Shown here one piece after another: positions 1-64,000 of a DNA stretch of 64,000 bases. Numbering within the stretch: position 1 is the stretch's first letter; each line of letters opens with the position of its first letter. The stretch spans positions 1,240,001 to 1,304,000 of the forward strand of contig NZ_NEVU01000003.1 in assembly GCF_002261355.1 (NCBI RefSeq), read 5' to 3'. Below the pieces are notes generated by a model, which made no database searches, was not told the origin of the DNA, and worked only from the letters and a program-made list of their open reading frames with translations. This DNA comes from Bordetella genomosp. 12. GTDB taxonomy: Bacteria; Pseudomonadota; Gammaproteobacteria; Burkholderiales; Burkholderiaceae_B. A program made the position numbers and the translations under genes.

Positions 1-1
1 C

Positions 2-604
2 CTGCCCGATTTCCACGACGCGAGCATACAACCCTATGCGTTCGACCTGGATCTTGCCAACCGCTTGCTCGACGAGGCCGGCCACGGGCGCAAGCCGGAC
101 GGCAGCCGCTTCAGTGTGCGGATTCTTTACAACCCCTTCTCCGATCAACCCGGCAAGGTCGCGGAATACCTGCGCTCCGCGCTCGACAGGATAGGCGTGC
201 GCGGCCAGATCGTTCCCTACGATTACGCCACTTACGTGACCAAGGTGTACGGCGAGCGCGACTTCGACATCGAGGTCGAGCAGTTGGCCAATGGCTACGA
301 CCCGACGGACGGGGTGCAGCGCGGCTATTGGTCCAAAGCGTTCAAACCCGGCGTTCCCTGGTCCAACGCCGCGCATTATCACAGTGCGCGCGTGGATCAG
401 TTGTTCGAGGAGGCCGGCGCGGAGCCGGATGTCGCCCGGCGTCAAGCGCTTTACTTCGAGATCCAGAAGCTCGTCTACGACGATATTCCCTCGGTCGGCA
501 TCGCCGCGCCGCAGACCTTCGCCGTCTACAACGCCAGGCTCGATGGCGTGCTGGATCGGGTCTCGCTGTCGCGCGCCAAGCTGCGCCAGAAAGACAAGGC
601 CTAG
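2..604 (+). CDS. ABC transporter substrate-binding protein, dipeptide/nickel type (C-terminal part)
   Basis: Open from the first bases of the window, so the N-terminus and signal peptide lie upstream. The visible ~200 residues carry the C-terminal lobe pattern of SBP family 5 (DppA/OppA/NikA): a leucine-rich 'ANRLLDEAG' helix, then a segment describing an unequal dimension 'YDPTDGVQRGYWSK', and the closing 'QKLVYDDIPSVGIAAP' helix-strand typical of this fold. In the cell it would be a periplasmic receptor delivering ligand to the two permeases immediately downstream (2-nt gap). Ligand cannot be told from the sequence; the neighbours suggest a small molecule later oxidised by flavin monooxygenases rather than a nutritional peptide. 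Family confident, substrate unknown. Confidence 0.85.
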   Translation: MPDFHDASIQPYAFDLDLANRLLDEAGHGRKPDGSRFSVRILYNPFSDQPGKVAEYLRSALDRIGVRGQIVPYDYATYVTKVYGERDFDIEVEQLANGYDPTDGVQRGYWSKAFKPGVPWSNAAHYHSARVDQLFEEAGAEPDVARRQALYFEIQKLVYDDIPSVGIAAPQTFAVYNARLDGVLDRVSLSRAKLRQKDKA

Positions 605-606
605 CC

Positions 607-1644
607 ATGCGCCTGACTTCGGACGCGGCCTGGGCCCCGGGTCGTGTGCAACGTTTCTGGTCCCGGTTGTCGCGACCGCTGCGCATCGCCGGCAAACGAA
701 CCCTGGACGCCGTACCGACCGTGCTCGGCATTGTGGTGCTGAACTTTCTGCTGCTGCAGCTGGCGCCTGGCGACGCGGCCACGGCCATCGCGGCCGAATC
801 CGGCGCGGCCACGCAGGAGATGATGGACGATCTGCGCACGCAGTTCGGCCTGAATCTGAGCGTGGCGACCCAGCTCGGCCACTATCTGTTCGATCTGGCG
901 CACCTTGACCTGGGCGTCTCGCCGCGCTTCAACATGCCCGTCATGCAGTTGATCATGGAGCGCCTGCCCGGCACGCTGGCGCTGATGAGTTGCGCGCTTG
1001 TGATCGCGACGGCGCTGGGCCTTTCCGCCGGGGTGGTGATGGCCAACCATGCCGGCCGACTGCCCGACCGGGTGCTGTCCTTCCTGGTGCTGTTCTTCTA
1101 TTCGATACCAGGATTCTGGATCGGCTTGATGCTGATCGTCGTTTTCTCGGTCCATCTGGGATGGCTGCCCAGCGGCGGCGCCATGCCGGCCTGGTCCAGC
1201 GCGACCGGCTTGAGTGCGGTGCTCGAGAAAGCGCGTTTCATGGTGTTGCCCGTCACCTCGCTCTCCTTGCTGTATATCGCCATCTATAGCCGGATCACCC
1301 GGGCCGCCATGCTCGAGGTGCGTTCGCAGGATTTCGTGCGCACCGCCCGGGCCAAAGGCTTGCGCCCTGCCCGCATCAGCGTGCGCCATGTCCTGCGCAA
1401 CGCGCTAATTCCCATCACCACACTCGCCGGGCTGCATATCGGCGGCATTCTCGGCGGCGCGGTCATCATCGAGACGGTGTTCAGTTGGCCGGGGCTCGGC
1501 CGACTGGCCGTCGAATCCATCATGGCGCGGGACTTCACTGTGCTCATGGGGATACTGCTGCTCTCTTCCCTTCTTGTCATCCTGGTCAACATCGTGCTGG
1601 ATCTGCTGCACGCTGTGCTCGACCCTCGCATCGAGCTTCACTGA
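607..1644 (+). CDS. ABC transporter permease, DppB type
   Basis: Inner-membrane permease of about 345 residues. After an N-terminal membrane anchor (roughly residues 35-55) come the DppB-type periplasmic loop and five further hydrophobic segments. The EAA-loop region that contacts the ATPase is visible as 'VRTARAKGLRPARISVRHVLRNALIP', shortened here to its key residues: R-T-A-R-A-K-G-L then H-V-L-R-N-A. The start at 607 is taken because it follows the receptor stop by 2 nt; a longer reading from 328 would overlap the receptor gene in another frame. The gene ends in a TGATG overlap with the next permease, indicating coupled translation within one operon. Confidence 0.9.
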   Translation: MRLTSDAAWAPGRVQRFWSRLSRPLRIAGKRTLDAVPTVLGIVVLNFLLLQLAPGDAATAIAAESGAATQEMMDDLRTQFGLNLSVATQLGHYLFDLAHLDLGVSPRFNMPVMQLIMERLPGTLALMSCALVIATALGLSAGVVMANHAGRLPDRVLSFLVLFFYSIPGFWIGLMLIVVFSVHLGWLPSGGAMPAWSSATGLSAVLEKARFMVLPVTSLSLLYIAIYSRITRAAMLEVRSQDFVRTARAKGLRPARISVRHVLRNALIPITTLAGLHIGGILGGAVIIETVFSWPGLGRLAVESIMARDFTVLMGILLLSSLLVILVNIVLDLLHAVLDPRIELH

Positions 1645-2603
1645 TGGCCGCCTCGCCCGATTCCTCCCCCCAAGGCGCGGCCGCGCCCCAGCCAGACTGG
1701 GTCAATGTTCACGCCCGCGAATCCACCCGCACCGTGGCCAGTCTGCGGCAAGCGCCGCCCCACGACCCGCGCCGCTGGGCCCGCGTCTTGCTGCGCAATC
1801 CCAATGCCCGTATCGGGCTGGGATTCCTGGGCACGCTGGCGCTCATCGCCTTGCTGGCGCCGGTGTTCTTCCCCGGGGATCCGTTCGCCATTGTCGGCGC
1901 GCCGCATCTCTGGCCTGGGCAGAACGCCGCGTTTCCCTTGGGCACGGACAGCTACGGCCGCGATGTGCTGACGGGACTGGTCTATGGCACCCGCGTGTCT
2001 TTGCTGGTCGGGCTGGCGGCCGCAGCGCTCAGCCTGGTGTTGGGTATCGTCATCGGCGCCCTGGCTGGGTACTTCGGCGGCTGGACCGACCGCAGCCTCA
2101 CGCGGCTCACGGAGATCTTTCAGACCATGCCCAGCTTTGTTCTGCTGGTAGTCCTCGTGGCCATCACCTCCACCTCCATCAAGATCATCATCGTGGCGAT
2201 CGCGCTCATCACCTGGCCCAATATCGCCCGCTTGGTCCGCGCGGAATACCGCAGCCAACGACAGCTCGAGTACGTCGTGGCGGCGCGCAGCCTGGGCTAC
2301 GGCAATCTGCGCATCATTTTCTCCGACATCCTGCCCAATGCCCTGCCCGCCGTCATCGTCACGGCCTCGACGCTGGTCGCGTCGGCCATCCTGATGGAGG
2401 CAGCGTTGTCTTTCATGGGGTTTGGCGACCCCAACGCCATTTCCTGGGGCACCATGATCGGCGCGGGACGCGAATATCTGCGCAGCTCCTGGTATCTGAC
2501 TGCCATTCCGGGCCTGGCCATCGTGCTCACGGTCATGGCGATCAATCTCGTCGGCGATGCCATCAACGACGCGCTCAATCCTCGACTGCGGGAGCCGCGC
2601 TGA
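1644..2603 (+). CDS. ABC transporter permease, DppC type
   Basis: Second inner-membrane permease, about 319 residues. It has the DppC/OppC hallmark N-terminal OppC_N segment ('RVLLRNPNARIGLGFLG', near residues 46-62) followed by the 'PLGTDSYGRDVLTGLVYG' loop that introduces the transmembrane domain. An EAA-like loop is visible near 'EYVVAARSLGYGNLRIIF'. The ATG at 1644 shares a base with the previous stop (TGATG), and its own stop overlaps the ATPase start in the same way at 2603. It pairs with the DppB-type permease to form the channel. Substrate class is not readable. Confidence 0.9.
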   Translation: MAASPDSSPQGAAAPQPDWVNVHARESTRTVASLRQAPPHDPRRWARVLLRNPNARIGLGFLGTLALIALLAPVFFPGDPFAIVGAPHLWPGQNAAFPLGTDSYGRDVLTGLVYGTRVSLLVGLAAAALSLVLGIVIGALAGYFGGWTDRSLTRLTEIFQTMPSFVLLVVLVAITSTSIKIIIVAIALITWPNIARLVRAEYRSQRQLEYVVAARSLGYGNLRIIFSDILPNALPAVIVTASTLVASAILMEAALSFMGFGDPNAISWGTMIGAGREYLRSSWYLTAIPGLAIVLTVMAINLVGDAINDALNPRLREPR

Positions 2604-4315
2604 TGTCTGCCCCGATACCCGCCGCACGCGCCACCGCGCCCGTTCTTGACGTTGCCCATCTGACCATCGCGTTCCCGGGGGTGCAGCCCGTACGTGATCT
2701 GAGCTTCGAGCTTCATGCCGGAGAAACGCTGGCCATCGTGGGCGAATCCGGTTCGGGAAAATCCCTCACCGCGCTGGCCGCCATGGGCCTGCTGCCGCCC
2801 TCGGCACGGGTTGCCGGCGGCAGCATACGTTTCAACGGTCAGGACATCAGCAGCCTGGACGAACGGCAACTGACGGATCTGCGCGGCAATCGCCTGGCTA
2901 TGATTTTCCAGGAGCCGATGACCTCGCTCAACCCGGTCATGTCTATCGGCGCGCAGATCGCCGAGGCCATACAACGTCACGAGCGCCTGCCCCATGCCCA
3001 CGCCTGGGCGCGCGCCGTTGCCGCGCTGGACCAGGTACGCATCCCCCACGCCGCGACGCGCGCGCACGACTACCCGCATCAACTGTCCGGCGGACAGCGC
3101 CAGCGCGTCATGATCGCCATGGCCATCGCGCTAAGACCGAAATTGCTGATCGCCGACGAACCGACCACCGCGCTCGATGCCACGGTGCAGGCCCAGGTAC
3201 TGGCGTTGATAGACCAATTGCGTCGTGAACTGAACATGGCGGTGCTGCTGATCACGCACGATCTGAGTGTCGTTGCCCGCTGGAGCGACCGCACCTTGGT
3301 CATGCATCAGGGCGTCAAGCTCGAAGCGTTCGCCACGGCCGACCTGGGTCTGCCCCTGCGCCACCCCTACACGCAAGGCCTGATGCAGGCATCGGTGCGG
3401 CTGGAGCGCGGCGTGCATTACAGCACCTCGTCGCTGGCGGAGATCAAGGCCGTCAAACGCGACGACGGCGGCCAGGACTTCCGCATCAAACCCCCGGTCA
3501 GCGCGCTCCCAGGCCCACGGCCGGCCGGCGCCACCGAACTCGTGCGCATCGACAACCTGAGCGTGGACTACGCGTCGGCCGGCAAGCGCGCCCTGGACCG
3601 GGTCTCGCTGAGCATCGCCACCGGCGAGACCCTGGGTATTGTCGGCGAGTCCGGCAGCGGCAAGTCCACCCTGTCCAAGGCGCTCATGCAATTGGTCCCA
3701 TTCAGTGGAGAGATCCTCTTTGAGGGCCAGGACCTGGCCCGGCTTTCTGCAAGCCAGTTGCGGCAGCAGCGCCGCCGCATGCAGATGATCTTCCAGGATC
3801 CCTTCGGCTCATTGAACCCGCGCAAATGCGTGAGCCAGATCCTGGAGACGCCGCTGCTCGTGCATGGCTACAAAGACCGCCATGAGCGGCGGCGGCTGGT
3901 CAGCGACACCCTGGACCACGTCGGCTTGCCGCAGTCGGCGCTGGCGCGCTATCCGCACGAGTTCTCCGGCGGGCAGCGTCAGCGTATCGGCATAGCCCGC
4001 GCCCTGATCCTGCGCCCATCCCTGGTGATCTGCGACGAGCCCGTCTCGGCACTGGACGTATCCATCCAGGCGCAGATTCTCAACCTGCTGGTCGATCTCA
4101 AGCGTGAACTCGGCCTGTCGTATTTGTTCATCTCGCATGACCTGGCTGTCGTGCAATACATCTCGGACCGCGTTGCCGTCATGAAAGACGCCCGCATCGT
4201 CGAACAGGCCGACCATCGCCAGATCTGGACCGCCCCTCAGACAGACTACACACGTAGTCTGATCGCCGCGGCCAGCGGGGCCTGGGTCCCGGACGGTGCG
4301 CGGCAGGCCGCTTGA
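2603..4315 (+). CDS. Fused DppD-DppF type ABC transporter ATPase (two nucleotide-binding domains)
   Basis: About 570 residues with two complete ABC ATPase domains in one chain. Domain 1 has Walker A GESGSGKS at residues 47-54, signature LSGGQ at 161-165 and Walker B 'LLIADEP' at about 181. Domain 2 repeats this with GESGSGKST near residue 350, signature FSGGQ near 455 and '[11 protein letters not shown]'. Each domain is followed by the oligopeptide-type C-terminal extension ('[13 protein letters not shown]', '[12 protein letters not shown]'). In many bacteria DppD and DppF are separate genes; the fusion is common in Alcaligenaceae/Rhizobiales importers. It powers the adjacent permease pair and overlaps the upstream gene by TGATG. 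Confidence 0.93.
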
Positions 4316-4382
4316 CGCGCGTTCCCCGACCTTGTCCGCCGGCCGCTGCCGCCCGGCCCACCTCCTTCTACCGTTAAGCCGT

Positions 4383-5618
4383 ATGCCCGACTCGCCACGC
4401 CTGACTCCCTTGCCGGATCCCCTCACGCCGCCGGCAGCGCTGCCGCCCGGCTTTCTCGATAAGCTGCGCCTCGGCGCCAGCGCCCGGGACGCCGAACGTC
4501 TGCTGCCCTACGCCGAGATCGCCGAACTCAAGGCGCTCAGATTCGGCGCGCGGCGCCTGCCCATTGCCCTCGGCGGCGCGGGCGCCAGCATCGCTGAGGT
4601 CATGGCCTCTCTCATCGATCTCGCCGAGGCCGACCCCAACATCGCGCACATCTGGCGCAATCACACCATGCTGCTCGAGCGTGTGGGCATCGCGCCGACC
4701 CGCGATGCCGCGCTGCTGCGCCTGCGCGCCCGGCTGGCCCAAGGTGACCTTTTGAGCCTGGCCGCGACCGAACTGGACCGCGCGCAGACGGGCGGCAGCA
4801 GCCGCTTTTCCTCGACCTTCCGGCCGGCGGGCGACCATTTCCGCTTTTCTGGCCGCAAGTTCTACTCCACCGGCGTGCTGTACGCCGATTGGATACTGGT
4901 CACCGGCTCCCGGGAAGATGGCAGCAATGCCTCGGCCATCGTGCCGGCGGATCGCGCCGGCATCGAGCGGCTGGATGATTGGACGGGCATGGGACAACGC
5001 CTGACCGCGACCGGCACCACGCTGTTTCACGACGTGCGCATCGAGCCGCAGGAGATCATCTCTGCCGAAGCGATCCCGCCTGAAGCCGCGCCGCTGTCGT
5101 CCACCACGGCACAACTGGTGCTCACCGGCGTGGTCGCCGGCATTGTGGCCAGCGTCGCCCGCGATGCGGCCGAGCTGCTCGCGCGGCGCAAACGCACGTA
5201 CTACTTTGCCCCGGCCGAGCATGCCAACGACGATCCCATTTTGCTGCAGGGACTGGGCGAACGTCAGGCCGACGCCTTCGGCGCGCGCGCCATCGTGCTG
5301 GCGGCGGCGGATTTCCTGGATCGGGCCGCCGCCGCGATGGCCGCCGGCGCCGCGCCTGACGAGCAACAGCATCTGACACAGGAAGCGGCCGCGGCCGCCG
5401 CCAAAGCCAAGATCCTGGTCGACCGCATCGCCCATGCCGCAGCGACCGCGCTTTTCGACGTGGCGGGCGCCTCCTCGACCCTGAGGGAAAAGAATCTGGA
5501 TCGGCATTGGCGCAATCTGCGCACAGTATCCAGTCACAACCCCGCCAGCTACAAAGCTTTCGCCCTGGGTAATCGCACACTCAACAACGTGCCGCTGCCC
5601 CGGCTGGGCTTTTTCTAA
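4383..5618 (+). CDS. Acyl-CoA-dehydrogenase-fold flavoprotein, DszC/SfnB-like
   Basis: About 411 residues. Built like acyl-CoA dehydrogenases (N-terminal helical part, a middle beta part, C-terminal helices), but the motifs match the flavin-dependent monooxygenase branch (DszC, SfnB): 'RAQTGGSSRFSSTFRP', 'FSGRKFYSTGVLYADWI' near residue 155 and a late 'SSTLREKNLDRHWRNLRTVSSHNP' region (shown here by its key RHWRNLRT residues). Those enzymes use reduced FMN supplied by a separate reductase, none of which is seen nearby. The gene lies 67 nt behind the ABC ATPase and 11 nt before the lyase gene. The start at 4383 is preferred over an upstream in-frame start at 4296 that overlaps the ATPase gene. 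Substrate unknown; an organosulfur compound is a guess. Confidence 0.8.
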   Translation: MPDSPRLTPLPDPLTPPAALPPGFLDKLRLGASARDAERLLPYAEIAELKALRFGARRLPIALGGAGASIAEVMASLIDLAEADPNIAHIWRNHTMLLERVGIAPTRDAALLRLRARLAQGDLLSLAATELDRAQTGGSSRFSSTFRPAGDHFRFSGRKFYSTGVLYADWILVTGSREDGSNASAIVPADRAGIERLDDWTGMGQRLTATGTTLFHDVRIEPQEIISAEAIPPEAAPLSSTTAQLVLTGVVAGIVASVARDAAELLARRKRTYYFAPAEHANDDPILLQGLGERQADAFGARAIVLAAADFLDRAAAAMAAGAAPDEQQHLTQEAAAAAAKAKILVDRIAHAAATALFDVAGASSTLREKNLDRHWRNLRTVSSHNPASYKAFALGNRTLNNVPLPRLGFF

Positions 5619-5629
5619 CGAGACCCCGC

Positions 5630-6475
5630 ATGCCACGCAACGACCTCGCCGATAAGGCGGCCCAGCTTCACCAATTGCATCGCTCGCTCTTTGTCATGCC
5701 CACGGTCTGGGATGCCATGTCGGCCCTGGCCGCACTGGCAGCCGGCCACCGCGCCGTCGCCACCTCCAGCGCCGCCCTGGGCCAAGCCCTGGGCATCAAG
5801 GCCAGCGAACGCGTGACATTCGAGATGCTCGAAGCGCAGATCCGCATCATCGCCGGCGCGGTGCCCGTGCCACTGGTCATCGATCTGGAAGATGGCTACC
5901 CGGAGGTGGCAGGCGGCGTCGGGCAGGCCATCGCGCGCATCATCGCCGCTGGCGCGGCGGGCGCCAACATCGAGGACAGCCGCGCCGGCCATCATCGCCC
6001 CCTGGCCGACGCCGAAGATCATGCACGCCGGATTGAAGCCGCGCGCCGCGCCGCCGACGCGCACCTGCCAGGCTTCTTTCTCAACGGGCGCACGGACCTG
6101 TTCTTGCAGCACCCAGGCGTGGAGCCGGAAGTGTCGGTGCGCGAAGCGATACGGCGCGCCCGGCTGTATGTGGAGGCGGGCGCCGACGGCATCTATGTCG
6201 CCGCCGGGAACTTGAGCGAAGAACAAATCGCCGAACTCGTAGCGGGCATTCCCCGGCCCCTGACCCTGGTGGCGCGCGAAGGCCTGGACCTGCGGCGCTG
6301 GCGCGAACTGGGCGTGAGCCGCGCGTCGCTGGGCACGCTCTTGATCCGCGAGGCCTATGCGGCGATACGGGACAAGCTGCTACGCATCGAGGCCGACCAG
6401 GGCATTGCCCAGGCGCAAGCCGTCGACCTCGATGCCGCGATCGAAAGCGGCCGCGCGCCGGCGGGCGCCGCCTGA
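5630..6475 (+). CDS. Isocitrate lyase/phosphoenolpyruvate mutase superfamily protein
   Basis: About 281 residues with the PEP mutase/ICL TIM-barrel signatures: 'MPTVWDAMSALAALAAGHRAV' region near residue 23 (substrate-binding start), 'PLVIDLEDGYPE' with the metal-binding D and ED acids near residue 84, 'GANIEDS' near 110, 'FLNGRTDLFL' near 148, and 'GADGIYVAAG' near 185. Members cleave or form C-C or P-C bonds next to a carboxylate (2-methylisocitrate lyase, oxaloacetate hydrolase, PEP mutase), so the product class is clear but the substrate is not. The usual KKCGH catalytic loop of isocitrate lyases is not seen. It sits between two flavin monooxygenase genes, suggesting it processes a pathway intermediate. 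Confidence 0.82.
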   Translation: MPRNDLADKAAQLHQLHRSLFVMPTVWDAMSALAALAAGHRAVATSSAALGQALGIKASERVTFEMLEAQIRIIAGAVPVPLVIDLEDGYPEVAGGVGQAIARIIAAGAAGANIEDSRAGHHRPLADAEDHARRIEAARRAADAHLPGFFLNGRTDLFLQHPGVEPEVSVREAIRRARLYVEAGADGIYVAAGNLSEEQIAELVAGIPRPLTLVAREGLDLRRWRELGVSRASLGTLLIREAYAAIRDKLLRIEADQGIAQAQAVDLDAAIESGRAPAGAA

Positions 6476-6503
6476 CGGTCCATCGATACACAGAGACACT
6501 GAT

Positions 6504-7814
6504 ATGGCAGACAAGAAAACGCTGAAACTGGCGGGCTTTATCTTCTCGGGCTCGAACTCCCAATCCTGGCGTGTCCCCGAGTTCTCCGCGCACGACAGCC
6601 TGAACATCGAGTACTTCATCGAGTACGCCCAGTTGGCCGAAAGCGCGGGCATCGAAACCCTGTTCCTGGCCGACGGCGCCAGTTTCCCCACCGGCCCCAA
6701 GGAGGTCGTGGAGTCGCTGTGGTCCGTATCGACTTTCGAGCCGGTGACCATGATGGCCGCGCTGGCTGCGCGCACCCAGCACATCGGCCTGATCTATACC
6801 GCCTCGGTTGCCGACAACGAGCCCACGCATCTGGCCCGCCAGCTCGTCTCCCTGGACCACATCAGCCATGGCCGCGCCGGCTGGAATGTCGTCACCACCC
6901 CGGGGCCGGGCGGCTACAACCTGGGCATCCATCAACCGGACGCCGAAGACACCAAGTATCAGCGCGCCCGCGCCTTCATCGATACGACGCTGGCGCTGGT
7001 CGATAGCTTCGAAGACGACGCCGTGATCCGCGACAAGGCGCGCGGCCGCTACATCGACCTGGACAAGATCCACGCGCCCGCCATCGACAATGGTTATTAC
7101 CGTGCCGACCAGCCGTTGAAGCTGGAGCGGCCGCCCCAGGGGCACCCCATCATCGCACAGGCGGGCACCTCGCCCGCGGGCCTGGCGCTGGGCGCGGAGA
7201 CGGCCGACGTCATCTACTGCGCCAACTACTCCATCGAGGCCGGCCAGCGTACCTGGCGCGCCATCAAGGACCACGCGGTGTCGGCCGGCCGCCGCCCCGA
7301 AGATGTCGTCATCCTGACCGGTGTGGCCGTCGTCTGGGGAGAAACCCAGCAAGAGGCCGAAGCGAAACTGGAGCAGGTCAGCTCGCTCTGGCCGATCGAA
7401 GTCGCCTTGCGCAACATGGGCATCGACTTCCCGGGCCACGACCTCGACGACCCTTTCCCCGAGGACTACGTGGTGCGATTTTCCAGCGGCCGCTCCGCGG
7501 CCATCGCGCACCATGCGCTCACGCATGGCCTGACGATCCGACAGACCGCCTATCGCGTCTCGGTAGGCCTAGGGCACCGGCCGCTGGTGGGCACCACCCA
7601 ATCCATCGCCGACGATTTCCAGGCTTGGCTGGAGGCCGAGGCCACGGACGGCTTTGCCCTGATCCAACCGCGCCTGATCGACGGCCTGCGCGATGTGGTC
7701 GACCACGTGTTGCCTGAACTGAAGCGGCGCGGCATCTTCCGCGGCGCCTATCCGGGCAAGACGCTGCGTGAAAACCTGGGCCTGCGACGACCGCAGAACA
7801 TCCACCTGCGCTAA
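6504..7814 (+). CDS. NtaA/SnaA/DszA-type FMN-dependent monooxygenase
   Basis: About 436 residues, the usual length for this bacterial-luciferase-like family. The barrel begins 'LKLAGFIFSGSN', followed by 'YAQLAESAGIETLFLADG', 'PVTMMAALAARTQHIGLIYTAS', and 'SHGRAGWNVVTTP', which are the recognised NtaA family blocks. 'HPIIAQAGTSPAG' near residue 215 is the flavin-phosphate-binding region. Enzymes of this family oxidise nitrilotriacetate, EDTA, DMS or dibenzothiophene sulfone with reduced FMN. The start at 6504 follows the ICL/PEP-mutase gene by 28 nt. Together with the DszC-like gene upstream it resembles a two-monooxygenase desulfurisation or ring-cleavage set, but this is inference. Confidence 0.85.
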   Translation: MADKKTLKLAGFIFSGSNSQSWRVPEFSAHDSLNIEYFIEYAQLAESAGIETLFLADGASFPTGPKEVVESLWSVSTFEPVTMMAALAARTQHIGLIYTASVADNEPTHLARQLVSLDHISHGRAGWNVVTTPGPGGYNLGIHQPDAEDTKYQRARAFIDTTLALVDSFEDDAVIRDKARGRYIDLDKIHAPAIDNGYYRADQPLKLERPPQGHPIIAQAGTSPAGLALGAETADVIYCANYSIEAGQRTWRAIKDHAVSAGRRPEDVVILTGVAVVWGETQQEAEAKLEQVSSLWPIEVALRNMGIDFPGHDLDDPFPEDYVVRFSSGRSAAIAHHALTHGLTIRQTAYRVSVGLGHRPLVGTTQSIADDFQAWLEAEATDGFALIQPRLIDGLRDVVDHVLPELKRRGIFRGAYPGKTLRENLGLRRPQNIHLR

Positions 7815-7866
7815 GCCCGGGCGCGGCAACGCGTCTGCCTGCCAGGACCGGGTGCAGGTGGAGGTA

Positions 7867-7892
7867 GCGATATAAGATAAAACCTATATCGC
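7867..7892. promoter_or_regulatory. Inverted repeat upstream of a Bug receptor gene (possible operator)
   Basis: Perfect 8-bp arms GCGATATA and TATATCGC are separated by 10 bp in the 167-bp gap between the monooxygenase and the receptor gene. The stretch is AT-rich compared with its surroundings. It could be an operator for the 7982 gene or a weak hairpin ending the upstream operon; no T-run follows the right arm. Confidence 0.35.
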
Positions 7893-7981
7893 CGCACGAA
7901 AAATAATATTTGTCCTCTCGCTTGGTCCAACCTTACGCTTTCGGCTAAGCAGGCACGTCCACAAGTGCCGATACGGAGACA

Positions 7982-8956
7982 ATGATGAACATCCCCCGCA
8001 GACATCTGCTGCGCGCCCTGGGCGCGGCCGTTTGCTGTAGTGCGCTGCCGATCGCGCAGCCTAAAGCCAGCTCCCCTATCCGCCTTTTGGTCGGGTTCGC
8101 TCCCGGCGGGGCGATAGACCTGGTCGCGCGGGCGCTGGCCGAGGGCATGCGCGCCGCGGGCTACAGCATGATCGTGGAGAACAAGGCGGGCGCCGGCGGC
8201 CGTATCGCCGTCGACGCGCTGCTCAACGCAGCCAACGACGGCAATACGCTGTTGTTCACGCCGTCGACCAATCTGACGCTCTATCCCTACCTGTACAAAT
8301 CCATCCATTATCAGCCGGCCGACTTCACCCCGTTGGGCACCGCCTGCAAATTTGATTTCGGTTTTGCCGTGGGCGCCGACAGCCCCGCCAAAACTTTGGC
8401 CGAGTTTCTGGCGCTGGCCCGCCGGGATCCCAAATTCGCCGTATACGGCACGCCGGGCGCGGGCACGGTGATGCAGTTTCTGGGCATGATGCTTGCGACC
8501 GCGAGCAAGGTGCCGCTCACGCCCATCCCCTACAAAGGCGGGTCGCTCGCGCTGACCGACACCATGGGCGGCGTGCTGCCGGCGCTGATCACCACCCTGC
8601 CCAACCTCATCCCCATGCACAAGGCGGGCAAGATCCGCATTCTGGCGACCACCGGTTCGGCGCCGTCGCCCGCTCTGCAGGACGTGCCCACCTTCGCCGC
8701 CGCCGGCTACCCCACGCTCACCCAGTCGGAATACTTCATGCTGCTGGGCCGCAAGGACATGCCCCAGGCCGTGGGGCAGGCGCTGGCCAAGGCCATGGCC
8801 GGCGCGGTGCAGTCGCAAGGTTTCGAAGACATCATGCGCCAGCAGTTCTTCGAACCCCTGGTCACCGCCCCGGCGCGCTTGCAACAGCAGCTACAGCAGG
8901 AAAGCCAGTTCTGGTCTGGCGTGGTCAAGGAAAGCGGCTACGTGCCCGAAGCGTGA
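7982..8956 (+). CDS. Bug family tripartite tricarboxylate transporter substrate-binding protein
   Basis: About 324 residues. The N-terminus has a twin-arginine-like or Sec signal 'RRHLLRALGAAVCC' followed by mature 'SSPIRLLVGFAPGGAIDLVARAL', where FAPGGA.D..AR is the Bug-family ligand-carboxylate-binding loop. 'MIVENKAGAGGRIAVDAL' and 'TPIPYKGGSLALTD' are further family blocks. Such receptors are greatly expanded in Bordetella and often act without adjacent TctB/TctA membrane genes, as here. Two adjacent ATGs (7982, 7985) follow a GGAGA ribosome site; either may be used. The gene precedes the sulfatase gene by 38 nt, so the ligand may be a sulfate ester or its organic part (inference). Confidence 0.9.
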   Translation: MMNIPRRHLLRALGAAVCCSALPIAQPKASSPIRLLVGFAPGGAIDLVARALAEGMRAAGYSMIVENKAGAGGRIAVDALLNAANDGNTLLFTPSTNLTLYPYLYKSIHYQPADFTPLGTACKFDFGFAVGADSPAKTLAEFLALARRDPKFAVYGTPGAGTVMQFLGMMLATASKVPLTPIPYKGGSLALTDTMGGVLPALITTLPNLIPMHKAGKIRILATTGSAPSPALQDVPTFAAAGYPTLTQSEYFMLLGRKDMPQAVGQALAKAMAGAVQSQGFEDIMRQQFFEPLVTAPARLQQQLQQESQFWSGVVKESGYVPEA

Positions 8957-8994
8957 CACGGGCACGAACGCCCCAGCGATCTTTAGGAAATGCA

Positions 8995-10443
8995 ATGAAA
9001 GGCAGAAACATCGTCGTCATCATGTCGGATGAGCACAACCCCGCATTCATGGGCTGCTCCGGACATCCGTTTATCCAAACCCCGCACCTCGATGCCCTGG
9101 CCGCCCGCGGCGTGCGCTTTCCCAACGCCTATACGCCCAGCCCCATCTGCGTGCCGGCCCGGGCGGCCTTTGCGACCGGGCGGCGTGTGCACCAGACCCG
9201 GCATTGGGACAACGCCATGCCCTACATCGGCGATCCTTCCGGCTGGGGGCATGCCCTGCAGGCGCATGGCGTGCGGGTCGAAAGCATAGGCAAGCTGCAC
9301 TATCGCAACGAAGAAGACCCGGTCGGCTTCGATGCCGAGCATATCCCCATGCACGTGTTGGGCGGCCACGGCATGGTCTGGGCGTCGATACGCGACCCGT
9401 ATCTGCCCTCGCAGGGCCGCAAGCGCATGCTGGGCGATCGCATCGGTATCGGCGAGTCGCCCTATACCGCCTACGATCGTTCGGTGACCGAGCGCACCCT
9501 GGACTGGCTGCGCGATGCCGCCGCCAAGGATCAACCCTTTGCCCTATACGTGGGCCTGGTCGCGCCGCACTTCCCGCTCATCGCGCCGCAAGCCTTCTTC
9601 GCCCTGTATGAGGCGCGGCAGATTCCCGAGGCCAAACTGCATCCCAAGCAGGGCTACGAGCGCCATCCCTGGGTGCAGGCCTATGCCGAGTTCGAACGCA
9701 GCGAAGAGACCTTTGCCGATGAGAACGAGCGCGTGAATGCTTTCCTGGCTTATTACGCGCTCTGCAGTTTTCTGGACAGCAATGTCGGGCGCATCCTGAG
9801 CGAGCTGGAAACCCTGGGGCTGAAGGATTCCACCCATGTGGTCTACACCTCCGACCACGGCGACAATGTCGGCGCCCGCGGCCTGTGGGGCAAATCCACC
9901 CTCTATCAGGAAAGCGTGGGGATCCCCATGCTGCTGGCTGGCCCCGACGTCACCCCCGGGGTGTGCGAGACCCCCGTGGACTTGCTCGATCTGTTCCCCA
10001 CCATACTGCAGGCCGTGGGCCTGGATGCCGGGCCGTATAGGGATCAACGCCCGGGAGTCTCTCTGTTTGCCCTCGCCGGCCAGCCCACCGATCCGCAGCG
10101 CGCCATTCTGAGCGAGTATCACGCCGCCGGCAGCAATACCGCCGGCTTCATGCTCCGCAAAGGCCCGTGGAAGTATCACCACTATGTTCGTTTCGAGCCG
10201 GAGCTCTTCAACCTCGAGCAGGACCCCGAAGAGCTGCATGACCTGGCCGCGGACCCCGCCTATGCCACGGTGCTGGCGGATATGAAGGCCGCGCTGTACG
10301 CGATCTGCAATCCCGAGGACGTGGATCGCCAGGCCAAGGCGGATCAGGCCGCGCTGATCGAACGGCTGGGCGGCGCGGAGATCGCCTCGACCATGGGTTC
10401 GAGCAGCGCCACGCCTGCGCCGGTCGTGGAGAAGCAGGCATGA
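8995..10443 (+). CDS. Type I sulfatase (Cys-type, formylglycine-dependent)
   Basis: About 482 residues, alkaline-phosphatase/sulfatase fold. 'NIVVIMSDEHNP' near residue 5 supplies the first metal-binding acids, and 'SPICVPARAAFATGR' near residue 54 contains C-x-P-x-R, the site where cysteine becomes formylglycine. 'YTSDHGDNVGARGLWGK' near residue 284 is the second metal site. No signal peptide is seen, so it is likely cytoplasmic, in the choline-sulfatase/aryl-sulfatase-like group. The start at 8995 follows an AGGAAA site. Its ATG-A overlap with the FAD oxidase gene downstream implies one transcript: a receptor, a sulfatase and an alpha-hydroxyacid oxidase, consistent with use of a sulfated hydroxyacid (inference). 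A formylglycine-generating enzyme must be elsewhere. Confidence 0.9.
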   Translation: MKGRNIVVIMSDEHNPAFMGCSGHPFIQTPHLDALAARGVRFPNAYTPSPICVPARAAFATGRRVHQTRHWDNAMPYIGDPSGWGHALQAHGVRVESIGKLHYRNEEDPVGFDAEHIPMHVLGGHGMVWASIRDPYLPSQGRKRMLGDRIGIGESPYTAYDRSVTERTLDWLRDAAAKDQPFALYVGLVAPHFPLIAPQAFFALYEARQIPEAKLHPKQGYERHPWVQAYAEFERSEETFADENERVNAFLAYYALCSFLDSNVGRILSELETLGLKDSTHVVYTSDHGDNVGARGLWGKSTLYQESVGIPMLLAGPDVTPGVCETPVDLLDLFPTILQAVGLDAGPYRDQRPGVSLFALAGQPTDPQRAILSEYHAAGSNTAGFMLRKGPWKYHHYVRFEPELFNLEQDPEELHDLAADPAYATVLADMKAALYAICNPEDVDRQAKADQAALIERLGGAEIASTMGSSSATPAPVVEKQA

Positions 10444-11750
10444 CTGTCGATGAGCGCTATCTGCGCGACTGGAGCGGCCTGACCCGCGGCGTGCCGCAAA
10501 CCGTGCACCAGCCTGCCAGCACCGACGAGGTCGCCGCCCTGGTGCGTCAGGCGCGGCGCGAGGGCAAGCACATTACCGTACAGGGCGGTCTGACCGGCCT
10601 GGCTGGCGGCGCCGTGCCCGCCGATGGCGACGTCGTCATCAACATGGGCCGCATGAACCGCATCGAGTATGTGGACGACGTCGAAGGCATCATGCAGGTG
10701 CAGGCCGGCGCGACCCTGCAACAGGTGCAAGAAGCCGCCGCTGCCGCCGGCTGGTTTTTCCCTGTGGATTTCGCGGCTCGCGGCAGTTGCCAGATCGGCG
10801 GCAATGCCGCCACCAATGCCGGGGGTACCCAGGTGCTGCGCTATGGCACCCTGCGCGACTCGGTGCTCGGCATCGAAGCCGTGCTCGCCGATGGCGAGAT
10901 CGTCACCTCGCTGACCCGGCTGGTCAAGAACAGCTCCGGCCTGGACCTGCGCTTTCTGTTCATCGGTTCGGAAGGCACCCTGGGCATCATTACCCGCCTG
11001 ACGCTGCGGCTGCAGCCCCCGCCTGGCGCATCGGCCACGGCCCTGGCCCAGGTTCCCGACATCGCCTCGCTGTCCGCCCTGCTGCGTCACCTGAGGGTCA
11101 CGCTCGGCCCGCAGCTGACCGCTTACGAATTCATGTCAGCGGAGTTCCTGCAACAGGCTAGCGAACTGACCGGCGTGGCCTCTCCGCTGGGTCCGGGCAG
11201 CGCATGGAGTGTCCTTATCCAGGCCAGCGGCGGCGCCGACGCGCACGCCAACCTGGAGGCCGCGCTTACCCGCGCCTACGACGATGGCCTGGTGACCGAC
11301 TGCGCCGTGGCCGCGAGCCTGGCCGACGCCGACAAATTCTGGCGCCTGCGCGAGAGCATCCCGGAACTGATGTCCACGCTCAAGCCCACGGTCAATTTCG
11401 ACTGCGGCTTACCGATGGCCCAAATGCCCGACTTCGTGGAGCAGGTCCAACGCGCCCTGCAGCAGCGCTACCCGCAAGCCCGGCATCTGTTCATGGGTCA
11501 CCTGGGCGACAACAACATCCATATCCTCACCGGTCCGCATCCGGAGAGCGAATGGTTCAATGTCGAAGAGATCGTCTACAGCGCCTTGCGGGGCCGCCAG
11601 GGCACCATCAGCGCCGAACACGGTATCGGCTTTCTGAAAAAGCCCTTCCTCGGCTACACGCGCAGCGCCGGCGAACTGCAACTGCTGCAGCGCATCAAAC
11701 GGGCGCTGGACCCGGACAATACGCTCAACCCCGGCCGCATCTTCGACTGA
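10440..11750 (+). CDS. FAD-binding oxidase, GlcD/D-lactate dehydrogenase type
   Basis: About 436 residues, VAO/PCMH flavoprotein. The N-terminal FAD_binding_4 domain shows 'ITVQGGLTGLAGGAVP' near residue 43 and 'GGNAATNAGGTQVLRYG' near residue 121; the C-terminal FAD-oxidase domain ends with 'GHLGDNNIHI' and 'ISAEHGIGFLKKPFL', the substrate-binding His-containing blocks of 2-hydroxyacid dehydrogenases. It would oxidise a D-2-hydroxyacid to the 2-oxoacid. Overlaps the sulfatase stop by 4 nt (ATGA). No GlcE/GlcF partners are present, so it resembles the single-subunit D-2-hydroxyglutarate/D-lactate type. Confidence 0.88.
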   Translation: MTVDERYLRDWSGLTRGVPQTVHQPASTDEVAALVRQARREGKHITVQGGLTGLAGGAVPADGDVVINMGRMNRIEYVDDVEGIMQVQAGATLQQVQEAAAAAGWFFPVDFAARGSCQIGGNAATNAGGTQVLRYGTLRDSVLGIEAVLADGEIVTSLTRLVKNSSGLDLRFLFIGSEGTLGIITRLTLRLQPPPGASATALAQVPDIASLSALLRHLRVTLGPQLTAYEFMSAEFLQQASELTGVASPLGPGSAWSVLIQASGGADAHANLEAALTRAYDDGLVTDCAVAASLADADKFWRLRESIPELMSTLKPTVNFDCGLPMAQMPDFVEQVQRALQQRYPQARHLFMGHLGDNNIHILTGPHPESEWFNVEEIVYSALRGRQGTISAEHGIGFLKKPFLGYTRSAGELQLLQRIKRALDPDNTLNPGRIFD

Positions 11751-11840
11751 TCGTCGCAGCCGGCGGCCGCATGAGCGGCCAGGCTGGCCTGCGGTGTGTA
11801 CGTGCCTCCGCAGGCCAGCCCGTGGCACACACCGGCACGC

Positions 11841-12842
11841 TCAGTAATCCAGCACCAGCCTGGCGCTCTTGGCCCGCGAGCAGCAGACCGTCAGGCAATG
11901 CTCCTTCTCTTCGTCGCTCAACACGAAGTCGCGGTGGTCCACCTCTCCTTCGAGGTAGTCCACCTTGCAAGCCCCGCACAAGCCCGACAGGCAGGAGGTC
12001 GGCACACGCAAGCCCGCCAGCTCCATCGCCCGCACGATCGTCTGATCCGGCTGCACCGTCACCGTCACGCCGCTGCGGGACAGCTCGACGTCGAAACTGC
12101 CATCGGCAGCGCCTTCAGGACGCACCACTTCGGGCGCCTTGAAGTGCTCGCTGTGCACCGCCGCGGCGGGCCAATGGCTGCTGGCCTGCGCGCATGCGGC
12201 CATGAAACCGGTAGGCCCGCAGTAGTAGACGTGGCGGCCCGCCTCATCACCGGCCAGCAGGGCGGCAATGTCCAGACCCTTGCTGCTGTCGCCCTCATCA
12301 AAGTGCAGATGCAGCCGCCCTTCGGGCAGCAGCGCCCGCAACTCGTCCACGAAGGCCGCATGGCCCGCGGTGCGGGCACAGTAATGCAGCTCGAACGAGC
12401 GGCCCTGCGCGGCCAGGGCATGGGCCATGGCCTTGAGCGGCGTAATGCCGATACCGCCAGCCAGCAGCACGGCATGCTCCCCGTCGGGCGACAGCCCGAA
12501 GGCATTGCGCGGCAGCCCCACCTTGACGATGTCGCCCACCCGCAAGCTCTCATGCATGGCGCGCGAGCCGCCCCGGCTCTTGGGCTCGCGCAGGACGCCC
12601 AATATCCAGCGCGAACGGTCCGCCGGGTCGCCCGCCAGCGAATAGGAGCGCACCTGTCCGCCGGGCAGATGCACGTCGATATGCGCGCCCGCCTGCGCGG
12701 CGGGTAATTCCGCGCCGTCCGGATGGGTGAACTCGAAGGCAAGAATTCCCTGCGCCTGCAGGCGTATGGCCCGCAGTTGGACCTCGATGATGTCCAGGCC
12801 GGCCATGGCCTGCAAGGCGGTCGAGGAAGCCGGCGCGTTCAA
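11841..12842 (-). CDS. Phthalate-dioxygenase-reductase-type oxidoreductase (FMN, NAD, 2Fe-2S)
   Basis: About 333 residues with the PDR order: flavin-binding barrel ('RSYSLAGDP' near residue 71, binding the flavin phosphate), NAD domain ('VLLAGGIGITPLKAMAHAL'), and a C-terminal plant-type ferredoxin with C-x4-C-x2-C ('SCLSGLCGACKVDYLEGEVDHRD', key residues only) and a final distant Cys ('LTVCCSRAK'). It passes electrons from NAD(P)H to the Rieske oxygenase encoded just upstream; the two genes overlap by 4 nt (ATGA), so they are translated together. VanB and phthalate reductases share this layout. Confidence 0.92.
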   Translation of the reverse strand: MNAPASSTALQAMAGLDIIEVQLRAIRLQAQGILAFEFTHPDGAELPAAQAGAHIDVHLPGGQVRSYSLAGDPADRSRWILGVLREPKSRGGSRAMHESLRVGDIVKVGLPRNAFGLSPDGEHAVLLAGGIGITPLKAMAHALAAQGRSFELHYCARTAGHAAFVDELRALLPEGRLHLHFDEGDSSKGLDIAALLAGDEAGRHVYYCGPTGFMAACAQASSHWPAAAVHSEHFKAPEVVRPEGAADGSFDVELSRSGVTVTVQPDQTIVRAMELAGLRVPTSCLSGLCGACKVDYLEGEVDHRDFVLSDEEKEHCLTVCCSRAKSARLVLDY

Positions 12843-14392
12843 GCCATTCTCCGCGCCAGCACTTCCTGCTGCAGGGCTTCCATTTTCTCGGTCACAAAGG
12901 CGTGCCGCTGCGCGCCGCGCAGGCCGTCGGCCTCGGTGATGATCTGTACCACCTGGCGGGCGAGGTGGCGGCGCAAGGTGATTTCCTCTTCCGTGGTTCG
13001 GCCCACCGGCAGCTCGAACACATTCCCCGAGCAGTAGCTATTGGGATTGCCGGAGCAATCGCGCAGCCATTGCGCGAACTGCTCCGGGCTGGCGTTGGGG
13101 TTCTTGCCCCGCACGGCATCGCGCAGCAGCTTGCGGAACACATACAAGCCCGCGTCGAATTTTGTCGGGTTCTCCAGCGCATGCACCGCGATGGGCCGCT
13201 GGCTGATGATGGCTTCATAGTCGCCCGGCGCGTACTGGCAATCCTTGTAATGGGCGCGGGCGCGGTGGTCGGACGGGATGGGCGGAAGATCTTCGAGCGC
13301 ATATTGGCCGAAGCGCTCCGGCCGGCGCATGGCGACCTGGCCCTCCAGAAAGTCGATGGTTTCATAGCCCACCATGCTCTTGTCGCCAATGCCACGCGTG
13401 TCCACGCCCGGGCCCATGACGCGCCAGCCGATCATCTTGCTGTTGTGATCATCGACCGGCACCGTCCAGCGGATCATATGAAAGCGGCTGAAGAGCTTCT
13501 TCTTCTTGCCATCTTCGGACGTGTAAGCATGCAGGCTGAAGTTGGGCAGCACCTGATGCTGCACGCGGATATGCATGCGCTCGTCATCCGAGCGGCGCGC
13601 GCCGGCGCAGGCCAGGCTGCGTCCGCCGTGCACGGGCACGAACTGCATATCCGGCGGCACTTCCATGGTCGCCGCGCCCACCTCGTCGAAGGTCGTGCCC
13701 TGGAAATGCTCGCCCGTGACTTGCCGCTTCGCGTGCAGCGCCATCGTGTGATAGTTGTCGGCCGCGTTGTCCTGCACCTGCAGCCAGTTGCAGTGCTGGA
13801 AATTGCTATAAGGCACCAGCTCGTCCGTTTCCGCGACGGTGAAGTCCCCCTCCCATTCCGGGAAAGGCGGCTCCTCGTCGGGCGGCCCCATGTAGGCAAA
13901 CACCAGACCGTTGCGCTCGAACGCCTTGTACGCCCCCTGACGGATAGAGCAGCGATAGCGCTCGCCCTCCTCCTCCTCGCCCTCGGGAAACGGCACCCGC
14001 AGGCAGGTGCCATCCACGTCGAAGACCATGCCGTGATAGCAGCATGAGATTCCGTGCTGCTCGATCTTGCCGTACTCCAGGGAGGCACCGCGATGCACGC
14101 AGTGGGCATGCAGCAGACCAATGCTGCCGCTGCCATCGCGAAACGCCACGAGCTCCTCACCCATGATCTTGAGAAAGCGCGGCGTGTCGGTGAGCTCCAG
14201 CGACATACAGACCGGATGCCAGAAGCGTCGCAAGTACTCGCCGGCCGGCGTGCCGGGGCCGACCTCGGTCAGTTCCGGATCGTGCCCGGGCACGCTGTTG
14301 GTGAAGTAACCGCCGTAAGGGATCAGTTTTTTCACCGTGGTGCCGCCGGTGCTGACCGCGCGTTCGTGCTGATCCTGAATCTTCGAACTCAT
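12839..14392 (-). CDS. Rieske aromatic-ring-hydroxylating oxygenase, alpha subunit
   Basis: About 517 residues. The Rieske domain is seen as C-x-H ('HCVHRGASLEYGK') and C-x2-H ('CCYHGMVFDVDG') near residues 102-125. The catalytic iron site follows around 'NAADNYHTMALHAKRQ', with D/H ligands placed as in phthalate-4,5-dioxygenase-like single-component oxygenases. The length and lack of a beta-subunit gene support a homomultimeric alpha-only enzyme. The ATG at 14392 is preferred over a TTG at 14407 because GGAGAG lies directly upstream of it. The substrate is an aromatic acid or ether by family; it is not readable. The divergent GntR regulator and the repeat sites beside it suggest substrate-controlled expression. 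Confidence 0.92.
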   Translation of the reverse strand: MSSKIQDQHERAVSTGGTTVKKLIPYGGYFTNSVPGHDPELTEVGPGTPAGEYLRRFWHPVCMSLELTDTPRFLKIMGEELVAFRDGSGSIGLLHAHCVHRGASLEYGKIEQHGISCCYHGMVFDVDGTCLRVPFPEGEEEEGERYRCSIRQGAYKAFERNGLVFAYMGPPDEEPPFPEWEGDFTVAETDELVPYSNFQHCNWLQVQDNAADNYHTMALHAKRQVTGEHFQGTTFDEVGAATMEVPPDMQFVPVHGGRSLACAGARRSDDERMHIRVQHQVLPNFSLHAYTSEDGKKKKLFSRFHMIRWTVPVDDHNSKMIGWRVMGPGVDTRGIGDKSMVGYETIDFLEGQVAMRRPERFGQYALEDLPPIPSDHRARAHYKDCQYAPGDYEAIISQRPIAVHALENPTKFDAGLYVFRKLLRDAVRGKNPNASPEQFAQWLRDCSGNPNSYCSGNVFELPVGRTTEEEITLRRHLARQVVQIITEADGLRGAQRHAFVTEKMEALQQEVLARRMA

Positions 14393-14435
14393 CTCGTCTC
14401 TCTCCAAAAAAAACGGCCAGATTTTGAACTCTGAA

Positions 14436-14451
14436 TTCTGTATACAAAGAA
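14436..14451. promoter_or_regulatory. Candidate GntR/FCD operator upstream of the Rieske operon
   Basis: TTCTGTATACAAAGAA is a near-palindrome centred on TGTATACA, within the promoter region of the oxygenase gene. A related CTGTATCCAAG lies at 14915-14925 next to the regulator gene. GTATAC-centred sites are typical of VanR/FadR-like FCD regulators. Confidence 0.5.
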
Positions 14452-14524
14452 TAGCTAAAATCTGGGCCGCTGAATCAAGGGGTTATCCCTAGCCATGTGT
14501 TTCCGGATATGTGCCGGGCGCCCG

Positions 14525-14902
14525 TCAGCCCGTGCCCGGCCCGCGCCCCAGCCCGCCGCACAGCGCGGAACAGGCGCCCAGCACAAACCAGTCATACCAG
14601 TGCATGGCGGGCCCAGCCGGCCAGGACTCGCTCTGCACCATGAACATCAGGCAGGCCGCGCCCACCAACCAGAACAACGCCCGCGCCAGCCATTGCCCCC
14701 TGCCCGCCACATGGGCCGACACCCAACACAAGCCGCCGTAGGCGGCCGCCAGGCCGTACCAAGGCCCTGCCTGCGCCACCGGCGCCAGCCCGCCGCCATA
14801 AGCCCGGATAAGCACCTGCCCGGCATTGGCGCAGACCGCCGCGATGACAAGCAGATCCACCAGCCGCCACCGCCGTTCCGAACGCATGCGATCGATATCC
14901 AT
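14525..14902 (-). CDS. Small hypothetical membrane protein
   Basis: About 125 residues from the ATG at 14902 (an alternative ATG is at 14887; a longer frame to 15079 would run into the regulator gene and is less likely). After a basic N-terminus (MRSERRWR) there are about four hydrophobic segments, such as 'LVDLLVIAAVCANAGQVLI' and 'ARALFWLVGAACLMFMVQ'. No family recognised. It is divergent from the GntR gene and points toward the Rieske operon; it may be a passenger or an auxiliary transport component. No ribosome site stands out. Confidence 0.5.
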   Translation of the reverse strand: MDIDRMRSERRWRLVDLLVIAAVCANAGQVLIRAYGGGLAPVAQAGPWYGLAAAYGGLCWVSAHVAGRGQWLARALFWLVGAACLMFMVQSESWPAGPAMHWYDWFVLGACSALCGGLGRGPGTG

Positions 14903-14914
14903 GTATTCCGAGCT

Positions 14915-14925
14915 CTGTATCCAAG
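14915..14925. promoter_or_regulatory. Second candidate GntR operator
   Basis: CTGTATCCAAG resembles the half of the site at 14436-14451 (CTGTATACAAAG). It lies between the start of the GntR gene (14939) and the divergent membrane-protein gene, where an autoregulatory site would be expected. Confidence 0.4.
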
Positions 14926-14938
14926 CTAGAATTTCAGC

Positions 14939-15604
14939 ATGCAACTGCATCCTGAAAAGCTCCCTGTCCGTACCGACTTCGTCGACTCCGTCTACCGCGT
15001 CCTGCTGGACGCGATCACCGATGGCTCGCTCGCGCCTGGCGAACGCATCACCCAGGAAGAGATCGCCGAGCAACTGCATGTCTCGCGCTCACCGGTGCTC
15101 CAGGCGCTGCGCCTGCTGAAAAAAGATGGCTTCATCGAAGATGCGCCAGGACGCGGCGTGCAGGTCACGCAGCTCGACCCCGCCTGGGTCGCGCATCTGT
15201 ATGAAGTCCGCGGCGCGCTCGATGCGCTGGCCGCGCGCCTGGCGGCCCAGGCCCGCGCCATTATCGACCCCGCCCTCATCGAGCGCGGCCGCATCGCCGC
15301 CCGCAGCGCCGATCTCAAGACCAACATCGAATCCGATCTGGCCTTTCACAACGCCATTTACGACGCCTCCGGCAACCCCCTGATCGGCGAAAGCGCGCGC
15401 CATTACTGGGTGCATCTGCGGCGCGTGATGGGCGCGGTCCATCGCAGCGCGGCGCATCGCAGCACCCTCTGGGATGAGCACGCCGCCATCGCCCAAGCCA
15501 TCGCCAGCGGCGACGCCAAACTCGCCGTGCGCCTGAGCGATCAACATATCGAGCGCGCCCGTTCGAACCTGGTCGGGCAGTTGCAAGACATCCTCGATCG
15601 CTAG
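14939..15604 (+). CDS. GntR family transcriptional regulator (FCD/VanR subfamily)
   Basis: About 221 residues. The winged helix-turn-helix is at residues ~25-75 ('ERITQEEIAEQLHVSRSPVLQALRLL', key residues only) and the rest is the all-helical FCD ligand-binding domain with metal-binding positions ('DLAFHNAIYDASGN' with D and H near residue 134, further H residues near 160-185). Such regulators usually repress and are released by an aromatic or carboxylic ligand. Divergent from the Rieske oxygenase genes with matching operator-like sites on both sides of the intergenic gene, so it probably controls that operon. Confidence 0.88.
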   Translation: MQLHPEKLPVRTDFVDSVYRVLLDAITDGSLAPGERITQEEIAEQLHVSRSPVLQALRLLKKDGFIEDAPGRGVQVTQLDPAWVAHLYEVRGALDALAARLAAQARAIIDPALIERGRIAARSADLKTNIESDLAFHNAIYDASGNPLIGESARHYWVHLRRVMGAVHRSAAHRSTLWDEHAAIAQAIASGDAKLAVRLSDQHIERARSNLVGQLQDILDR

Positions 15605-15627
15605 GCGGCGGCGCATCGCGCGTCTCC

Positions 15628-16956
15628 TTATCGGCGTGCGGCGTCCTGCCGCGGCACATTGACCAGGCGCGCGGGCACGGTAAACACCAAAATGCTGCCG
15701 AGGACCAGACAGCACACCAGCGCGATCACGCCGGCTCCCGTGCTGTTATGCGCCGTCTGGGCCCAACCGATGGCATAGGGGCTGACCACGCCCGAAATAC
15801 TGCCCACCGAATTGATCAGCGCGATACCGGCCGCGGCCGCGCCGCCGCTCAAAATGGCCGGGGGCAGCACCCAGAATTGCGAGATCGTGGCCATGACGCC
15901 AACCGTGCCGATGGTCAGCGCGATCAAGGCGAAGGTGCTGTCCTTGGCATAGATGACGCTGGCGGCCAGGCCCACGGCCCCCAACAGACCGGCAATGCTC
16001 AAATGCCAGCGGCGCTCGCCCGTCGCATCCGAACTGCGGCTAAACACAATCATGCCCAGCACCGCGACCAGATAGGGCACCGCCGACAACAGGCCGATGT
16101 TCAAGGTGTCCGTCACCCCGCTGGCCTTGACCAGACTGGGCAACCAGAAACTGATGCCATACAGCCCCATCGTGAAGAAGAAGTAGATCCCGCTCAGCAG
16201 CAACACCCGGGGATTGGTCAGGCCATCACGGATGGAGTGCAGATGGTTGCCTTGTTGCTCGCCCGCCAGATCGCGCTGAATGCGCGCCTTCTCGGCATCG
16301 GACAGCCATGTCGCGTCCTCGACCCGATCATCGAGGTAGAAAAAAGCGACCACGCCAATCAGCACCGTCGGCAAGCCTTCGAGCAGAAACAGCCATTGCC
16401 AGCCAGACCAGCCGTTCGCGCCGTGCATGGCGTGCATGATCCAGCCCGACACCGGCCCGCCGATCACGCCGGACATGGGGATGCCGGTCAGAAACAAGGC
16501 CGTCGCCTTGCTGCGCCGTTTGTTCGGAAACCAGTAGGTCAAATACAGCAAGATGGCCGGAATGAAGCCCGCCTCGGCCACGCCCAGCAAAAAGCGCAAC
16601 ACATAAAAGCTGACCGGCCCCGACACGAACATCATGCACGCCGATATCAGCCCCCAGGTCACCATGATGCGCGCAATCCAGCGCCGTGCGCCCACCTTCA
16701 TCAGGATCAGGTTGCTCGGCACTTCGAACATCAGATAGCCGATAAAGAACACCCCGGCGCCCAGACCATAGACCGCATCGCTTAACGCCAGCTCGTTGGC
16801 CATCTGCAGCTTGGCGAAACTGACGTTGATGCGATCCAGGTAGGCACAGAGATAACAGAGAAACAGAAACGGTAGTAAGCGCCAGGCCACCTTCGCATAG
16901 GTGGCGGATTCTTCATCTGTACTGACGAGTGGCTGCGCAGCGATATCGCCGTTCAT
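15628..16956 (-). CDS. MFS transporter, anion:cation symporter (ACS) type
   Basis: About 442 residues and 12 predicted membrane spans. 'FLCYLCAYLDRINVSFAKLQM' near residue 28 (key D-R-x-N-x-x-x-A) is the hallmark of the ACS branch, whose members carry tartrate, glucarate, 4-hydroxyphenylacetate or phthalate with protons. Start at 16956 follows 'TGGAGAC'; a longer frame to 17073 would overlap the aldolase gene. It is 76 nt downstream of the class II aldolase gene on the same strand, so transporter and aldolase likely share a substrate. Confidence 0.9.
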   Translation of the reverse strand: MNGDIAAQPLVSTDEESATYAKVAWRLLPFLFLCYLCAYLDRINVSFAKLQMANELALSDAVYGLGAGVFFIGYLMFEVPSNLILMKVGARRWIARIMVTWGLISACMMFVSGPVSFYVLRFLLGVAEAGFIPAILLYLTYWFPNKRRSKATALFLTGIPMSGVIGGPVSGWIMHAMHGANGWSGWQWLFLLEGLPTVLIGVVAFFYLDDRVEDATWLSDAEKARIQRDLAGEQQGNHLHSIRDGLTNPRVLLLSGIYFFFTMGLYGISFWLPSLVKASGVTDTLNIGLLSAVPYLVAVLGMIVFSRSSDATGERRWHLSIAGLLGAVGLAASVIYAKDSTFALIALTIGTVGVMATISQFWVLPPAILSGGAAAAGIALINSVGSISGVVSPYAIGWAQTAHNSTGAGVIALVCCLVLGSILVFTVPARLVNVPRQDAARR

Positions 16957-17032
16957 GGTTTGTCTCCAGATATTATGAGTGTTGGAATGCCCCGATCCGC
17001 TGGACGGCCGGGGCTGCACTACGGGTGTTCGA

Positions 17033-17890
17033 CTACTCGAACATATCCGGCTGCGTGGCAGCCAGATGCTCATAGATCGGCTGGAAATGCAGCCAGCCGA
17101 TGTACTCCGAACCCACGTGCTCGCGGCTGTAGCGCGACTTGTCCGGCGGCACGAGCGCAGGCTTGTGGCCCGAGGCCTCCACCATCAGCTGCTGCCGGCA
17201 GCAACGCTCCAGCGCGATGAACCAGAACGCCGCCGACTCGATGCCGAACCGGCTCGCCGTCAGCAGGCCATGATTCTGATGAATCGCCGCGCGCACGCCC
17301 TTGAACCAGTCACACACCGCCAGGCCGGCCCGCTCCTCGACCGCCACCTGTCCGGCTTCGCTCTTGATGACCACATGGTCCTCGAAGAAGGCGGCCGCAT
17401 CCTGCGAGATGGGCGCCAGGGGAATACCCAGCGCCGAGAAGGCCGTGCCGTACACCGTGTGCGCATGGCACATGGCCACGATGTCCGGGTGGGCCTCATG
17501 CACAGCCGCGTGCAGTACGAAGCCCGCACGATTGAGCGCGTGGCGGCCCTCGACCACGCGCCCCTTGTGGTCGGCCAGGATGAGATTCGAGACTTTGACG
17601 TCGTTGAAATGCACGCACATCGGGTTGGTCCAGTACAGCTCGGGATGTTCCGGATCGCGTACCGTCAAATGGCCCGCGAATCCGTAGTCAAAACCCTCCT
17701 TGCCAAAGGCGCGGCAGGCCGCCACCAGGCGCTGCTTCAGATGCAACCGTTCCTCGGCCACATTGGCGAACTCCGGCAACTGCGGATAGATCAACCCTGG
17801 CTGCTGCGGCTCGTAGATCGACACGCGCCCATCGGGCAGTTTTGGCAACACGGTCGAATGACTGCGAGGGCGATCCAGTACGGCGGACAT
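17033..17890 (-). CDS. Class II aldolase/adducin family protein
   Basis: About 285 residues. 'ACRAFGKEGFDYGFAGHLTVRDPE' near residue 58 contains the G-x-x-x-x-G-H-x-(S/T)-x-R block of the family, and 'MCHAHTVYGTAFSALG' near residue 137 supplies the H-x-H zinc ligands; a third His is in 'NHGLLTAS' near residue 201. Family members are fuculose- or ribulose-phosphate aldolases/epimerases and decarboxylases; the subgroup with an N-terminal extension, next to MFS carriers, is common in Bordetella. First gene of a two-gene operon divergent from the LysR gene. Confidence 0.88.
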   Translation of the reverse strand: MSAVLDRPRSHSTVLPKLPDGRVSIYEPQQPGLIYPQLPEFANVAEERLHLKQRLVAACRAFGKEGFDYGFAGHLTVRDPEHPELYWTNPMCVHFNDVKVSNLILADHKGRVVEGRHALNRAGFVLHAAVHEAHPDIVAMCHAHTVYGTAFSALGIPLAPISQDAAAFFEDHVVIKSEAGQVAVEERAGLAVCDWFKGVRAAIHQNHGLLTASRFGIESAAFWFIALERCCRQQLMVEASGHKPALVPPDKSRYSREHVGSEYIGWLHFQPIYEHLAATQPDMFE

Positions 17891-17998
17891 AAGGTCTCCT
17901 TGAGTAAGCGATGAGGCCCAACGCTCGGTTGAGCCTTGAGTTGGCTGGCACTATCATCAACGCCACAAGGACCGCAGGACAAACGATAGATGTTCATG

Positions 17999-18023
17999 TT
18001 CAGATGAATACGATTCATCTGAA
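17999..18023. promoter_or_regulatory. 25-bp palindrome in the LysR/aldolase divergent promoter
   Basis: Two perfect 11-bp arms, TTCAGATGAAT and ATTCATCTGAA, flank ACG. It lies 45 bp before the LysR start and about 110 bp from the aldolase start, the position expected for the recognition-binding site of a LysR regulator, and it fits a T-N11-A core. Probably bound by the 18068 product. Confidence 0.7.
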
Positions 18024-18067
18024 ATCCCCCTATCCGCCACCGGGCGCACCCAGGCACGACGTCACCG

Positions 18068-18991
18068 ATGAGAAAAATCCCCAACTTCGTGCTGTTGCGC
18101 GCTTTCGAGGCCGCCGCCCGCCTGCAGAGTTTCACGCTCGCCGCGCAGGAGCTGCACCTGACGCCCTCGGCGATCAGCCATCAGGTGCGCGAACTCGAAG
18201 CGCTCTTTGGCAAGCCCCTGTTCTGGCGCAGCCACCGCCAGGTCGAGCCCACGCCCGAAGGCCGCCGCCTGCTCGAGAGCCTGACACGCATCCTCAACGC
18301 GCTGGAAGCCTGCTGCGCCGAGGTCGAGCTCGCGCCGGCCGGCCAGGTGCTGTCGGTGTATTGCGCGCCCAGCCTGGCCGTCAAATGGCTGGGCCCGCGC
18401 CTGCCGGGCTTCATGACCAAGAACCCGGACATCACCATCCGCTTGTCCAGCGGGTCCGAACCCATGGACCTCACCCAGGCGCGCGAAGTCGACGTCGCCA
18501 TCTCCTACGGCCTGGCCCTGCGGCCCTCGGGCGTGGACGTCACCGCACTGGGCAAAGAAGACATCATCCCCATGTGCGCGCCGGCCCTGAAAACGCGCCG
18601 GCATACCTGGCGGCAGATCATGGAGTCCGCCCCGCTCATCGACTCGGCGCTCAGCCAGGTGCGCTGGAACGACTGGTTCGTCCTCAACGGCCTGACCCTG
18701 CCCTCGCGGCCCCGCACCTCCTTTGACCGCGGCGCGCTATCCATCTCGGCCGCCGTCGACGGCATGGGCATCGCGCTGGAAACCACGCGCTTTGCCGAAC
18801 GCGAACTCGCGCGCGGCGAACTCGTGCAGGCCGGCAAATCCGCCTTTGCCCGCATCACCCGCGAGAACCACTTCTTCTCGCAACGCAGCACCGAGCGCCG
18901 CGTCGACAAGATCAAACGCTTCAAGGACTGGCTGATGGAAGAGATCCGGGCGGCGGATCAGGCAGGCGGGGCAGACTCCCGACCGGCGTAG
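18068..18991 (+). CDS. LysR family transcriptional regulator, GcvA-like
   Basis: About 307 residues. N-terminal winged HTH ('LRAFEAAARLQSFTLAAQELHLTPSAISHQVREL', key residues A-A-x-x-L-x-x-T-x-S-A-I-S-H-Q) at residues ~8-65, followed by the two-lobed periplasmic-binding-like sensor. The wording 'HLTPSAISHQVRELE' and 'PSLAVKWLGPRL' fit the GcvA/AmpR branch. Divergent from the aldolase-MFS operon across a strong palindrome, so very likely its regulator. Last clear backbone gene before the lower-GC island. Confidence 0.92.
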   Translation: MRKIPNFVLLRAFEAAARLQSFTLAAQELHLTPSAISHQVRELEALFGKPLFWRSHRQVEPTPEGRRLLESLTRILNALEACCAEVELAPAGQVLSVYCAPSLAVKWLGPRLPGFMTKNPDITIRLSSGSEPMDLTQAREVDVAISYGLALRPSGVDVTALGKEDIIPMCAPALKTRRHTWRQIMESAPLIDSALSQVRWNDWFVLNGLTLPSRPRTSFDRGALSISAAVDGMGIALETTRFAERELARGELVQAGKSAFARITRENHFFSQRSTERRVDKIKRFKDWLMEEIRAADQAGGADSRPA

Positions 18992-19078
18992 GCGCGTTGA
19001 CGCTGCCGGCCCCAGCCAAACCGCCGATAGCGTCCCGTGCCCGAACGCGTAGCCCCTCGCCGAACCCGCCCAAAGCAA

Positions 19079-19102
19079 AAGGCCGCATCGAAATGCAGCC
19101 TT
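19079..19102 (-). terminator. Hairpin terminator with UUCG loop, minus strand
   Basis: On the minus strand AAGGCTGCAT-TTCG-ATGCGGCCTT is followed by TTGCTTT. One mismatch in a 10-bp stem, closed by a stable TTCG tetraloop. It would end transcription coming from the fic gene. The plus-strand reading lacks a T-run. Confidence 0.55.
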
Positions 19103-19138
19103 GGGGCGAAGTGGCATACGCACTACGCCAAGCAGCCC

Positions 19139-19300
19139 TTACATACGATAGCCATGCCGAAACGCCTCGAGTTCTTCCAACTGGCCGTTGGCCCGGGCAT
19201 TCATCGGATAGATGACAATGGCCCTATCAGGCACAACGATGCCAACAAAACCACTGGAAACGCCTTCATATCGTTCGATGAGCTGGTCGAGGAAGCGTGC
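19139..19300 (-). other. 53-codon open frame continuing in frame after the fic stop codon
   Basis: After the fic TGA (19301-19303) the same frame stays open for 53 codons to a TAA at 19139-19141, reading ARFLDQLIERYEG... and ending LEELEAFRHGYRM. The composition is protein-like rather than random, but it has no early ATG (the first Met is about 21 codons from the end) and no family is recognised. It may be the tail of a former gene joined to fic, or a readthrough extension. With the terminator just beyond, it is within the fic transcript. Confidence 0.3.
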
Positions 19301-20401
19301 TCACTGATCCATCTCGTGACCAATCGCCAGAACCGCTGTACTACCAGAGTCGCCTGCCGTGATGCGCTTCCATTTCGCACCTCGCCCCTTGCAAGTCGAT
19401 TCAATTGAGCCTTCTGATTTCATCGCCCGCAGCACTAGTCGAACCATGTCCCGGCTCACGCCCGGGCAGGCTTCTTCAATCTCGGAAATCGAAAACGGCA
19501 GAGTGCGCCCCAGAACTTCCGCGCGCACACGGTCGCCCTTGCTGCCACGGCCACGCTCAATCGTGCCGACACGCTCCTCGAACTCACGATAGGCCCGTAG
19601 CAAGGCACCCCAGAAGTAGTCGAGCCAAGGCTTGACGTTGTGCTGCCCCTGGTGCCAGCCCTGAGAGCTTGCTTCAAAAGCGTTTCGTGAGCCTTCCTTG
19701 GTGTCCTCGAAGATGCGTTCCAAGCTGATATAGCGACCCACGGCATAGTCGAAGTGGTAAAGCAGCGCCAAGGTCAGCAGGCGGGACATGCGGCCGTTGC
19801 CGTCGGAAAACGGGTGGATGCACAGGAAGTCGAGCATCGCCAGCGGCACCAGTACCAACGGGTCGGCCAAGTGCTGGTCCAGCGCGGTGGCGTAGCGCCC
19901 TGTCAGATCAGCCATGGCCATCGGCGTGAGATGCGTAGCAACTGGTTGGAAGCGCAACCGCGGCGTGCCATCGGGATGGCGTTCGATGATGTCGTTGTTG
20001 GTGGCTTTCCAGCGCCCGCCCGCCTGCGGCATATAGCGGTACAGCAGGGTGTGTAGTTGCAGCACCACTCCCTCGCTGAAGGACATGTGCGCGGCCGATT
20101 CGTGGATCAGCGCCAGGGCGTCACGGTAGCCCGCGATCTCCTGTTCGGAACGGCTCTTGGGCGTTGCGTTGCGGATGACCAGAGACTTCAACCGCGAGGG
20201 TGAGACGACAACGCCTTCCAGCCGGTTGGATGACTCGGTGGACTCCACCACGGCGATCTGGCGTAGCCCCTTGAGGGCTTCGGGCGACTGCACTGCGTAG
20301 AGCTGCTGCTTACCCTGGTACTCGCCAAGTGTGCGCAGCGTGGCGGCCTGGGTGCCATCGAAGCGAAGCGCGGCAAGGTACTCGGGCGTGAGCGAATGCA
20401 T
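19301..20401 (-). CDS. Fic family protein (AMP transferase)
   Basis: About 366 residues. The core motif HPFSDGNGRMSR matches HPFx(D/E)GNGRxxR, with the catalytic His near residue 196, and the flap precedes it. The inhibitory motif (S/T)xxxE(G/N) is visible as SNRLEG near residue 58, placing it in the class II group where the inhibitory helix is N-terminal. The C-terminus has a winged-helix-like region ('LPFSISEIEEACPGVSRDMVRLVLRAM', key residues only). Fic proteins of this build AMPylate or de-AMPylate target proteins; the target is unknown. It sits at the left end of the defence island, downstream of four TGGGGTA sites that overlap its likely promoter. Confidence 0.92.
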   Translation of the reverse strand: MHSLTPEYLAALRFDGTQAATLRTLGEYQGKQQLYAVQSPEALKGLRQIAVVESTESSNRLEGVVVSPSRLKSLVIRNATPKSRSEQEIAGYRDALALIHESAAHMSFSEGVVLQLHTLLYRYMPQAGGRWKATNNDIIERHPDGTPRLRFQPVATHLTPMAMADLTGRYATALDQHLADPLVLVPLAMLDFLCIHPFSDGNGRMSRLLTLALLYHFDYAVGRYISLERIFEDTKEGSRNAFEASSQGWHQGQHNVKPWLDYFWGALLRAYREFEERVGTIERGRGSKGDRVRAEVLGRTLPFSISEIEEACPGVSRDMVRLVLRAMKSEGSIESTCKGRGAKWKRITAGDSGSTAVLAIGHEMDQ

Positions 20402-20424
20402 GAAAATGTAAACTCAGGCTATCT

Positions 20425-20501
20425 AAATGGGGTAATCTTAGCCTTTAAATGGGGTATTATCTAAGACAATACCCCATTACTTGTGTTTGACTACCCCATT
20501 T
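20425..20501. repeat. Four phased TGGGGTA motifs (two direct, two inverted) upstream of fic
   Basis: AAATGGGGTAAT at 20425-20436, AAATGGGGTATT at 20447-20458, then inverted AATACCCCATTA at 20468-20479 and TACCCCATTT at 20492-20501. Neighbouring centres are 21-23 bp apart, that is two DNA helical turns, so bound proteins would sit on one face. The array fills the gap between fic and the broken integrase and probably contains the fic promoter. Confidence 0.7.
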
Positions 20502-20504
20502 CCT

Positions 20505-21415
20505 GAAGAACGTTGGATCGTCCTTCAGCACGGCAATGGCCTGCGCCGACAACGGGCTGACATGCTGACATGGTCACGTCGCGCTTTCATCTTCGCCGCA
20601 GGCCGACGCCACAAGGCATCCTCAAAGTCGAACTCGTCCCACTCGGCATCCGCCGCCTCCCCTGGACGGCAGGCGGTCAGCGCAATCAGCCGCAGGCACA
20701 ACGAGGTTTCCGGATAGCCCCGGTAGCCGCGCAACTCCTGATAGAACTTCTGGATTTGCTCTCGCGTCAACGCGGCCCTGCTCTCGCAGAACGGCACGCG
20801 CAGCCGCCCGCGAAGACTGGGAATAGGATTGGCCTCGACCAGACCCCGCACCACCGCGAACTCGAAGATCGCCGACAGATCGCCTTTGACGTGAATCGCC
20901 GCCCAGGCTCCGTGGGACTTGCATTCCTCCAGCAGCGGACGAATCTGTTTGACCCCGATGTCGCTCATCGGCATCCCGTCGAACTTGGGCGACAGGTACT
21001 TCCTGATGCGGGACTCTTTCCTGCGGTAGGAACTGAGCGCAAAGACTGGCTTGATCTCGGCCAGGTACGCCCGCGCCACCTTGGCGAACGAGCTTTCCTT
21101 TGCGCGCTTGCGTTCTTCCAGCGCTTCGAGGTTGCGCCGCTTGACCTGCTGCCGCTCATGCGCAGGATGAATGCCTTGCTTGACCAGGGCACGCGCCTTC
21201 TCTCGGGCCGCACGTGCCTCCGCAAGACTTACTTGAGGAAAGCCGCCAATGGCAAAGGGGTTCTCCTTGCCTTGCAGGCGGTACTTCCACCGCCAGAGCT
21301 TGCCGCCGGTGGGCTTGACCAGCAGGAACAAGCTCCCGCCGTCTGAAAGTTTCCAGTCTCGATCAGTCGATTTGGCCGACCTGACCTTGAGGTCGGTGAG
21401 TAGGTTTTCGGGCAT
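20505..21415 (-). pseudogene. P4-type tyrosine integrase (DUF4102), frameshifted and truncated
   Basis: The N-terminal DUF4102 domain ('LSDGGSLFLLVKPTGGKLWRWKYR', key residues only), the arm/core SAM-like domain and the first catalytic Arg ('LTACRPGEAADAEWDEFD') are present. At 20557-20572 an 8-bp tandem duplication (CTGACATG twice) shifts the frame: removing one copy restores D-H-V-S-P-L-S-A-Q-A-I-A-V-L-K, the expected continuation. Shortly after, similarity stops and the TGGGGTA array begins, so the HxLR and catalytic Tyr parts are missing. The enzyme cannot be active. Normal relatives are about 400 residues; ~290 remain. It marks an old phage-like or ICE-like insertion. Confidence 0.85.
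20557..20572. repeat. 8-bp tandem duplication CTGACATG inside the integrase
   Basis: Two adjacent copies of CTGACATG. Deleting one restores the integrase reading frame, so this is the disabling lesion. Could be a replication slip or the footprint left by an element that makes 8-bp target duplications. Confidence 0.8.
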
Positions 21416-21752
21416 CGTTGGACTCCACTGCGGGGAGATGTACCCCCACGGTTGAACACGAGCCCCCCCGACGCTACCCCCGAATTTTCTGGACCTCGAT
21501 GAACAATAGGAACACTCAGCAGACCGTATTTTTTACGCAACCCATTGATTTCAAATGGGCCAACCTGTCCACCACGCGCTACTGAGCGCTACTGAGATCC
21601 AGCAAATTCGTCAGACGTTACCGAGGCACCCTTAAGTTACAAGAGTATGGACACGACTTAACCAACTGAATTAGAAGAACTTATTCCAACCGAGCGGTGT
21701 CCATACCTGGTGGTTGTTGGGCACACATCACAGCATAAAAAGACCCTACTGA
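21416..21752. other. Gene-free gap with tandem and inverted repeats upstream of the integrase
   Basis: No convincing gene. It holds a 10-bp tandem repeat (GCGCTACTGA twice, 21576-21595) and a perfect 10-bp inverted repeat, GTATGGACAC at 21645-21654 and GTGTCCATAC at 21697-21706. P4-type integrases often sit next to their attachment site, so these may be remains of arm or core sites; no tRNA sequence is seen here. Confidence 0.4.
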
Positions 21753-23606
21753 TTAAAACTCCTCGTCATTGGAATCCAGTGCAGTCGTCTCGCTCGATCC
21801 TTCAGGGAGGTCTCGGTAAGGATAAAACCCAATCCGACCATCCCCTCCCAGCCCGACAAACTCCTCCGTGGGGAGGGACTTCGCAACAATTGCGGGAACG
21901 TTAGTGTTCTCCATCACGATGATTTGGCCTTTACCTTGGAACGCGGCCAACCACGCGTAGAACTTCTCACCCACAGTCGCGGCAGGAACCTCTCCTTCAC
22001 CGGCGAACTTGGGATCGCCGTACGCCCTCAGCGGAGAGTCGATCACAACGACACCCAGGTGGGGATGCCCTTCTTGAAGTGCGTGTTCCATAAGAGCAAT
22101 AGTCAACGCAGAAAGGTAGAGCGCTCGCTTACCCGCACCGTAGCTGAGTCTGGGCCGATCATTTAGCACTAAATCACACGCTGCTGCATCCAGAGCAATA
22201 TTCTTGATGTCACTGAATCCCCAAGCCTCCAGCATGGCCTTCGACTGATCGGCCACAGCTCTTCCATCTGTTCCTCCGTCCCGAGTCACAGTCACTTTCG
22301 GCCTGACCTTTAGCCCCTTCAACCGAGTGATCTCCGCCTCGAGCCGCGCAATTTCATCAAGAGCCCCAAGCTGCGCCGACAACTCGCCTCGGCGTTCCGC
22401 GAGGGTTTTGGGATCCGTCGAAAACTCGATACGAACACCGGTCAAAGCAGCCGCCTCCCGTTGCTCCAGCCGATCCAAATCAGTTCGCTTTAGGATCACT
22501 TGATCACCAAATCTCTGAAAGCGCTCCCTCTCAGTTTTCAGGGCAGAAACCAACCCTGCCCTCAGATTGGAGATTTTCCCGGCTTCAGCGGCGATGGCTT
22601 TGCGATAGCTATCAGGTTTTTCCAGCTGTACAGGTACGTGGTCCTGTGCGAGAGGCGGAGTGCCACATAGCGGACATGGGATCTCTGAGAGCTCCAGAAA
22701 AAATTCTACGCCCTCTCCAGCCGCGCCCAATCGCTCTAAGTCATTGTTGTACTTTTGCTCCAGGATCTCAAACCTGGAAATCATCGAGCCAGATTGGTCG
22801 CGACGAACGGTCCAACTCCTCACTTCCGATGCGGCCTGCGCGATTTCTTTCCTTACCGACCTGAGCTTTGACGCCCTGGCCTCATACTGAAGATTCAGCT
22901 CATTCAGATTCTTGTCGACGCTCGCCAGTGCTTTCTCGACGTCTTCGCGAAGGACGTCGGAGTCGATGTCTGCTTTGACCCGAATCAGTGATTCCTCAGC
23001 GGAAGTCAACTGACCTCTGATACGATCAACCTCAGAGTTAGACTTTTTTATCGTTATAGCAGCATCATCTTGTCCCGTGAGGAACAGATTGAACGATGCT
23101 ACGCGCTGAGGTACTTGAGCATAGTTTGTCCCCGCGGTATGGCCCTCACCCATGATTGAGGTCTGCGACACTAACGTCCAATGACGTAGGTCGTCGCCAG
23201 TCACACGGCCTTTCTTGCTTGCCGAATGTAGGATCACACTGCCGCTAGCACCGGATAACTCAACCAGAAATTCCCCCAACTTTTGGTCGATGGGCTCAAG
23301 CGAATCATCGCCATCAGTATCTTGATTGCGACGAAATATGGTAGGCAAGCCGCCCTTGATGCCACGGGATATCTCGTAGTCCTGACCATCAGAGGAAAAC
23401 CTCAAGTGGAGCTCGTCATAGCCTTGCGCAAGCGGGAACCACTTTGGTGGCTTGTCGCCACCCAACATGTACCACAAACACTCACGGATATAAGACTTAC
23501 CTGTATCGCTCGGACCAAGTATCAGTTGCCGTTTAGAATCAAAATTAACCTCGGCATCCGGCAGATCTGGGCCTGTCGCCCAGAGCTTAAATAACACTAT
23601 TCCCAT
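21753..23606 (-). CDS. ABC-three component system ATPase (SMC/Rad50-like)
   Basis: About 617 residues. Walker A is GPSDTGKS at residues 31-38; a long charged helical middle contains a Rad50-like zinc hook C-P-L-C near residue 310; then a signature-like 'LSYGAGKRALYLSALTIAL' and Walker B 'LGVVVIDSPLRAYGDP' close the second half of the ATPase head. This is the build of the ABC ATPase of ABC-3C conflict systems. It is the third gene of a minus-strand operon and overlaps the middle component by 10 nt (ATGGGAATAG). In the known model it senses invading DNA or a related signal and licenses the nuclease effector encoded first. A start at 23651 is possible but would extend the overlap without a ribosome site. 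Confidence 0.85.
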   Translation of the reverse strand: MGIVLFKLWATGPDLPDAEVNFDSKRQLILGPSDTGKSYIRECLWYMLGGDKPPKWFPLAQGYDELHLRFSSDGQDYEISRGIKGGLPTIFRRNQDTDGDDSLEPIDQKLGEFLVELSGASGSVILHSASKKGRVTGDDLRHWTLVSQTSIMGEGHTAGTNYAQVPQRVASFNLFLTGQDDAAITIKKSNSEVDRIRGQLTSAEESLIRVKADIDSDVLREDVEKALASVDKNLNELNLQYEARASKLRSVRKEIAQAASEVRSWTVRRDQSGSMISRFEILEQKYNNDLERLGAAGEGVEFFLELSEIPCPLCGTPPLAQDHVPVQLEKPDSYRKAIAAEAGKISNLRAGLVSALKTERERFQRFGDQVILKRTDLDRLEQREAAALTGVRIEFSTDPKTLAERRGELSAQLGALDEIARLEAEITRLKGLKVRPKVTVTRDGGTDGRAVADQSKAMLEAWGFSDIKNIALDAAACDLVLNDRPRLSYGAGKRALYLSALTIALMEHALQEGHPHLGVVVIDSPLRAYGDPKFAGEGEVPAATVGEKFYAWLAAFQGKGQIIVMENTNVPAIVAKSLPTEEFVGLGGDGRIGFYPYRDLPEGSSETTALDSNDEEF

Positions 23607-24091
23607 AAATGCCCCTGACCGTAGGATTGTGTCTCGACCTCTGCTCCCCATAGATGGCCGCTAGCCGAGAACTCTTCCGTGAGTGTCAACGAATCCATAT
23701 CTCCGAAGTGGCTTGCAACCCATGCGCATCTCACATCAAGTTTTCGCAGATATGGGGATCCAAGCCCGCCCGTTAAAGCCCGAGAATTTTCGCCGGCAAA
23801 GTATGTGATTCCCTCAGCCCCCCAACTAGCCGTAACGAGCGCACGGGTGCTCATTAGATGAAGCCCTTGTTCGATCAGCTCTCGCCGACTCATCAACTCC
23901 CCCCCTCTGTAAGGCACTGGCGTATGTAGACTCGTAGGTCCCTCTAGATCGGCGGAGTAGACCACGGCATAGTCCAGCAATACGAGCTTCTGCAAATCTG
24001 CTCCGCGGGGGAACAGGGCTTGAAGCAGGTATACCATTCGAAGCCCCAGCTCAAATGGTGTGTTGAAAACAGGGGGGGATTTCCTTTTCAT
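23597..24091 (-). CDS. ABC-three component system middle component
   Basis: About 164 residues. 'NTPFELGLRMVYLLQALFP' at the start, then 'KLVLLDYAVVYSADLEGPTSLHTPVPYRGGE' (key residues L-D-Y-A and the L-H-x-P-x-P-Y-R-x-G-E block) is the typical pattern of ABC-3C middle components, which link the effector to the ATPase. Starts in an ATGA overlap with the effector stop and ends inside the ATPase start, so the three genes are strictly coupled. Assignment rests on motif wording plus gene order; the exact middle-component subfamily is not decided. Confidence 0.8.
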   Translation of the reverse strand: MKRKSPPVFNTPFELGLRMVYLLQALFPRGADLQKLVLLDYAVVYSADLEGPTSLHTPVPYRGGELMSRRELIEQGLHLMSTRALVTASWGAEGITYFAGENSRALTGGLGSPYLRKLDVRCAWVASHFGDMDSLTLTEEFSASGHLWGAEVETQSYGQGHLWE

Positions 24092-25200
24092 TTGACCCAC
24101 TTGATCTTTTTATCGTTAGCCAGATGGTGGCAAGAGCCCGGCAAGTCGTTCGGTCGCAGTGTTTTAGCAAGCACGCTATCGCTCAGCTTCAGCGTGTTCA
24201 CCCCTTGCAACACGTCCTCGAGACGCTCAAGACCGGTCTTGGTTTTCAAGCTGTTTAGCCATGGCCGAATACCTGCCTGAACAAGCGTCAGAAATGCAAC
24301 GAACTCATCTTCACCATAGATATCTCGGCTGAACTGCTTGAGCCCTTCGGCGCAGTAGAAGTACGAACGTTGATCACTAAAGTGCTCTGCGTACCTAGTA
24401 GACGCGAGAACATCCGCAAGGCTCACCGGCGTTCCATGATGCTCTTCGTACACACGCAAGAGCTCGGAAACGTAGATCATCTCCGAACCATCTGGGGTAT
24501 GGGGAGTCAATGGATCATCACCCCTCTCTGCCTCAATGCCGAACAAAGAGTAATGGCGCTTCTTGTTTTCAGAGTGCCATTCGATTAGGTCTCGCACTAA
24601 GCACTCACGGATGCGCGAGAAGTCGAATGCATTGATCAGCCGCTTCAAGTCATCGGTGAGCAAGCCCGTCTTGTTCTTGAAGCCAGTATTACCCTTTTCC
24701 CACGCGTCGAGGAAGGTCTCCTTGAACGTAGCTGGGTCAGCAAACAAATTATGTAGATCATTCCCTGCATTCTTAGGTGCGCAGAGATAGTAGTGCCGAG
24801 GCGACTTGTACACGCCAGCCAATAGGTTGCGAAAAAATTTACCAAGCTCTGGAAAAAAAACAGAAGGTGTTATTCCACTCGCGTAATGCTTGGCTTGGTA
24901 CAAATCCCATTGACCCGCCACTTGCTGTTCGACAAGCCGGGCCTCGATATCGCGGCCACCGTCACCAGCGCCACCCAGCTTTTTTACGAAGCTATAGATG
25001 TGTTCTCCACCTGGCCTACGCTGGCATGCCTCCTCGATAAATTCTTCCCATTGGTCCTCATTGAAGTGTTGAACCTGAACGGATGGAGGCACCGCTCCGT
25101 GCTTCACAGCGAGACGATTTATCTTCTTCGTAGCGGGCTTTTTCTTTGATGTTGTCATCACAGAAGCGGACGGCAGGTTTTGGGTAAGGTCGGAAGTCAC
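24088..25200 (-). CDS. ABC-three component system effector with Mrr-like nuclease domain
   Basis: About 370 residues from a GTG at 25200 (ATG at 25158 is an alternative; neither has a clear ribosome site). An N-terminal restriction-endonuclease-fold domain shows GGAGDGGRDIEA with Asp84 and YQAKHY with Gln102-x-Lys104, the D...QxK arrangement of Mrr-type PD-(D/E)xK nucleases. The remaining ~230 residues are helical and fit the ABC-3C C-terminal domain ('LRVYEEHHGTPVSLADVLAS', 'YFYCAEGLKQFSRD'). First gene of the operon. Expected role: cleavage of nucleic acid once released by the ATPase and middle component. Activity is inferred from motifs only. Confidence 0.82.
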   Translation of the reverse strand: MTSDLTQNLPSASVMTTSKKKPATKKINRLAVKHGAVPPSVQVQHFNEDQWEEFIEEACQRRPGGEHIYSFVKKLGGAGDGGRDIEARLVEQQVAGQWDLYQAKHYASGITPSVFFPELGKFFRNLLAGVYKSPRHYYLCAPKNAGNDLHNLFADPATFKETFLDAWEKGNTGFKNKTGLLTDDLKRLINAFDFSRIRECLVRDLIEWHSENKKRHYSLFGIEAERGDDPLTPHTPDGSEMIYVSELLRVYEEHHGTPVSLADVLASTRYAEHFSDQRSYFYCAEGLKQFSRDIYGEDEFVAFLTLVQAGIRPWLNSLKTKTGLERLEDVLQGVNTLKLSDSVLAKTLRPNDLPGSCHHLANDKKIKWVK

Positions 25201-25397
25201 GTGGAGGAACGGACGAAAACAATCACTGCTTTACAACCGATTGTAACCACCAAACATTGTCGAGCTGTCAAAGCAACGATCTTCTACAAGGAGCCACTAA
25301 AGCGGTTCCCGCTGTCTGAGCACCGTAAGCGCCCGGCAAACCCATATTGAACGCAGCCATTGTCCCCGATAGTGTCCACCACTTTTAGGTGGACACC

Positions 25398-25736
25398 GTG
25401 TCGAAGACAGAATTAGCGCCGATGCCTAAGCGCCGGTCTTATCCGAAGGCGCTGAAGGCCCAGATCGTAGCCCAGTGCAGTCAGCCATGAACCTCCATTG
25501 CCGGCGTGGCGCTGTCACACGGCGTGAACGCGAACCTGGTGCATAAGTGGATTCGCCAGGCCGAACGGCAGAACCCTGTAGCGCCGGCGTTCGTGCCGGT
25601 CGCGTTGCCCGCGGTGCCCTCGTCAGGCCGTCACATCGAGATCCGCTTGTCGCGCGGTCCCGCGCAAGCGACGGTGCAATGGCCCGTGAGTGAAGCGGGC
25701 GCATGCGTGGCGTGGCTACGTAAGTGGCTGCGGTGA
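25398..25736 (+). pseudogene. tnpA: IS66 tnpA with in-frame stop
   Basis: Reads VSKTELAPMPKRRSYPKALK, then Q-P-stop at 25488-25490, then continues in the same frame T-S-I-A-G-V-A-L-S-H-G-V-N-A-N-L-V-H-K-W. Relatives have Gly at the stop position, so a GGA-to-TGA nonsense change is likely. The helix-turn-helix of IS66 OrfA is otherwise intact. Confidence 0.85.
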
Positions 25737-26070
25737 TCCGTGTCGATGCGATCTGGCTGGCGACCGAGCCGCTGGACATGCGCCCAGGCACTGAGACGGC
25801 GCTCTGGCCCGGGTGGTGGCGGTGTTCGGCGTTGCTCGCCCGCACCACGCCTATTGCTTCGCAAACCGGCGCGCCAACCGCATGAAGGTGCTGGTGCACG
25901 ACGGGATCGGCGTGTGGCTGGCCGCGCGCCGGCTGAACCAAGGCAGGTTCGTGTGGGCCGATGCCCTGCGTGGCCCCCCCCTCGCGGTCGACGGCGAACA
26001 ATGGCAGGCGCTGGCGCTGGGCTTGCCCTGGCAGCATGTGGGCGCGGCAGGAGCGATCTCGGTGTTGTAG
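25733..26070 (+). pseudogene. tnpB: IS66 tnpB, frameshifted
   Basis: Starts with GTG overlapping the tnpA stop and reads VIRVDAIWLATEPLDMR, the usual IS66 Orf2 beginning. Near 25800 the frame shifts by what looks like a 2-nt insertion; the rest (VVAVFGVARPHHAYCF... to GAAGAISVL) continues in another frame to the expected C-terminus. Confidence 0.82.
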
Positions 26071-26132
26071 CGCCTGACAATCCGGCAAGACGCCAATACC
26101 CCCGCGGCGAGCCCTGCGGCATACTGGCGGCC

Positions 26133-26466
26133 ATGAGTACCGCATCCCAGGACACCCCTCGACGCGCAGCAACTGCGCGCGTTGGCCGAACGCCTGATGG
26201 GCGAGGTGGCCACGCGTGACGCCCAGATAGCGGCGCACGATGCGGTGATTGCCGAGCGGGATCGCGTACTGCACTTCAAACAGACGCACATCGACCAGCT
26301 CATGCCGGAGCTGGCGCTGTACAAGCGCTGGCGCTACGGCAAGCGCTGCGAGCAACTGAACCCCGCGCAGGCAAGCCTTCTGGAAGGAACGATGGATGCC
26401 GACAGGGCGGCCATCGAAGAGGAAGTCAACGCGCTGCGCGAGGCGATAAGCAAAACAGCCTTGTGA
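26133..26466 (+). pseudogene. tnpC: IS66 tnpC, frameshifted N-terminal fragment
   Basis: MSTASQDT is followed by a one-base slip in a run of C near 26155; the correct frame then gives L-D-A-Q-Q-L-R-A-L-A-E-R-L and the coiled-coil and 'LALYKRWRYGKR' block of IS66 transposases. Sequence leaves the family near 26460, before any DDE catalytic residue, so only about a fifth of the gene is left. Confidence 0.82.
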
Positions 26467-26823
26467 AAGTTTGTCCTTGATAAACGATTTTCCTGCGCTT
26501 TTTGAAACTCAGGGAGGAAGGTGCCCTGACTCGCGTGCTCAACGTGCTGAAGGCGAACTTCCTCCGCACCGCGGCGGACAGGTTGTCAATGCAGCATAGA
26601 CTACGACGATATAAGAAGCTCGGTATCGGCCCATAACAAAACGCCAGAACACGAGCCGTCAAGCCATCAGTGCAAAGCGGTGGCAACGGATTCCGTGTAT
26701 TTGGCCGTGTCTCTAGGCGCGGTCATGGGGGCTTCATGCATCGTCGGGCCTTTCGTTCGCGCTGGTGGCGATTTCGTTCTGGGCCTCTGGGTACCGGGCC
26801 CGCACTTGGCCGCGACGTCGTAA
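26467..26823. other. Gene-free junction between the IS66 remnant and the HNH gene
   Basis: No convincing coding region or RNA. An open stretch from about 26690 on the plus strand reads as a hydrophobic peptide but has no start context or recognised family. Likely junction debris left where the right part of IS66 was lost. Confidence 0.4.
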
Positions 26824-27696
26824 TTAGCGAAAGCCGCCGTCACAGAACCAATCGCTGGCGATGGCTCCCCGATACATGGCTGCTACCCATGAATTCTTCT
26901 GATCTGCCTCGATGCTATCGAGCTCCTCCCTCAAGTGAGCGCGTACAGCATCAGCTCCACCAACGTCGTGCAGTTTCACCAATCGTCCTCGAATCTCGGC
27001 AAGTCGGCTACCTGCATTCGAACCAAACAGGCTGCCAAGCTTCAGTTCCTTTAGGTGGGACGCCACTCGTGCCTTTTCATCCAGTGTCCAATTAACAGGA
27101 GGAGATGCCCGGTAGCGGAATGCTGCTGGGGAACCAACGACAACCTCAGCGGCAAGCCAAATGTCATGATCGAAGTCGTCGAAATAGGGGTGTAGCAATT
27201 GTTCCCCAGCCCTCGTTGGGTAGTACTCCATCTTCTCGCCTTGGCACCACGTACATGCTGGCACCAGGTTATGCGGCGTAACCGAAAGCGCAGGGAAATG
27301 CGTCTTTGGAAGATAGTGGTCAAGGGTGTTCACAGTCCCGATGCCGCAAAACGGGCATCGCCCGTTCACCGGTATCGACATGATTTGGTCATAAACTGGC
27401 CGCCCTTTGGCTTTTTTGGGGACCATCCGCAACGTGTAAACCTTTACCAACTCTTCCGCAACGACCGTGCGCACCCTGGTGGTAAGGGGAGTCAAGTAGA
27501 GGGACTTAGCAGCTGCTGCCAAATCGTAGTCTTCCGACGCTTTCTCGATGTCGCTGCTGATGGCCTCAAGCCTTGCTCTCAGCTCCACGTTCTTGACCAT
27601 TGCAACACAAGTATCGAATACGTCCCGCGCTACGTATGCATCGGCTTTATCATCTTTCGGAAGGGATAGATACCTCATGCTCTCAGTCTTCGTCAT
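26824..27696 (-). CDS. HNH endonuclease, PtuB-like (Septu-type pair)
   Basis: About 290 residues. A zinc-ribbon HNH core is clear: C114-P-F-C117, D126-H127-Y-L-P-K, N143, and C148-T-W-C151. The flanking parts are helical and unassigned. Its ATG lies inside the end of the ATPase gene (14-nt overlap), so the two are coupled. An ABC-type ATPase followed by a small HNH protein is the arrangement of Septu (PtuA-PtuB) and of the PtuAB cargo of some retrons; no reverse transcriptase is present here. Expected role: nuclease arm that degrades nucleic acid once the ATPase is triggered. Confidence 0.82.
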   Translation of the reverse strand: MTKTESMRYLSLPKDDKADAYVARDVFDTCVAMVKNVELRARLEAISSDIEKASEDYDLAAAAKSLYLTPLTTRVRTVVAEELVKVYTLRMVPKKAKGRPVYDQIMSIPVNGRCPFCGIGTVNTLDHYLPKTHFPALSVTPHNLVPACTWCQGEKMEYYPTRAGEQLLHPYFDDFDHDIWLAAEVVVGSPAAFRYRASPPVNWTLDEKARVASHLKELKLGSLFGSNAGSRLAEIRGRLVKLHDVGGADAVRAHLREELDSIEADQKNSWVAAMYRGAIASDWFCDGGFR

Positions 27697-29269
27697 TCAC
27701 ATACATCGCTCGGAGGACAGCCTTGCCCTCGGCACCCAATTGGTGTCCCATAAGGTCCAATGCGTCCTCGTAGGACACCGCCTCGCGTCGGACATCATTT
27801 AGAATTTGGTGATACCCCGACTGCGATAGTTCGAGCTGGAAAACCTCCCTGCTGAGTATCCCAATGCTCTCGCCAAACGTCTCAATAGTCGGGCGCTCCG
27901 CCTTGGACGCGGTTAGTATGCGATTGATGATCCAAACGCAGGATCGCGGCACTTCCTGGAGGATGATCGGAGAGTGTGTGGCGACGACGGCAACGCCATT
28001 CCGCCTCACTAAGAGTTCGGAAATCGCGCGGGTCATGGCGGATAGCAGCGGAGGGTGAAGATGTCCTTCAGGTTCGTCAATGAGGACCAGAGTTCTTTCT
28101 TCAACCTTTTCGACAAGTCTCGTCAAGGTGAGAAGCACGATTTTGTGTCCAGAACTCAGTGCTTTAAATGTTTTGAGGACACCCTCCAGCTCTTCCTTAT
28201 CGGATAGATCTGCCTCAATCACTTCAGCGAGTTGAGCGGCCTTAAATACCGGGTCGGACTGAAGCGTGCCGACTACTTCAGCCCACCTCCTGCGCCGAGC
28301 TCCGATACGGCACTCCTTCAGACTATTTACGAATTCCGTGGCGAGCATTTGCGGAGACTTGGGCTTAATCGATGCTGTAGGCGAGTCGCTAGCCCATCCC
28401 CGAAGCCCAATGTACGAGAAGCCGAGAGCATCGGAGGAGGAGTCTCGGTCCGGTAGCAGGTCAGCCTCATCAAAGGCGCTGAAGGAAACGGCAACTACGT
28501 TTGCGAACGTGCCGCTATTTTTTCCTTGCTCACTGAGTTCGAATTTCCCTGACTGCTTAGCAGACGCATCCTTCGCGACCAGCGCCTTGGTCATAAGGGA
28601 AAGCAGACGAGTCTTCCCAACACCATTCCTCCCTATAAGAATATGGACATTGGTAGGGATCCGTGAACTTGGGTCAACGCTAAATTCGAGCTCGAACGGC
28701 GGCGCTCCTTCGCCGAGGCGCTTTGGTGGAGAGTAAGAAAACTCGTAACGCGTAACACGGGCATCGCCCCGCGCCATTCTTCGGAACTGACCTTCCACCG
28801 TGCTGCGCGTGACGGAGCGGAGCAATGACTCTCCCATGACGTATTCGTCCTTAGCCCACTTCCACAAAGCGGCATCCCACGCGACGTCCTTTAAAGCGAC
28901 GAGGACTTGCTCCCGAATTAGGTCTCCTAGAGCATCAAGGCTCGAGTAGTAATCTTCATCCTGACCCACCGAAAAGTAATTGCTGCCGAGCAGAGTGAAG
29001 TCCTTGTCAAGGGCTGGATAACGATGCCCAGAAGGTATGTCATCGCCACCAGAGTGAGGCTTCAATCCGCGCGAGCCTATTTTTACTTGCCCAATTCCGT
29101 GCTTTTTTCCATGCGTATCAACGATGGTTAGGTAGAACTGAGTGCGGTATTTTCCCCAATCATCCCAATAATCGGTCTCCAAGTAAGCCGACCATCCTTT
29201 GGCATCCGCAGGAATTTTTTCGCTCCGAGCCAGGACGTGAAACGGTAGGGATTTAGAGTTTTTTTGCAT
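27683..29269 (-). CDS. ABC/AAA-type ATPase, PtuA-like (Septu-type pair)
   Basis: About 528 residues. Walker A GRNGVGKT at 213-220, ABC signature LSSGH at 371-375, Walker B LVLIDEPEGHLHPP from about 394, and the switch His in VATHSP near 431. The ~200 residues before Walker A form an extra domain rich in aromatic and acidic residues that typical PtuA proteins lack or have in shorter form. Start at 29269 follows a modest GAGA. It precedes and overlaps the HNH gene. A Septu assignment is by architecture; other ATPase-HNH conflict systems are possible. Confidence 0.8.
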   Translation of the reverse strand: MQKNSKSLPFHVLARSEKIPADAKGWSAYLETDYWDDWGKYRTQFYLTIVDTHGKKHGIGQVKIGSRGLKPHSGGDDIPSGHRYPALDKDFTLLGSNYFSVGQDEDYYSSLDALGDLIREQVLVALKDVAWDAALWKWAKDEYVMGESLLRSVTRSTVEGQFRRMARGDARVTRYEFSYSPPKRLGEGAPPFELEFSVDPSSRIPTNVHILIGRNGVGKTRLLSLMTKALVAKDASAKQSGKFELSEQGKNSGTFANVVAVSFSAFDEADLLPDRDSSSDALGFSYIGLRGWASDSPTASIKPKSPQMLATEFVNSLKECRIGARRRRWAEVVGTLQSDPVFKAAQLAEVIEADLSDKEELEGVLKTFKALSSGHKIVLLTLTRLVEKVEERTLVLIDEPEGHLHPPLLSAMTRAISELLVRRNGVAVVATHSPIILQEVPRSCVWIINRILTASKAERPTIETFGESIGILSREVFQLELSQSGYHQILNDVRREAVSYEDALDLMGHQLGAEGKAVLRAMYVNDED

Positions 29270-29497
29270 TTCTCAATATGATGAGGCAGTCGCGCTGTAC
29301 ATCCGCACCGAAAGATCTGACGGATATTCTAGGTTGCCACAAGCGAAGTGACAAACGAATACGTTTACTGAAAAGTCGTTGATATCCAATTCTAGAAGCG
29401 GCGTGACTCAAACCCCGGATTAGTTTGGACCAGAAATGAAATTCCCGACTCAATGCAATGCCTGTGGGGCACGGAAAGGACTTGCAGGGGAGCGGGC

Positions 29498-29995
29498 CTA
29501 AACGACGGCCTGAGGGATGACGTTTACCGCACGAAGAAGTTTGGTGCCGTCATGGACCCAAACACCTAGGCCATCAGGGAATGTTTCTGTTCCGATAATT
29601 ACGAAAACTAGGGCGGTGAACTCTTCCCGGGCAGCCACCGCGTGTTTAGCTGCCAAGACTTGGTCTGTATAGGATGGCTGTGGTATGGGCTCGGGATGTG
29701 AGTGCCAAAAGCCCAAACAGTGAAGACCGCCCGCGAACATCATTGCTCTCTCTGCATCGACCGCAGCTATGTCGATTTTCACCCCAGTGAACCAAGAGCG
29801 TTTGGGCGTCAAAATTGTGGCTGTGTCAATCAAGATACGGTCACTGGCCAAATTTTTGGCATAGAGTTGTCCTGCCATCTCCCTCGATTTCTTGCTTTTC
29901 TGTGCATTCCCACGAAGAACTCCGAGAACGTCAGGTGGAAACACCAGTGACCAGATGGCGCCAGGCAGTGCGTAAATTAGTGCTTCTTCATTCAT
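29498..29995 (-). CDS. cap3: CBASS Cap3: JAB/JAMM-family isopeptidase
   Basis: About 165 residues. The JAMM metal motif is complete: Glu39, then His98-Ser-His100, seven residues, Ser108, two residues, Asp111 (HSHPEPIPQPSYTD). In type II CBASS this zinc protease removes the CD-NTase from its conjugates, opposing Cap2. The ATG at 29995 overlaps the cap2 stop by 8 nt (ATGAATGA); a GTG/ATG-like start at 30013 would overlap more and has no advantage. Last gene of the four-gene operon. Confidence 0.9.
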   Translation of the reverse strand: MNEEALIYALPGAIWSLVFPPDVLGVLRGNAQKSKKSREMAGQLYAKNLASDRILIDTATILTPKRSWFTGVKIDIAAVDAERAMMFAGGLHCLGFWHSHPEPIPQPSYTDQVLAAKHAVAAREEFTALVFVIIGTETFPDGLGVWVHDGTKLLRAVNVIPQAVV

Positions 29996-31823
29996 GACCG
30001 AGCACTGATTCAAGAGAGCGAGTGATTTGAGAGGACTCGAAGCTGGAGTCGCTTATGGGAATCAGAGAGCTGCGGACTATCGTCACGTTCAGTTTGTCAA
30101 AGTATGCAGATGACCGTACCCAACTCCAAACAGTTGAGTCATACACGTTACCGTCGAGACACGAAAGAATCCGTTCCGTAGCGAATCCGGCGGTTTGCCA
30201 AGCATCTGCTGCACCGTAAATGTGGAAACCTGAGGAGCATGCCGGCAGTTGCACGCGAACATCAGGAGGCCATGTTGCTGCATTTACCTTTTCCCACGGA
30301 TCGTCAGGCGGCCACGGGGATTCCTTGGTGGCATACACAGTGTGTGCCGCTGCACCATGGGGTTCTATCCATACATGAACGATGCCGGCGTCGCCGAATG
30401 CGCTACTCCTGAACTGAGAAATCATCGTGCGCACTGCGCCATCTCCCGTGCAGTCTATGACAAGATCGTATTCCCCTGGTGAGCAGACTTGAGATATCCA
30501 ATCTGTAGCTAAGACTCGTAAGGCCTTGGTCTGAATGCCAGGAGTCTGTCGTCGTATCCTGCTGGCTAAAGCGGTTGCCTTCGATTGCCCCACGTGCTCC
30601 GCCCCAAGGAGATGGCGGGCACAATTTTCGATACTGAAGTTTTCCTTGTCGGCCAGGTGGAGTTCTCCAATACCGGCCCGGGCTAAGAGGTCGGCAATCG
30701 GCGCACCGATCGAGCCGCAGCCAATTAGCAAGACACGTTTCTGACGGCGAAGCTCTAAAACCTCGGTTTGATGGTCTCTGGCCAGAGCCCAATCGGCATC
30801 TACGCGGTCAATCTCGACAGGCACCACCCCAGGACCAGTTAGCTGCGGTATCAAATTGGGTGTGATCAAATAGCCGAAACATGTTCGATCTTGCACCAGG
30901 ATGATCAGTTTTGGATGGTAGTCTTCGGCCGATTTCTCTTGCGCATTTTGTGTAATTTTTTGCCTGAGCCAAGCGATGACCGAATGGCTGTCATTTGTCA
31001 TCCCAAGCACCAGCTGCTCGAGTTCATCTAGAGACTTCGGCCAATCTGTCGGGGTCCAGGACAAGTCTTTAGGGACGGGAACCCACAGCGCCTCTCCCCT
31101 AACAAGGGTTCCTTTCGGCCACCCATGTTGAACTGCTAGCGTATGGGGATCAACCGTTCCAACGGAGGCCAGTAGCATGGTGCTGCGGAGCTCCATGTCG
31201 CGGCGTGAAGTTGCGCGACCTGGCCCTCGAGCATGATAGCTGGCGATCTTTCCTTCCGTGACCTGGGAGATGTTTTGTAAGGCAGCGAGCACACTACGGG
31301 GTGTTGGTGCACCATACTTCTTGTAAGAGAGGTAGCAAAAGCGGTTCCAATAGGCGAGGCGCTCACGTTGGAATTCGGCTCTGACCCATGCTGGGTTAAC
31401 AATGTCTCCTAAATACTTGGATAGCTTCTTCAGCACCTCAACAACAACAGCACGAGGATCGTTATAGTCATCAGGGGACGGCTCTACGCCATGGCAAAAT
31501 TTGCCATCCTCCTCAATGTGCGGGAATTGAAGACATAGCCCCTCAGGGAAATGGAGCTGGGGCGTAGACGCAGGAAAATCATGTGCTATCGAGAGCTGGA
31601 CTCGAACCTTACCCAATAAGGGGTGGTCAAGGTCTAGGTCCCAACAGGCCACCCTCCGTCGGGCGTTGTTCCGGCTCGAACGACTTACATACGTATTGCC
31701 CTCGACATCCAACCACTGCTCGACCGCTTGGGCCGCATGTTGGAAGGGGGAAAGAATATCGCTGGTGTCAGGCAAAAGTGTCACTCGCGCTCGACTTTCT
31801 GGGCCCAGAAGGGACTGATACAC
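29988..31823 (-). CDS. cap2: CBASS Cap2: fused E2-E1 ubiquitin-like conjugating enzyme
   Basis: About 611 residues from a GTG at 31823 (GTG 31784 is an alternative nearer the upstream stop). N-terminal E2-like domain with candidate catalytic Cys110 in EDGKFCHG; a linker of ~200 residues; then a ThiF/E1 adenylation domain with G368-x-G-x-x-G373 (LLIGCGSIGAP), the ADKENFSIENCARH strand with Asp392, and a candidate E1 catalytic Cys529 in QLPACSSG. Cap2 activates the C-terminus of the CD-NTase and conjugates it to targets, which primes the enzyme. Overlaps the CD-NTase gene by up to 56 nt. Confidence 0.92.
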   Translation of the reverse strand: MYQSLLGPESRARVTLLPDTSDILSPFQHAAQAVEQWLDVEGNTYVSRSSRNNARRRVACWDLDLDHPLLGKVRVQLSIAHDFPASTPQLHFPEGLCLQFPHIEEDGKFCHGVEPSPDDYNDPRAVVVEVLKKLSKYLGDIVNPAWVRAEFQRERLAYWNRFCYLSYKKYGAPTPRSVLAALQNISQVTEGKIASYHARGPGRATSRRDMELRSTMLLASVGTVDPHTLAVQHGWPKGTLVRGEALWVPVPKDLSWTPTDWPKSLDELEQLVLGMTNDSHSVIAWLRQKITQNAQEKSAEDYHPKLIILVQDRTCFGYLITPNLIPQLTGPGVVPVEIDRVDADWALARDHQTEVLELRRQKRVLLIGCGSIGAPIADLLARAGIGELHLADKENFSIENCARHLLGAEHVGQSKATALASRIRRQTPGIQTKALRVLATDWISQVCSPGEYDLVIDCTGDGAVRTMISQFRSSAFGDAGIVHVWIEPHGAAAHTVYATKESPWPPDDPWEKVNAATWPPDVRVQLPACSSGFHIYGAADAWQTAGFATERILSCLDGNVYDSTVWSWVRSSAYFDKLNVTIVRSSLIPISDSSFESSQITRSLESVLGHE

Positions 31824-32982
31824 CGCTCAACAAGCCTGCAAGCGGACCAGCTCCTTGGCTGGCCTTCCATGCTTGAACTCCCTGCTGTCCAAAGATGGCC
31901 TGGACGCGATTCTCGGACCGTTTGGAATATTCCTCCGAGAACAGCGCTTCCAAGTCGTTTTCTAAACGTGTGTGCCATGTTTCAAATTCGCGGGCGCGCA
32001 AGCCGCCATCGCTATTCCACTTGTCTGCGAAATTTTCGCGGACAGTGCCCGGCAATGCGGGATTGTTGATGCTGTATGCGTGTCCATTGCGATCTATGAA
32101 GTCCGGCATCCGTGCTACGACTTCAAGCGCTACCTCGATGGCACTGGTGAATCCATGCAGATCGTTCTCTATCAATTCCTTGTATGCCTTTGCCGCTAGC
32201 GTTACAAGAATCACGGAAATGGGTTTGGCTGCCTGACGATAGTCGGCCTGTTGCTTGTAATAGCTGTCACGGTGAAGCTTCATTAGTTGAACTAAGCGCC
32301 GGAGAATGTCATCTAGCCCAATCCGCTCTTGCGGTATGGGATCGACCGTAGTTCGGGCGTCGACAGCGAAGGCTTTACGTATCGTCTGGAAAGGAAACCG
32401 GCGGTTTGCGATAGCGCAAAACCAGTCCGCAAACTCTTCAGGGTTCGAAGGGCTCCAGACGAGTTCAGGGTCGCGGACCTTGAGGATGGTCCCTTCAATC
32501 CATGCCTGCATCGGGATTGCTGGGGTTACATCAAAGTAAAACGGTTCTCCGGGATACTGGAGGCGCCAGCAACGGCTCTTGGCTTTCGGATCGCCGGCAT
32601 CCCTGATTCCTCGAAGTGCGGCACCGAAATCTTGGAAGAACGGCTCGGAATAAACCAAATTCGAGAACTTCGGGCCGGTCAACTTGACTACAACATCAAG
32701 ATCAAATTTCTCGCGTCCATCACCTGCGATCGTAGTCTGCGTGCGCATAGATCCCTGAACCACCACGTGCACATCACTAGTCTCAATGTCAAACGCTCTG
32801 GCTATGTGGTTAGAGAACTCCTTATATCGCCGGGTAGCTGCATCCCTCTTGTCTTCAGAGAGTTCGAGCTTCTTCAGCATGCGGACGATGAACTCTTCCC
32901 ATTGCTGGCTTTCGTTACGAAGTGCGATCGCCTTCGCAATTACCCGCGACCGCTTTTGAGGAATTGCCGGATAGCTAGACAT
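31768..32982 (-). CDS. CBASS CD-NTase (cGAS/DncV-like nucleotidyltransferase)
   Basis: About 404 residues. Nucleotidyltransferase motif GS at 77-78 (VVQGSMRTQT), catalytic acids D94-x-D96 (KFDLDVV) and third acid D151 (FYFDVTPA), followed by the helical OAS-like lobe. The chain ends S-D-T-F-A; a small C-terminal residue is what Cap2 enzymes conjugate. ATG 32982 is chosen because it overlaps the effector stop by 8 nt (ATGTCTAG on the minus strand); a TTG at 32994 is less likely. It makes a cyclic oligonucleotide after phage infection. The CD-NTase clade and the nucleotide made cannot be fixed by eye; the SAVED effector argues for a cyclic tri- or dinucleotide. Confidence 0.92.
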   Translation of the reverse strand: MSSYPAIPQKRSRVIAKAIALRNESQQWEEFIVRMLKKLELSEDKRDAATRRYKEFSNHIARAFDIETSDVHVVVQGSMRTQTTIAGDGREKFDLDVVVKLTGPKFSNLVYSEPFFQDFGAALRGIRDAGDPKAKSRCWRLQYPGEPFYFDVTPAIPMQAWIEGTILKVRDPELVWSPSNPEEFADWFCAIANRRFPFQTIRKAFAVDARTTVDPIPQERIGLDDILRRLVQLMKLHRDSYYKQQADYRQAAKPISVILVTLAAKAYKELIENDLHGFTSAIEVALEVVARMPDFIDRNGHAYSINNPALPGTVRENFADKWNSDGGLRAREFETWHTRLENDLEALFSEEYSKRSENRVQAIFGQQGVQAWKASQGAGPLAGLLSGVSVPSGPRKSSASDTFA

Positions 32983-34096
32983 TGGAGGCACCAAGGTTAT
33001 GTTGAGTAATTGGCTGTGAAGTTTGTTCGAATCGTGCAGGCTTGTTCCCGTCTATTTCTATGTTCCAAGGATAGGGAGGAGTCTGATCCCTCTCCCGTTG
33101 ATAGCATTTCAGCGTAGGCATATTTCTGGGGTCGTAGGCTTGGCCAAACCGGACACAAAGGGTCGCCGGAGCAGCAAGGATCAGGTGAACTCTGCCGACG
33201 GATCTGTTCGCCAACTCAGCCATGACATCGGTGAACTGACGCGTCAAGGCTTCTTGCATCGTTCCAGATAGAAGAGTGTTCGGTTTCGGGTCGTGAAGAC
33301 GTAGCTGCACCACAGGCATGTCAGGAAAAGTCTGCGCGATTCCAGCAAAGTCGGCTAGGTAGCTTGCGGAGACAGCAACGACGATATCCGGGCATTGGAA
33401 CTCCACTTCGGTCAGGCCTGAAATGGAGAACCTCTCTCCGCTATCTTGTTCATCGAGTTCTTTCCAGTTGCCTGTAGTTCGTTCCCATTCCATCAACTGG
33501 ACGCGTCCTTCATCGTCCAAAAGCACTCCCGCGTAGAAGAGCAGTGAAACTTGCATCACTCCTCCCGCCACTACGGTGAGGTGTTCACGCGAAGTGCCAG
33601 CAGTCATCAGGCGAATCTGTCGCCGCAATTGAACAAGTTCGTTCAATGCGTCGAGGATGTTGGGAGTAGGCCCCATTACCAATCGCCGCACGTCAACCAA
33701 ACAGGATTCGCGGCGGCCGACAATCTTTGCCGGTATCGCCTTGACCAAAGGTGAGTCCGCGGTGTCGACCAAGCCTCTTAATTCAACAGCCAACACACGA
33801 CTAACTCGTAATTCGTCGAGCTCAAACTCGGACCGCCGCCGAGCCATGAACAGGCTGACTAGGGTGGCCACTGAGGCTATAGAGAAAAGTCCCCAGAAAG
33901 CGACTGCCCCGGGGCCGTCCCCCCAAGATAAAGTGAACTCCTGGCTGGAATCCATATTCTTATAGGCGATAGAGACCCCACCGCCGACCGCTAATGCCCC
34001 TAGGAGCGAAATGCTGGCGCGAAAAATCTGGACGGAGATATGACGCGGCCGAACATAAAAATCGACCAGCTTCTCAATAAGACTTTTTGAGTTCAT
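32975..34096 (-). CDS. cap14: CBASS effector with two transmembrane helices and SAVED domain (Cap14-like)
   Basis: About 373 residues. Two hydrophobic helices at roughly 24-44 and 65-85 are followed by a soluble region whose second half ('VEFQCPDIVVAVSASYLADFA', 'VHLILAAPATLCVRFGQAYDPR', key residues only) matches the SAVED cyclic-nucleotide sensor, itself derived from CARF-like folds. A membrane-SAVED protein would sit in the inner membrane and disrupt it on ligand binding, killing the infected cell. First gene of the operon, preceded by AAAGGAT five bases before the ATG. A CACTA-N4-TAGTG repeat at 34132-34145 is a possible operator. Confidence 0.85.
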   Translation of the reverse strand: MNSKSLIEKLVDFYVRPRHISVQIFRASISLLGALAVGGGVSIAYKNMDSSQEFTLSWGDGPGAVAFWGLFSIASVATLVSLFMARRRSEFELDELRVSRVLAVELRGLVDTADSPLVKAIPAKIVGRRESCLVDVRRLVMGPTPNILDALNELVQLRRQIRLMTAGTSREHLTVVAGGVMQVSLLFYAGVLLDDEGRVQLMEWERTTGNWKELDEQDSGERFSISGLTEVEFQCPDIVVAVSASYLADFAGIAQTFPDMPVVQLRLHDPKPNTLLSGTMQEALTRQFTDVMAELANRSVGRVHLILAAPATLCVRFGQAYDPRNMPTLKCYQRERDQTPPYPWNIEIDGNKPARFEQTSQPITQHNLGASNV

Positions 34097-34445
34097 TACG
34101 ATCCTTTGTAAGCCTTACGCTCCAGAGCAGACACTACATTTAGTGGTTTACATCTTAAGAATATCAATATGATGTGGTTGACGCCAGTTCTATTCAACCA
34201 AAATCCCGAGCTTAGTCACAAATAGTTTCGATCATTTCATAAAATTGACTAGATATGAGATTTTTTGATATTTTTCTCTGCTGACCTATTGAAGTAATCG
34301 GAACTGTTGCTGATAACGTAGGGGTAAATGTTGAGGGTCAATTGCCGCTAGTAGCGACCAACTCTCCTCAAGGGAAATCAACATGAACAGTACAAGTTGG
34401 CCGACCACCTACATACAGGGTCGTCGCTAAATTTCGGTGCGCGGA

Positions 34446-34451
34446 TATAAT
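34446..34451 (+). promoter_or_regulatory. Perfect -10 box (TATAAT) for a candidate small RNA
   Basis: TATAAT lies in a short AT-rich patch. The -35 region (about 34423-34428) is poor, so activation or a non-standard -35 may be needed. Transcription would begin near 34457-34459, just before the first strand of the predicted RNA structure. Confidence 0.5.
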
Positions 34452-34456
34452 TCTGG

Positions 34457-34655
34457 TATCTCTGAATACGACGATAGGCCCAGCCGAGGTGACGTTACGG
34501 TTGAGGCAATAGAGCAGAACCGGAGTCACTCGGCTATGTCGTCTGGTTGAACGGGGTGCTTCCGCTTGGAAGCGCAATTTGTAGAATGCAGATTGCGGGC
34601 GCCGCCGATCCGACTATCAAGAATCAAGGCCCGCACACGTGTGCGGGCCTTTTTT
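34457..34655 (+). ncRNA. Candidate structured small RNA, about 200 nt
   Basis: Between a TATAAT box and a strong terminator, the plus strand folds into nested helices: ACGAC (34468-34472) with GTCGT (34538-34542); AGCCGAGGTGAC (34482-34493) with GTCACTCGGCT (34525-34535, one bulge); CGGTT (34498-34502) with AACCG (34518-34522), leaving a 15-nt purine-rich loop. Downstream come GCTTCC/GGAAGC (34558-34573) and CGCAAT/ATTGCG (34573-34597), which compete for one base, then the terminator. No open frame of note overlaps it. It lies between the CBASS operon and the HAD/AbrB operon, pointing away from CBASS. No known RNA family is recognised. Existence of a transcript is inference. Confidence 0.55.
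34628..34655 (+). terminator. Strong Rho-independent terminator
   Basis: Perfect 11-bp self-complementary stem GGCCCGCACAC/GTGTGCGGGCC followed by six T on the plus strand; the loop must open at the centre. On the minus strand there is no T-run, so it serves plus-strand transcription, the candidate RNA above. Confidence 0.8.
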
Positions 34656-34726
34656 AATTGTTCGGAAAACGCCTCGACGGAAGCAATGCCGCAATCGGGA
34701 GGGTGGAACGGCGTTTAAAGCGCAGT

Positions 34727-34963
34727 TCATTGAGTAGGCACGACCCACGGACCGATAGTCAAGTCTGCCAATGTCAACGCTGATAGCCGGTTCAATACCA
34801 ATAATTCTGCTTCTCTGAGGGCGTTTCCCACAACGAGATTGGCCAATTGTTCCGCTTGGCAAGGACATTCATCGTTGCGATAGCTGACGGCAAACAAGGG
34901 CGGCGAGCCAAGTGCCTCGTACACTTCGAGAAGTGTTAGCTGAGTAGGATCTGCACACCGTAC
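34727..34963 (-). pseudogene. Rrf2 family regulator, C-terminal fragment
   Basis: The frame opens after a TAG at 34964-34966 and reads D-P-T-Q-L-T-L-L-E-V-Y-E-A-L, then PLFAVSYRNDECPC, then NALREAELLVLNRLSALTLADL to a stop at 34727. This is the pattern of the second half of Rrf2/NsrR-type proteins (LLE.YRA..., PLFA...CP..., EAE..L...L..LTLADL). The N-terminal winged helix is missing, cut off near the HAD gene. Remnant of an ordinary chromosomal gene caught inside the island, or carried in with it. Confidence 0.55.
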
Positions 34964-34992
34964 CTAGTGAACTTAGAAGCTGAGGCAGCCAG

Positions 34993-35445
34993 TCAACATG
35001 TCGTGATCGCGGATCCGAATCGTTCCTCTATTGCCTTCAGAGTGGCGGTTAGCTCAATGTCTGACGCGTCATATGGGTGCGAGAATGACTCGACGCGGAT
35101 CCATTGAGCAGTTTGTCCGGGATGAACGTAGCCTTCGAAATCGTCCACAAGAAGACACTGAAGAACTTTCGCATCGCTGATCATCTCCAGGTTTTTTGTC
35201 GTACCGGTCCAAGTGACATACTCCAGTTGGGCAAACCAAGCTGGGGCAACATCTTCCGCTACTAAAAGGCTTGCGATAGCGCGAAAACGCGACTCACTAA
35301 CTGTTGTAAACATCACAATCCGCGGAAAGAGCGTTCGGCACCGCTCAAGGAACGGTAAGAGCCCTGGACGTGGAATTTGACTGGCTGCGTTGGAAATTAG
35401 CGTGCCCTCGAGATCAAGTGCGAGGATTGAGGGGCTAGATATCAC
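34993..35445 (-). CDS. HAD-superfamily hydrolase, small (NIF/CTD-phosphatase-like)
   Basis: About 150 residues. Motif I is DLEGTL near residue 11 (an E replaces the general acid Asp of DxD), motif II MFTTVSES near 45, a lysine in KNLEM near 84, and motif III LVDDFEGY near 99. No cap domain, so the active site is open to macromolecular or protein substrates; the overall pattern is like NLI-interacting-factor/FCP phosphatases. The Asp-to-Glu change may weaken hydrolysis. Last of four coupled genes, overlapping the AbrB-like gene by 4 nt, so it is a candidate effector of a toxin-antitoxin-like or defence operon. Confidence 0.7.
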   Translation of the reverse strand: MISSPSILALDLEGTLISNAASQIPRPGLLPFLERCRTLFPRIVMFTTVSESRFRAIASLLVAEDVAPAWFAQLEYVTWTGTTKNLEMISDAKVLQCLLVDDFEGYVHPGQTAQWIRVESFSHPYDASDIELTATLKAIEERFGSAITTC

Positions 35446-35648
35446 AAGTTTTCCATCTCAGTGTGGGGCGGGGGGCTTGCTGATGTGCTATTGCCAGAAG
35501 CGAGGTGCGCGGTGAGCGTGTCGTTCTTAGCTATGAGGAATACGATGCGATCACCGGGCCGCCAGGCGGCACGATTGCGGAGGTCTTTGGGGATCGTCAC
35601 ACGCCCTCTGGAATCGAGCTTATATGTTTGCCTTTTCTGGGACGGCAT
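35442..35648 (-). CDS. AbrB/MazE-like DNA-binding protein
   Basis: About 68 residues. 'YKLDSRGRVTIPKDLRNRAAWRPGDRIVFLI' (key residues G-R-V-T-I-P-K-x-L-R and P-G-D) is the swapped-hairpin SpoVT-AbrB domain; the C-terminal ~20 residues are Ser/Pro rich and probably disordered. Start at 35648 follows GGGAAG; a longer frame to 35669 is not needed. Such proteins are often antitoxins that bind the operon promoter. Here it is followed by the HAD gene with an ATGA overlap and preceded by two unknown genes. Confidence 0.8.
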   Translation of the reverse strand: MPSQKRQTYKLDSRGRVTIPKDLRNRAAWRPGDRIVFLIAKNDTLTAHLASGNSTSASPPPHTEMENL

Positions 35649-35650
35649 CG

Positions 35651-35866
35651 TTACTTCCCGTCGCTCCACTTTTTGTTGCGAATGCTGAGGAGCTCGGCGT
35701 GCATTCGGCCCGAATGTGCGAGCAGGTTCAGCACCGAATTCCAGTAGGCTGCGGCCAAATCACCCTCCTGCTTGGCCAGGTCGCTGAGCACGCGGTTGGC
35801 TAAGGTGAGATCAACTGGTTCACATGGGAAAGGTCTGTCGGTCAGCGGTTCTGTGCACTTGATCAT
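35651..35866 (-). CDS. Small hypothetical protein in HAD/AbrB operon
   Basis: About 71 residues, mostly helical by composition ('LANRVLSDLAKQEGDLAAAYWNSVLNLLAHSGRMHAELL', key residues only). No family recognised. Its start overlaps the upstream gene by 4 nt and its stop is 2 nt from the AbrB-like start, so it is an integral operon member rather than a chance frame. Confidence 0.6.
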   Translation of the reverse strand: MIKCTEPLTDRPFPCEPVDLTLANRVLSDLAKQEGDLAAAYWNSVLNLLAHSGRMHAELLSIRNKKWSDGK

Positions 35867-36312
35867 CTCTTACCTCTTGGTTGCGACGCGTGATGAAACA
35901 GCCAAGCTCGGATTGCAGCCTCTCCCCTTGTCCTGCCGAGCGACGTGACTTCGCCAATGGCGCACTCGTACCCTTGTTCAAGCTCGATGAATCTCGCTTC
36001 GTGTTCCTCCGCTAGGTCTTTGCCCATTCGCTCGATGACTGTGTAGGCATCCAAAACCCTGACGCTCCGAGGCTGTTCAGCAATTAGGTACGTGTTGGAA
36101 CCGTCGATGTAGGCCAGTCCTGTCCGGCCTAGCCGGAGCGCGAATACTCCATCGACTGTGAGCATTTCATGGATGAGTCCAGCGCCAGACAGCACCGCGG
36201 GATTGGCGGCCTGCTTGCTCCAAGTCAGGCCAGACTCCTCCAATGTTGGTGGCGTTGCGTCTGCTGCCCACATGACTCCGCTGAGAGCCCGGCTTATGCT
36301 TTGCCTAGCCAC
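35863..36312 (-). CDS. Hypothetical protein, first gene of HAD/AbrB operon
   Basis: About 149 residues, mixed alpha/beta composition with a central 'LIHEMLTVDGVFALRLGRTGLAYIDGSNTYLI' strand-rich part and an acidic helix 'DLAEEHEARFIELEQGY' (key residues). No recognised family. It starts 60-odd bp from the inverted repeat at 36353-36375 and is divergent from the XRE regulator, so it is probably under its control. Neighbours suggest part of a small conflict or toxin-antitoxin-like system. Confidence 0.6.
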   Translation of the reverse strand: MARQSISRALSGVMWAADATPPTLEESGLTWSKQAANPAVLSGAGLIHEMLTVDGVFALRLGRTGLAYIDGSNTYLIAEQPRSVRVLDAYTVIERMGKDLAEEHEARFIELEQGYECAIGEVTSLGRTRGEAAIRAWLFHHASQPRGKR

Positions 36313-36352
36313 GTCTAGTTCCGTCCAAGGTGGTTTTTAGATATACCAACAA

Positions 36353-36375
36353 GAATAGTCGATTTTGGACTATTC
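36353..36375. promoter_or_regulatory. Operator-like inverted repeat between the XRE gene and the HAD/AbrB operon
   Basis: Perfect 8-bp arms GAATAGTC and GACTATTC around a 7-bp AT-rich spacer. It lies in the divergent promoter region, about 47 bp from the XRE start and 41 bp from the 36312 start, a typical place for a Cro/CI-type operator. Confidence 0.65.
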
Positions 36376-36421
36376 GAAAACAGACTTCAACCTTTGTGCT
36401 GCTAACCACGCCGGCACAACC

Positions 36422-36679
36422 ATGGACAAGTCGATCTACACCTACAACTACGGGCAGATGCTAAGGCTACTGATTGCGGCCAGAGAGCAAGTGGGCCTTA
36501 CGCAACAGGACTTAGCCAACGAATTGGATGAGACGCAATCTTTCATCAGCAAGTGTGAACGAGGGCAGAGACGCTTAGACGTGGTCGAGTTGAGAATGTG
36601 GTGCACAGCCCTAAACGTGTCTTATGCCGAGTTCATGCGGGTATTTGACAGTGTGTCGATTCCCCCAGCCACACGGTAA
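36422..36679 (+). CDS. XRE family helix-turn-helix regulator
   Basis: About 85 residues. The HTH is clear: LIAAREQVGLTQQDLANELDETQSFISKCERGQRRLD, given by key residues T-Q-Q-D-L-A, F-I-S-K-x-E-R-G-x-R. It is little more than a DNA-binding domain. The ATG at 36422 is preferred to an upstream TTG at 36365, which would run over the inverted repeat. Likely represses the divergent four-gene operon and itself. Confidence 0.85.
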   Translation: MDKSIYTYNYGQMLRLLIAAREQVGLTQQDLANELDETQSFISKCERGQRRLDVVELRMWCTALNVSYAEFMRVFDSVSIPPATR

Positions 36680-36839
36680 ATCCCGAGGACTTTGATGGGC
36701 GTCGCTTGCCAGTCGGAAAAATCGAACGATGGAACCGCGGCTTATTCGCCCCCCCCCCAGACGAGCCTAGTTAGGCCGGCAACCATTTCGCTGAAAAAGT
36801 TGCCCGTCATAATTCGGCGAGGCCACCAAGCCTTTACTT

Positions 36840-37262
36840 TCAGCGCAGCTTTATGACCGGTGGCCTCAACGCTTCCAACTCTTCTTCGAGCCTCTTATTT
36901 TCTATCGCTAGCTCTAGAACTTTCATTTGCAACTGAACCAATTGAGATTGCGCATCATCTCGTTGCTGCACCAAGAGTTGTTGAGCTCGTCTCGAATCCA
37001 ATTTGCGCTTGGCGTGTGTGGCTCGACGTTTGGATTCCAGCGCTTCGCCCGCACCTACAATCTCAACATAAGCCTGAATTTCCAAAATAAGCGCTGGAAA
37101 TCTGCTCTTGCGGAGTGCTGAGGGATCTGTTCCTGCTTCCCGTGCCACATTATTTTGAGACACCGGCGCGCCCACTGGTAGAACGGTAGGATTACCGCTT
37201 TTCAAGCGCAAAAAGGCTTCTCGATACTTACTCTCTGCATTAAGTCTATTGGATAATTTCAA
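36840..37262 (-). CDS. Small coiled-coil protein of a recombinase cassette (TnpC/DUF6262-like)
   Basis: About 140 residues starting with TTG inside the end of the recombinase gene (17-nt overlap). A short HTH-like part ('VSQNNVAREAGTDPSALRKSRFPALILEI', key residues N-V-A-R-E-A-G and S-A-L-R-K) precedes a long heptad-rich helix ('QSQLVQLQMKVLELAIENKRLEEELEAL', key residues). Tn554-type TnpC proteins have the same layout and influence the recombination reaction. Function here inferred from position and build. Confidence 0.6.
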   Translation of the reverse strand: MKLSNRLNAESKYREAFLRLKSGNPTVLPVGAPVSQNNVAREAGTDPSALRKSRFPALILEIQAYVEIVGAGEALESKRRATHAKRKLDSRRAQQLLVQQRDDAQSQLVQLQMKVLELAIENKRLEEELEALRPPVIKLR

Positions 37263-39267
37263 GATAATTCCTTAGACCGCCAATCTCCCGAAGTAGTGCA
37301 AGCTGTCGTGGAGAACCTGTGATTTCTAATAAGCTTGCTTGCTCCAATTGCTTTAGCTGCCGCCTAACTACTCCTTCCAATTCGCGATCGAAAACCGCAT
37401 CCTTGCAGCCTTTGGTACCGCCTTCACCCGCACACCGAGCAATTGATTCAATACCCCCGTAGTCACACGGTGCAACCTGAGTACATGCACCCAACCGCGT
37501 CCTACGAAAAGATACATGACCAAGCCGAGCAGACTTTATCAATTTTCTATAATCCCCCTTTGACACCAAGTTTACGATCTCGGTTTTCGCAGTGGCACCT
37601 CTAGGTGAAACATAACGATCGGAAGACAACCTCATTAACTCGCAGGCGATAACTTCGTATTTCGCCTCGCGCACCGCGGCGTCGGTTTCCTGCGACAACC
37701 TAAGCCTTGTAAAATTTCTTCCATAATAAGCGGTCTGAATTACATTGAGGTGCTGTAACTGAACCTGGATAGAACTGTCGCTCACCCCAGAAGCAAACAT
37801 ATTCACAGCTCCTGTACGGCGAAGTTGGTGATGGGCAAGTGGCCATATCTTCCCAATCTGAAACCTAGGATCCTTATCCAAGAACGGTGAAAACATGCAA
37901 GCAAACCGCAGATCCGCTTCTGTAATTCTCAGAAGATCGGGATCGAACAGCTTTTCATATTTGGATATCATCGACAATTAATTAGGGATGACTTTTCTAA
38001 CTGAATAGTCTGACCTAGTGGCTAGAACCGGCATCCATGGCTCATATGCGGAGGTCCACACCAGTGGATTCATGAAGTCTCCGCAGTTCCCCTCTTCCAC
38101 ACCCGCAGCCTGCGCACATCGCACTCTAAGCCGCGCAATAGAAATTAGTGGATGTAATGCCGTTTCAATTACATCACTGGTCACCCATCGGGCATCACTG
38201 TCCGGATTGGTTTTCGTCGTCTCACCATGGATTACTGGAAAAAACCCAAGCTCAGTGTCATGCCATTGGAGACAATCTGCTCTCAAACTCGACACTTCTT
38301 CTTTTCGCATAAGAGTAAAAGTGATAATGAAAGCTATACCAGCCAGCTGTACCATGCCAAGGTAGGACGTCAAAGACTTGATCGTCCAGCCATTCCCAGT
38401 CGGGTTTGTCGTCACCCACTTGTCGAATAGCTCCATCAGATCAAAGCGGTTTAAAATGTCTTCGAAATTTTCTACGCTATCTCTATTCGCCTTTCCTGGG
38501 CCCGAAAAAAGTGGTGACTTAAGCTTTTTTCGACTCCGTCTCAGAACATAGAAATCACTGAGATCACCACTCGAGACACTAGCAGCGTACGCATCTACAC
38601 AATAATTAAAACATGCCTCTATCCTTTCTCGGTGGACCCAGTAATCCGAAAGACAGTCCGACAACCTTTCAATTTGGTAATTCCAAATTCTGGGGGGAAT
38701 GTAGGGAGTCTGGTCAGACTCCTTTTTCTCCCCGATGGCCTTTGCCAAAATTGAAATGCCAGCTTCGTCTAGTATTTTGAAGCCTATCTGATCTTGAAAC
38801 ATTATCAAACGGTCGAGATATAGAACATCCGTCGACTTCCAAGATGCCTTCAACTCTTTCCCAAACTTCTCTATTAGCTCGGGAAAGCGAGATAAATCGC
38901 TGGCTGAAATATTCTCCCTATCACACATGCACACGAGACGTTTAATACTATTGAATCGCGACCTTATTGTGTTCCAGCTTAATTTATAAACTGGCCACCA
39001 AATAAGAAGCGTTGCCACGACCCTTAATATGTATTCGTTACGCGGATGCAGTTTAGGCTTGTCGAAACGAAGTCGCAAACTTTTACCTGCCCAGGCAGAG
39101 AAGTCCCAAACGCAGTCACTCCACGATGACGCAGGCGTACCATCCGTCTTTAAACTCACCATCCAGTCATTAGGAGGTGGTAAAGAGGGAGGTCGGTAGC
39201 AAGGGTGCTCAGTTGAAATTGGTATAGGACTTGCAGCAATCGAGAGCTCCGAGTGGATCATTGCCAT
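37246..39267 (-). pseudogene. Third large tyrosine-recombinase-like gene, split by an in-frame TAA
   Basis: Read as one frame it would be about 673 residues. Part 1 (39267 to 37981) has an N-terminal SAM-like half and 'FTLMRKEEVSSLRADCLQWHD', the first Arg region of the catalytic domain. A TAA at 37978-37980 interrupts it after R-K-V-I-P-N; the same frame goes on L-S-M-I-S-K-Y to 37246 with H-H-Q-L-R-R-T (HxxR) near 'IWPLAHHQLRRTG' and 'QLQHLNVIQTAYYG' (H...Y), the second half of the active site. The start at 39267 follows GGAG by 8 nt and overlaps the upstream gene by 10 nt. A Cys/His-containing region after the catalytic part (C-T-Q-V-A-P-C, C-A-G-E-G-G-T-K-G-C) may bind zinc. Either broken, read through, or a sequencing error. 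Confidence 0.75.
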
Positions 39268-40961
39268 AACCTGTGCTCCACACTCTGCATTGTCGCCTCC
39301 CAATCTGGGTGCCAGTATCCCTCTGCGACACGCTCGGACGCTTCTTCTACCCACCCCAATCGTTCTGTTGAAGACTCCTCCAGCCAACGCAGTTTTCCCC
39401 GAATTTTCTCAATCACAGACTGAACCGGTGACGGTGCATCGTCAGACCACTCGAGCCCAGATACACTAAATTCGAGTTGTTTGAGTTGCCCAAAGGTTGT
39501 CAACGCCCAAACATAATCAAACTCGTCTATATCCCGATGACTTTCACACCATAAGCATCCCGACGGTCTAACACAATCAGGTCTGGGCGCTGTATTAGGA
39601 ATATGCGCCGCTACGGCGACGTTCTTTAGACAGCCACCAGGAGCAATCGATTTTTCCTGAACAACTGTGGCCTTCTTCCAGAACCTCCCAATCTCAGCCG
39701 TCGCCCTATGGAAACTGGGCCGGTGGTAGACCTGGATCAGAGTCCGCTCGCCATGCTGCATCGTCTCCGCTACTGATTCAACATCCATAGCCACCGAAGA
39801 GGCCATTAGAAAATTGATGCGCATTCCCCGCAATTTTCTAGGGCACACGTAAGGAACATCCAGCGCCCTGAAGATCCTACGGAATCTATGCAGTGCGCGC
39901 AGCTCAGCCTGCGCCCCTGGCTCCTGGCTCAACGGAAAAAGTCTACTTTCGGACGGACAGAAAATTCGCCGCCAGGCCAAGTACCTCTCAAGATGAGCAC
40001 GATACTCTTTATATATTTCGAACGTCACATCGCCTTGGCGTCTGCCCTTTCTGATGGTGACTCGATACCCATCCGTATAACTCGTGTAACGCAGATTCCC
40101 TACATTTAACCGAACCGCCTGACTAACATTCATGCTTGTCTGCGAGATAAAAAGATGGAGCTCTGCTTCGATCCGCAGACTTATAAGGTAGTCCTGGCGC
40201 CCGAGTCCATAATCTATTGAGTTCCCCTCTGAAGGCACACCCCATTTGCCAATTCGCAAACAGGCATCGTCACGAATATAGACCTGCGTCGGGGGTAGAT
40301 CTCTCAAAAACTCGACATCCACTACACGACATATTTCAGCTGAAAAACGGCCTTGCAGTAGAAAGTCTTTTCGGCTTGTTTTTTCCGCAGTCCTTCCAGC
40401 CGCTGTGATCTGACGGCGAGGGCTCCTAACTCTCGTAAGGTTCAAAACACTGGCCCTTCTATCCAAAACAACATCTAACAGGTCAGATATTACTTTGGCG
40501 TATGCATATATTGAACTAGCTTTAAGCGGGGCCGCCGAAATCGATTTATTATCTCGATATTCTTTTATTTTCTGACTGCGATGAATTAGAAAATCTGTCC
40601 ATTGTAAAAAGACGTCCAGGGCAGTGTCGACGTCGAGATCTTTTCCGGACTGGTCAGCATATGCGAAGAACATACGCAGTTTAGAAATTCTGTCTCTAAG
40701 CGTCTCGGTAGATGAGCCTGACAGCAAATCAGCGTTCATTTCCGCATGCAGGCCTATTACAAAATCCGTCCTCTTAACACATGGCTGCATGGGATATTTT
40801 CCATTTTCAATATCCGTCATGGCCTTTTTTATTGTGAATCGTGCCGCTCCTTTGAATAACAATGGAGTTAAGTCCCATGGCGTTTCGCTTCTAGACAGTT
40901 TGGCCGATGGGAACGTGAGTTTAGGTAGGCTATTACTTACCAAGCGCGTTCCAATCTTCAT
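39258..40961 (-). CDS. Second tyrosine-recombinase-like protein (TnpB-like), degenerate active site
   Basis: About 567 residues. The C-terminal half keeps 'PRKLRGMRINFLM' (xxxR, with Arg where His is usual) and 'MQHGERTLIQVYHRPS' (H and candidate catalytic Tyr), and a Lys in 'VTIRKGRRQGDV'; the first catalytic Arg position reads 'SMNVSQAVRL' and seems lost. A terminal Cys cluster ('RPSGCLWCESHRD') is like Tn554 TnpB and gamma-mobile-trio recombinases. Overlaps the first recombinase gene by 29 nt. May act as a structural partner rather than a nuclease. Confidence 0.75.
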   Translation of the reverse strand: MKIGTRLVSNSLPKLTFPSAKLSRSETPWDLTPLLFKGAARFTIKKAMTDIENGKYPMQPCVKRTDFVIGLHAEMNADLLSGSSTETLRDRISKLRMFFAYADQSGKDLDVDTALDVFLQWTDFLIHRSQKIKEYRDNKSISAAPLKASSIYAYAKVISDLLDVVLDRRASVLNLTRVRSPRRQITAAGRTAEKTSRKDFLLQGRFSAEICRVVDVEFLRDLPPTQVYIRDDACLRIGKWGVPSEGNSIDYGLGRQDYLISLRIEAELHLFISQTSMNVSQAVRLNVGNLRYTSYTDGYRVTIRKGRRQGDVTFEIYKEYRAHLERYLAWRRIFCPSESRLFPLSQEPGAQAELRALHRFRRIFRALDVPYVCPRKLRGMRINFLMASSVAMDVESVAETMQHGERTLIQVYHRPSFHRATAEIGRFWKKATVVQEKSIAPGGCLKNVAVAAHIPNTAPRPDCVRPSGCLWCESHRDIDEFDYVWALTTFGQLKQLEFSVSGLEWSDDAPSPVQSVIEKIRGKLRWLEESSTERLGWVEEASERVAEGYWHPDWEATMQSVEHRLWQ

Positions 40962-42195
40962 TTCTCAGTCCAACTGTCTCTTCGTAGAACCTATTCGCCG
41001 CATCAGACTTTTGTGAGGCCTTGTCCACAAACTTTATATACCGCAGCGTGGAACTCTCATCTTTATGAAACATTGCGGTTCGCACCTGATCCACTGCCTC
41101 ACTTCGAGACAACCCAATATTTAGCAATACGCTCGCTCTTGCCGTGCCGAACGTAGCGCGTGTTTCATGAAAAACAAAATTTTTAAATTCTGTTAGCCCT
41201 TCATTGATAGCTCGTTTACGCATTTGGCTTACCAACGAATCTATTGTTGCCACGGAGTAAGGCCTTCCATAGCGATTGAGAAAAAGAGTGTCCCTACTGG
41301 CCGAAGCGTTCTTCGCTAAGCGTAATAGTCTCCTTGTTGAGAAAAGGTATTTTTTTAGATCAAGGAGTAGCTGCTTCGGAACCTCAAGATCGCCAGAAAC
41401 GTTAAATTTCGTGCGCACCGCAGTTCCCGGGCCTACACGGATCAAGTAGAGGTCACTTATCACTGGATGCTCCACTGCACCTTGGATCGCCTGCCCCGTG
41501 AGGGTTATTACCGTGCCAACTCTGGCGCCAGTGAACATCCCAATAGCCAGCATTAGATGCAGTTCGATAGTGTTTTTCTGAGAACTAAATTTCATTAGTT
41601 CTTTGGCATCTTTCGCGCTGAGTGGCAGGAGGCCGTCCTCGACGCCGTTACCTATACGTGCACGGAGGGGAATTGCGAGGTCTGTGCCGTCTCGGACCAT
41701 TGCGCGCGCAAATCCCCTTGCATCAATGAAGTGCCTTATTTTTTTTTCAGCGCTCCATAATGGGGCATTTGGGCTGATTAGATTATTATCTTTTGCGAAA
41801 TTATAAAATCGAATAACGGCGTACATTGTCGAACTGGCGGTCGATGAGGCATATGTGCCGTCCTCAATACTGCTCATCAAGCTTTTTCTAAAAGCCCTCA
41901 AAACTTGATCTTCTTTGCGCTGAGGGAAGTGCCGCCAATCATAGTCATTCAACTCAAGAAAATTGGCGTACCGCTGCAAGGCCTTCATGAGACTCTTTAC
42001 GGTCTCGTAATCTGCTCCGTCTTCAACTTGACGAAGCGCCCAAACATTAACCTCGTCCCAACCTCGTCCGTTTTCCCAGAATATCTGAGGGAGATGCCGC
42101 AAGCCCTTATCCAAATTAATAGCCCACTCTAGCCCTCCGTCTTTTAATTCGCGAAGAGCATATCCCGTCAATTCAATAGTTGTTAGCCGCGCCAT
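40933..42195 (-). CDS. First tyrosine recombinase of the cassette (TnpA-like)
   Basis: About 420 residues. Full catalytic set is visible: Arg in 'MFTGARVGTVITLTG', HETR in 'VFHETRATFG', His in 'MFHKDESS' and Tyr in 'TLRYIKFVDKAS'. It is therefore the most likely active recombinase of the group. ATG 42195 is used; a GTG at 42252 extends the frame by 19 codons. Codon use and base composition are clearly more AT-rich than in the backbone. It is the first of four overlapping genes that run toward the island interior, with the ychF terminator about 320 bp behind it. Confidence 0.82.
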   Translation of the reverse strand: MARLTTIELTGYALRELKDGGLEWAINLDKGLRHLPQIFWENGRGWDEVNVWALRQVEDGADYETVKSLMKALQRYANFLELNDYDWRHFPQRKEDQVLRAFRKSLMSSIEDGTYASSTASSTMYAVIRFYNFAKDNNLISPNAPLWSAEKKIRHFIDARGFARAMVRDGTDLAIPLRARIGNGVEDGLLPLSAKDAKELMKFSSQKNTIELHLMLAIGMFTGARVGTVITLTGQAIQGAVEHPVISDLYLIRVGPGTAVRTKFNVSGDLEVPKQLLLDLKKYLFSTRRLLRLAKNASASRDTLFLNRYGRPYSVATIDSLVSQMRKRAINEGLTEFKNFVFHETRATFGTARASVLLNIGLSRSEAVDQVRTAMFHKDESSTLRYIKFVDKASQKSDAANRFYEETVGLRNEDWNALGK

Positions 42196-42341
42196 AGCCG
42201 AAGCATTCTGAGAAAAACGGAATGGCAATTGACCGCGCAAAGCCCGTCCCACTTTCCTGCATCAACTATGTATTCCCAGACTCGCGTGCATGGTAGCCAC
42301 CCATGCTCTGCTATCTCAATGCTCAGATTTAGTTTGCCCAT
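42183..42341 (-). CDS. Possible small leader ORF of the recombinase cassette
   Basis: 52 codons from an ATG at 42341, with AGGAAA at the right spacing upstream, ending 13 nt inside the first recombinase gene. Reads MGKLNLSIEIAEHGWLP and on to LRMLRLWRG. The good ribosome site and overlap suggest translation coupling; no family recognised. An excisionase-like role is conceivable but unsupported. Confidence 0.4.
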   Translation of the reverse strand: MGKLNLSIEIAEHGWLPCTRVWEYIVDAGKWDGLCAVNCHSVFLRMLRLWRG

Positions 42342-42514
42342 ACTTTTCCTATTTATTGTTATCAAATGAGCGGCAGAATAACAATCACGCACGAAGCGTG
42401 TCAAATATTACTTTAAAATCAATTACTTACAGTATATCCAGAAGAATGAAAAATGCCTACATTCTGTACCTATAGCGGTGTTGCCGCACGTTTTACTTAA
42501 GCATCCAAGCAGGC

Positions 42515-42541
42515 AAAAAAAGAGCTGCCCTGAGGCAGCTC
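42515..42541 (-). terminator. Rho-independent terminator of ychF
   Basis: On the minus strand GAGCTGCC-TCAG-GGCAGCTC is followed by seven T. It lies 61 nt past the ychF stop and marks the edge of the backbone; the recombinase cassette begins right behind it. Confidence 0.85.
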
Positions 42542-42576
42542 AACTTTCACAAGAAAACAATGTCAATACCCCCGAT

Positions 42577-42615
42577 CTTAGGGGTAACTGTCCATAACAG
42601 CCTACTTAGGGGTAA
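42577..42615. repeat. Direct repeat CTTAGGGGTAA covering the ychF 3' end
   Basis: One copy (42605-42615) encodes the last ychF codons T-P-K; a second (42577-42587) lies 17 bp further on. A duplicated gene end next to a recombinase cassette is the usual trace of integration at a gene 3' end, though the two copies here are only 28 bp apart. Confidence 0.5.
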
Positions 42616-43696
42616 ACAAGAAATTCATCACGTCGCCGTCTTGCACGATGTATTCCTTGCCTTCGGCGCGCATTTTGCCGGCTTCCTTGGCGCCTTGTTC
42701 GCCCTTGCAGGCGATGTAGTCGTCATAGGCGATGGTCTGGGCGCGGATGAAGCCGCGTTCGAAGTCGGTGTGGATGACGCCTGCGGCTTGCGGGGCGGTC
42801 GCGCCGATGGGCACGGTCCAGGCGCGGACTTCCTTGACGCCGGCGGTGAAGTAGGTCTGCAGACCCAACAGTTTGAACGCCGCGCGGATCAGACGGTTCA
42901 GGCCCGGCTCTTCCATGCCCATGTCGGCCAGGAAGGCCTGACGGTCTTCATCGGCCAGGTCGACGATTTCGGATTCGATGGCCGCGCAGATGGCGACGAC
43001 GGGCGCGTTGCGCTTGTTGGCGAATTCGGTGAGGCGGTCCAGCAGCGGGTTGTTGCTAAAGCCGTCATCGCTGACGTTGCCAACGTACATGGCGCGCTTG
43101 GCGGTGATGAAGCACAGGGGCTTGATCAGGGCGAGGTCGTCATCGGACAGGCCCATGGAACGCACCGGTTTGGCTTCGTTCAGGTGGGCGATGCATTTTT
43201 CGAGCACGCCGACCAGGCGCTGGGCGTCTTTGTCGCCGGAGCGCGCGGTCTTGGAGTGGCGATGCAGGGCTTTCTCGGCGGTCTGCAGGTCGGCCAGTGC
43301 CAGTTCGGTTTCGATGACTTCGATGTCGGCGATGGGGTCCACCTTGCCGGCCACGTGGATGACGTTGGGGTCTTCGAAGCAGCGCACGACGTTGACGATG
43401 GCGTCGGTCTCGCGGATGTGCGAGAGGAACTGGTTGCCCAGGCCTTCGCCCTGGCTGGCGCCCGCCACCAGGCCGGCAATGTCGACGAACTCGACGGTGG
43501 CCGGCAGTACGCGCTCGGGCTTGACGATCTCAGCCAGCTTGCCGAGGCGGGGATCCGGCACTTCGACCACGCCCACGTTGGGTTCGATGGTGCAGAAGGG
43601 GTAATTCTCGGCCGCGATACCGGCACGGGTCAGAGCGTTGAAGAGCGTCGATTTGCCGACGTTGGGCAGGCCGACGATGCCGCATTGCAGAGCCAT
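42602..43696 (-). CDS. ychF: Redox-regulated ATPase/GTPase YchF
   Basis: About 364 residues, the family length. G1 motif [12 protein letters not shown] at residues ~8-19, '[18 protein letters not shown]' switch region, '[20 protein letters not shown]' (G3), the family-specific N-x-x-E variant region of G4, and the C-terminal TGS-like domain ending '[13 protein letters not shown]'. It binds ribosomes and ATP and is linked to oxidative-stress response. Conserved neighbour of pth in proteobacteria; here a CPBP gene lies between them. The stop overlaps the direct repeat at 42605. Confidence 0.96.
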
Positions 43697-43864
43697 GGAA
43701 ATCCTTGAATGATGATGTCCCGGCGCTGCCGGGTGCGCGGCCGATTGCGCCTGCGCCTGTGTTTGCTCATCCGGGCAAGCCCCGCCGCTGTGGCGCGCCG
43801 CCCATGATCAATCCGCGAAAACTTGATTTTAACCGGTTGGCCGCCCGCCACCGCGGGACGGCCC

Positions 43865-44599
43865 TCAAAGCGCCATGTCGGGCGCCAGTTTGAGCAACAG
43901 CCAGATCATGACCATGGGCCCGGCGTTGAACACCGCATGCAGGGCCATGGAAGCGGCGATGCCACGCCGCACCCGCATCCAGCCCAGCACCAGCCCGGTC
44001 AGCCATTGCGGCAACACCAGCAAGGGCAGCAGCCACCAGGCCATGCTGGTGAAGGAAAAGTTGCTCAGATGCACCGCGGCGAAGGCCAGCGCCACCAGAT
44101 GAAAGACCAGCCCGAAATGGCGGGCATACAGGCGCCGGGGCGCACGCTTGAAGCCGCCCATGCGGCGCGTGCTGTAAATGGCGAGCAAGACAACCGCGGC
44201 GGTGATGCAGGCCGTCCAGAATTGCGCGCCCCAGAACAAGGCGGGCAGGATGGCCGGCACGACCCACAAGGCCTGCAAGGGCCGCCGCAGGCCGTAGCGA
44301 AACAGCATTTCCTCGACCAGGGGCGCCCAGACGACCGCGGCCAGCCAGGGGATATTCTCCGGGTTCATGCGGTGTTGCGCGCCGCCCAGGGTGGCGGCGC
44401 CCACCGCGATAGGGCCCAGCAGGACGAGGTTGAACAGCCACAAGAGCCCGGCCCAGGCCAACAAACGGCCCGGACGGATATTGAGCCACCAATCGGCCAT
44501 CGCCCCGCCGTGGCGCGGGCCGATCCGGCCGGCCAGCGTGGGTCGGCGCACGAAACGCCACCAATCGGCCACTTCCTGGCGCAGCGTCAGGCGCGTCAT
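43865..44599 (-). CDS. CPBP family intramembrane metalloprotease
   Basis: About 244 residues with several membrane spans. Motif 1 EEMLFR (E-E-x-x-x-R), motif 2 FAAVHLSNF with the metal-binding His, and motif 3 HAVFN near the end are all present. These are Abi/CAAX-type membrane proteases; substrate unknown. Its ATG shares the A with the pth stop (TGATG-type), so it is expressed with pth. Confidence 0.88.
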   Translation of the reverse strand: MTRLTLRQEVADWWRFVRRPTLAGRIGPRHGGAMADWWLNIRPGRLLAWAGLLWLFNLVLLGPIAVGAATLGGAQHRMNPENIPWLAAVVWAPLVEEMLFRYGLRRPLQALWVVPAILPALFWGAQFWTACITAAVVLLAIYSTRRMGGFKRAPRRLYARHFGLVFHLVALAFAAVHLSNFSFTSMAWWLLPLLVLPQWLTGLVLGWMRVRRGIAASMALHAVFNAGPMVMIWLLLKLAPDMAL

Positions 44600-45186
44600 C
44601 AGGCGGTATGCAACTGGCGGGTGGCTTGCGCGAAATCCCCGCGCAGCAGGGCCGGAACGATGGCGCGGCAGCGGTCGATGACTTTCTCGATCTCGAGCTG
44701 CTCGTCGCGGCGCGGCGGATGCAGCACGAAGTCGGCGACCTGCTGGGCAAGATTGAGCGTGCGCGGGTGGCCGATGCCGATGCGCAGGCGCCAGAAGTTG
44801 GGCGTGCCCAGCGCGGCCTGGATGTCCTTCAGGCCATTGTGGCCGGCATGGCCGCCGCCCTGCTTCATCTTGACTTGTCCGGGAAGCAGATCGAGCTCGT
44901 CGTGCAACACCAGCACCTGCTCGGGCGCCAGTTTGTAAAAGCGCGCCAGCGCGCCCACGGCCTGGCCGGAGCGGTTCATATAGGTGATGGGCTTGAGCAG
45001 CAGGACGTTCTCGCCCTCGAAGCGGGCTTTGGCGACCTGGCCCATAAAGGCCTTTTCGAGCGTAAAAGACGCGCGCAAGTCATCGGCCAGATGGTCGGCT
45101 AGCCAGAAGCCGGCGTTGTGCCGGGTGGTTTCGTAATCGGGGCCGGGATTGCCCAGCCCGACGATCAAGCGGATCGGTTCGGACAT
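44599..45186 (-). CDS. pth: Peptidyl-tRNA hydrolase
   Basis: About 195 residues. '[21 protein letters not shown]' (key N, H in R-H-N-A-G) near the start, '[13 protein letters not shown]' near residue 68, 'HDELDLLPG' near 95 with the catalytic Asp, and '[10 protein letters not shown]' near 115. It frees tRNA from prematurely released peptides. Start at 45186 is used; the frame extends upstream without support. Lies behind rplY (90-nt gap) as in many betaproteobacteria. Confidence 0.97.
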
Positions 45187-45276
45187 GATGGCGTGTTTAG
45201 AACATAAAAAACCCTGCGCATGCAAATCGCAGGCGCAGGGTTCGGGGCAGCAGCGGGCGCAAGCCCGGCTGACCTA

Positions 45277-45873
45277 TCAGGCAGCCGGAGCGTCTTCTTC
45301 AGCTTCGGCGGCGCCGCCCTTGACGACGGCGGCAGCAATCACCTGCTCATCGTTCGGGTGCGTGAAGGTCACGCCCTTGGGCAGGACGATGTCCTTCTGG
45401 TGCACCGAGCCACCGCCCAGCAGATCGCCGAGGTTGACTTCGATGAACTGCGGCAGCGCTTGCGGCAGGCAGGTCACTTCCACTTCGGTGATGACGTGGG
45501 AAATGATGGCGGCGCTGAGCTTGACGGCCGGCGAGGTCTCGGCGTTGATGAAGTGCAGGGGCACCTTGGTGTGCAGCGCCTGGTTGGCGTCGACGCGCTG
45601 GAAGTCAACGTGCATGACTTGCTGCTTGTACGGGTGCCATTGGACCGAGCGCAGCAGAACCTGTTCGCTCTTGCCGCCTTCCACCGCCATGGTCAGGATG
45701 GAAGCGTGGAATTGTTCCTTGCGCAGGGCATGGAAAATTTCGTTGTGGTCCAGCTCGATGTTCAGCGGGGTGGCCGTGCCGCCATAAACGATGGCGGGAA
45801 CGCGACCCGCGCGGCGCAGGCGGCGGCTCGCACTCGAACCCTGGACGCTACGCGCAGTGGCATTGAATTTCAT
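45277..45873 (-). CDS. rplY: 50S ribosomal protein L25, general-stress (Ctc) long form
   Basis: About 198 residues: N-terminal L25 domain that binds 5S rRNA ('[26 protein letters not shown]', key residues R-R-L-R-x-x-G-x-V-P-A-I-V-Y-G) plus the C-terminal TL5/Ctc domain ('[19 protein letters not shown]', '[10 protein letters not shown]'), ending in an Ala/Glu tail. Start at 45873 is preferred because the family begins M-K-F-N-A. Between prs and pth, the usual order. Confidence 0.95.
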
Positions 45874-45990
45874 GGAAAAGCTCCAAACAATCTGGCGGAA
45901 CGACCCGCCTGTGTAAAACACGCCAGGCAACATGCCGGCGTGGCATTGGCCCATCGCCGCGACCAGCGACGGGCAAATTCTTGACTGGGT

Positions 45991-46941
45991 TCAGTCGGCG
46001 AACAGCGAGCTGACCGATTCGGCGTTGGAAATACGCAGAATGGTCTCGCCCAGCAGCGCAGCGCAGGACAGTTGGCGGATCTTGCCGCAGGCCTGGGCTT
46101 CTTCGGACAGCGGAATGGTGTCCGTGACGACGAGTTCGTCCAGCGAGGACGAGGCAATACGTTCGACCGCACCGCCAGACAACACGGGGTGGGTGCAATA
46201 AGCGTAAACGGCGCCGGCGCCACGGTCTTTGAGGGCCTGGGCAGCCTTGCACAGCGTGCCGGCGGTATCGACCATGTCGTCCATAATGATACAGGTCCGG
46301 CCATCCACCTCACCGATGATGTTCATCACTTCGGAGACGTTGGCGCGCGGGCGGCGCTTGTCGATGATGGCCAGGTCGGCTTCGAGCTGCTTGGCCAGCG
46401 CGCGGGCGCGCACCACGCCGCCGATGTCGGGCGATACGACGACCAGGTTGGACAGATTGCGGCGCCACAGATCGCCCAGCAGGATCGGACCCGCGTAGAT
46501 GTTATCCACGGGGATGTCGAAAAAGCCCTGGATCTGGTCGGCGTGCAGGTCCATGGTCAGGACGCGGTCGACGCCGGCGACTTGCAGCATGTTGGCCACG
46601 ACCTTGGCCGAGATGGCGACGCGGGCCGAACGCGGGCGGCGGTCCTGGCGGGCGTAGCCGAAATACGGGATGGCGGCCGTGATGCGGCCGGCCGAGGCGC
46701 GGCGCAGGGCATCGACCATCACCATGATTTCCATCAGGTTGTCGTTGGTCGGCGCGCAGGTCGGCTGGAGCACGAAAACATCCTTGCCGCGAACGTTTTC
46801 ATTGATCTCGACCATCACCTCGCCATCCGAGAAGCGGCCCACGGTCATTTTGCCGAGGGACATGTCCAGATGGTTGACTACGTCCACGGCGAGGCGGGTG
46901 TTTGCCGTGCCCGTGAAAATCATGAAGCTGTCGTTTGCCAT
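45991..46941 (-). CDS. prs: Ribose-phosphate pyrophosphokinase
   Basis: About 316 residues, standard length. '[23 protein letters not shown]' near residue 38, '[10 protein letters not shown]' near 99 (ATP loop), '[17 protein letters not shown]' near 132 (metal site), and the PRPP loop '[18 protein letters not shown]' near 219. It makes PRPP from ribose-5-phosphate and ATP for nucleotide, His and Trp synthesis. Downstream of tRNA-Gln with a terminator in between. Confidence 0.97.
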
Positions 46942-47003
46942 GATGCAGATGATGGTCGTTTAACACTGAACGGGGCGCGAAAAACCGCGACAACCCGCAA
47001 AAC

Positions 47004-47056
47004 AAAAAAGCTGCTGAACCTGAGCCAGTCTGAAGGCGGAGTTCAACAGCTTTTTT
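47004..47056. terminator. Bidirectional hairpin terminator after tRNA-Gln
   Basis: AAAAAAGCTG(C)TGAAC pairs with GTTCAACAGCTTTTTT around a ~20-nt loop, giving T-runs on both strands. On the minus strand it follows the tRNA 3' end by about 12 nt, so it ends the ispE-tRNA transcript and separates it from prs. Confidence 0.75.
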
Positions 47057-47067
47057 ATGTATTGGTT

Positions 47068-47144
47068 TGGCTGGGGAGGAAGGATTCGAACCTTCGCATG
47101 CCGGAATCAAAATCCGGTGCCTTAACCAGCTTGGCGACTCCCCA
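47068..47144 (-). tRNA. tRNA-Gln (anticodon TTG)
   Basis: 77 nt read on the minus strand, with encoded CCA. The acceptor TGGGGAG pairs with CTCCCCA, discriminator G, then CCA. The anticodon arm is CGGAT-TTTGATT-CCG type with TTG at the anticodon position, and the T arm GAAGG-TTCGAAT-CCTTC is perfect. It begins one nucleotide after the ispE stop codon, so it must be cut out of the ispE transcript or have an internal promoter. Confidence 0.97.
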
Positions 47145-47145
47145 A

Positions 47146-48072
47146 CTAGCTTGCAATCCAACTTCGCAGCGGATGCTCGTTTAACCCGGCGCATGCCTTG
47201 ATCAAGCGAAAACCCAACTGAAATTCGGGCTGCGTTTCGCTGACTGTTTTGCCAGCGCCGCGCATTGTAGCGGTATTTTCGAACTTTGCCAAAACGCCTT
47301 CAGCTTGACTGGCTGCAGACAGTGTTGGGTACTCGGCAAATAAACATGCACCAGACCCGGACATTCGAACCCGGATACCGAGCTCAGCCAGCCCCCGGAC
47401 ACAAGCCTCAATCTGAGGATAGAGCCGGAAAACCACCGCTTCCATGTCATTTTGACCGAAGCCAAAATTAGGCAAAGCAAGAAAGTCCGTAATTCTGACG
47501 CGTTTTGAATTGCGTGTCAAATCAGGGGCGGAAAAAATCTCACCGGTGGGCACGCTGGCGTCGGGCTGCAGCAGCAGATAGGCGGCCTGCGGCAGGCTGA
47601 CGGCCTGCAGGTCTTCGCCCACGCCCTGCGCGAAGGCCGATTGCCCGAAAACGAACACCGGCACATCGGCGCCCAGCGGCAGGGCCAGCGCCATGAGGTC
47701 GCGACGCGACAGGCCGCAGCCCCACAGGCGGTTCAGGGCGATGAGCGTGGTGGCCGCATCGCTCGACCCGCCGCCCAGGCCTCCGCCTTGCGGAATGCGC
47801 TTGACCAGCCCGATGCGCGCGCCCTGGCGCACGCCGCAGGCCGCCTGCAAGGCGCGCGCGGCGCGCACGATGAGGTCTTGTTCGGGCGCCACGCCAGGCA
47901 GCGTATAGGCCCGCTCGATCACCCCGTCCGGCCGCGCCTCGAAAGACAGGGTGTCACACAGGTCCACGAAGCGGAACACGCTTTGCAGCAGATGGTAGCC
48001 ATCGGAGCGCCGGCCCACGATGTGCAGAAAGAGATTGAGTTTGGCCGGCGCGGGAACGTCGTAAAGCGTCAC
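47146..48072 (-). CDS. ispE: 4-diphosphocytidyl-2-C-methyl-D-erythritol kinase
   Basis: About 308 residues. 'PAPAKLNLFLHIVGRRSDGYH' near the start (key P-A-K-L-N-L and D-G-Y-H), the GHMP ATP loop 'IPQGGGLGGGSSDAATTL' near residue 105, and 'VRMSGSGACLFAE' near 270. MEP isoprenoid pathway kinase. GTG start at 48072 begins directly with the conserved N-terminus; the frame continues upstream into lolB without support. Ends one base before tRNA-Gln. Confidence 0.95.
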   Translation of the reverse strand: MTLYDVPAPAKLNLFLHIVGRRSDGYHLLQSVFRFVDLCDTLSFEARPDGVIERAYTLPGVAPEQDLIVRAARALQAACGVRQGARIGLVKRIPQGGGLGGGSSDAATTLIALNRLWGCGLSRRDLMALALPLGADVPVFVFGQSAFAQGVGEDLQAVSLPQAAYLLLQPDASVPTGEIFSAPDLTRNSKRVRITDFLALPNFGFGQNDMEAVVFRLYPQIEACVRGLAELGIRVRMSGSGACLFAEYPTLSAASQAEGVLAKFENTATMRGAGKTVSETQPEFQLGFRLIKACAGLNEHPLRSWIAS

Positions 48073-48083
48073 GATGTTGCGGT

Positions 48084-48671
48084 TCAGGCCGGGTTGACGA
48101 CCAGGCGCACCACGATGCGGCGGCCTGCCTCCTGACGCTCGAGCATGAGCAATTGCGGGCCCGCGCTGTCGTAGCGCGACAACTGCACCGACCAGCCCCC
48201 TTGCTCGAAGCGCGCCAGATGGCCGGCTTCGTCGCGGCGCACGGATTGCGCCTCGGGCTGACTGGCCAGCCGGCCGCGCAACCAATCGCGCAAGCCGGAT
48301 ACCGGCACGGGGCTGCCCAGGGCGTCTTCGGCCAGCGTATCGGGATCGTCGGCCTGCAAACTGGAACCGTTGGCCCGCGTCAGTTGCGCCGAGCCGGGCC
48401 GGCCCTGCACCCGCGCTTCGGTCGAGCCCAGGGGGTTGGTCAGGTCCAGCACATATTCACGGCCATTGTCCTGCCACTGAAAGCCGCCCTGCACCGCCTG
48501 CTGGCGGCCGTCGGCTTCGGTGGCGGTAATGGCGAAACGCCCGGCCCGCGTGAAACTGTCCCCGGCCACGCCCTGCGATTTGGGCAGGCTGGAACAGGCC
48601 GCGATCAGGCCCACCGACAACACCAGCCCCAGGCGGGCGGCGCGCGTCAGCCACGCACGGCGCGGACTCAC
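48084..48671 (-). CDS. lolB: Outer membrane lipoprotein insertase LolB
   Basis: About 195 residues. A signal ending in the lipobox 'LIAACSS' (Cys near residue 26) shows a lipoprotein, with Ser after Cys favouring the outer membrane. The body reads 'GRFAITATEADGRQQAVQGGFQWQDNG' and 'LDLTNPLGSTEARVQG' (key residues), matching the LolB unclosed barrel. It receives lipoproteins from LolA. Overlaps the TPR gene by ATGA and precedes ispE by 11 nt, the normal order. Confidence 0.9.
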   Translation of the reverse strand: MSPRRAWLTRAARLGLVLSVGLIAACSSLPKSQGVAGDSFTRAGRFAITATEADGRQQAVQGGFQWQDNGREYVLDLTNPLGSTEARVQGRPGSAQLTRANGSSLQADDPDTLAEDALGSPVPVSGLRDWLRGRLASQPEAQSVRRDEAGHLARFEQGGWSVQLSRYDSAGPQLLMLERQEAGRRIVVRLVVNPA

Positions 48672-50494
48672 GGCTGCACTCCGAGGCGCTTCATGGTGTC
48701 GAGCACCGTGCCGTTCTTGGGATCCTTGCGGTAGGCCTCGCGCAACAGGGTCTCGGCCTCCGGACGCTGGCCTTGCGCCAACAAGACTTCAGCCAGATGG
48801 GCCGCGATATCCGGCTCGGGCCGCTTGGCGTACGAGCGCTTGAGATACTCGGCCGCGGCCGGCAGATCGCCGATGCGGAATTTGACCCAACCCATGCTGT
48901 CGAGGATGAAGGGGTCGTCGGGGGACAACTCCAGCGCCTGGGTGATCAGATCCAGGGCTTCGGGCAGGCGTTGCTTGCGATCGGCCAGCGTGTAGCCCAG
49001 CGCGTTGTAGGCATGCGCATGCTCGGGGTCGAGAGCGATAACCTGGCGCAGCAGCTTCTCGAGCTGGTCGATCTGGCCGCGGCGCTCTTGCAGCATGGCC
49101 AGCTCATACTTGATTTCGACCGTATCGGGCATGGCCTGGTCGGCCTTGATCAGCAAGGCGGCGGCCTGATCGATGCGGTCGGCATCGCGCAGAATCTGCG
49201 CCTTGGTCAACACACCCAGCGTGCGCTCTTCGTCATCCTGGGGGCCGGCGGCGTCGACCAGCGCCAGCGCCTCGTCGATGCGGCCCTGGCGGGCGCGCAG
49301 CGTGGCCTGGCGCATGTGCGCGCCATAACGCATCGAGGGGTCGTCGATGCGCCCCAGCTCGGCGATGGCTTCGTCGTACTGGCCCTGATCTTCGGCAATG
49401 CGCGACAGCAGCACATGCGCATCCGCGGCGGCCGCGCCGGCATCGGAGGCGCCGGGCACGGTGGCCTGTTTGCGCTGATCCTGTACGTCCAGGTATTGCT
49501 TGAGCAGCGAACGCGCCTGATCCAGATGATTGGCCTTGTAGGCCAGCTGCGCCTGCATGAAAAGGAGATCGAAATCCTCGGGCGAGCGACGCGCCATGGC
49601 CGACAGCTCTGCCTGAGCGCCATCGTAATCGCCGCGCTCGGCCATCAGGCCGGCCAGCATCAGATGCAGCTTGCGGGCATTGGGGTTGCGCGCAATGAAC
49701 GCGCGCGCGGCCTCTTCGGCGCGGGCCGGGTCGACGCGCGCGCCATACTCGAGCACGCGCTGGGCGGCAGCCTCCGAGCGCGGGTCGGCCGCCAGCGCGG
49801 CGCGGGCCTCGCTGTCGGCGCGCGGGAAGTCACCCGCGGCCTGCGCCACATCGGCCAGGGCCAGATGCGCGGCAGGCAACTTGCGGACATTGTCGGAGAG
49901 CGCTTCGTCGAGAATGCGCAAGGCAAGGCGGCGGTCGTTCAGGCGGCTGAGCACGCCCATGGCCTGGGTGATGCCGGCCACTTTATCGGGCGTGGCGTCG
50001 ATACGCTGGCGCAAGGCCTGAGCCAGGCCTTTGGTCTGCCCATTGGCCGCAGCCAGCGCCAGCTCGGTGGAGCTGGCTTCGATATCGCCGGGCGACAGCC
50101 GGGCCCAGACGCGCGAAGCATCCAGCGCGCCGGGCAGATTGCCGCCGGCCAACTGGAACTCCAGCGCGCGCCGCGCCAGGCGCGGATCGCTGGTCTCGCG
50201 CGCCAGATTGAGCAAGGTGGTGGCCGCCGGGCCATACAGACCCCGCTGCGCGGCGATCTCAGAGGCCAGAATGCGGTAAAAAATGTCGCCCGTGAGGCTG
50301 ACATCGGGCAGACGGCCCGGGTGCAAGCGGATAACCTGGGTTTCCGGTTGCCGCGGCGCCTCGATGAGCCGGGGCCCCGTGGCGTCCCGCGAAGGGCGCG
50401 TCTCGGCGGCATGGGCAGTGACCGCCTGCACACTCGTCAGCGCCAATGCCAACGAGGCCAATCCGAAATTAATGTGTTTGAGCGACAACTTCAC
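48668..50494 (-). CDS. Secreted tetratricopeptide-repeat protein
   Basis: About 608 residues from a GTG at 50494, giving a clean Sec signal 'KLSLKHINFGLASLALALTSVQAVTAHA'-type stretch (charged start, hydrophobic core, A-x-A near residue 25). An ATG at 50542 would add 16 residues before the signal and leave only 13 bp to the divergent mutM start. The mature part is a long series of TPR-like helix pairs, clearest at the end: 'ALDPEHAHAYNALGYTLADR', 'ELSPDDPFILDSMGWVKFRIGD', 'AAEYLKRSYAKRPEPDIAAHLAEVL' (key residues). Probably a periplasmic or outer-membrane-associated scaffold; exact role unknown. Confidence 0.85.
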   Translation of the reverse strand: MKLSLKHINFGLASLALALTSVQAVTAHAAETRPSRDATGPRLIEAPRQPETQVIRLHPGRLPDVSLTGDIFYRILASEIAAQRGLYGPAATTLLNLARETSDPRLARRALEFQLAGGNLPGALDASRVWARLSPGDIEASSTELALAAANGQTKGLAQALRQRIDATPDKVAGITQAMGVLSRLNDRRLALRILDEALSDNVRKLPAAHLALADVAQAAGDFPRADSEARAALAADPRSEAAAQRVLEYGARVDPARAEEAARAFIARNPNARKLHLMLAGLMAERGDYDGAQAELSAMARRSPEDFDLLFMQAQLAYKANHLDQARSLLKQYLDVQDQRKQATVPGASDAGAAAADAHVLLSRIAEDQGQYDEAIAELGRIDDPSMRYGAHMRQATLRARQGRIDEALALVDAAGPQDDEERTLGVLTKAQILRDADRIDQAAALLIKADQAMPDTVEIKYELAMLQERRGQIDQLEKLLRQVIALDPEHAHAYNALGYTLADRKQRLPEALDLITQALELSPDDPFILDSMGWVKFRIGDLPAAAEYLKRSYAKRPEPDIAAHLAEVLLAQGQRPEAETLLREAYRKDPKNGTVLDTMKRLGVQP

Positions 50495-50555
50495 GCGGCC
50501 CGTCCGGTTGATGGCACAATCTTTGTACACGTAATTGTCCATCTTACACTGGCTC

Positions 50556-51383
50556 ATGCCGGAACTGCCTGAAGTCGAAACCACGCGCCGAGGAATCGAC
50601 GCCATCATCAAGGGCCAGGCCTTGCGCCGCCTGGTGGTCCGGGAGCCGCGCATGCGCTGGCCCATTCCCGCCGACTTGCCCGCCCTGCTGGCCGGCCGCC
50701 CCGTCCTGGCCACCGACCGCCGCGGCAAGTATCTGCTGCTGCGTTTCGAGCATGGCGTGCAGATCGTTCACCTGGGCATGTCCGGCTCCTTGCGCCGCGT
50801 CGGGCTGGACGAGGCGCCGCGCAAGCACGATCACGTCGATTGGGTCTTCGACCACGCGATCTTCCGGCTGCACGATCCCCGCCGCTTCGGCGCCGTGCTT
50901 TGGCACCCGGCCGACACGGGCCCGGTCGAGCGCCACCCGCTGCTCATCGGGCTGGGCATCGAACCCTTCGATCCGCGCTTTGACGGCAAATGGCTGCACG
51001 ATCAGTTCCGCGGCAAACGCGTGGCCATCAAACAGGCCTTGCTGGCCGGCCACGCCGTGGTCGGCGTGGGCAATATTTATGCCTCCGAAAGCCTGTTTCG
51101 CGCCGGCATCGACCCGCGGCTGCCCGCCGGCAAGCTGTCCGGCCCGCGCTGCGAACGGCTGGCGCAGGCCGTGCGCGCCACCCTGACCGACGCCCTGGCC
51201 TCCGGCGGCAGCACCTTGCGCGATTACGTCGGCGCCAGCGGCGAGCCCGGCGCCTACTTCACCATCCATGCGGCGGTATACGAGCGCGCGGGCCAGCCCT
51301 GCCGCGTCTGCGGCACGCCCATCCGCCGCATCGTGCAGGGGCAGCGGGCCACCTATTTCTGCCCGCATTGCCAAAAACGCTAG
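50556..51383 (+). CDS. mutM: Formamidopyrimidine-DNA glycosylase
   Basis: About 275 residues. Starts [13 protein letters not shown], where Pro2 is the catalytic imine-forming residue and Glu3 the acid; 'HLGMSGSLR' near residue 73, '[16 protein letters not shown]' near residue 170, and the zinc finger C-R-V-C ... C-P-H-C at the C-terminus. Repairs 8-oxoguanine. Divergent from the TPR gene. Confidence 0.97.
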
Positions 51384-51413
51384 CCCCATCAGAATTCGTC
51401 TATAACAAACGTA

Positions 51414-51442
51414 TTGCACAAAAACGAACGCCTCGCTATAGT
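51414..51442 (+). promoter_or_regulatory. Sigma70-type promoter of the MBL-fold gene
   Basis: TTGCAC at 51414-51419 and TATAGT at 51437-51442 are separated by exactly 17 bp; the predicted start lies about 50 bp upstream of the ATG at 51502. Confidence 0.65.
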
Positions 51443-51501
51443 CTCCGCCAGACGCGCCCGCCATACAGAGCGCGCGCACCCTATCAAGAACAGGAGACAA
51501 C

Positions 51502-52455
51502 ATGAGCAAGCAATTCGCGTCGCATGCCGATCTGCAGGACAAGGTGGTGTCCTTCGAGAAGCTTTCCGATAACGCCTATGCCTATACGGCCGAGGGCGAT
51601 CCGAATACCGGCGTGATCATTGGCGACGAGGCCGTGATGGTGGTCGATACCCAGGCCACGCCCGTCATGGCCCAGGATGTGATCCGCCGCATCCGCGAGG
51701 TCACCGACAAGCCGATCAAATACATCCTGCTGTCGCATTACCACGCCGTGCGCGTGTTCGGCGCGTCGGCCTATCAAGCGCAGGAGCTCCTGGCCAGCCG
51801 CGACACCTGGGACCTGATCGCCGAACGCGGCGAACAGGACAAGGCCAGCGAGATCGGCCGTTTTCCGCGTCTGTTCCGCAACGCCGAATCGATTCCCCCC
51901 GGCCTGGTATGGCCCACCATGACCTTCAAGGGCGAGATGACGGTCGACCTCGGCAACCTGGAAGTCAAGCTGCTGCAAGTCGGCCGCGGCCATACCAAGG
52001 GCGACACCATCGCCTGGCTGCCCGAACAGAAAATCCTGTTCGCCGGCGACCTGGTCGAGTACCAGTCCACTCCGTATTGCGGTGACGCGTACTTCCGCGA
52101 TTGGCCCACCACGCTGGACACCCTGGCTGGCTTTGCCGCCGAAAAAATGGTCCCCGGCCGCGGCCCGGCACTCAAGGACGCCGAAGAAGTGCGCCGCGGG
52201 CTGGCCGGCACGCGCGCCTTCCTGACCGACCTGTACGGCGCGGTCAATCGCGGCGTGGCCGAAGGCAAAGATCTCAAGACTCTCTACCGCGAGGTCTATG
52301 ACTTCATGAAGCCGCGTTACAGCGACTGGGTGATTTTCGACCACTGCATGCCTTTCGATGTCTCGCGCGCTTACGACGAGGCCCAAGGCATCGTGGATCC
52401 GCGCATCTGGACCGACAAGCGCGACATCGAGATGTGGCAGCAGCTCGAAGGCTGA
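51502..52455 (+). CDS. MBL-fold metallohydrolase with altered metal motif
   Basis: About 317 residues. Metallo-beta-lactamase fold: 'TGVIIGDEAVMVVDTQATP', 'YILLSHYHAVRVFGAS' near residue 77, 'GRGHTKGDTIAWLPEQKILFAGDLVEY' (key G-H-T-x-G-D and A-G-D) near residue 160. The usual H-x-H-x-D-H reads H-Y-H-A-V-R, so the Asp and second-site His are replaced and a single-metal or non-hydrolytic site is possible. RBS AGGAGA precedes the ATG. Followed by an FAD monooxygenase gene 91 nt downstream, so it may act on an intermediate of that pathway. Confidence 0.85.
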   Translation: MSKQFASHADLQDKVVSFEKLSDNAYAYTAEGDPNTGVIIGDEAVMVVDTQATPVMAQDVIRRIREVTDKPIKYILLSHYHAVRVFGASAYQAQELLASRDTWDLIAERGEQDKASEIGRFPRLFRNAESIPPGLVWPTMTFKGEMTVDLGNLEVKLLQVGRGHTKGDTIAWLPEQKILFAGDLVEYQSTPYCGDAYFRDWPTTLDTLAGFAAEKMVPGRGPALKDAEEVRRGLAGTRAFLTDLYGAVNRGVAEGKDLKTLYREVYDFMKPRYSDWVIFDHCMPFDVSRAYDEAQGIVDPRIWTDKRDIEMWQQLEG

Positions 52456-52546
52456 ATCCCGCCTGATCCCCCCGGCGCCGGCCCCCGATAGAGCGGGCCG
52501 CGCCTCGTTACGCCTCAATACAAGAAAAACCACGCAGGAGACCGTC

Positions 52547-54223
52547 GTGGGAGACATCGATTACCAGGCGCTGGAGTTCGCCTATCAGGCCTGCGCCGAC
52601 CAGCAGCCCGGGGCCGCGTGCGCGCATCGCGTCGTGATCGTGGGCGCCGGCCCGGTGGGCCTTTCCACCGCCTTGGACCTGGCCCGGCGCGGTACGCGCG
52701 TCATCGTGCTGGATGACGACTGCCGGCTGTCCAGCGGCTCGCGCGCCATCTGCTTTTCCAAACGCACCCTGGAGATCTGGGACCGCCTCGGCGTGGGCCA
52801 GCGCATGGTCGACAAGGGCGTGTCCTGGAACGTGGGCAAAGTGTTTTTCCGTGATGGCGAGGTCTGGCGCTTCGACCTGCTGCCCGAAAGCGGCCATCAG
52901 CGGCCCGCTTTCATCAACCTGCAGCAGTACTACGCCGAAGGCTATTTGCTGGAGGCCGCGCGCGCCGAGCCCAATATCGAGTTGCGCTGGAAGAACAAGG
53001 TCACCGGCGTCAGGCCGCAAGCCGCCGGCGTCACCCTCGACATCGATACGCCCGACGGCGCTTACGCGCTCAAGGCGGAATGGCTGATCGCCTGTGACGG
53101 CGCGCGCTCGCCGGTACGCAAAATGCTGGGACATGAAGCGCATGGCCGCATCTTCAAGGACCGGTTTCTGATCGCCGACGTGAAGATGAGCGCGCCGTTT
53201 CCCGCCGAGCGCTGGTTCTGGTTCGATCCGCCCTTTCATCCCAATCAGTCCGTGCTGTTGCATAGGCAACCGGATAACGTCTGGCGCATCGACTTCCAGC
53301 TCGGCTGGAACGCCGACCCGGTCGAGGCCGTCAAGCCCGCGAATGTGCTGCCGCGCATTCGCGCTCTGCTGGGCGCGGATACGCCGTTCGAGCTGGAGTG
53401 GGTCAGTGTCTATACCTTCGCGTGCGAACGCATGGATACGTTCCGCCACGGCCGTGTCTTGTTCGCCGGCGACTCGGCTCACCGCGTCTCGCCCTTCGGC
53501 GCCCGGGGGGCCAACAGCGGCGTGCAGGACGCCGAAAACCTCGCCTGGAAGCTGCACCTCGTGCTGGCGGGCCAGGCGCCCGAGGCCCTCGTCGACAGTT
53601 ACGCCCACGAGCGCGAACATGCCGCCGACGAGAACATCCTCAACTCGTCGCGCTCGACCGACTTCATCACGCCCAAGACCGAAACCAGCCGGCATTTCCG
53701 CAACGCCGTGCTCAACCTGGCGCGAGACCACGCCTTCGCGCGCGGACTGGTCAACAGCGGCCGGCTCTCGCTGCCGGCACGCTATGCGGATTCGCCGCTG
53801 AACACCGCCGACGTCCATGCGTTTGCCGGCGCCATGCTGCCGGGCAGCGTGGCCGCCGACGCGCCGATCGAAGGTGCGCAAGACAGGCAGTGGTGGTTGC
53901 AGATGCTCAATGGCGGCTTCACGCTGGCCTGGTTTGGCGGCGATCACGCGCCGGATGGCCAGACGCGGGCGGCGTTGCACGCCCTGGCCGACCAGGCGCT
54001 GGCGCCGCGCATCGTTCTGGTGCGCCCGCCGAACGCCGATTGGCAGGCCGACCCGGCCTTTGCCTGCGTGACCGACACGGCCGGCATGCTCGCGGCCCGC
54101 TACGACGCGCAGCCGGGAACGTGCTACCTCATCCGCCCCGACCAGCATATCGCGGCCCGCCGCCGCGACACCGATATCACGGCCTTGCGCGCGGCCCTGG
54201 CCCGCGCCGCCGGCCAGCCCTGA
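52547..54223 (+). CDS. FAD-dependent aromatic monooxygenase (MhpA/PheA-like)
   Basis: About 558 residues from a GTG with CAGGAGA upstream. Rossmann FAD motif G-A-G-P-V-G-L (VVIVGAGPVGLSTALDLARRG) near residue 32, 'DGARSPVRKMLG' near 182 and 'VLFAGDSAHRVSPFGARGANSGVQDAENL' (key G-D-S-A-H and G-A-R-G) near 305: the group A flavin hydroxylase set. The C-terminal thioredoxin-like part is present ('LVRPPNADWQ'). Followed 11 nt later by a DUF2783 gene, a frequent partner. Substrate probably a hydroxylated phenylpropionate or phenylacetate; not proven. Confidence 0.9.
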   Translation: MGDIDYQALEFAYQACADQQPGAACAHRVVIVGAGPVGLSTALDLARRGTRVIVLDDDCRLSSGSRAICFSKRTLEIWDRLGVGQRMVDKGVSWNVGKVFFRDGEVWRFDLLPESGHQRPAFINLQQYYAEGYLLEAARAEPNIELRWKNKVTGVRPQAAGVTLDIDTPDGAYALKAEWLIACDGARSPVRKMLGHEAHGRIFKDRFLIADVKMSAPFPAERWFWFDPPFHPNQSVLLHRQPDNVWRIDFQLGWNADPVEAVKPANVLPRIRALLGADTPFELEWVSVYTFACERMDTFRHGRVLFAGDSAHRVSPFGARGANSGVQDAENLAWKLHLVLAGQAPEALVDSYAHEREHAADENILNSSRSTDFITPKTETSRHFRNAVLNLARDHAFARGLVNSGRLSLPARYADSPLNTADVHAFAGAMLPGSVAADAPIEGAQDRQWWLQMLNGGFTLAWFGGDHAPDGQTRAALHALADQALAPRIVLVRPPNADWQADPAFACVTDTAGMLAARYDAQPGTCYLIRPDQHIAARRRDTDITALRAALARAAGQP

Positions 54224-54234
54224 AGGACGCCCTC

Positions 54235-54441
54235 ATGCCCTTGAACCTGAATGCCAATTTCAGTGCGCCGGATACCTTCTATCAGGCCCTGATCGACGCC
54301 CACCAGGACTTGAGCGACGAGCAAAGCCGCGAGATGAACGCGGCCCTCATCCTCGTGCTGTCCAACCACATCGGCGACATGGCCGTGCTGGACGAGGCGC
54401 TGGCCGTGGCCCGGCAGTCGGTCCGCCCCGCGGCGGGCTAA
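54235..54441 (+). CDS. DUF2783 domain protein
   Basis: About 68 residues, acidic and helical: 'DTFYQALIDAHQDLSDEQSREMNAALILVLSNHIGD' (key residues D-x-F-Y-x-x-L-x-x-A-H and N-H-I-G-D). DUF2783 proteins are regularly encoded right after FAD-dependent aromatic monooxygenases, as here, and may be accessory to them. Its end overlaps the convergent LysR gene by 4 nt. Confidence 0.8.
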   Translation: MPLNLNANFSAPDTFYQALIDAHQDLSDEQSREMNAALILVLSNHIGDMAVLDEALAVARQSVRPAAG

Positions 54442-55364
54442 GATCGGTCGGCGAAGGCCTCGATGATGAGCGTGCGCAACCACTGATTGGCGCCGTCGCG
54501 CTGAAAGCGGCGGTGCCAATACAGATTGGTTTGCAGCTGGGGCACCTTCAGCGGTGGCGTGAGCAACTGCAGCCCGAAGTGCGGCGCCGCGCTGGCCGCC
54601 AGCTTTTGCGGCACGGTGGCCAGCAGATCCGTCGTGCTGACGATATAGGGCACGGCTGCGAAATGCGGCACGCTGAATTGATCGGCCAGTTCCACACCGG
54701 CGCGCTCGAGCGCCTGATTGACCTGCCCTTCGGGCGCGGCGCGCGAGACGATCAAATGCCTTTCCGCGCGGAAAGCCCGCACCGGCATGCCGGCGTGGGC
54801 CCGCGGGTGCCCGCTGCGAAACAGCGTTGCATAGCCCTGTCTGAACAGCATGCGCTGCACGATCCCGCCGCCCAGCCCATCGAAGGCGCCCAGCGCCAGA
54901 TCCACGCGGCCGGCATCCAGCTCGCGCTGCAGATCGGCGCCGGCCAGGCGCAGCGAGTCGATACGCACGCCCGGCGCGTGGCGGGCGCAGGCATCCATCA
55001 AGCTGGGCATGAAATGGATTTCGCCCACATCCGACATGGCGATGCGCAGGCGCCGCTGGCTGCTGGCCGGCTCGAAGGGCTGCGCGGCGTCCGTCAGGTG
55101 AGACAGCAATGCCAGCGCCTCGGCCACTGGCCCGCCCATGCCCTGCGCCAGCGGGGTGGGCAGCATGCCTTGCGCGGTGCGCACGAACAACTCATCGCCA
55201 AACGTCTCGCGCAGACGGCGCAAAGCGTTGCTGACCGCGGGTTGCGACAGGTCCAGCCGGCGCGCCACCGCCGAGATATTGCGTTCTTCGAGCAGGTGCT
55301 GAAACACCACGAGCAGATTGAGGTCGAGTTGGCGCAGAGGATCCATACCGTCAGCACTATTCAT
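54438..55364 (-). CDS. LysR family transcriptional regulator
   Basis: About 308 residues (an internal ATG at 55346 is a possible start). HTH '[34 protein letters not shown]' (key residues S-Q-P-A-V-S-N-A-L-x-R-L-R) at ~25-62, of the NodD/PcpR/LinR branch, then a two-lobed sensor domain. Divergent from hmgA with an AT-rich gap of 130 bp; a direct ATTTATA repeat at 55368-55387 may be part of its site. It probably controls hmgA-fahA, the monooxygenase genes, or both. Confidence 0.9.
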
Positions 55365-55494
55365 GAAATTTATAGTGTGTATTTATACATTCCCATTTCC
55401 ACAATGGGCAATTTTGCGCAAAATCGCTGCACTTGCCCGGGCAACGCCCGGCACTCATAACAAACGGGCCTCTGCGCGGCCCCGGAGACACATC

Positions 55495-56793
55495 ATGTCG
55501 CTGCAATACCAATCCGGCTTCGGTAACTCCTGCGCCACGGAAGCGCTGCCTGGCGCGCTGCCCGCCGGGCGCAACTCGCCGCAACAGTGCCCTTACGGCC
55601 TGTACGCCGAACAGATCTCCGGCACGGCCTTTACCGCCCCGCGCAGCGAGAATCGGCGCTCCTGGCTCTACCGTATCCGTCCGGGCGTGGTGCACCGTCC
55701 GTTTCAGCCCTACGAAGGCGCACGCGCCTGGCTCAGTGACTTCGGCCAAGGCCCGGTCACGCCCAACCAACTGCGCTGGAGCCCCCTGCCTCTGCCGGCC
55801 GCGCCGACCGATTTCCTCGACGGCATGCATACCTGGGGCGGCAACGGCGGCCCCGACGAACAGAATGGGGTGGGCATCCACCTTTACGCCGCCAACCAGA
55901 GCATGCAGGGCCGCTTCTTCTACAACGCCGACGCCGAGATGCTGCTCGTGCCGCAGGAGGGCCGGCTGCGGCTGGCCACGGAAATGGGCCTGATCGATCT
56001 CGAGCCCCTGGAGATCGCCGTGATCCCGCGCGGCGTGCGCTTGCGCGTCGAGCTGCTCGATGCCCAGGCGCGCGGCTACATGCTGGAGAACTTCGGCACC
56101 GCCTTGCGGCTGCCCGAGCTTGGCCCGATCGGCTCCAATGGCCTGGCCAACGCACGCGACTTCCTCGCGCCGGTGGCCTGGTATGAGGATGTCGAAGGCG
56201 ATTTCGAACTCATCGCCAAGTTCAGCGGCGGGTTCTGGCGCGCGCCCCTGACGCACTCGCCGCTGAACGTCGTCGCCTGGCACGGTACGCACGCCCCCTA
56301 CAAGTACGATCTGCGTTGCTTCAATACGGTGGGGTCCATCAGCTTCGACCACCCCGATCCGTCGATTTTCACGGTGCTGACCTCGCCTTCGGACACCCCG
56401 GGCACGGCCAATATGGACTTCGCCATTTTCCCGCCGCGCATTCTGACGATGGAAAACACCTTCCGCCCGCCGTGGTTCCATCGCAATATCGCCAGTGAGT
56501 TCATGGGCCTGATCCAGGGCGTCTATGACGCCAAGGCCGAAGGCTTCGCGCCCGGCGGAGCCAGCCTGCACAACTGCATGAGCGGCCATGGCCCGGACGC
56601 CGACACCTTCGAGAAAGCCAGCGCCGCCGACACCAGCAAGCCGCACTACATCCGCGACACCATGGCCTTCATGTTCGAGACCCGCCGGGTCATCCGCCCG
56701 ACCGAGCAAGCGCTGCAATCGCCGCAACTGCAGGGCGATTACTATCAGTGCTGGCAGGGTCTGAAGAAGCATTTCAACCCCGAGCGCGCCTGA
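55495..56793 (+). CDS. hmgA: Homogentisate 1,2-dioxygenase
   Basis: About 432 residues, family length. '[19 protein letters not shown]' at the start, '[13 protein letters not shown]' in the middle, and the iron-ligand region near the C-terminal third: '[19 protein letters not shown]' (His and Glu) and '[18 protein letters not shown]' (His). It opens the homogentisate ring to maleylacetoacetate in Tyr/Phe breakdown. RBS GGAGAC precedes the ATG at 55495. fahA follows 62 nt later. Confidence 0.96.
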
Positions 56794-56855
56794 GCCGCGC
56801 CCCAAGAACAACAAACCCGCCGCCACAGGCGGCAGGCAACCGAGACCGAAGCGAC

Positions 56856-58169
56856 ATGACCCTTAACGAAACCCACGACCCGGCCCTCAAGAGCTGGGTC
56901 GCCAGCGCGAACACCGCTGATACCGACTTCCCCATTCAGAACCTGCCCTTTGCGTCGTTTCGCCGCCGGGGTTCGCAAGCCGCCTTCCGGCCCGGCGTGG
57001 CCATCGGCCACCACATCGTGGATCTCGGCGCCTTGCGCGAAGCCACCGTGTTCGACGGCCTGGCCGGTGAGGCGCTGCAAGCCTGCGCCGACACGCATCT
57101 GAACACGCTGATGGCGCTGGGCCCCCAAGCCTGGAGCGCGCTGCGGCTGGCGTTGTCGCGTGCGCTGCGCGAAGGCGCGGCCCTGCGCAGGGTGATCGAA
57201 CCCTTGCTGGTGGCGCAAGCCGACGCCGAGTTCACCACGCCCGCGCGCATCGGCGACTACACCGACTTCTATATCTCGCTGCATCACGCCACCGCGGTGG
57301 GCCGCCAGTTCCGTCCGGACAATCCGCTGCTGCCCAACTACAAATGGGTGCCCATCGGCTATCACGGCCGGGCCTCGTCCATCGGGGTCGAGCAGCATTT
57401 TGCGCGGCCGCTCGGCCAGCAACGCCCGGCCGCCGAAGGCGATGCGCCAGAATTCGGTCCCTGCAAACGGCTGGACTACGAACTCGAACTGAGCATCTTC
57501 GTGGGCCAGGGCAATGCGCAAGGCGAACGAATTCCCCTGGAGTCGGCCGAGCAGCATGTGTTCGGCTTGGGCATCCTGAACGACTGGTCCGCGCGCGACA
57601 TCCAGGCCTGGGAATACCAGCCTCTGGGACCTTTTCTGGCCAAGAATTTCGCCTCGACCATCTCGCCCTGGATCGTGACCCTCGAAGCGCTGGCGCCCTT
57701 TCGCACGCCATGGCTGCGCGCCGCGGGCGAGCCCCAACCCCTGCCCTATCTGGCGTCACAGGCCAACCGCGATGCCGGCGCCTTCGATGTGCAGATGGAA
57801 GTCCTCATGACCACCGAGGCCTCGCGTGCGCGGCAAGCGCCGCCGGCACGCCTGTCGCGCAGCAACTTCCGCGACGCCTACTGGAACGTGGCCCAGCTCA
57901 TCGCTCACCACACCGTCAATGGCTGCAATCTGCAAGCCGGCGACATGCTGGGCACGGGCACACTGTCCGGCCCCGGCGCCAGCGAAGCGGGTTCGCTGCT
58001 GGAGTTGAGCCAGGGCGGCAAGGCCCCGATCGAACTGCCCTGGGGTGAGAAACGCACCTTCCTGGAAGACGGCGACCAGATCATCATCCGCGCCGAATGC
58101 GTCAAGCCCGGCTATCCGCGCATCGGCTTTGGCCAATGCGTGGGCACGGTGGCGCCGGCCCGTCTATAA
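56856..58169 (+). CDS. fahA: Fumarylacetoacetase
   Basis: About 437 residues. N-terminal FAA domain, then 'DYTDFYISLHHATAVGRQFRP' (key D-Y-T-D-F and H) near residue 131, 'PIGYHGRASSI' near 166, 'LDYELELSIFVGQGN' near 206, and 'LNDWSARDIQAWEYQPLGPFLAKNF' (metal-binding D, K) near 244. Cleaves fumarylacetoacetate to fumarate and acetoacetate, the final step after hmgA. No maleylacetoacetate isomerase is encoded next to it. A strong hairpin follows. Confidence 0.96.
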   Translation: MTLNETHDPALKSWVASANTADTDFPIQNLPFASFRRRGSQAAFRPGVAIGHHIVDLGALREATVFDGLAGEALQACADTHLNTLMALGPQAWSALRLALSRALREGAALRRVIEPLLVAQADAEFTTPARIGDYTDFYISLHHATAVGRQFRPDNPLLPNYKWVPIGYHGRASSIGVEQHFARPLGQQRPAAEGDAPEFGPCKRLDYELELSIFVGQGNAQGERIPLESAEQHVFGLGILNDWSARDIQAWEYQPLGPFLAKNFASTISPWIVTLEALAPFRTPWLRAAGEPQPLPYLASQANRDAGAFDVQMEVLMTTEASRARQAPPARLSRSNFRDAYWNVAQLIAHHTVNGCNLQAGDMLGTGTLSGPGASEAGSLLELSQGGKAPIELPWGEKRTFLEDGDQIIIRAECVKPGYPRIGFGQCVGTVAPARL

Positions 58170-58187
58170 CGCCGCGGCCAACAGCAA

Positions 58188-58221
58188 AAGGGCCTTGCAT
58201 GCCGGCGCATGCAAGGCCCTT
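58188..58221. terminator. Long GC-rich hairpin between convergent genes
   Basis: A perfect 15-bp stem AAGGGCCTTGCATGC/GCATGCAAGGCCCTT with a CGGC loop sits between fahA and the convergent LTA-synthase-like gene. No long T-run, but it would block both transcripts. Confidence 0.75.
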
Positions 58222-58238
58222 GCTCTTGGTTGCTCCCC

Positions 58239-60137
58239 TTACTGGGGCGGCGTACGGTAACGCTCCTCGCGATAGGCCCAGCTTGGCCACAAGGCGTGGG
58301 CGAGCGCCTCTTCGGTCAGCGCGGCATCGTCGGCCACGGCTTCGAAGCGGTCCGGCTGGTCGCGTGGCAGACGCACATAGCGGAAGGACTCGGGCGCCTT
58401 GCGCGGTTCGATGACGACCAGCGAATCGCCGCGCAGATAGCCGTAGTTATCGCCGTACTGCATGATGGCGCGGTTCGGGTCGCGTTGCGTCAGATCGCTG
58501 CCCAGCATGGGGTTGACGTTGTCCACGCCCATGAGCGAGAGCAGCGTGGGCGCCATGTCGATCTGGCTGACCAGGCGCTCATCCTGGCGTGGGGCGATGC
58601 TGCCGCCGAGAATCAGGGCCGGGATCTGGAAATGCCGCACCGGCACGAGATTGGCGCCGAAGACGCGCGAATCATGGTCGGCGATGACGAGAAACACCGT
58701 GTTGTCCCAATACGGCGCCTGGCGCGCCTTGGCGAAGAACTGGCCGATGGCCCAGTCGGCATAGCGCACCGTGTTCTCGACCGAAGCGGTTTCGCCCTGC
58801 GGCTGGATGCGCCCGGCCGGATACTCCCAGGGCGAATGGTTGCTGACCGAGAAGGCCAGCGTGAACACCGGCTTGTCGCCATCCTGACGCAACAAGCGGT
58901 CCACCTGCGCGAACATGTCCTCATCCGACGCGCCCCATGAGCCGACAAAGGCCGGATCGACGAAATCCTTGCGGTCGACGATCTGGTCAAAGCCATTACC
59001 CAGGAAGAACCCGCGCATATTGTCGAAGTGCGACTCACCGCCGTAGACAAAGCGCGAATGGTAGCCATGCGCCTTGAGCACCGAGGCCAGCGTGAAGAAG
59101 TTGGTCTGCGAGCGCGGCAGTTTCACCACGGCTTCGGCCACGGTGGGAAGATAGCCCGCGGTCACGGCCTCGATGCCCCGCACCGAGCGTGTGCCCGTGG
59201 CATAAGCCCGATGGAACATCCATCCCTGCTGGCCCAGCTTGTCGAGCTCCGGCGTCAGGTTGGCGCCGCCCAGGCTGCCGACGTACTGTGCGCCCAGGCT
59301 CTCTTGCAGAATGATGACCAGATTCAAGGGCTTGTCGCGCCGCACGGTCGCCGTTTGCGCATGCGCGCTGGGATACTTGGCATCGAGCATGGGGCCCGCG
59401 AGGCCCGCGGCCTGCCTTACCACCGCGTTCATCCGGTCGACGGGCATCTGCGGATACAGGGCGGCGGAAGAGCGCTCGTCCTGCAGACGGTACGCGGCAT
59501 CCAGCACGTTGTAGAGCGAATTGAGCGGCAGCGTGTTGACCATGGCATCGCCGCTGAAGGCCACGACAGAGGGGTTGATGGGCCGGTGCTCCAGCGTGCC
59601 GCGGATGGCCAGCACGACGACGGCCAGCGTCACGACGGTGGCCAGCGGCCGTTTCCACCAGGCCATGCGCGGATCGATCTTGCCCGTCGGAAACCAGCGC
59701 CGCGCGATCCAGGCGGCCAGCAGCAGCACGACAAAGGCGGCCAGCAGAACCGCCTTATAGCCTTCCCACAGCATGCCGGCCACCTCGCGCGGATGGACCA
59801 GATACTCGAAATACAGCCGGTTGGGCCGGGTATCGTATTCGGCGATGAACTGGGGCGTGGAGACTTCCAGCAGCACCAGCAGCATCCACCAGATGCGGAA
59901 CCACCAGGCCGTGACCCATGCCGCCCAGGGGCGATGCCCCAGCCAATACGACAACACGGCGGGCAAGGCGACCACCATGCCCACCATCACCAGATCGATG
60001 CGCCAGCCGCCGAACACCACCGGCCACAGACCGCCCGCCGCCTCCACCCGCGCCCATTGCCAGCACGCCAGGCCCAGACGGCTTGCCGTCAGCAAGAGCA
60101 AGGCCGCGATTACGAATCGTAGAGTCAATCTGCGCAA
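58239..60137 (-). CDS. LTA synthase/OpgB-type membrane sulfatase-fold protein
   Basis: About 632 residues. Several N-terminal membrane spans (first ~170 residues), then a periplasmic sulfatase-fold domain: 'NLVIILQESLGAQYVGSLGG' near residue 274 with the metal-binding Glu, 'ATGTRSVRGIEAVTAGYLP' near 316 with the likely Thr nucleophile, 'YGGESHFDNMRGFF' and 'VIADHDSRVFG' near 502. Family members transfer phosphoglycerol or phosphoethanolamine to glucans or lipids. TTG start with GGAG six bases upstream. Convergent with fahA. Confidence 0.85.
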   Translation of the reverse strand: MRRLTLRFVIAALLLLTASRLGLACWQWARVEAAGGLWPVVFGGWRIDLVMVGMVVALPAVLSYWLGHRPWAAWVTAWWFRIWWMLLVLLEVSTPQFIAEYDTRPNRLYFEYLVHPREVAGMLWEGYKAVLLAAFVVLLLAAWIARRWFPTGKIDPRMAWWKRPLATVVTLAVVVLAIRGTLEHRPINPSVVAFSGDAMVNTLPLNSLYNVLDAAYRLQDERSSAALYPQMPVDRMNAVVRQAAGLAGPMLDAKYPSAHAQTATVRRDKPLNLVIILQESLGAQYVGSLGGANLTPELDKLGQQGWMFHRAYATGTRSVRGIEAVTAGYLPTVAEAVVKLPRSQTNFFTLASVLKAHGYHSRFVYGGESHFDNMRGFFLGNGFDQIVDRKDFVDPAFVGSWGASDEDMFAQVDRLLRQDGDKPVFTLAFSVSNHSPWEYPAGRIQPQGETASVENTVRYADWAIGQFFAKARQAPYWDNTVFLVIADHDSRVFGANLVPVRHFQIPALILGGSIAPRQDERLVSQIDMAPTLLSLMGVDNVNPMLGSDLTQRDPNRAIMQYGDNYGYLRGDSLVVIEPRKAPESFRYVRLPRDQPDRFEAVADDAALTEEALAHALWPSWAYREERYRTPPQ

Positions 60138-60216
60138 AATCCGCTCCGTGAACGAGCCGGGACGGGCCCGGTTCGGATGATGATGGCGGGCGCGGCCCGC
60201 CGTAATGGAAAGGCTG

Positions 60217-60951
60217 TCAGCGCGCCCCGTCTTCGCCGCGCAGCCGTTCCCGGCTGTTGCTCAGATGGGTGCGCATGGCCGCGCGAGCGGCCTCGGCATC
60301 CTGGCGGCGGATCGCCCCGAAGATGGTCTCGTGCTCGAAATGCACCCGCACCAGATAGTGCTCGTCGTCCTCGGCAGCCAGCCGGCCCGAACTGATGCGG
60401 GTGTGCGGGATGACGGCCGAACCCAGGTGCGACATCAGGTCGGAGAAGTAGCGGTTGCCCGTGGCCTGGGCGACCAGAAGATGAAACTCGAAATCCGGCG
60501 TGACCGTATCGCCCTGGTCGCGCAAGCGCGCCTGAAACGTGTCGAGCACGCGGCGCATGGCCACCAGGTGATCCGGGCTGCGGCGCAGGGCGGCCAGCCC
60601 TGCGGCTTCCGTCTCCACCCCGATGCGCAGCTCCAGCAGCACGACGACATCGCGCACCGTGCCGAGGTCGGCCGGATTGACCCGAAAATCCGGCCCGCAA
60701 CTGGGTTGCAAGGCATACGTGCCGACACCGTGATGAGTAACGACCAGGCCGCTGGCCTGCAGGCGCGAGAGCGCCTCGCGCACCACGGTGCGGCTGACGC
60801 CGAACTGGCGCATGATTTCCGACTCGGTCGGCAGTTTGTGGCCCGGCGCGATGGTGCCCGCCCGGATACGCTCGGTAAAGCTCTCTACCAGCCCTTGGGC
60901 CAGGTTGCGCGGGCGCCGTAGCACGGCCTGCGAGTCATGGAGCACTGTCAT
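60217..60951 (-). CDS. FadR/GntR family transcriptional regulator
   Basis: About 244 residues. Winged HTH 'KLPTESEIMRQFGVSRTVVREALSRLQASGLV' (key residues P-T-E-x-E, S-R-T-V-V-R-E-A-L) at ~38-70, then an FCD sensor with metal-ligand positions ('DFEFHLLVAQATGN' D and H near 157). It lies between the LTA-synthase-like gene and the BMP/Bug operon, all on the minus strand; it likely controls one of them. Lies 66 nt downstream of the BMP-like gene. Confidence 0.88.
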   Translation of the reverse strand: MTVLHDSQAVLRRPRNLAQGLVESFTERIRAGTIAPGHKLPTESEIMRQFGVSRTVVREALSRLQASGLVVTHHGVGTYALQPSCGPDFRVNPADLGTVRDVVVLLELRIGVETEAAGLAALRRSPDHLVAMRRVLDTFQARLRDQGDTVTPDFEFHLLVAQATGNRYFSDLMSHLGSAVIPHTRISSGRLAAEDDEHYLVRVHFEHETIFGAIRRQDAEAARAAMRTHLSNSRERLRGEDGAR

Positions 60952-61017
60952 CGAGAGGATCCCGGGGCCGGCAACCGGGAGAGGGGAAAAAAACCGGGCC
61001 CATTATACCGATGGGGT

Positions 61018-61938
61018 CTATCCGGGCAATGCCTCTGAAACAGGTAGAAATTCGGCGCCAGCAAACCCTTGCGCAGGTGCTATCCGGCCCTCATTGAGGC
61101 CGGCCGCCCAGCCGTCCAGTACGGCCCGCTCGGCCGCGCTGACCTCCTTGCCCAGCACCAGCCGCAGCGCGTGCGGATGCTCCAGACCGAAAGTCGTCAA
61201 GCAACCGGTGGCCAGCCTGGCGGCGGCATGATCCGCGGCCGCACGTTGCACGCACAGGCCGGAATCGGCCAGCGCCGAGGCCAGAAAGACCTGCGGGTCG
61301 CGCGCGACCCAATCGATGACGTTGCCGATCTGCCAGACGCCCGCCTGCCGGCAGGCCGCGCTCAGGCCGGGCCTGCCGCCATCGAGCATGGCGAAGATCA
61401 CACGCGCCCGCTGGGCGATCAGGGCCTGGCCCCAGACCCGCGCCAGATCCGGATCGTGCTGGTTGCCGCAAAAGCCGCTCAAGGGCTCGCGCCCGCTGAT
61501 GCGGCGCACGCCATCGGCATAGGCGGCGCGCCCTTTCAGCCCGGGCCGTACGCGCTCGCCCGACAGATGGGCGGCCGCGCCATCGCCGGCGCGCAAGGCC
61601 GCCAGCACGCCGGCCAGAAACGCCGTGTGCTCCTGCAGGATCTCATAGCTCGCCACATTGGCGGCCACGAAGCTGCCCTGGGTAATGGCGAACTGTGTTT
61701 GGGGAAAGTCATGAGCCACGGCCGCCACCGGCGCATCGCCCTGCCCGCCATGGACAATGACCAGATCCGGCGACCTGGCGCATAACTCACGCAGCGCCTG
61801 CTCGCGCGCCTGCCCATCGCGAATCCAATGCACCGCCAGCGCCTGCCCGGCGCGCGCGGCCCGGTCGGCTCCCGCCAACGCCGCTTCGTTGAAACCGCCG
61901 GCTTGCCCGAACAGCACCAACACCCGGCGCGCGCTCAC
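61018..61938 (-). CDS. BMP/PnrA-like substrate-binding-fold protein without signal peptide
   Basis: About 306 residues. Two-lobed fold: 'VLVLFGQAGGFNEAALAGADRAA', 'DLVIVHGGQGDAPVAAVAHDFPQTQFAIT' and 'YEILQEHTAFLAGVLAALRAG' (key residues) match BMP-family lipoprotein receptors (PF02608). Unlike those, it begins M-S-A-R-R-V-L-V-L-F-G with no signal sequence or lipobox, so it should be cytoplasmic and may act as a sensor or enzyme-associated binder. Overlaps the Bug receptor gene by 4 nt, an unusual pairing. Confidence 0.7.
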   Translation of the reverse strand: MSARRVLVLFGQAGGFNEAALAGADRAARAGQALAVHWIRDGQAREQALRELCARSPDLVIVHGGQGDAPVAAVAHDFPQTQFAITQGSFVAANVASYEILQEHTAFLAGVLAALRAGDGAAAHLSGERVRPGLKGRAAYADGVRRISGREPLSGFCGNQHDPDLARVWGQALIAQRARVIFAMLDGGRPGLSAACRQAGVWQIGNVIDWVARDPQVFLASALADSGLCVQRAAADHAAARLATGCLTTFGLEHPHALRLVLGKEVSAAERAVLDGWAAGLNEGRIAPAQGFAGAEFLPVSEALPG

Positions 61939-62906
61939 AGCGCGGCTCCGCTCTGGCGCACGATGGGCGCCCAGGCCAAGGCCTGACGGCTGACGAAGTC
62001 GGCGAAATCCGCCGGGCTTTTGCGGTCCAGCACAAATCCCTGGGCCAGCAGTTTGGCGCGGATGTCCGCGTCGGCCAGTACTTGCGACGTGGCCTGATCC
62101 AGCCGCTGCACCACGGCCTCGGGCACGCCGGCGGGGCCGGATATTCCCACGAAGTTTTCGGCGATCAACTCCGGCAACCCGAGCTCGCCCACCGCCGGGA
62201 TCTGCGGCGCCTGCGGCACGCGCTCGGCCGTCGTCACGGCCAGCAGGCGCAATTGGCCCGAGCGCAGAAACGGCAGGTTCTGCGGCAAGGCATCCACTGC
62301 GACCCGGATCTGACCGCCCAGCAGATCATTGCGCATCGCCCCCGAGCCCTTGTAAGGAATGTGCTGCAGCCGCAGCCCGGCGCGCTGGGCATAGATTTCG
62401 CCCACGATCTGCCCCACCGAGGCCAGGCCGCCGCTGCCGTACTGCACCGCTTCGGGCTGCGCCCGTATCCAGGCCGTCAGTTCGGCCAAACTCCCGACGG
62501 GCACGTCGGGACGAACGACAAACGCCGTCGGCACCGCACCGACATAGGCGATATGCCGAAAACTCGTCACGGGATCGTAGCTGCGTCCCGGCATCAGGGC
62601 CGGCGAGATCGACAGCGGCGCGGAATTCGACATCAACAAGGTGTAGCCATCGGCTGGCGCCTGCGCCACCAGCGCCGCGCCCAGCGTGGAGCCGGCGCCG
62701 GGCTTGTTCTCGATCACGACGCTCTGGCCCAGACGCTCGGCCAGCGCCGGCGCGATCAGTCGCGCGGCGATGTCGCTGGCGCCGCCGGGCGGAAACGTCA
62801 CGATCACACGCACGGGGCGTTGCGGCCAGGAAGCCGAGGCGCGCGCCAGGCGCGACAGCGGCAGCGCGGCGCTGGCAAGGAGGAGTTGGCGGCGGGAAAA
62901 CATCAT
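61935..62906 (-). CDS. Bug family tripartite tricarboxylate transporter substrate-binding protein
   Basis: About 323 residues with a signal peptide ('SRRQLLLASAALPLSRLARA'). The ligand loop 'VTFPPGGASDIAARLIAP' and 'VVIENKPGAGSTLGAALVAQA' are the Bug blocks; 'HIPYKGSGAMRNDLLGGQI' follows. Two adjacent ATGs at 62906 and 62903. First gene of a short operon with the BMP-like gene; no membrane component is near, as usual for this expanded family. Ligand unknown. Confidence 0.9.
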   Translation of the reverse strand: MMFSRRQLLLASAALPLSRLARASASWPQRPVRVIVTFPPGGASDIAARLIAPALAERLGQSVVIENKPGAGSTLGAALVAQAPADGYTLLMSNSAPLSISPALMPGRSYDPVTSFRHIAYVGAVPTAFVVRPDVPVGSLAELTAWIRAQPEAVQYGSGGLASVGQIVGEIYAQRAGLRLQHIPYKGSGAMRNDLLGGQIRVAVDALPQNLPFLRSGQLRLLAVTTAERVPQAPQIPAVGELGLPELIAENFVGISGPAGVPEAVVQRLDQATSQVLADADIRAKLLAQGFVLDRKSPADFADFVSRQALAWAPIVRQSGAAL

Positions 62907-62991
62907 GAAGGCTCGGCGAAAAAGCCCTCACTCTAGGAAACCCGCACACGCGCGACAAAGACTTTATGGCCTTTTGTTTATGGGTGTTTGC

Positions 62992-64000
62992 TTATGCGCT
63001 AGCGCCCAGGAACAGCGTGAAGCGGGTCCCGCGCGCGGGACCCTCGCGCGCGGAGTCCACCGTCAGTTTCCAGCCCTGCATATCGCAGACCTGTTTGGCG
63101 ATGGCCAGCCCCAGCCCGCGCGGCAGCTCATGGTCATTGGGAGCGTTGCCGGTATCGTGCAGGCGGCTGCTGTAATAGCGCTGAAACACAAAGGGCAGCT
63201 CTTCGGGCGCGATACCGCGGCCATCGTCGGCCAGCACCAGATTGCCGGCCCCATCCAGACTGGCGCGCAGCTGCGCGGGCGCGGCGTGTTCGATGGCATT
63301 GCGCACCAGGTTGCGCAGCACCGTCAGCAGCGCATAGCGGTCCAGCTGCCTTGCGGCCTCGGCGTCGATATCGTTGGCAAAGCTCAGGCCCGCCAGTTCG
63401 GCGCTGCCGGCAAAGCCCTGCCAGGCGGCCTGCATGCAATCGGCCAGCTTGACGCTCTCGGGCGCGCGCGGCTCTTCGCGCGCCATGGCGCGGGCGCTCT
63501 CGAGCGAGGAGGAAATGCTGTCGACGTCGCCGACGATGCGGGCCAGCCGGCGTTGCGTATCGGCCGGCAGGCGCAGGTCCATCTGCATCATCTCGCTGTC
63601 GGAGCGGATGCTGGCCAGCGGCGTGCGGATTTCATGGCTCAGGTTGGCGGCGAACTCACGCTGGCGCGCGATGGACCGGTCCACCTGGTTCTGCACCCGG
63701 TTAAAGGCCTCGACCAGACGGCCGGCCTCGTCATCGCGCGTGACCGCCATGTCCGGCGCGCCGGGCGCCCAGTTGGCGAGATGGTCGGTCACGTCGAGCA
63801 AGGGCCCCACCACATACCCCGCCAGGCGGCGCGCCAGGCCATAGGCCACGACGATGCAGACCGCCCCCACGCCCAGCACGAAGAGCCCGAAATTCTGCAC
63901 CCGCTCTTCGTTGTCGGTCGCGTCGTACATAACATAGACCTTGCCTCGGCCCTGGCTGGCATCGGCCACCATGACATGCCAGGTATCGGAACCGGGCTCG
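62992..64000 (-). CDS. Sensor histidine kinase (C-terminal part)
   Basis: Runs off the right edge; about 335 codons are visible and the frame is open to 64000. A membrane segment ('FGLFVLGVGAVCIVVAYGLARRL') and HAMP-like linker ('GPLLDVTDHLANW') are followed by the H box 'LSHEIRTPLASI', N box 'LRNLVRNAIEHA', G1 'LADDGRGIAPEE', and G2 'GLGLAIAK'. The periplasmic sensor and the usual response-regulator partner lie beyond the window. Signal unknown. Confidence 0.9.
   Translation of the reverse strand, partial: EPGSDTWHVMVADASQGRGKVYVMYDATDNEERVQNFGLFVLGVGAVCIVVAYGLARRLAGYVVGPLLDVTDHLANWAPGAPDMAVTRDDEAGRLVEAFNRVQNQVDRSIARQREFAANLSHEIRTPLASIRSDSEMMQMDLRLPADTQRRLARIVGDVDSISSSLESARAMAREEPRAPESVKLADCMQAAWQGFAGSAELAGLSFANDIDAEAARQLDRYALLTVLRNLVRNAIEHAAPAQLRASLDGAGNLVLADDGRGIAPEELPFVFQRYYSSRLHDTGNAPNDHELPRGLGLAIAKQVCDMQGWKLTVDSAREGPARGTRFTLFLGASA

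Follow-up and report, generated by a model that had tools for sequence, protein, structure and literature searches.

Among the defense genes of a 64-kb stretch of Bordetella genomosp. 12 DNA lies a short segment that has homologues in five further genomes of Bordetella and Achromobacter, that keeps its base pairs and a pseudoknot across the six copies, that has no reading frame common to them, and that is accompanied in the six genomes by varied defense neighbors. It looks like a real, narrowly distributed and previously uncatalogued RNA family. On balance, the sequence comparisons lead us to think it probable that this is an independently transcribed noncoding RNA of ~190 nt, forming a new and narrow family of Bordetella and Achromobacter defense islands and serving the island that carries it. 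Below, "the window" refers to the whole 64-kb stretch, RNA coordinates are window positions, and features are on the plus strand unless marked otherwise.

The RNA locus

We built a covariance model, R1, from six copies of the element, namely that of the window and those of five relatives: Bordetella pseudohinzii (G085), Achromobacter sp. Root83 (G025), A. anxifer (G004), A. mucicolens (G015) and a further genome of the genus Achromobacter (G030). The model places the conserved core of the window copy at 34463-34613 (147 positions, 142.2 bits, E 8.9e-33), and blastn homology between the window and its relatives starts at -6 to -1 and stops at +139 to +147 relative to this core. A preliminary description of the locus had proposed a promoter and a terminator of its own. 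The TATAAT hexamer on which the promoter was based is present at 34446-34451, 11 nt upstream of the conserved start, and a side-by-side listing of the relatives has TATACT, TACACT or TAAACT/GATAAA in roughly the same place; consensus scans of the window and the relatives found no -35 hexamer. The terminator with six T was correctly described: an 11-bp stem and six consecutive T, of which two fall inside the stem, occupy 34626-34655, and the minus strand of this hairpin is also terminator-like. Terminator-like sites are also found 3' of the RNA in G025, G015 and G004, and ~140 nt further downstream in G085, at one site each compared to 0.4-0.9 in shuffled sequence, which is near shuffle level. 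In G030 there is a near-copy of the G025 hairpin that fails the T-run rule.

Only one open reading frame of at least 80 aa touches 34446-34655, an 83-aa frame on the minus strand at 34617-34868. The alignment of the six copies is broken by indels with lengths not divisible by three, and 32 of 36 frames (six frames in each of six copies) contain a stop codon, in agreement with the earlier view that no intact gene lies here. Likewise, the statement that no known RNA family is recognized stands, as no Rfam 15 family reaches its gathering score in the window stretch. At a relaxed E-value the window copy gives 18 sub-threshold matches, all of them over the terminator, and the G025 copy gives none. 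The listed titles and opening lines of abstracts in the literature name no such RNA.

Distribution among related genomes

The Infernal model search suggested in the preliminary description was productive, returning six copies at 138-181 bits among 268 family genomes, all in Bordetella and Achromobacter and each the only strong match in its genome. The window copy is 71-76% identical to its relatives. A DNA search of the same 268 genomes gave a match in 12, composed of the window, the five relatives with the RNA (74-76% identity in this search) and six others; the latter match at the terminator hairpin alone or over a stretch of 32 nt and are not the RNA. No further strong R1 matches were found in samples of 369 class, 399 order and 299 phylum genomes. 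Weak matches number two in the class sample and three, at 25-29 bits, in the family set. Large parts of the model are unmatched or unpaired in these five (G003, G200, G205, G423 and G534; 24.5-29.4 bits), and we dropped them because the alignments are poor and several such matches are expected by chance (E 0.0003-0.005 per genome in 637 genome searches). A pattern scan of GTDB returned five stretches, four of which are the RNA according to R1, and the fifth, from Cryobacterium, is not (8.7 bits). Viral contigs gave no stretches with three patterns and 13 with one further pattern, none of the 13 being matched by R1. Using blastn, the window copy has no match in plasmids, E. coli or phages, and the G025 copy none in plasmids or phages. 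Sequence identity among three of the Achromobacter species is 95.2-98.6% for the RNA, compared to 87.0-94.2% for the adjoining intergenic DNA and 94.5-94.9% for the rep gene.

A conserved fold with a pseudoknot

We scored the fold on a six-row alignment (A3), where a cell is one pair in one copy. The consensus helices P1 to P6 have standard pairs in 95.1% of 246 cells, and five of the pairs show two-sided changes; once the pseudoknot is included, 95.4% of 282 cells are paired and the two-sided changes again number five. When the partners were slid as a control, only 33-39% of cells were paired, with 0-1 two-sided changes. The P1 hairpin (34476-34486 with 34498-34509) is paired in 90% of its cells and has one pair changed on both sides. 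Within its loop, GGUGAC (34488-34493) pairs with GUCACU (34525-34530), which makes up the whole six-base bulge separating the 5' strand of P2 from that of P3, and this pseudoknot is paired in 97.2% of cells. Its first pair is G-U in four copies, G-C in one and A-U in one; no pseudoknot pair shows a two-sided change, and one is broken in G015. P2 (34518-34524 with 34542-34548) runs on into P3 (34531-34534 with 34538-34541), and together they are paired in 100% of cells with three two-sided changes. The remainder of the core is a three-way domain (34549-34610) consisting of the closing stem P4, P5 (34558-34573) and P6 (34574-34596), with 92.9-100% of cells paired per helix and one two-sided change, in P5.

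Four of the five double changes, those in P1, P2, P3 and P5, are found in the window copy. Independent changes are few because there are only six copies, three of them nearly alike. One of five covariation measures, that for further pair types, does not exceed shuffles (320/500), and kindred sequences can exceed such shuffles without any structure. The preliminary description had made its RNA depend on compensatory changes in homologues; these are present, in a fold other than the one it described. Of the 246 cells, 21 are G-U and 5 are A-C, an excess that suggests the plus strand is the folded one, and one conserved pair is U-G in all six copies. Columns are invariant at 11 of 13 positions in the leader and 9 of 12 in the pseudoknot, compared to 1 of 14 in the apical loops.

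The structure described initially consisted of three nested helices, two short hairpins and the terminator, and its order was considered unlikely by chance. The minimum-energy fold of 34446-34655 does contain the nested helices, including the one that pairs 12 nt with 11 nt around a single bulge, as well as two hairpins toward the 3' end, and it is more stable than 200 of 200 dinucleotide shuffles (z -5.18), in line with that claim; without the terminator, z is -3.08 and 0 of 200 shuffles are as stable. Stability is less pronounced in the relatives, where core z values for four of them are -2.83, -1.38, -1.12 and -0.54, and the core folding energy of G085, G015 and G025 is not unusual; with downstream sequence, z is -1.94 for G025 and -0.14 for G085. 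The nested helices hold as the minimum-energy fold of the window and not as a conserved structure, since 5 of their 23 pairs are broken in four to five of the six copies. They are kept in 76.8% of cells over the 23 pairs, no better than when shuffled (325/500), and two of the pairs have double changes, which the version slid by +2 shows as well.

The energy predicted for the window copy is -61.7 kcal/mol in the nested fold versus -29.4 kcal/mol in the consensus fold when its pseudoknot is left out. Among the consensus pairs in the 5' domain, the minimum-energy fold contains 0 of 19 in the window and 0 of 17 in G085; among those in the 3' domain, it contains 12 of 19 in G015. A UGAC/GUCA pairing is common to the nested and consensus folds. 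We argue that the family fold is retained in the window copy despite its nested minimum-energy fold, mainly because four of the five double changes lie in this very copy. A two-state switch between the nested and family folds at 34470-34544 is possible, as is drift in this lineage, judging from the energy predictions.

Genomic settings

Each of the six copies has defense genes of one kind or another nearby. The window RNA has on one side a CBASS operon, beyond which Lamassu and PDC-M01 follow to the left, and on the other a gene for a HAD/NIF-like phosphatase. The defense cluster (19301-34096) contains Fic/SoFic, an integrase piece, Lamassu (LmuB, LmuA), PDC-M01A/B (PtuA-like) and CBASS, the last with JAB, E1-E2, cyclase and a SAVED-2TM effector. 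In G085 (L019, L046), TnsB-, TnsC- and TniQ-like genes are near the RNA and two CBASS gene sets lie beyond; on the other side, the HAD gene adjoins an apparent gyrB, named from its residues. No rep gene was found among the scanned proteins at these two Bordetella loci.

All four Achromobacter copies are in islands beside tRNA-Lys with the order integrase, rep gene, RNA and variable cargo, and the flanks, which we read as chromosome, realign from ~+21 to +31 kb onward. The rep gene is TrfA-like in three of these islands and of the Replicase/PriCT type in G030, which carries the RNA as well. Scans for cargo and defense genes, which covered chosen proteins, gave Lamassu in G025, SspGH in G004, PDC-S21 with an Hp2 match in G030, and in G015 PDC-S06 and an argonaute with a SIR2 partner. 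The latter pair (L068, 4387-7778) is a short argonaute with a SIR2-type partner, assigned by PADLOC to pAgo_I and Aga_SIR2. Type I restriction families were matched in a pooled protein set that contained G025 genes, the matching member being unspecified, and the DNA of the module concerned is common to G015 and G030. Homology among three of the Achromobacter islands ends ~40-105 nt 3' of the RNA, and that between G025 and G030 begins ~20 nt 5' of it. As no other DNA or translated similarity joins the window to G030 within 20 kb, the RNA is the only similarity found across all six 20-kb stretches.

A segment of the window at 58663-60116, 24 kb from the window's RNA, has 69-72% identity with DNA lying 8.5-10 kb upstream of the RNA at all four Achromobacter loci, where it is upstream of tRNA-Lys and outside the islands; G085 is without it in the 60 kb compared. 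This segment may mark related chromosomal neighborhoods. At 36840-42252, five adjoining minus-strand open reading frames, two of them with similarity to Phage_integrase (one below cut-off), resemble a tyrosine-recombinase element made up of several genes. In G015, a distinct gene of 700 aa, also with a Phage_integrase-type domain, is located beyond the HAD locus.

The HAD gene (34993-35445, minus strand) is convergent with the RNA in the window, and its start is overlapped by a gene for an AbrB/MazE-like small protein (35442-35669, minus strand), the name AbrB being read from residues. These two, followed by 71-aa and 149-aa open reading frames on the minus strand and accompanied by a divergent Xre-like gene, span 34993-36679 and may form a small system in their own right. 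In three Achromobacter islands, HAD and AbrB keep this order, together with part of a third protein. HAD is present in 7 of 268 genomes, the RNA in 6 and both in 5 (Fisher p 1.1e-8, a value that ignores shared descent), and the co-occurrence spans three different settings. No HAD gene turned up in the genome of G030; in G018 and G038, HAD is present and the 20 kb around it holds no RNA (best 12.0 bits with filters off). The G018 HAD copy has an in-frame stop and a place like that of G085. The distance between HAD and the RNA ranges from 0.3 to 8 kb, and their relative orientation is reversed in G085.

Possible functions of the RNA

In the explanation we favor, the RNA would be transcribed on its own as a unit of ~190 nt that ends at the intrinsic terminator. 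Its P1 loop would pair with the six-base bulge in the continuous P2/P3 hairpin, with the three-way domain P4-P6 and then the terminator following. The invariant leader and pseudoknotted core would bind a protein encoded by the host or a helper element, the RNA would act in trans, and the island would gain in maintenance, copy control or transfer, a role like that reported for the sgm-sRNA of SGI1. Transcription, trans action, protein binding and island benefit are each something we infer. Action in trans is argued by the RNA's own terminator, the absence of any constant gene 3' of it, and convergent neighbors at four loci: in the window, G015, G030 and G085 the gene listed next is convergent, and in G025 and G004 it is co-directional. 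With a co-directional gene just downstream in these two copies only, we rejected a riboswitch or leader. A bound protein is suggested by the conserved core and variable loops, and the variation of the apical loops makes a loop-based antisense RNA unlikely. No shared antisense target was found in the 20 kb around each copy, where perfect Watson-Crick matches were only 11-12 nt and differed between loci, so that a local antisense role gains no support from perfect matches of this kind.

The step to a benefit for the island is weak, because the two Bordetella copies are in other settings, one of them beside Tn7-like genes, with no rep gene seen there among the scanned proteins, an arrangement that suits accessory cargo no less than backbone. 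For the same reason, an accessory role in defense or addiction is a real alternative. In one form, the RNA would be an autonomous anti-phage or addiction gene, alone or with HAD-AbrB, that was picked up independently by unrelated defense islands, which we consider decidedly unlikely. That the RNA is a stand-alone defense RNA, or an antitoxin or cofactor RNA partnering the HAD-AbrB locus, strikes us as rather unlikely: the defense genes near all six copies and the five genomes sharing HAD and the RNA in three settings speak for it, whereas G030 without HAD, G018 and G038 with HAD and no RNA nearby, and the variable distance and orientation speak against it. Type III toxin-antitoxin RNAs are also pseudoknotted and found near defense genes, but unlike them the RNA described here has no tandem 30-40 nt units (in the window and L016) and no constant toxin gene adjoining it. 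Tandem-repeat scans gave only a 7-nt period within P6 in L016 and only two 10-nt copies in the window, at 34256-34275, outside the RNA; upstream of the RNA, repeats amount to one 11-nt pair in L016 and none in the window or L020. The preliminary proposal, that the RNA regulates the neighboring CBASS operon, now appears very improbable. The start of the window RNA core does lie 367 bp away from the CBASS effector gene, which is divergent from it, and the other Bordetella copy is also near CBASS genes. However, the RNA and the operon are divergent, the RNA comes with a terminator of its own, it has no perfect match of at least 11 nt to the CBASS coding strand (both 11-nt matches are on the other strand), and CBASS was not seen among the scanned proteins beside the four Achromobacter copies, where Lamassu, SspGH, argonaute and others were found instead. 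A special tie to CBASS is therefore not upheld.

Two further explanations were considered. If the conserved block were a DNA element, an oriT or a mimic of one, its hairpins would form on single-stranded DNA in mobilization and its RNA features would be incidental. The conserved int-rep side and the variable side of SGI1-like islands meet at oriT, which is a likely recombination site and has three conserved stem-loops (PMC9035990, PMC8409611). The RNA is likewise at a homology boundary in the Achromobacter islands, with one strong match per genome and no constant protein partner found. Against this, the fold makes use of G-U pairs, the first pseudoknot pair varies in step, most copies have a -10-like box 5' and terminator-like sites 3', plasmids and phages hold no similar sequence, and no relaxase is among the 25 listed of 35 Pfam families for 43 island proteins, and we judge the DNA element to be improbable. 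A relic of a known RNA-bearing element, such as a retron or DRT RNA, a TnpB guide RNA or a group II intron, is scarcely credible, even if a compact pseudoknotted RNA among defense genes resembles one. Retrons and defense reverse transcriptases have a structured noncoding RNA in defense islands, and the OMEGA RNAs of TnpB are 150-200 nt, pseudoknotted and carried on mobile DNA. The present RNA differs from the former in that no reverse transcriptase is near any copy (RVT_1 is absent from five of the six genomes and in that of the window is only on another contig), and from the latter in that no TnpB zinc-ribbon is near any copy (PF07282 occurs among the six genomes only in G004, on another contig) and no Rfam model matches. 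Furthermore, a relic is disfavored because the RNA is more conserved than the adjoining DNA among the three Achromobacter species.

Returning to the RNA that serves its island, the nearest precedent is sgm-sRNA, compared by role and layout, the likeness being one of role and not of membership. As reported in PMC9299015, sgm-sRNA is encoded by SGI1 between mpsA and oriT, originates at the 3' end of a longer primary transcript and is needed for SGI1's own mobilization. SGI1-type islands consist of an int-rep side and a variable side, with PF07042 and PF03090 as alternative rep families (PMC9035990). Both are small RNAs on mobile islands with int and rep modules, with the same layout and the same two rep families; the Bordetella/Achromobacter RNA differs in that it is short and bounded by a -10-like box and a terminator of its own. 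Of the 43 island proteins none is named mpsA, and tyrosine-recombinase-like proteins are present among them.

The RNA locus is a small testable unit, and the covariance model offers a means of finding more copies. Catalogued defense components are mostly proteins, and an RNA part tends to lie next to the enzyme it works with. As the sole common element found in six differently built defense neighborhoods, the RNA would point to a shared need met by an RNA, be it maintenance, transfer or defense.
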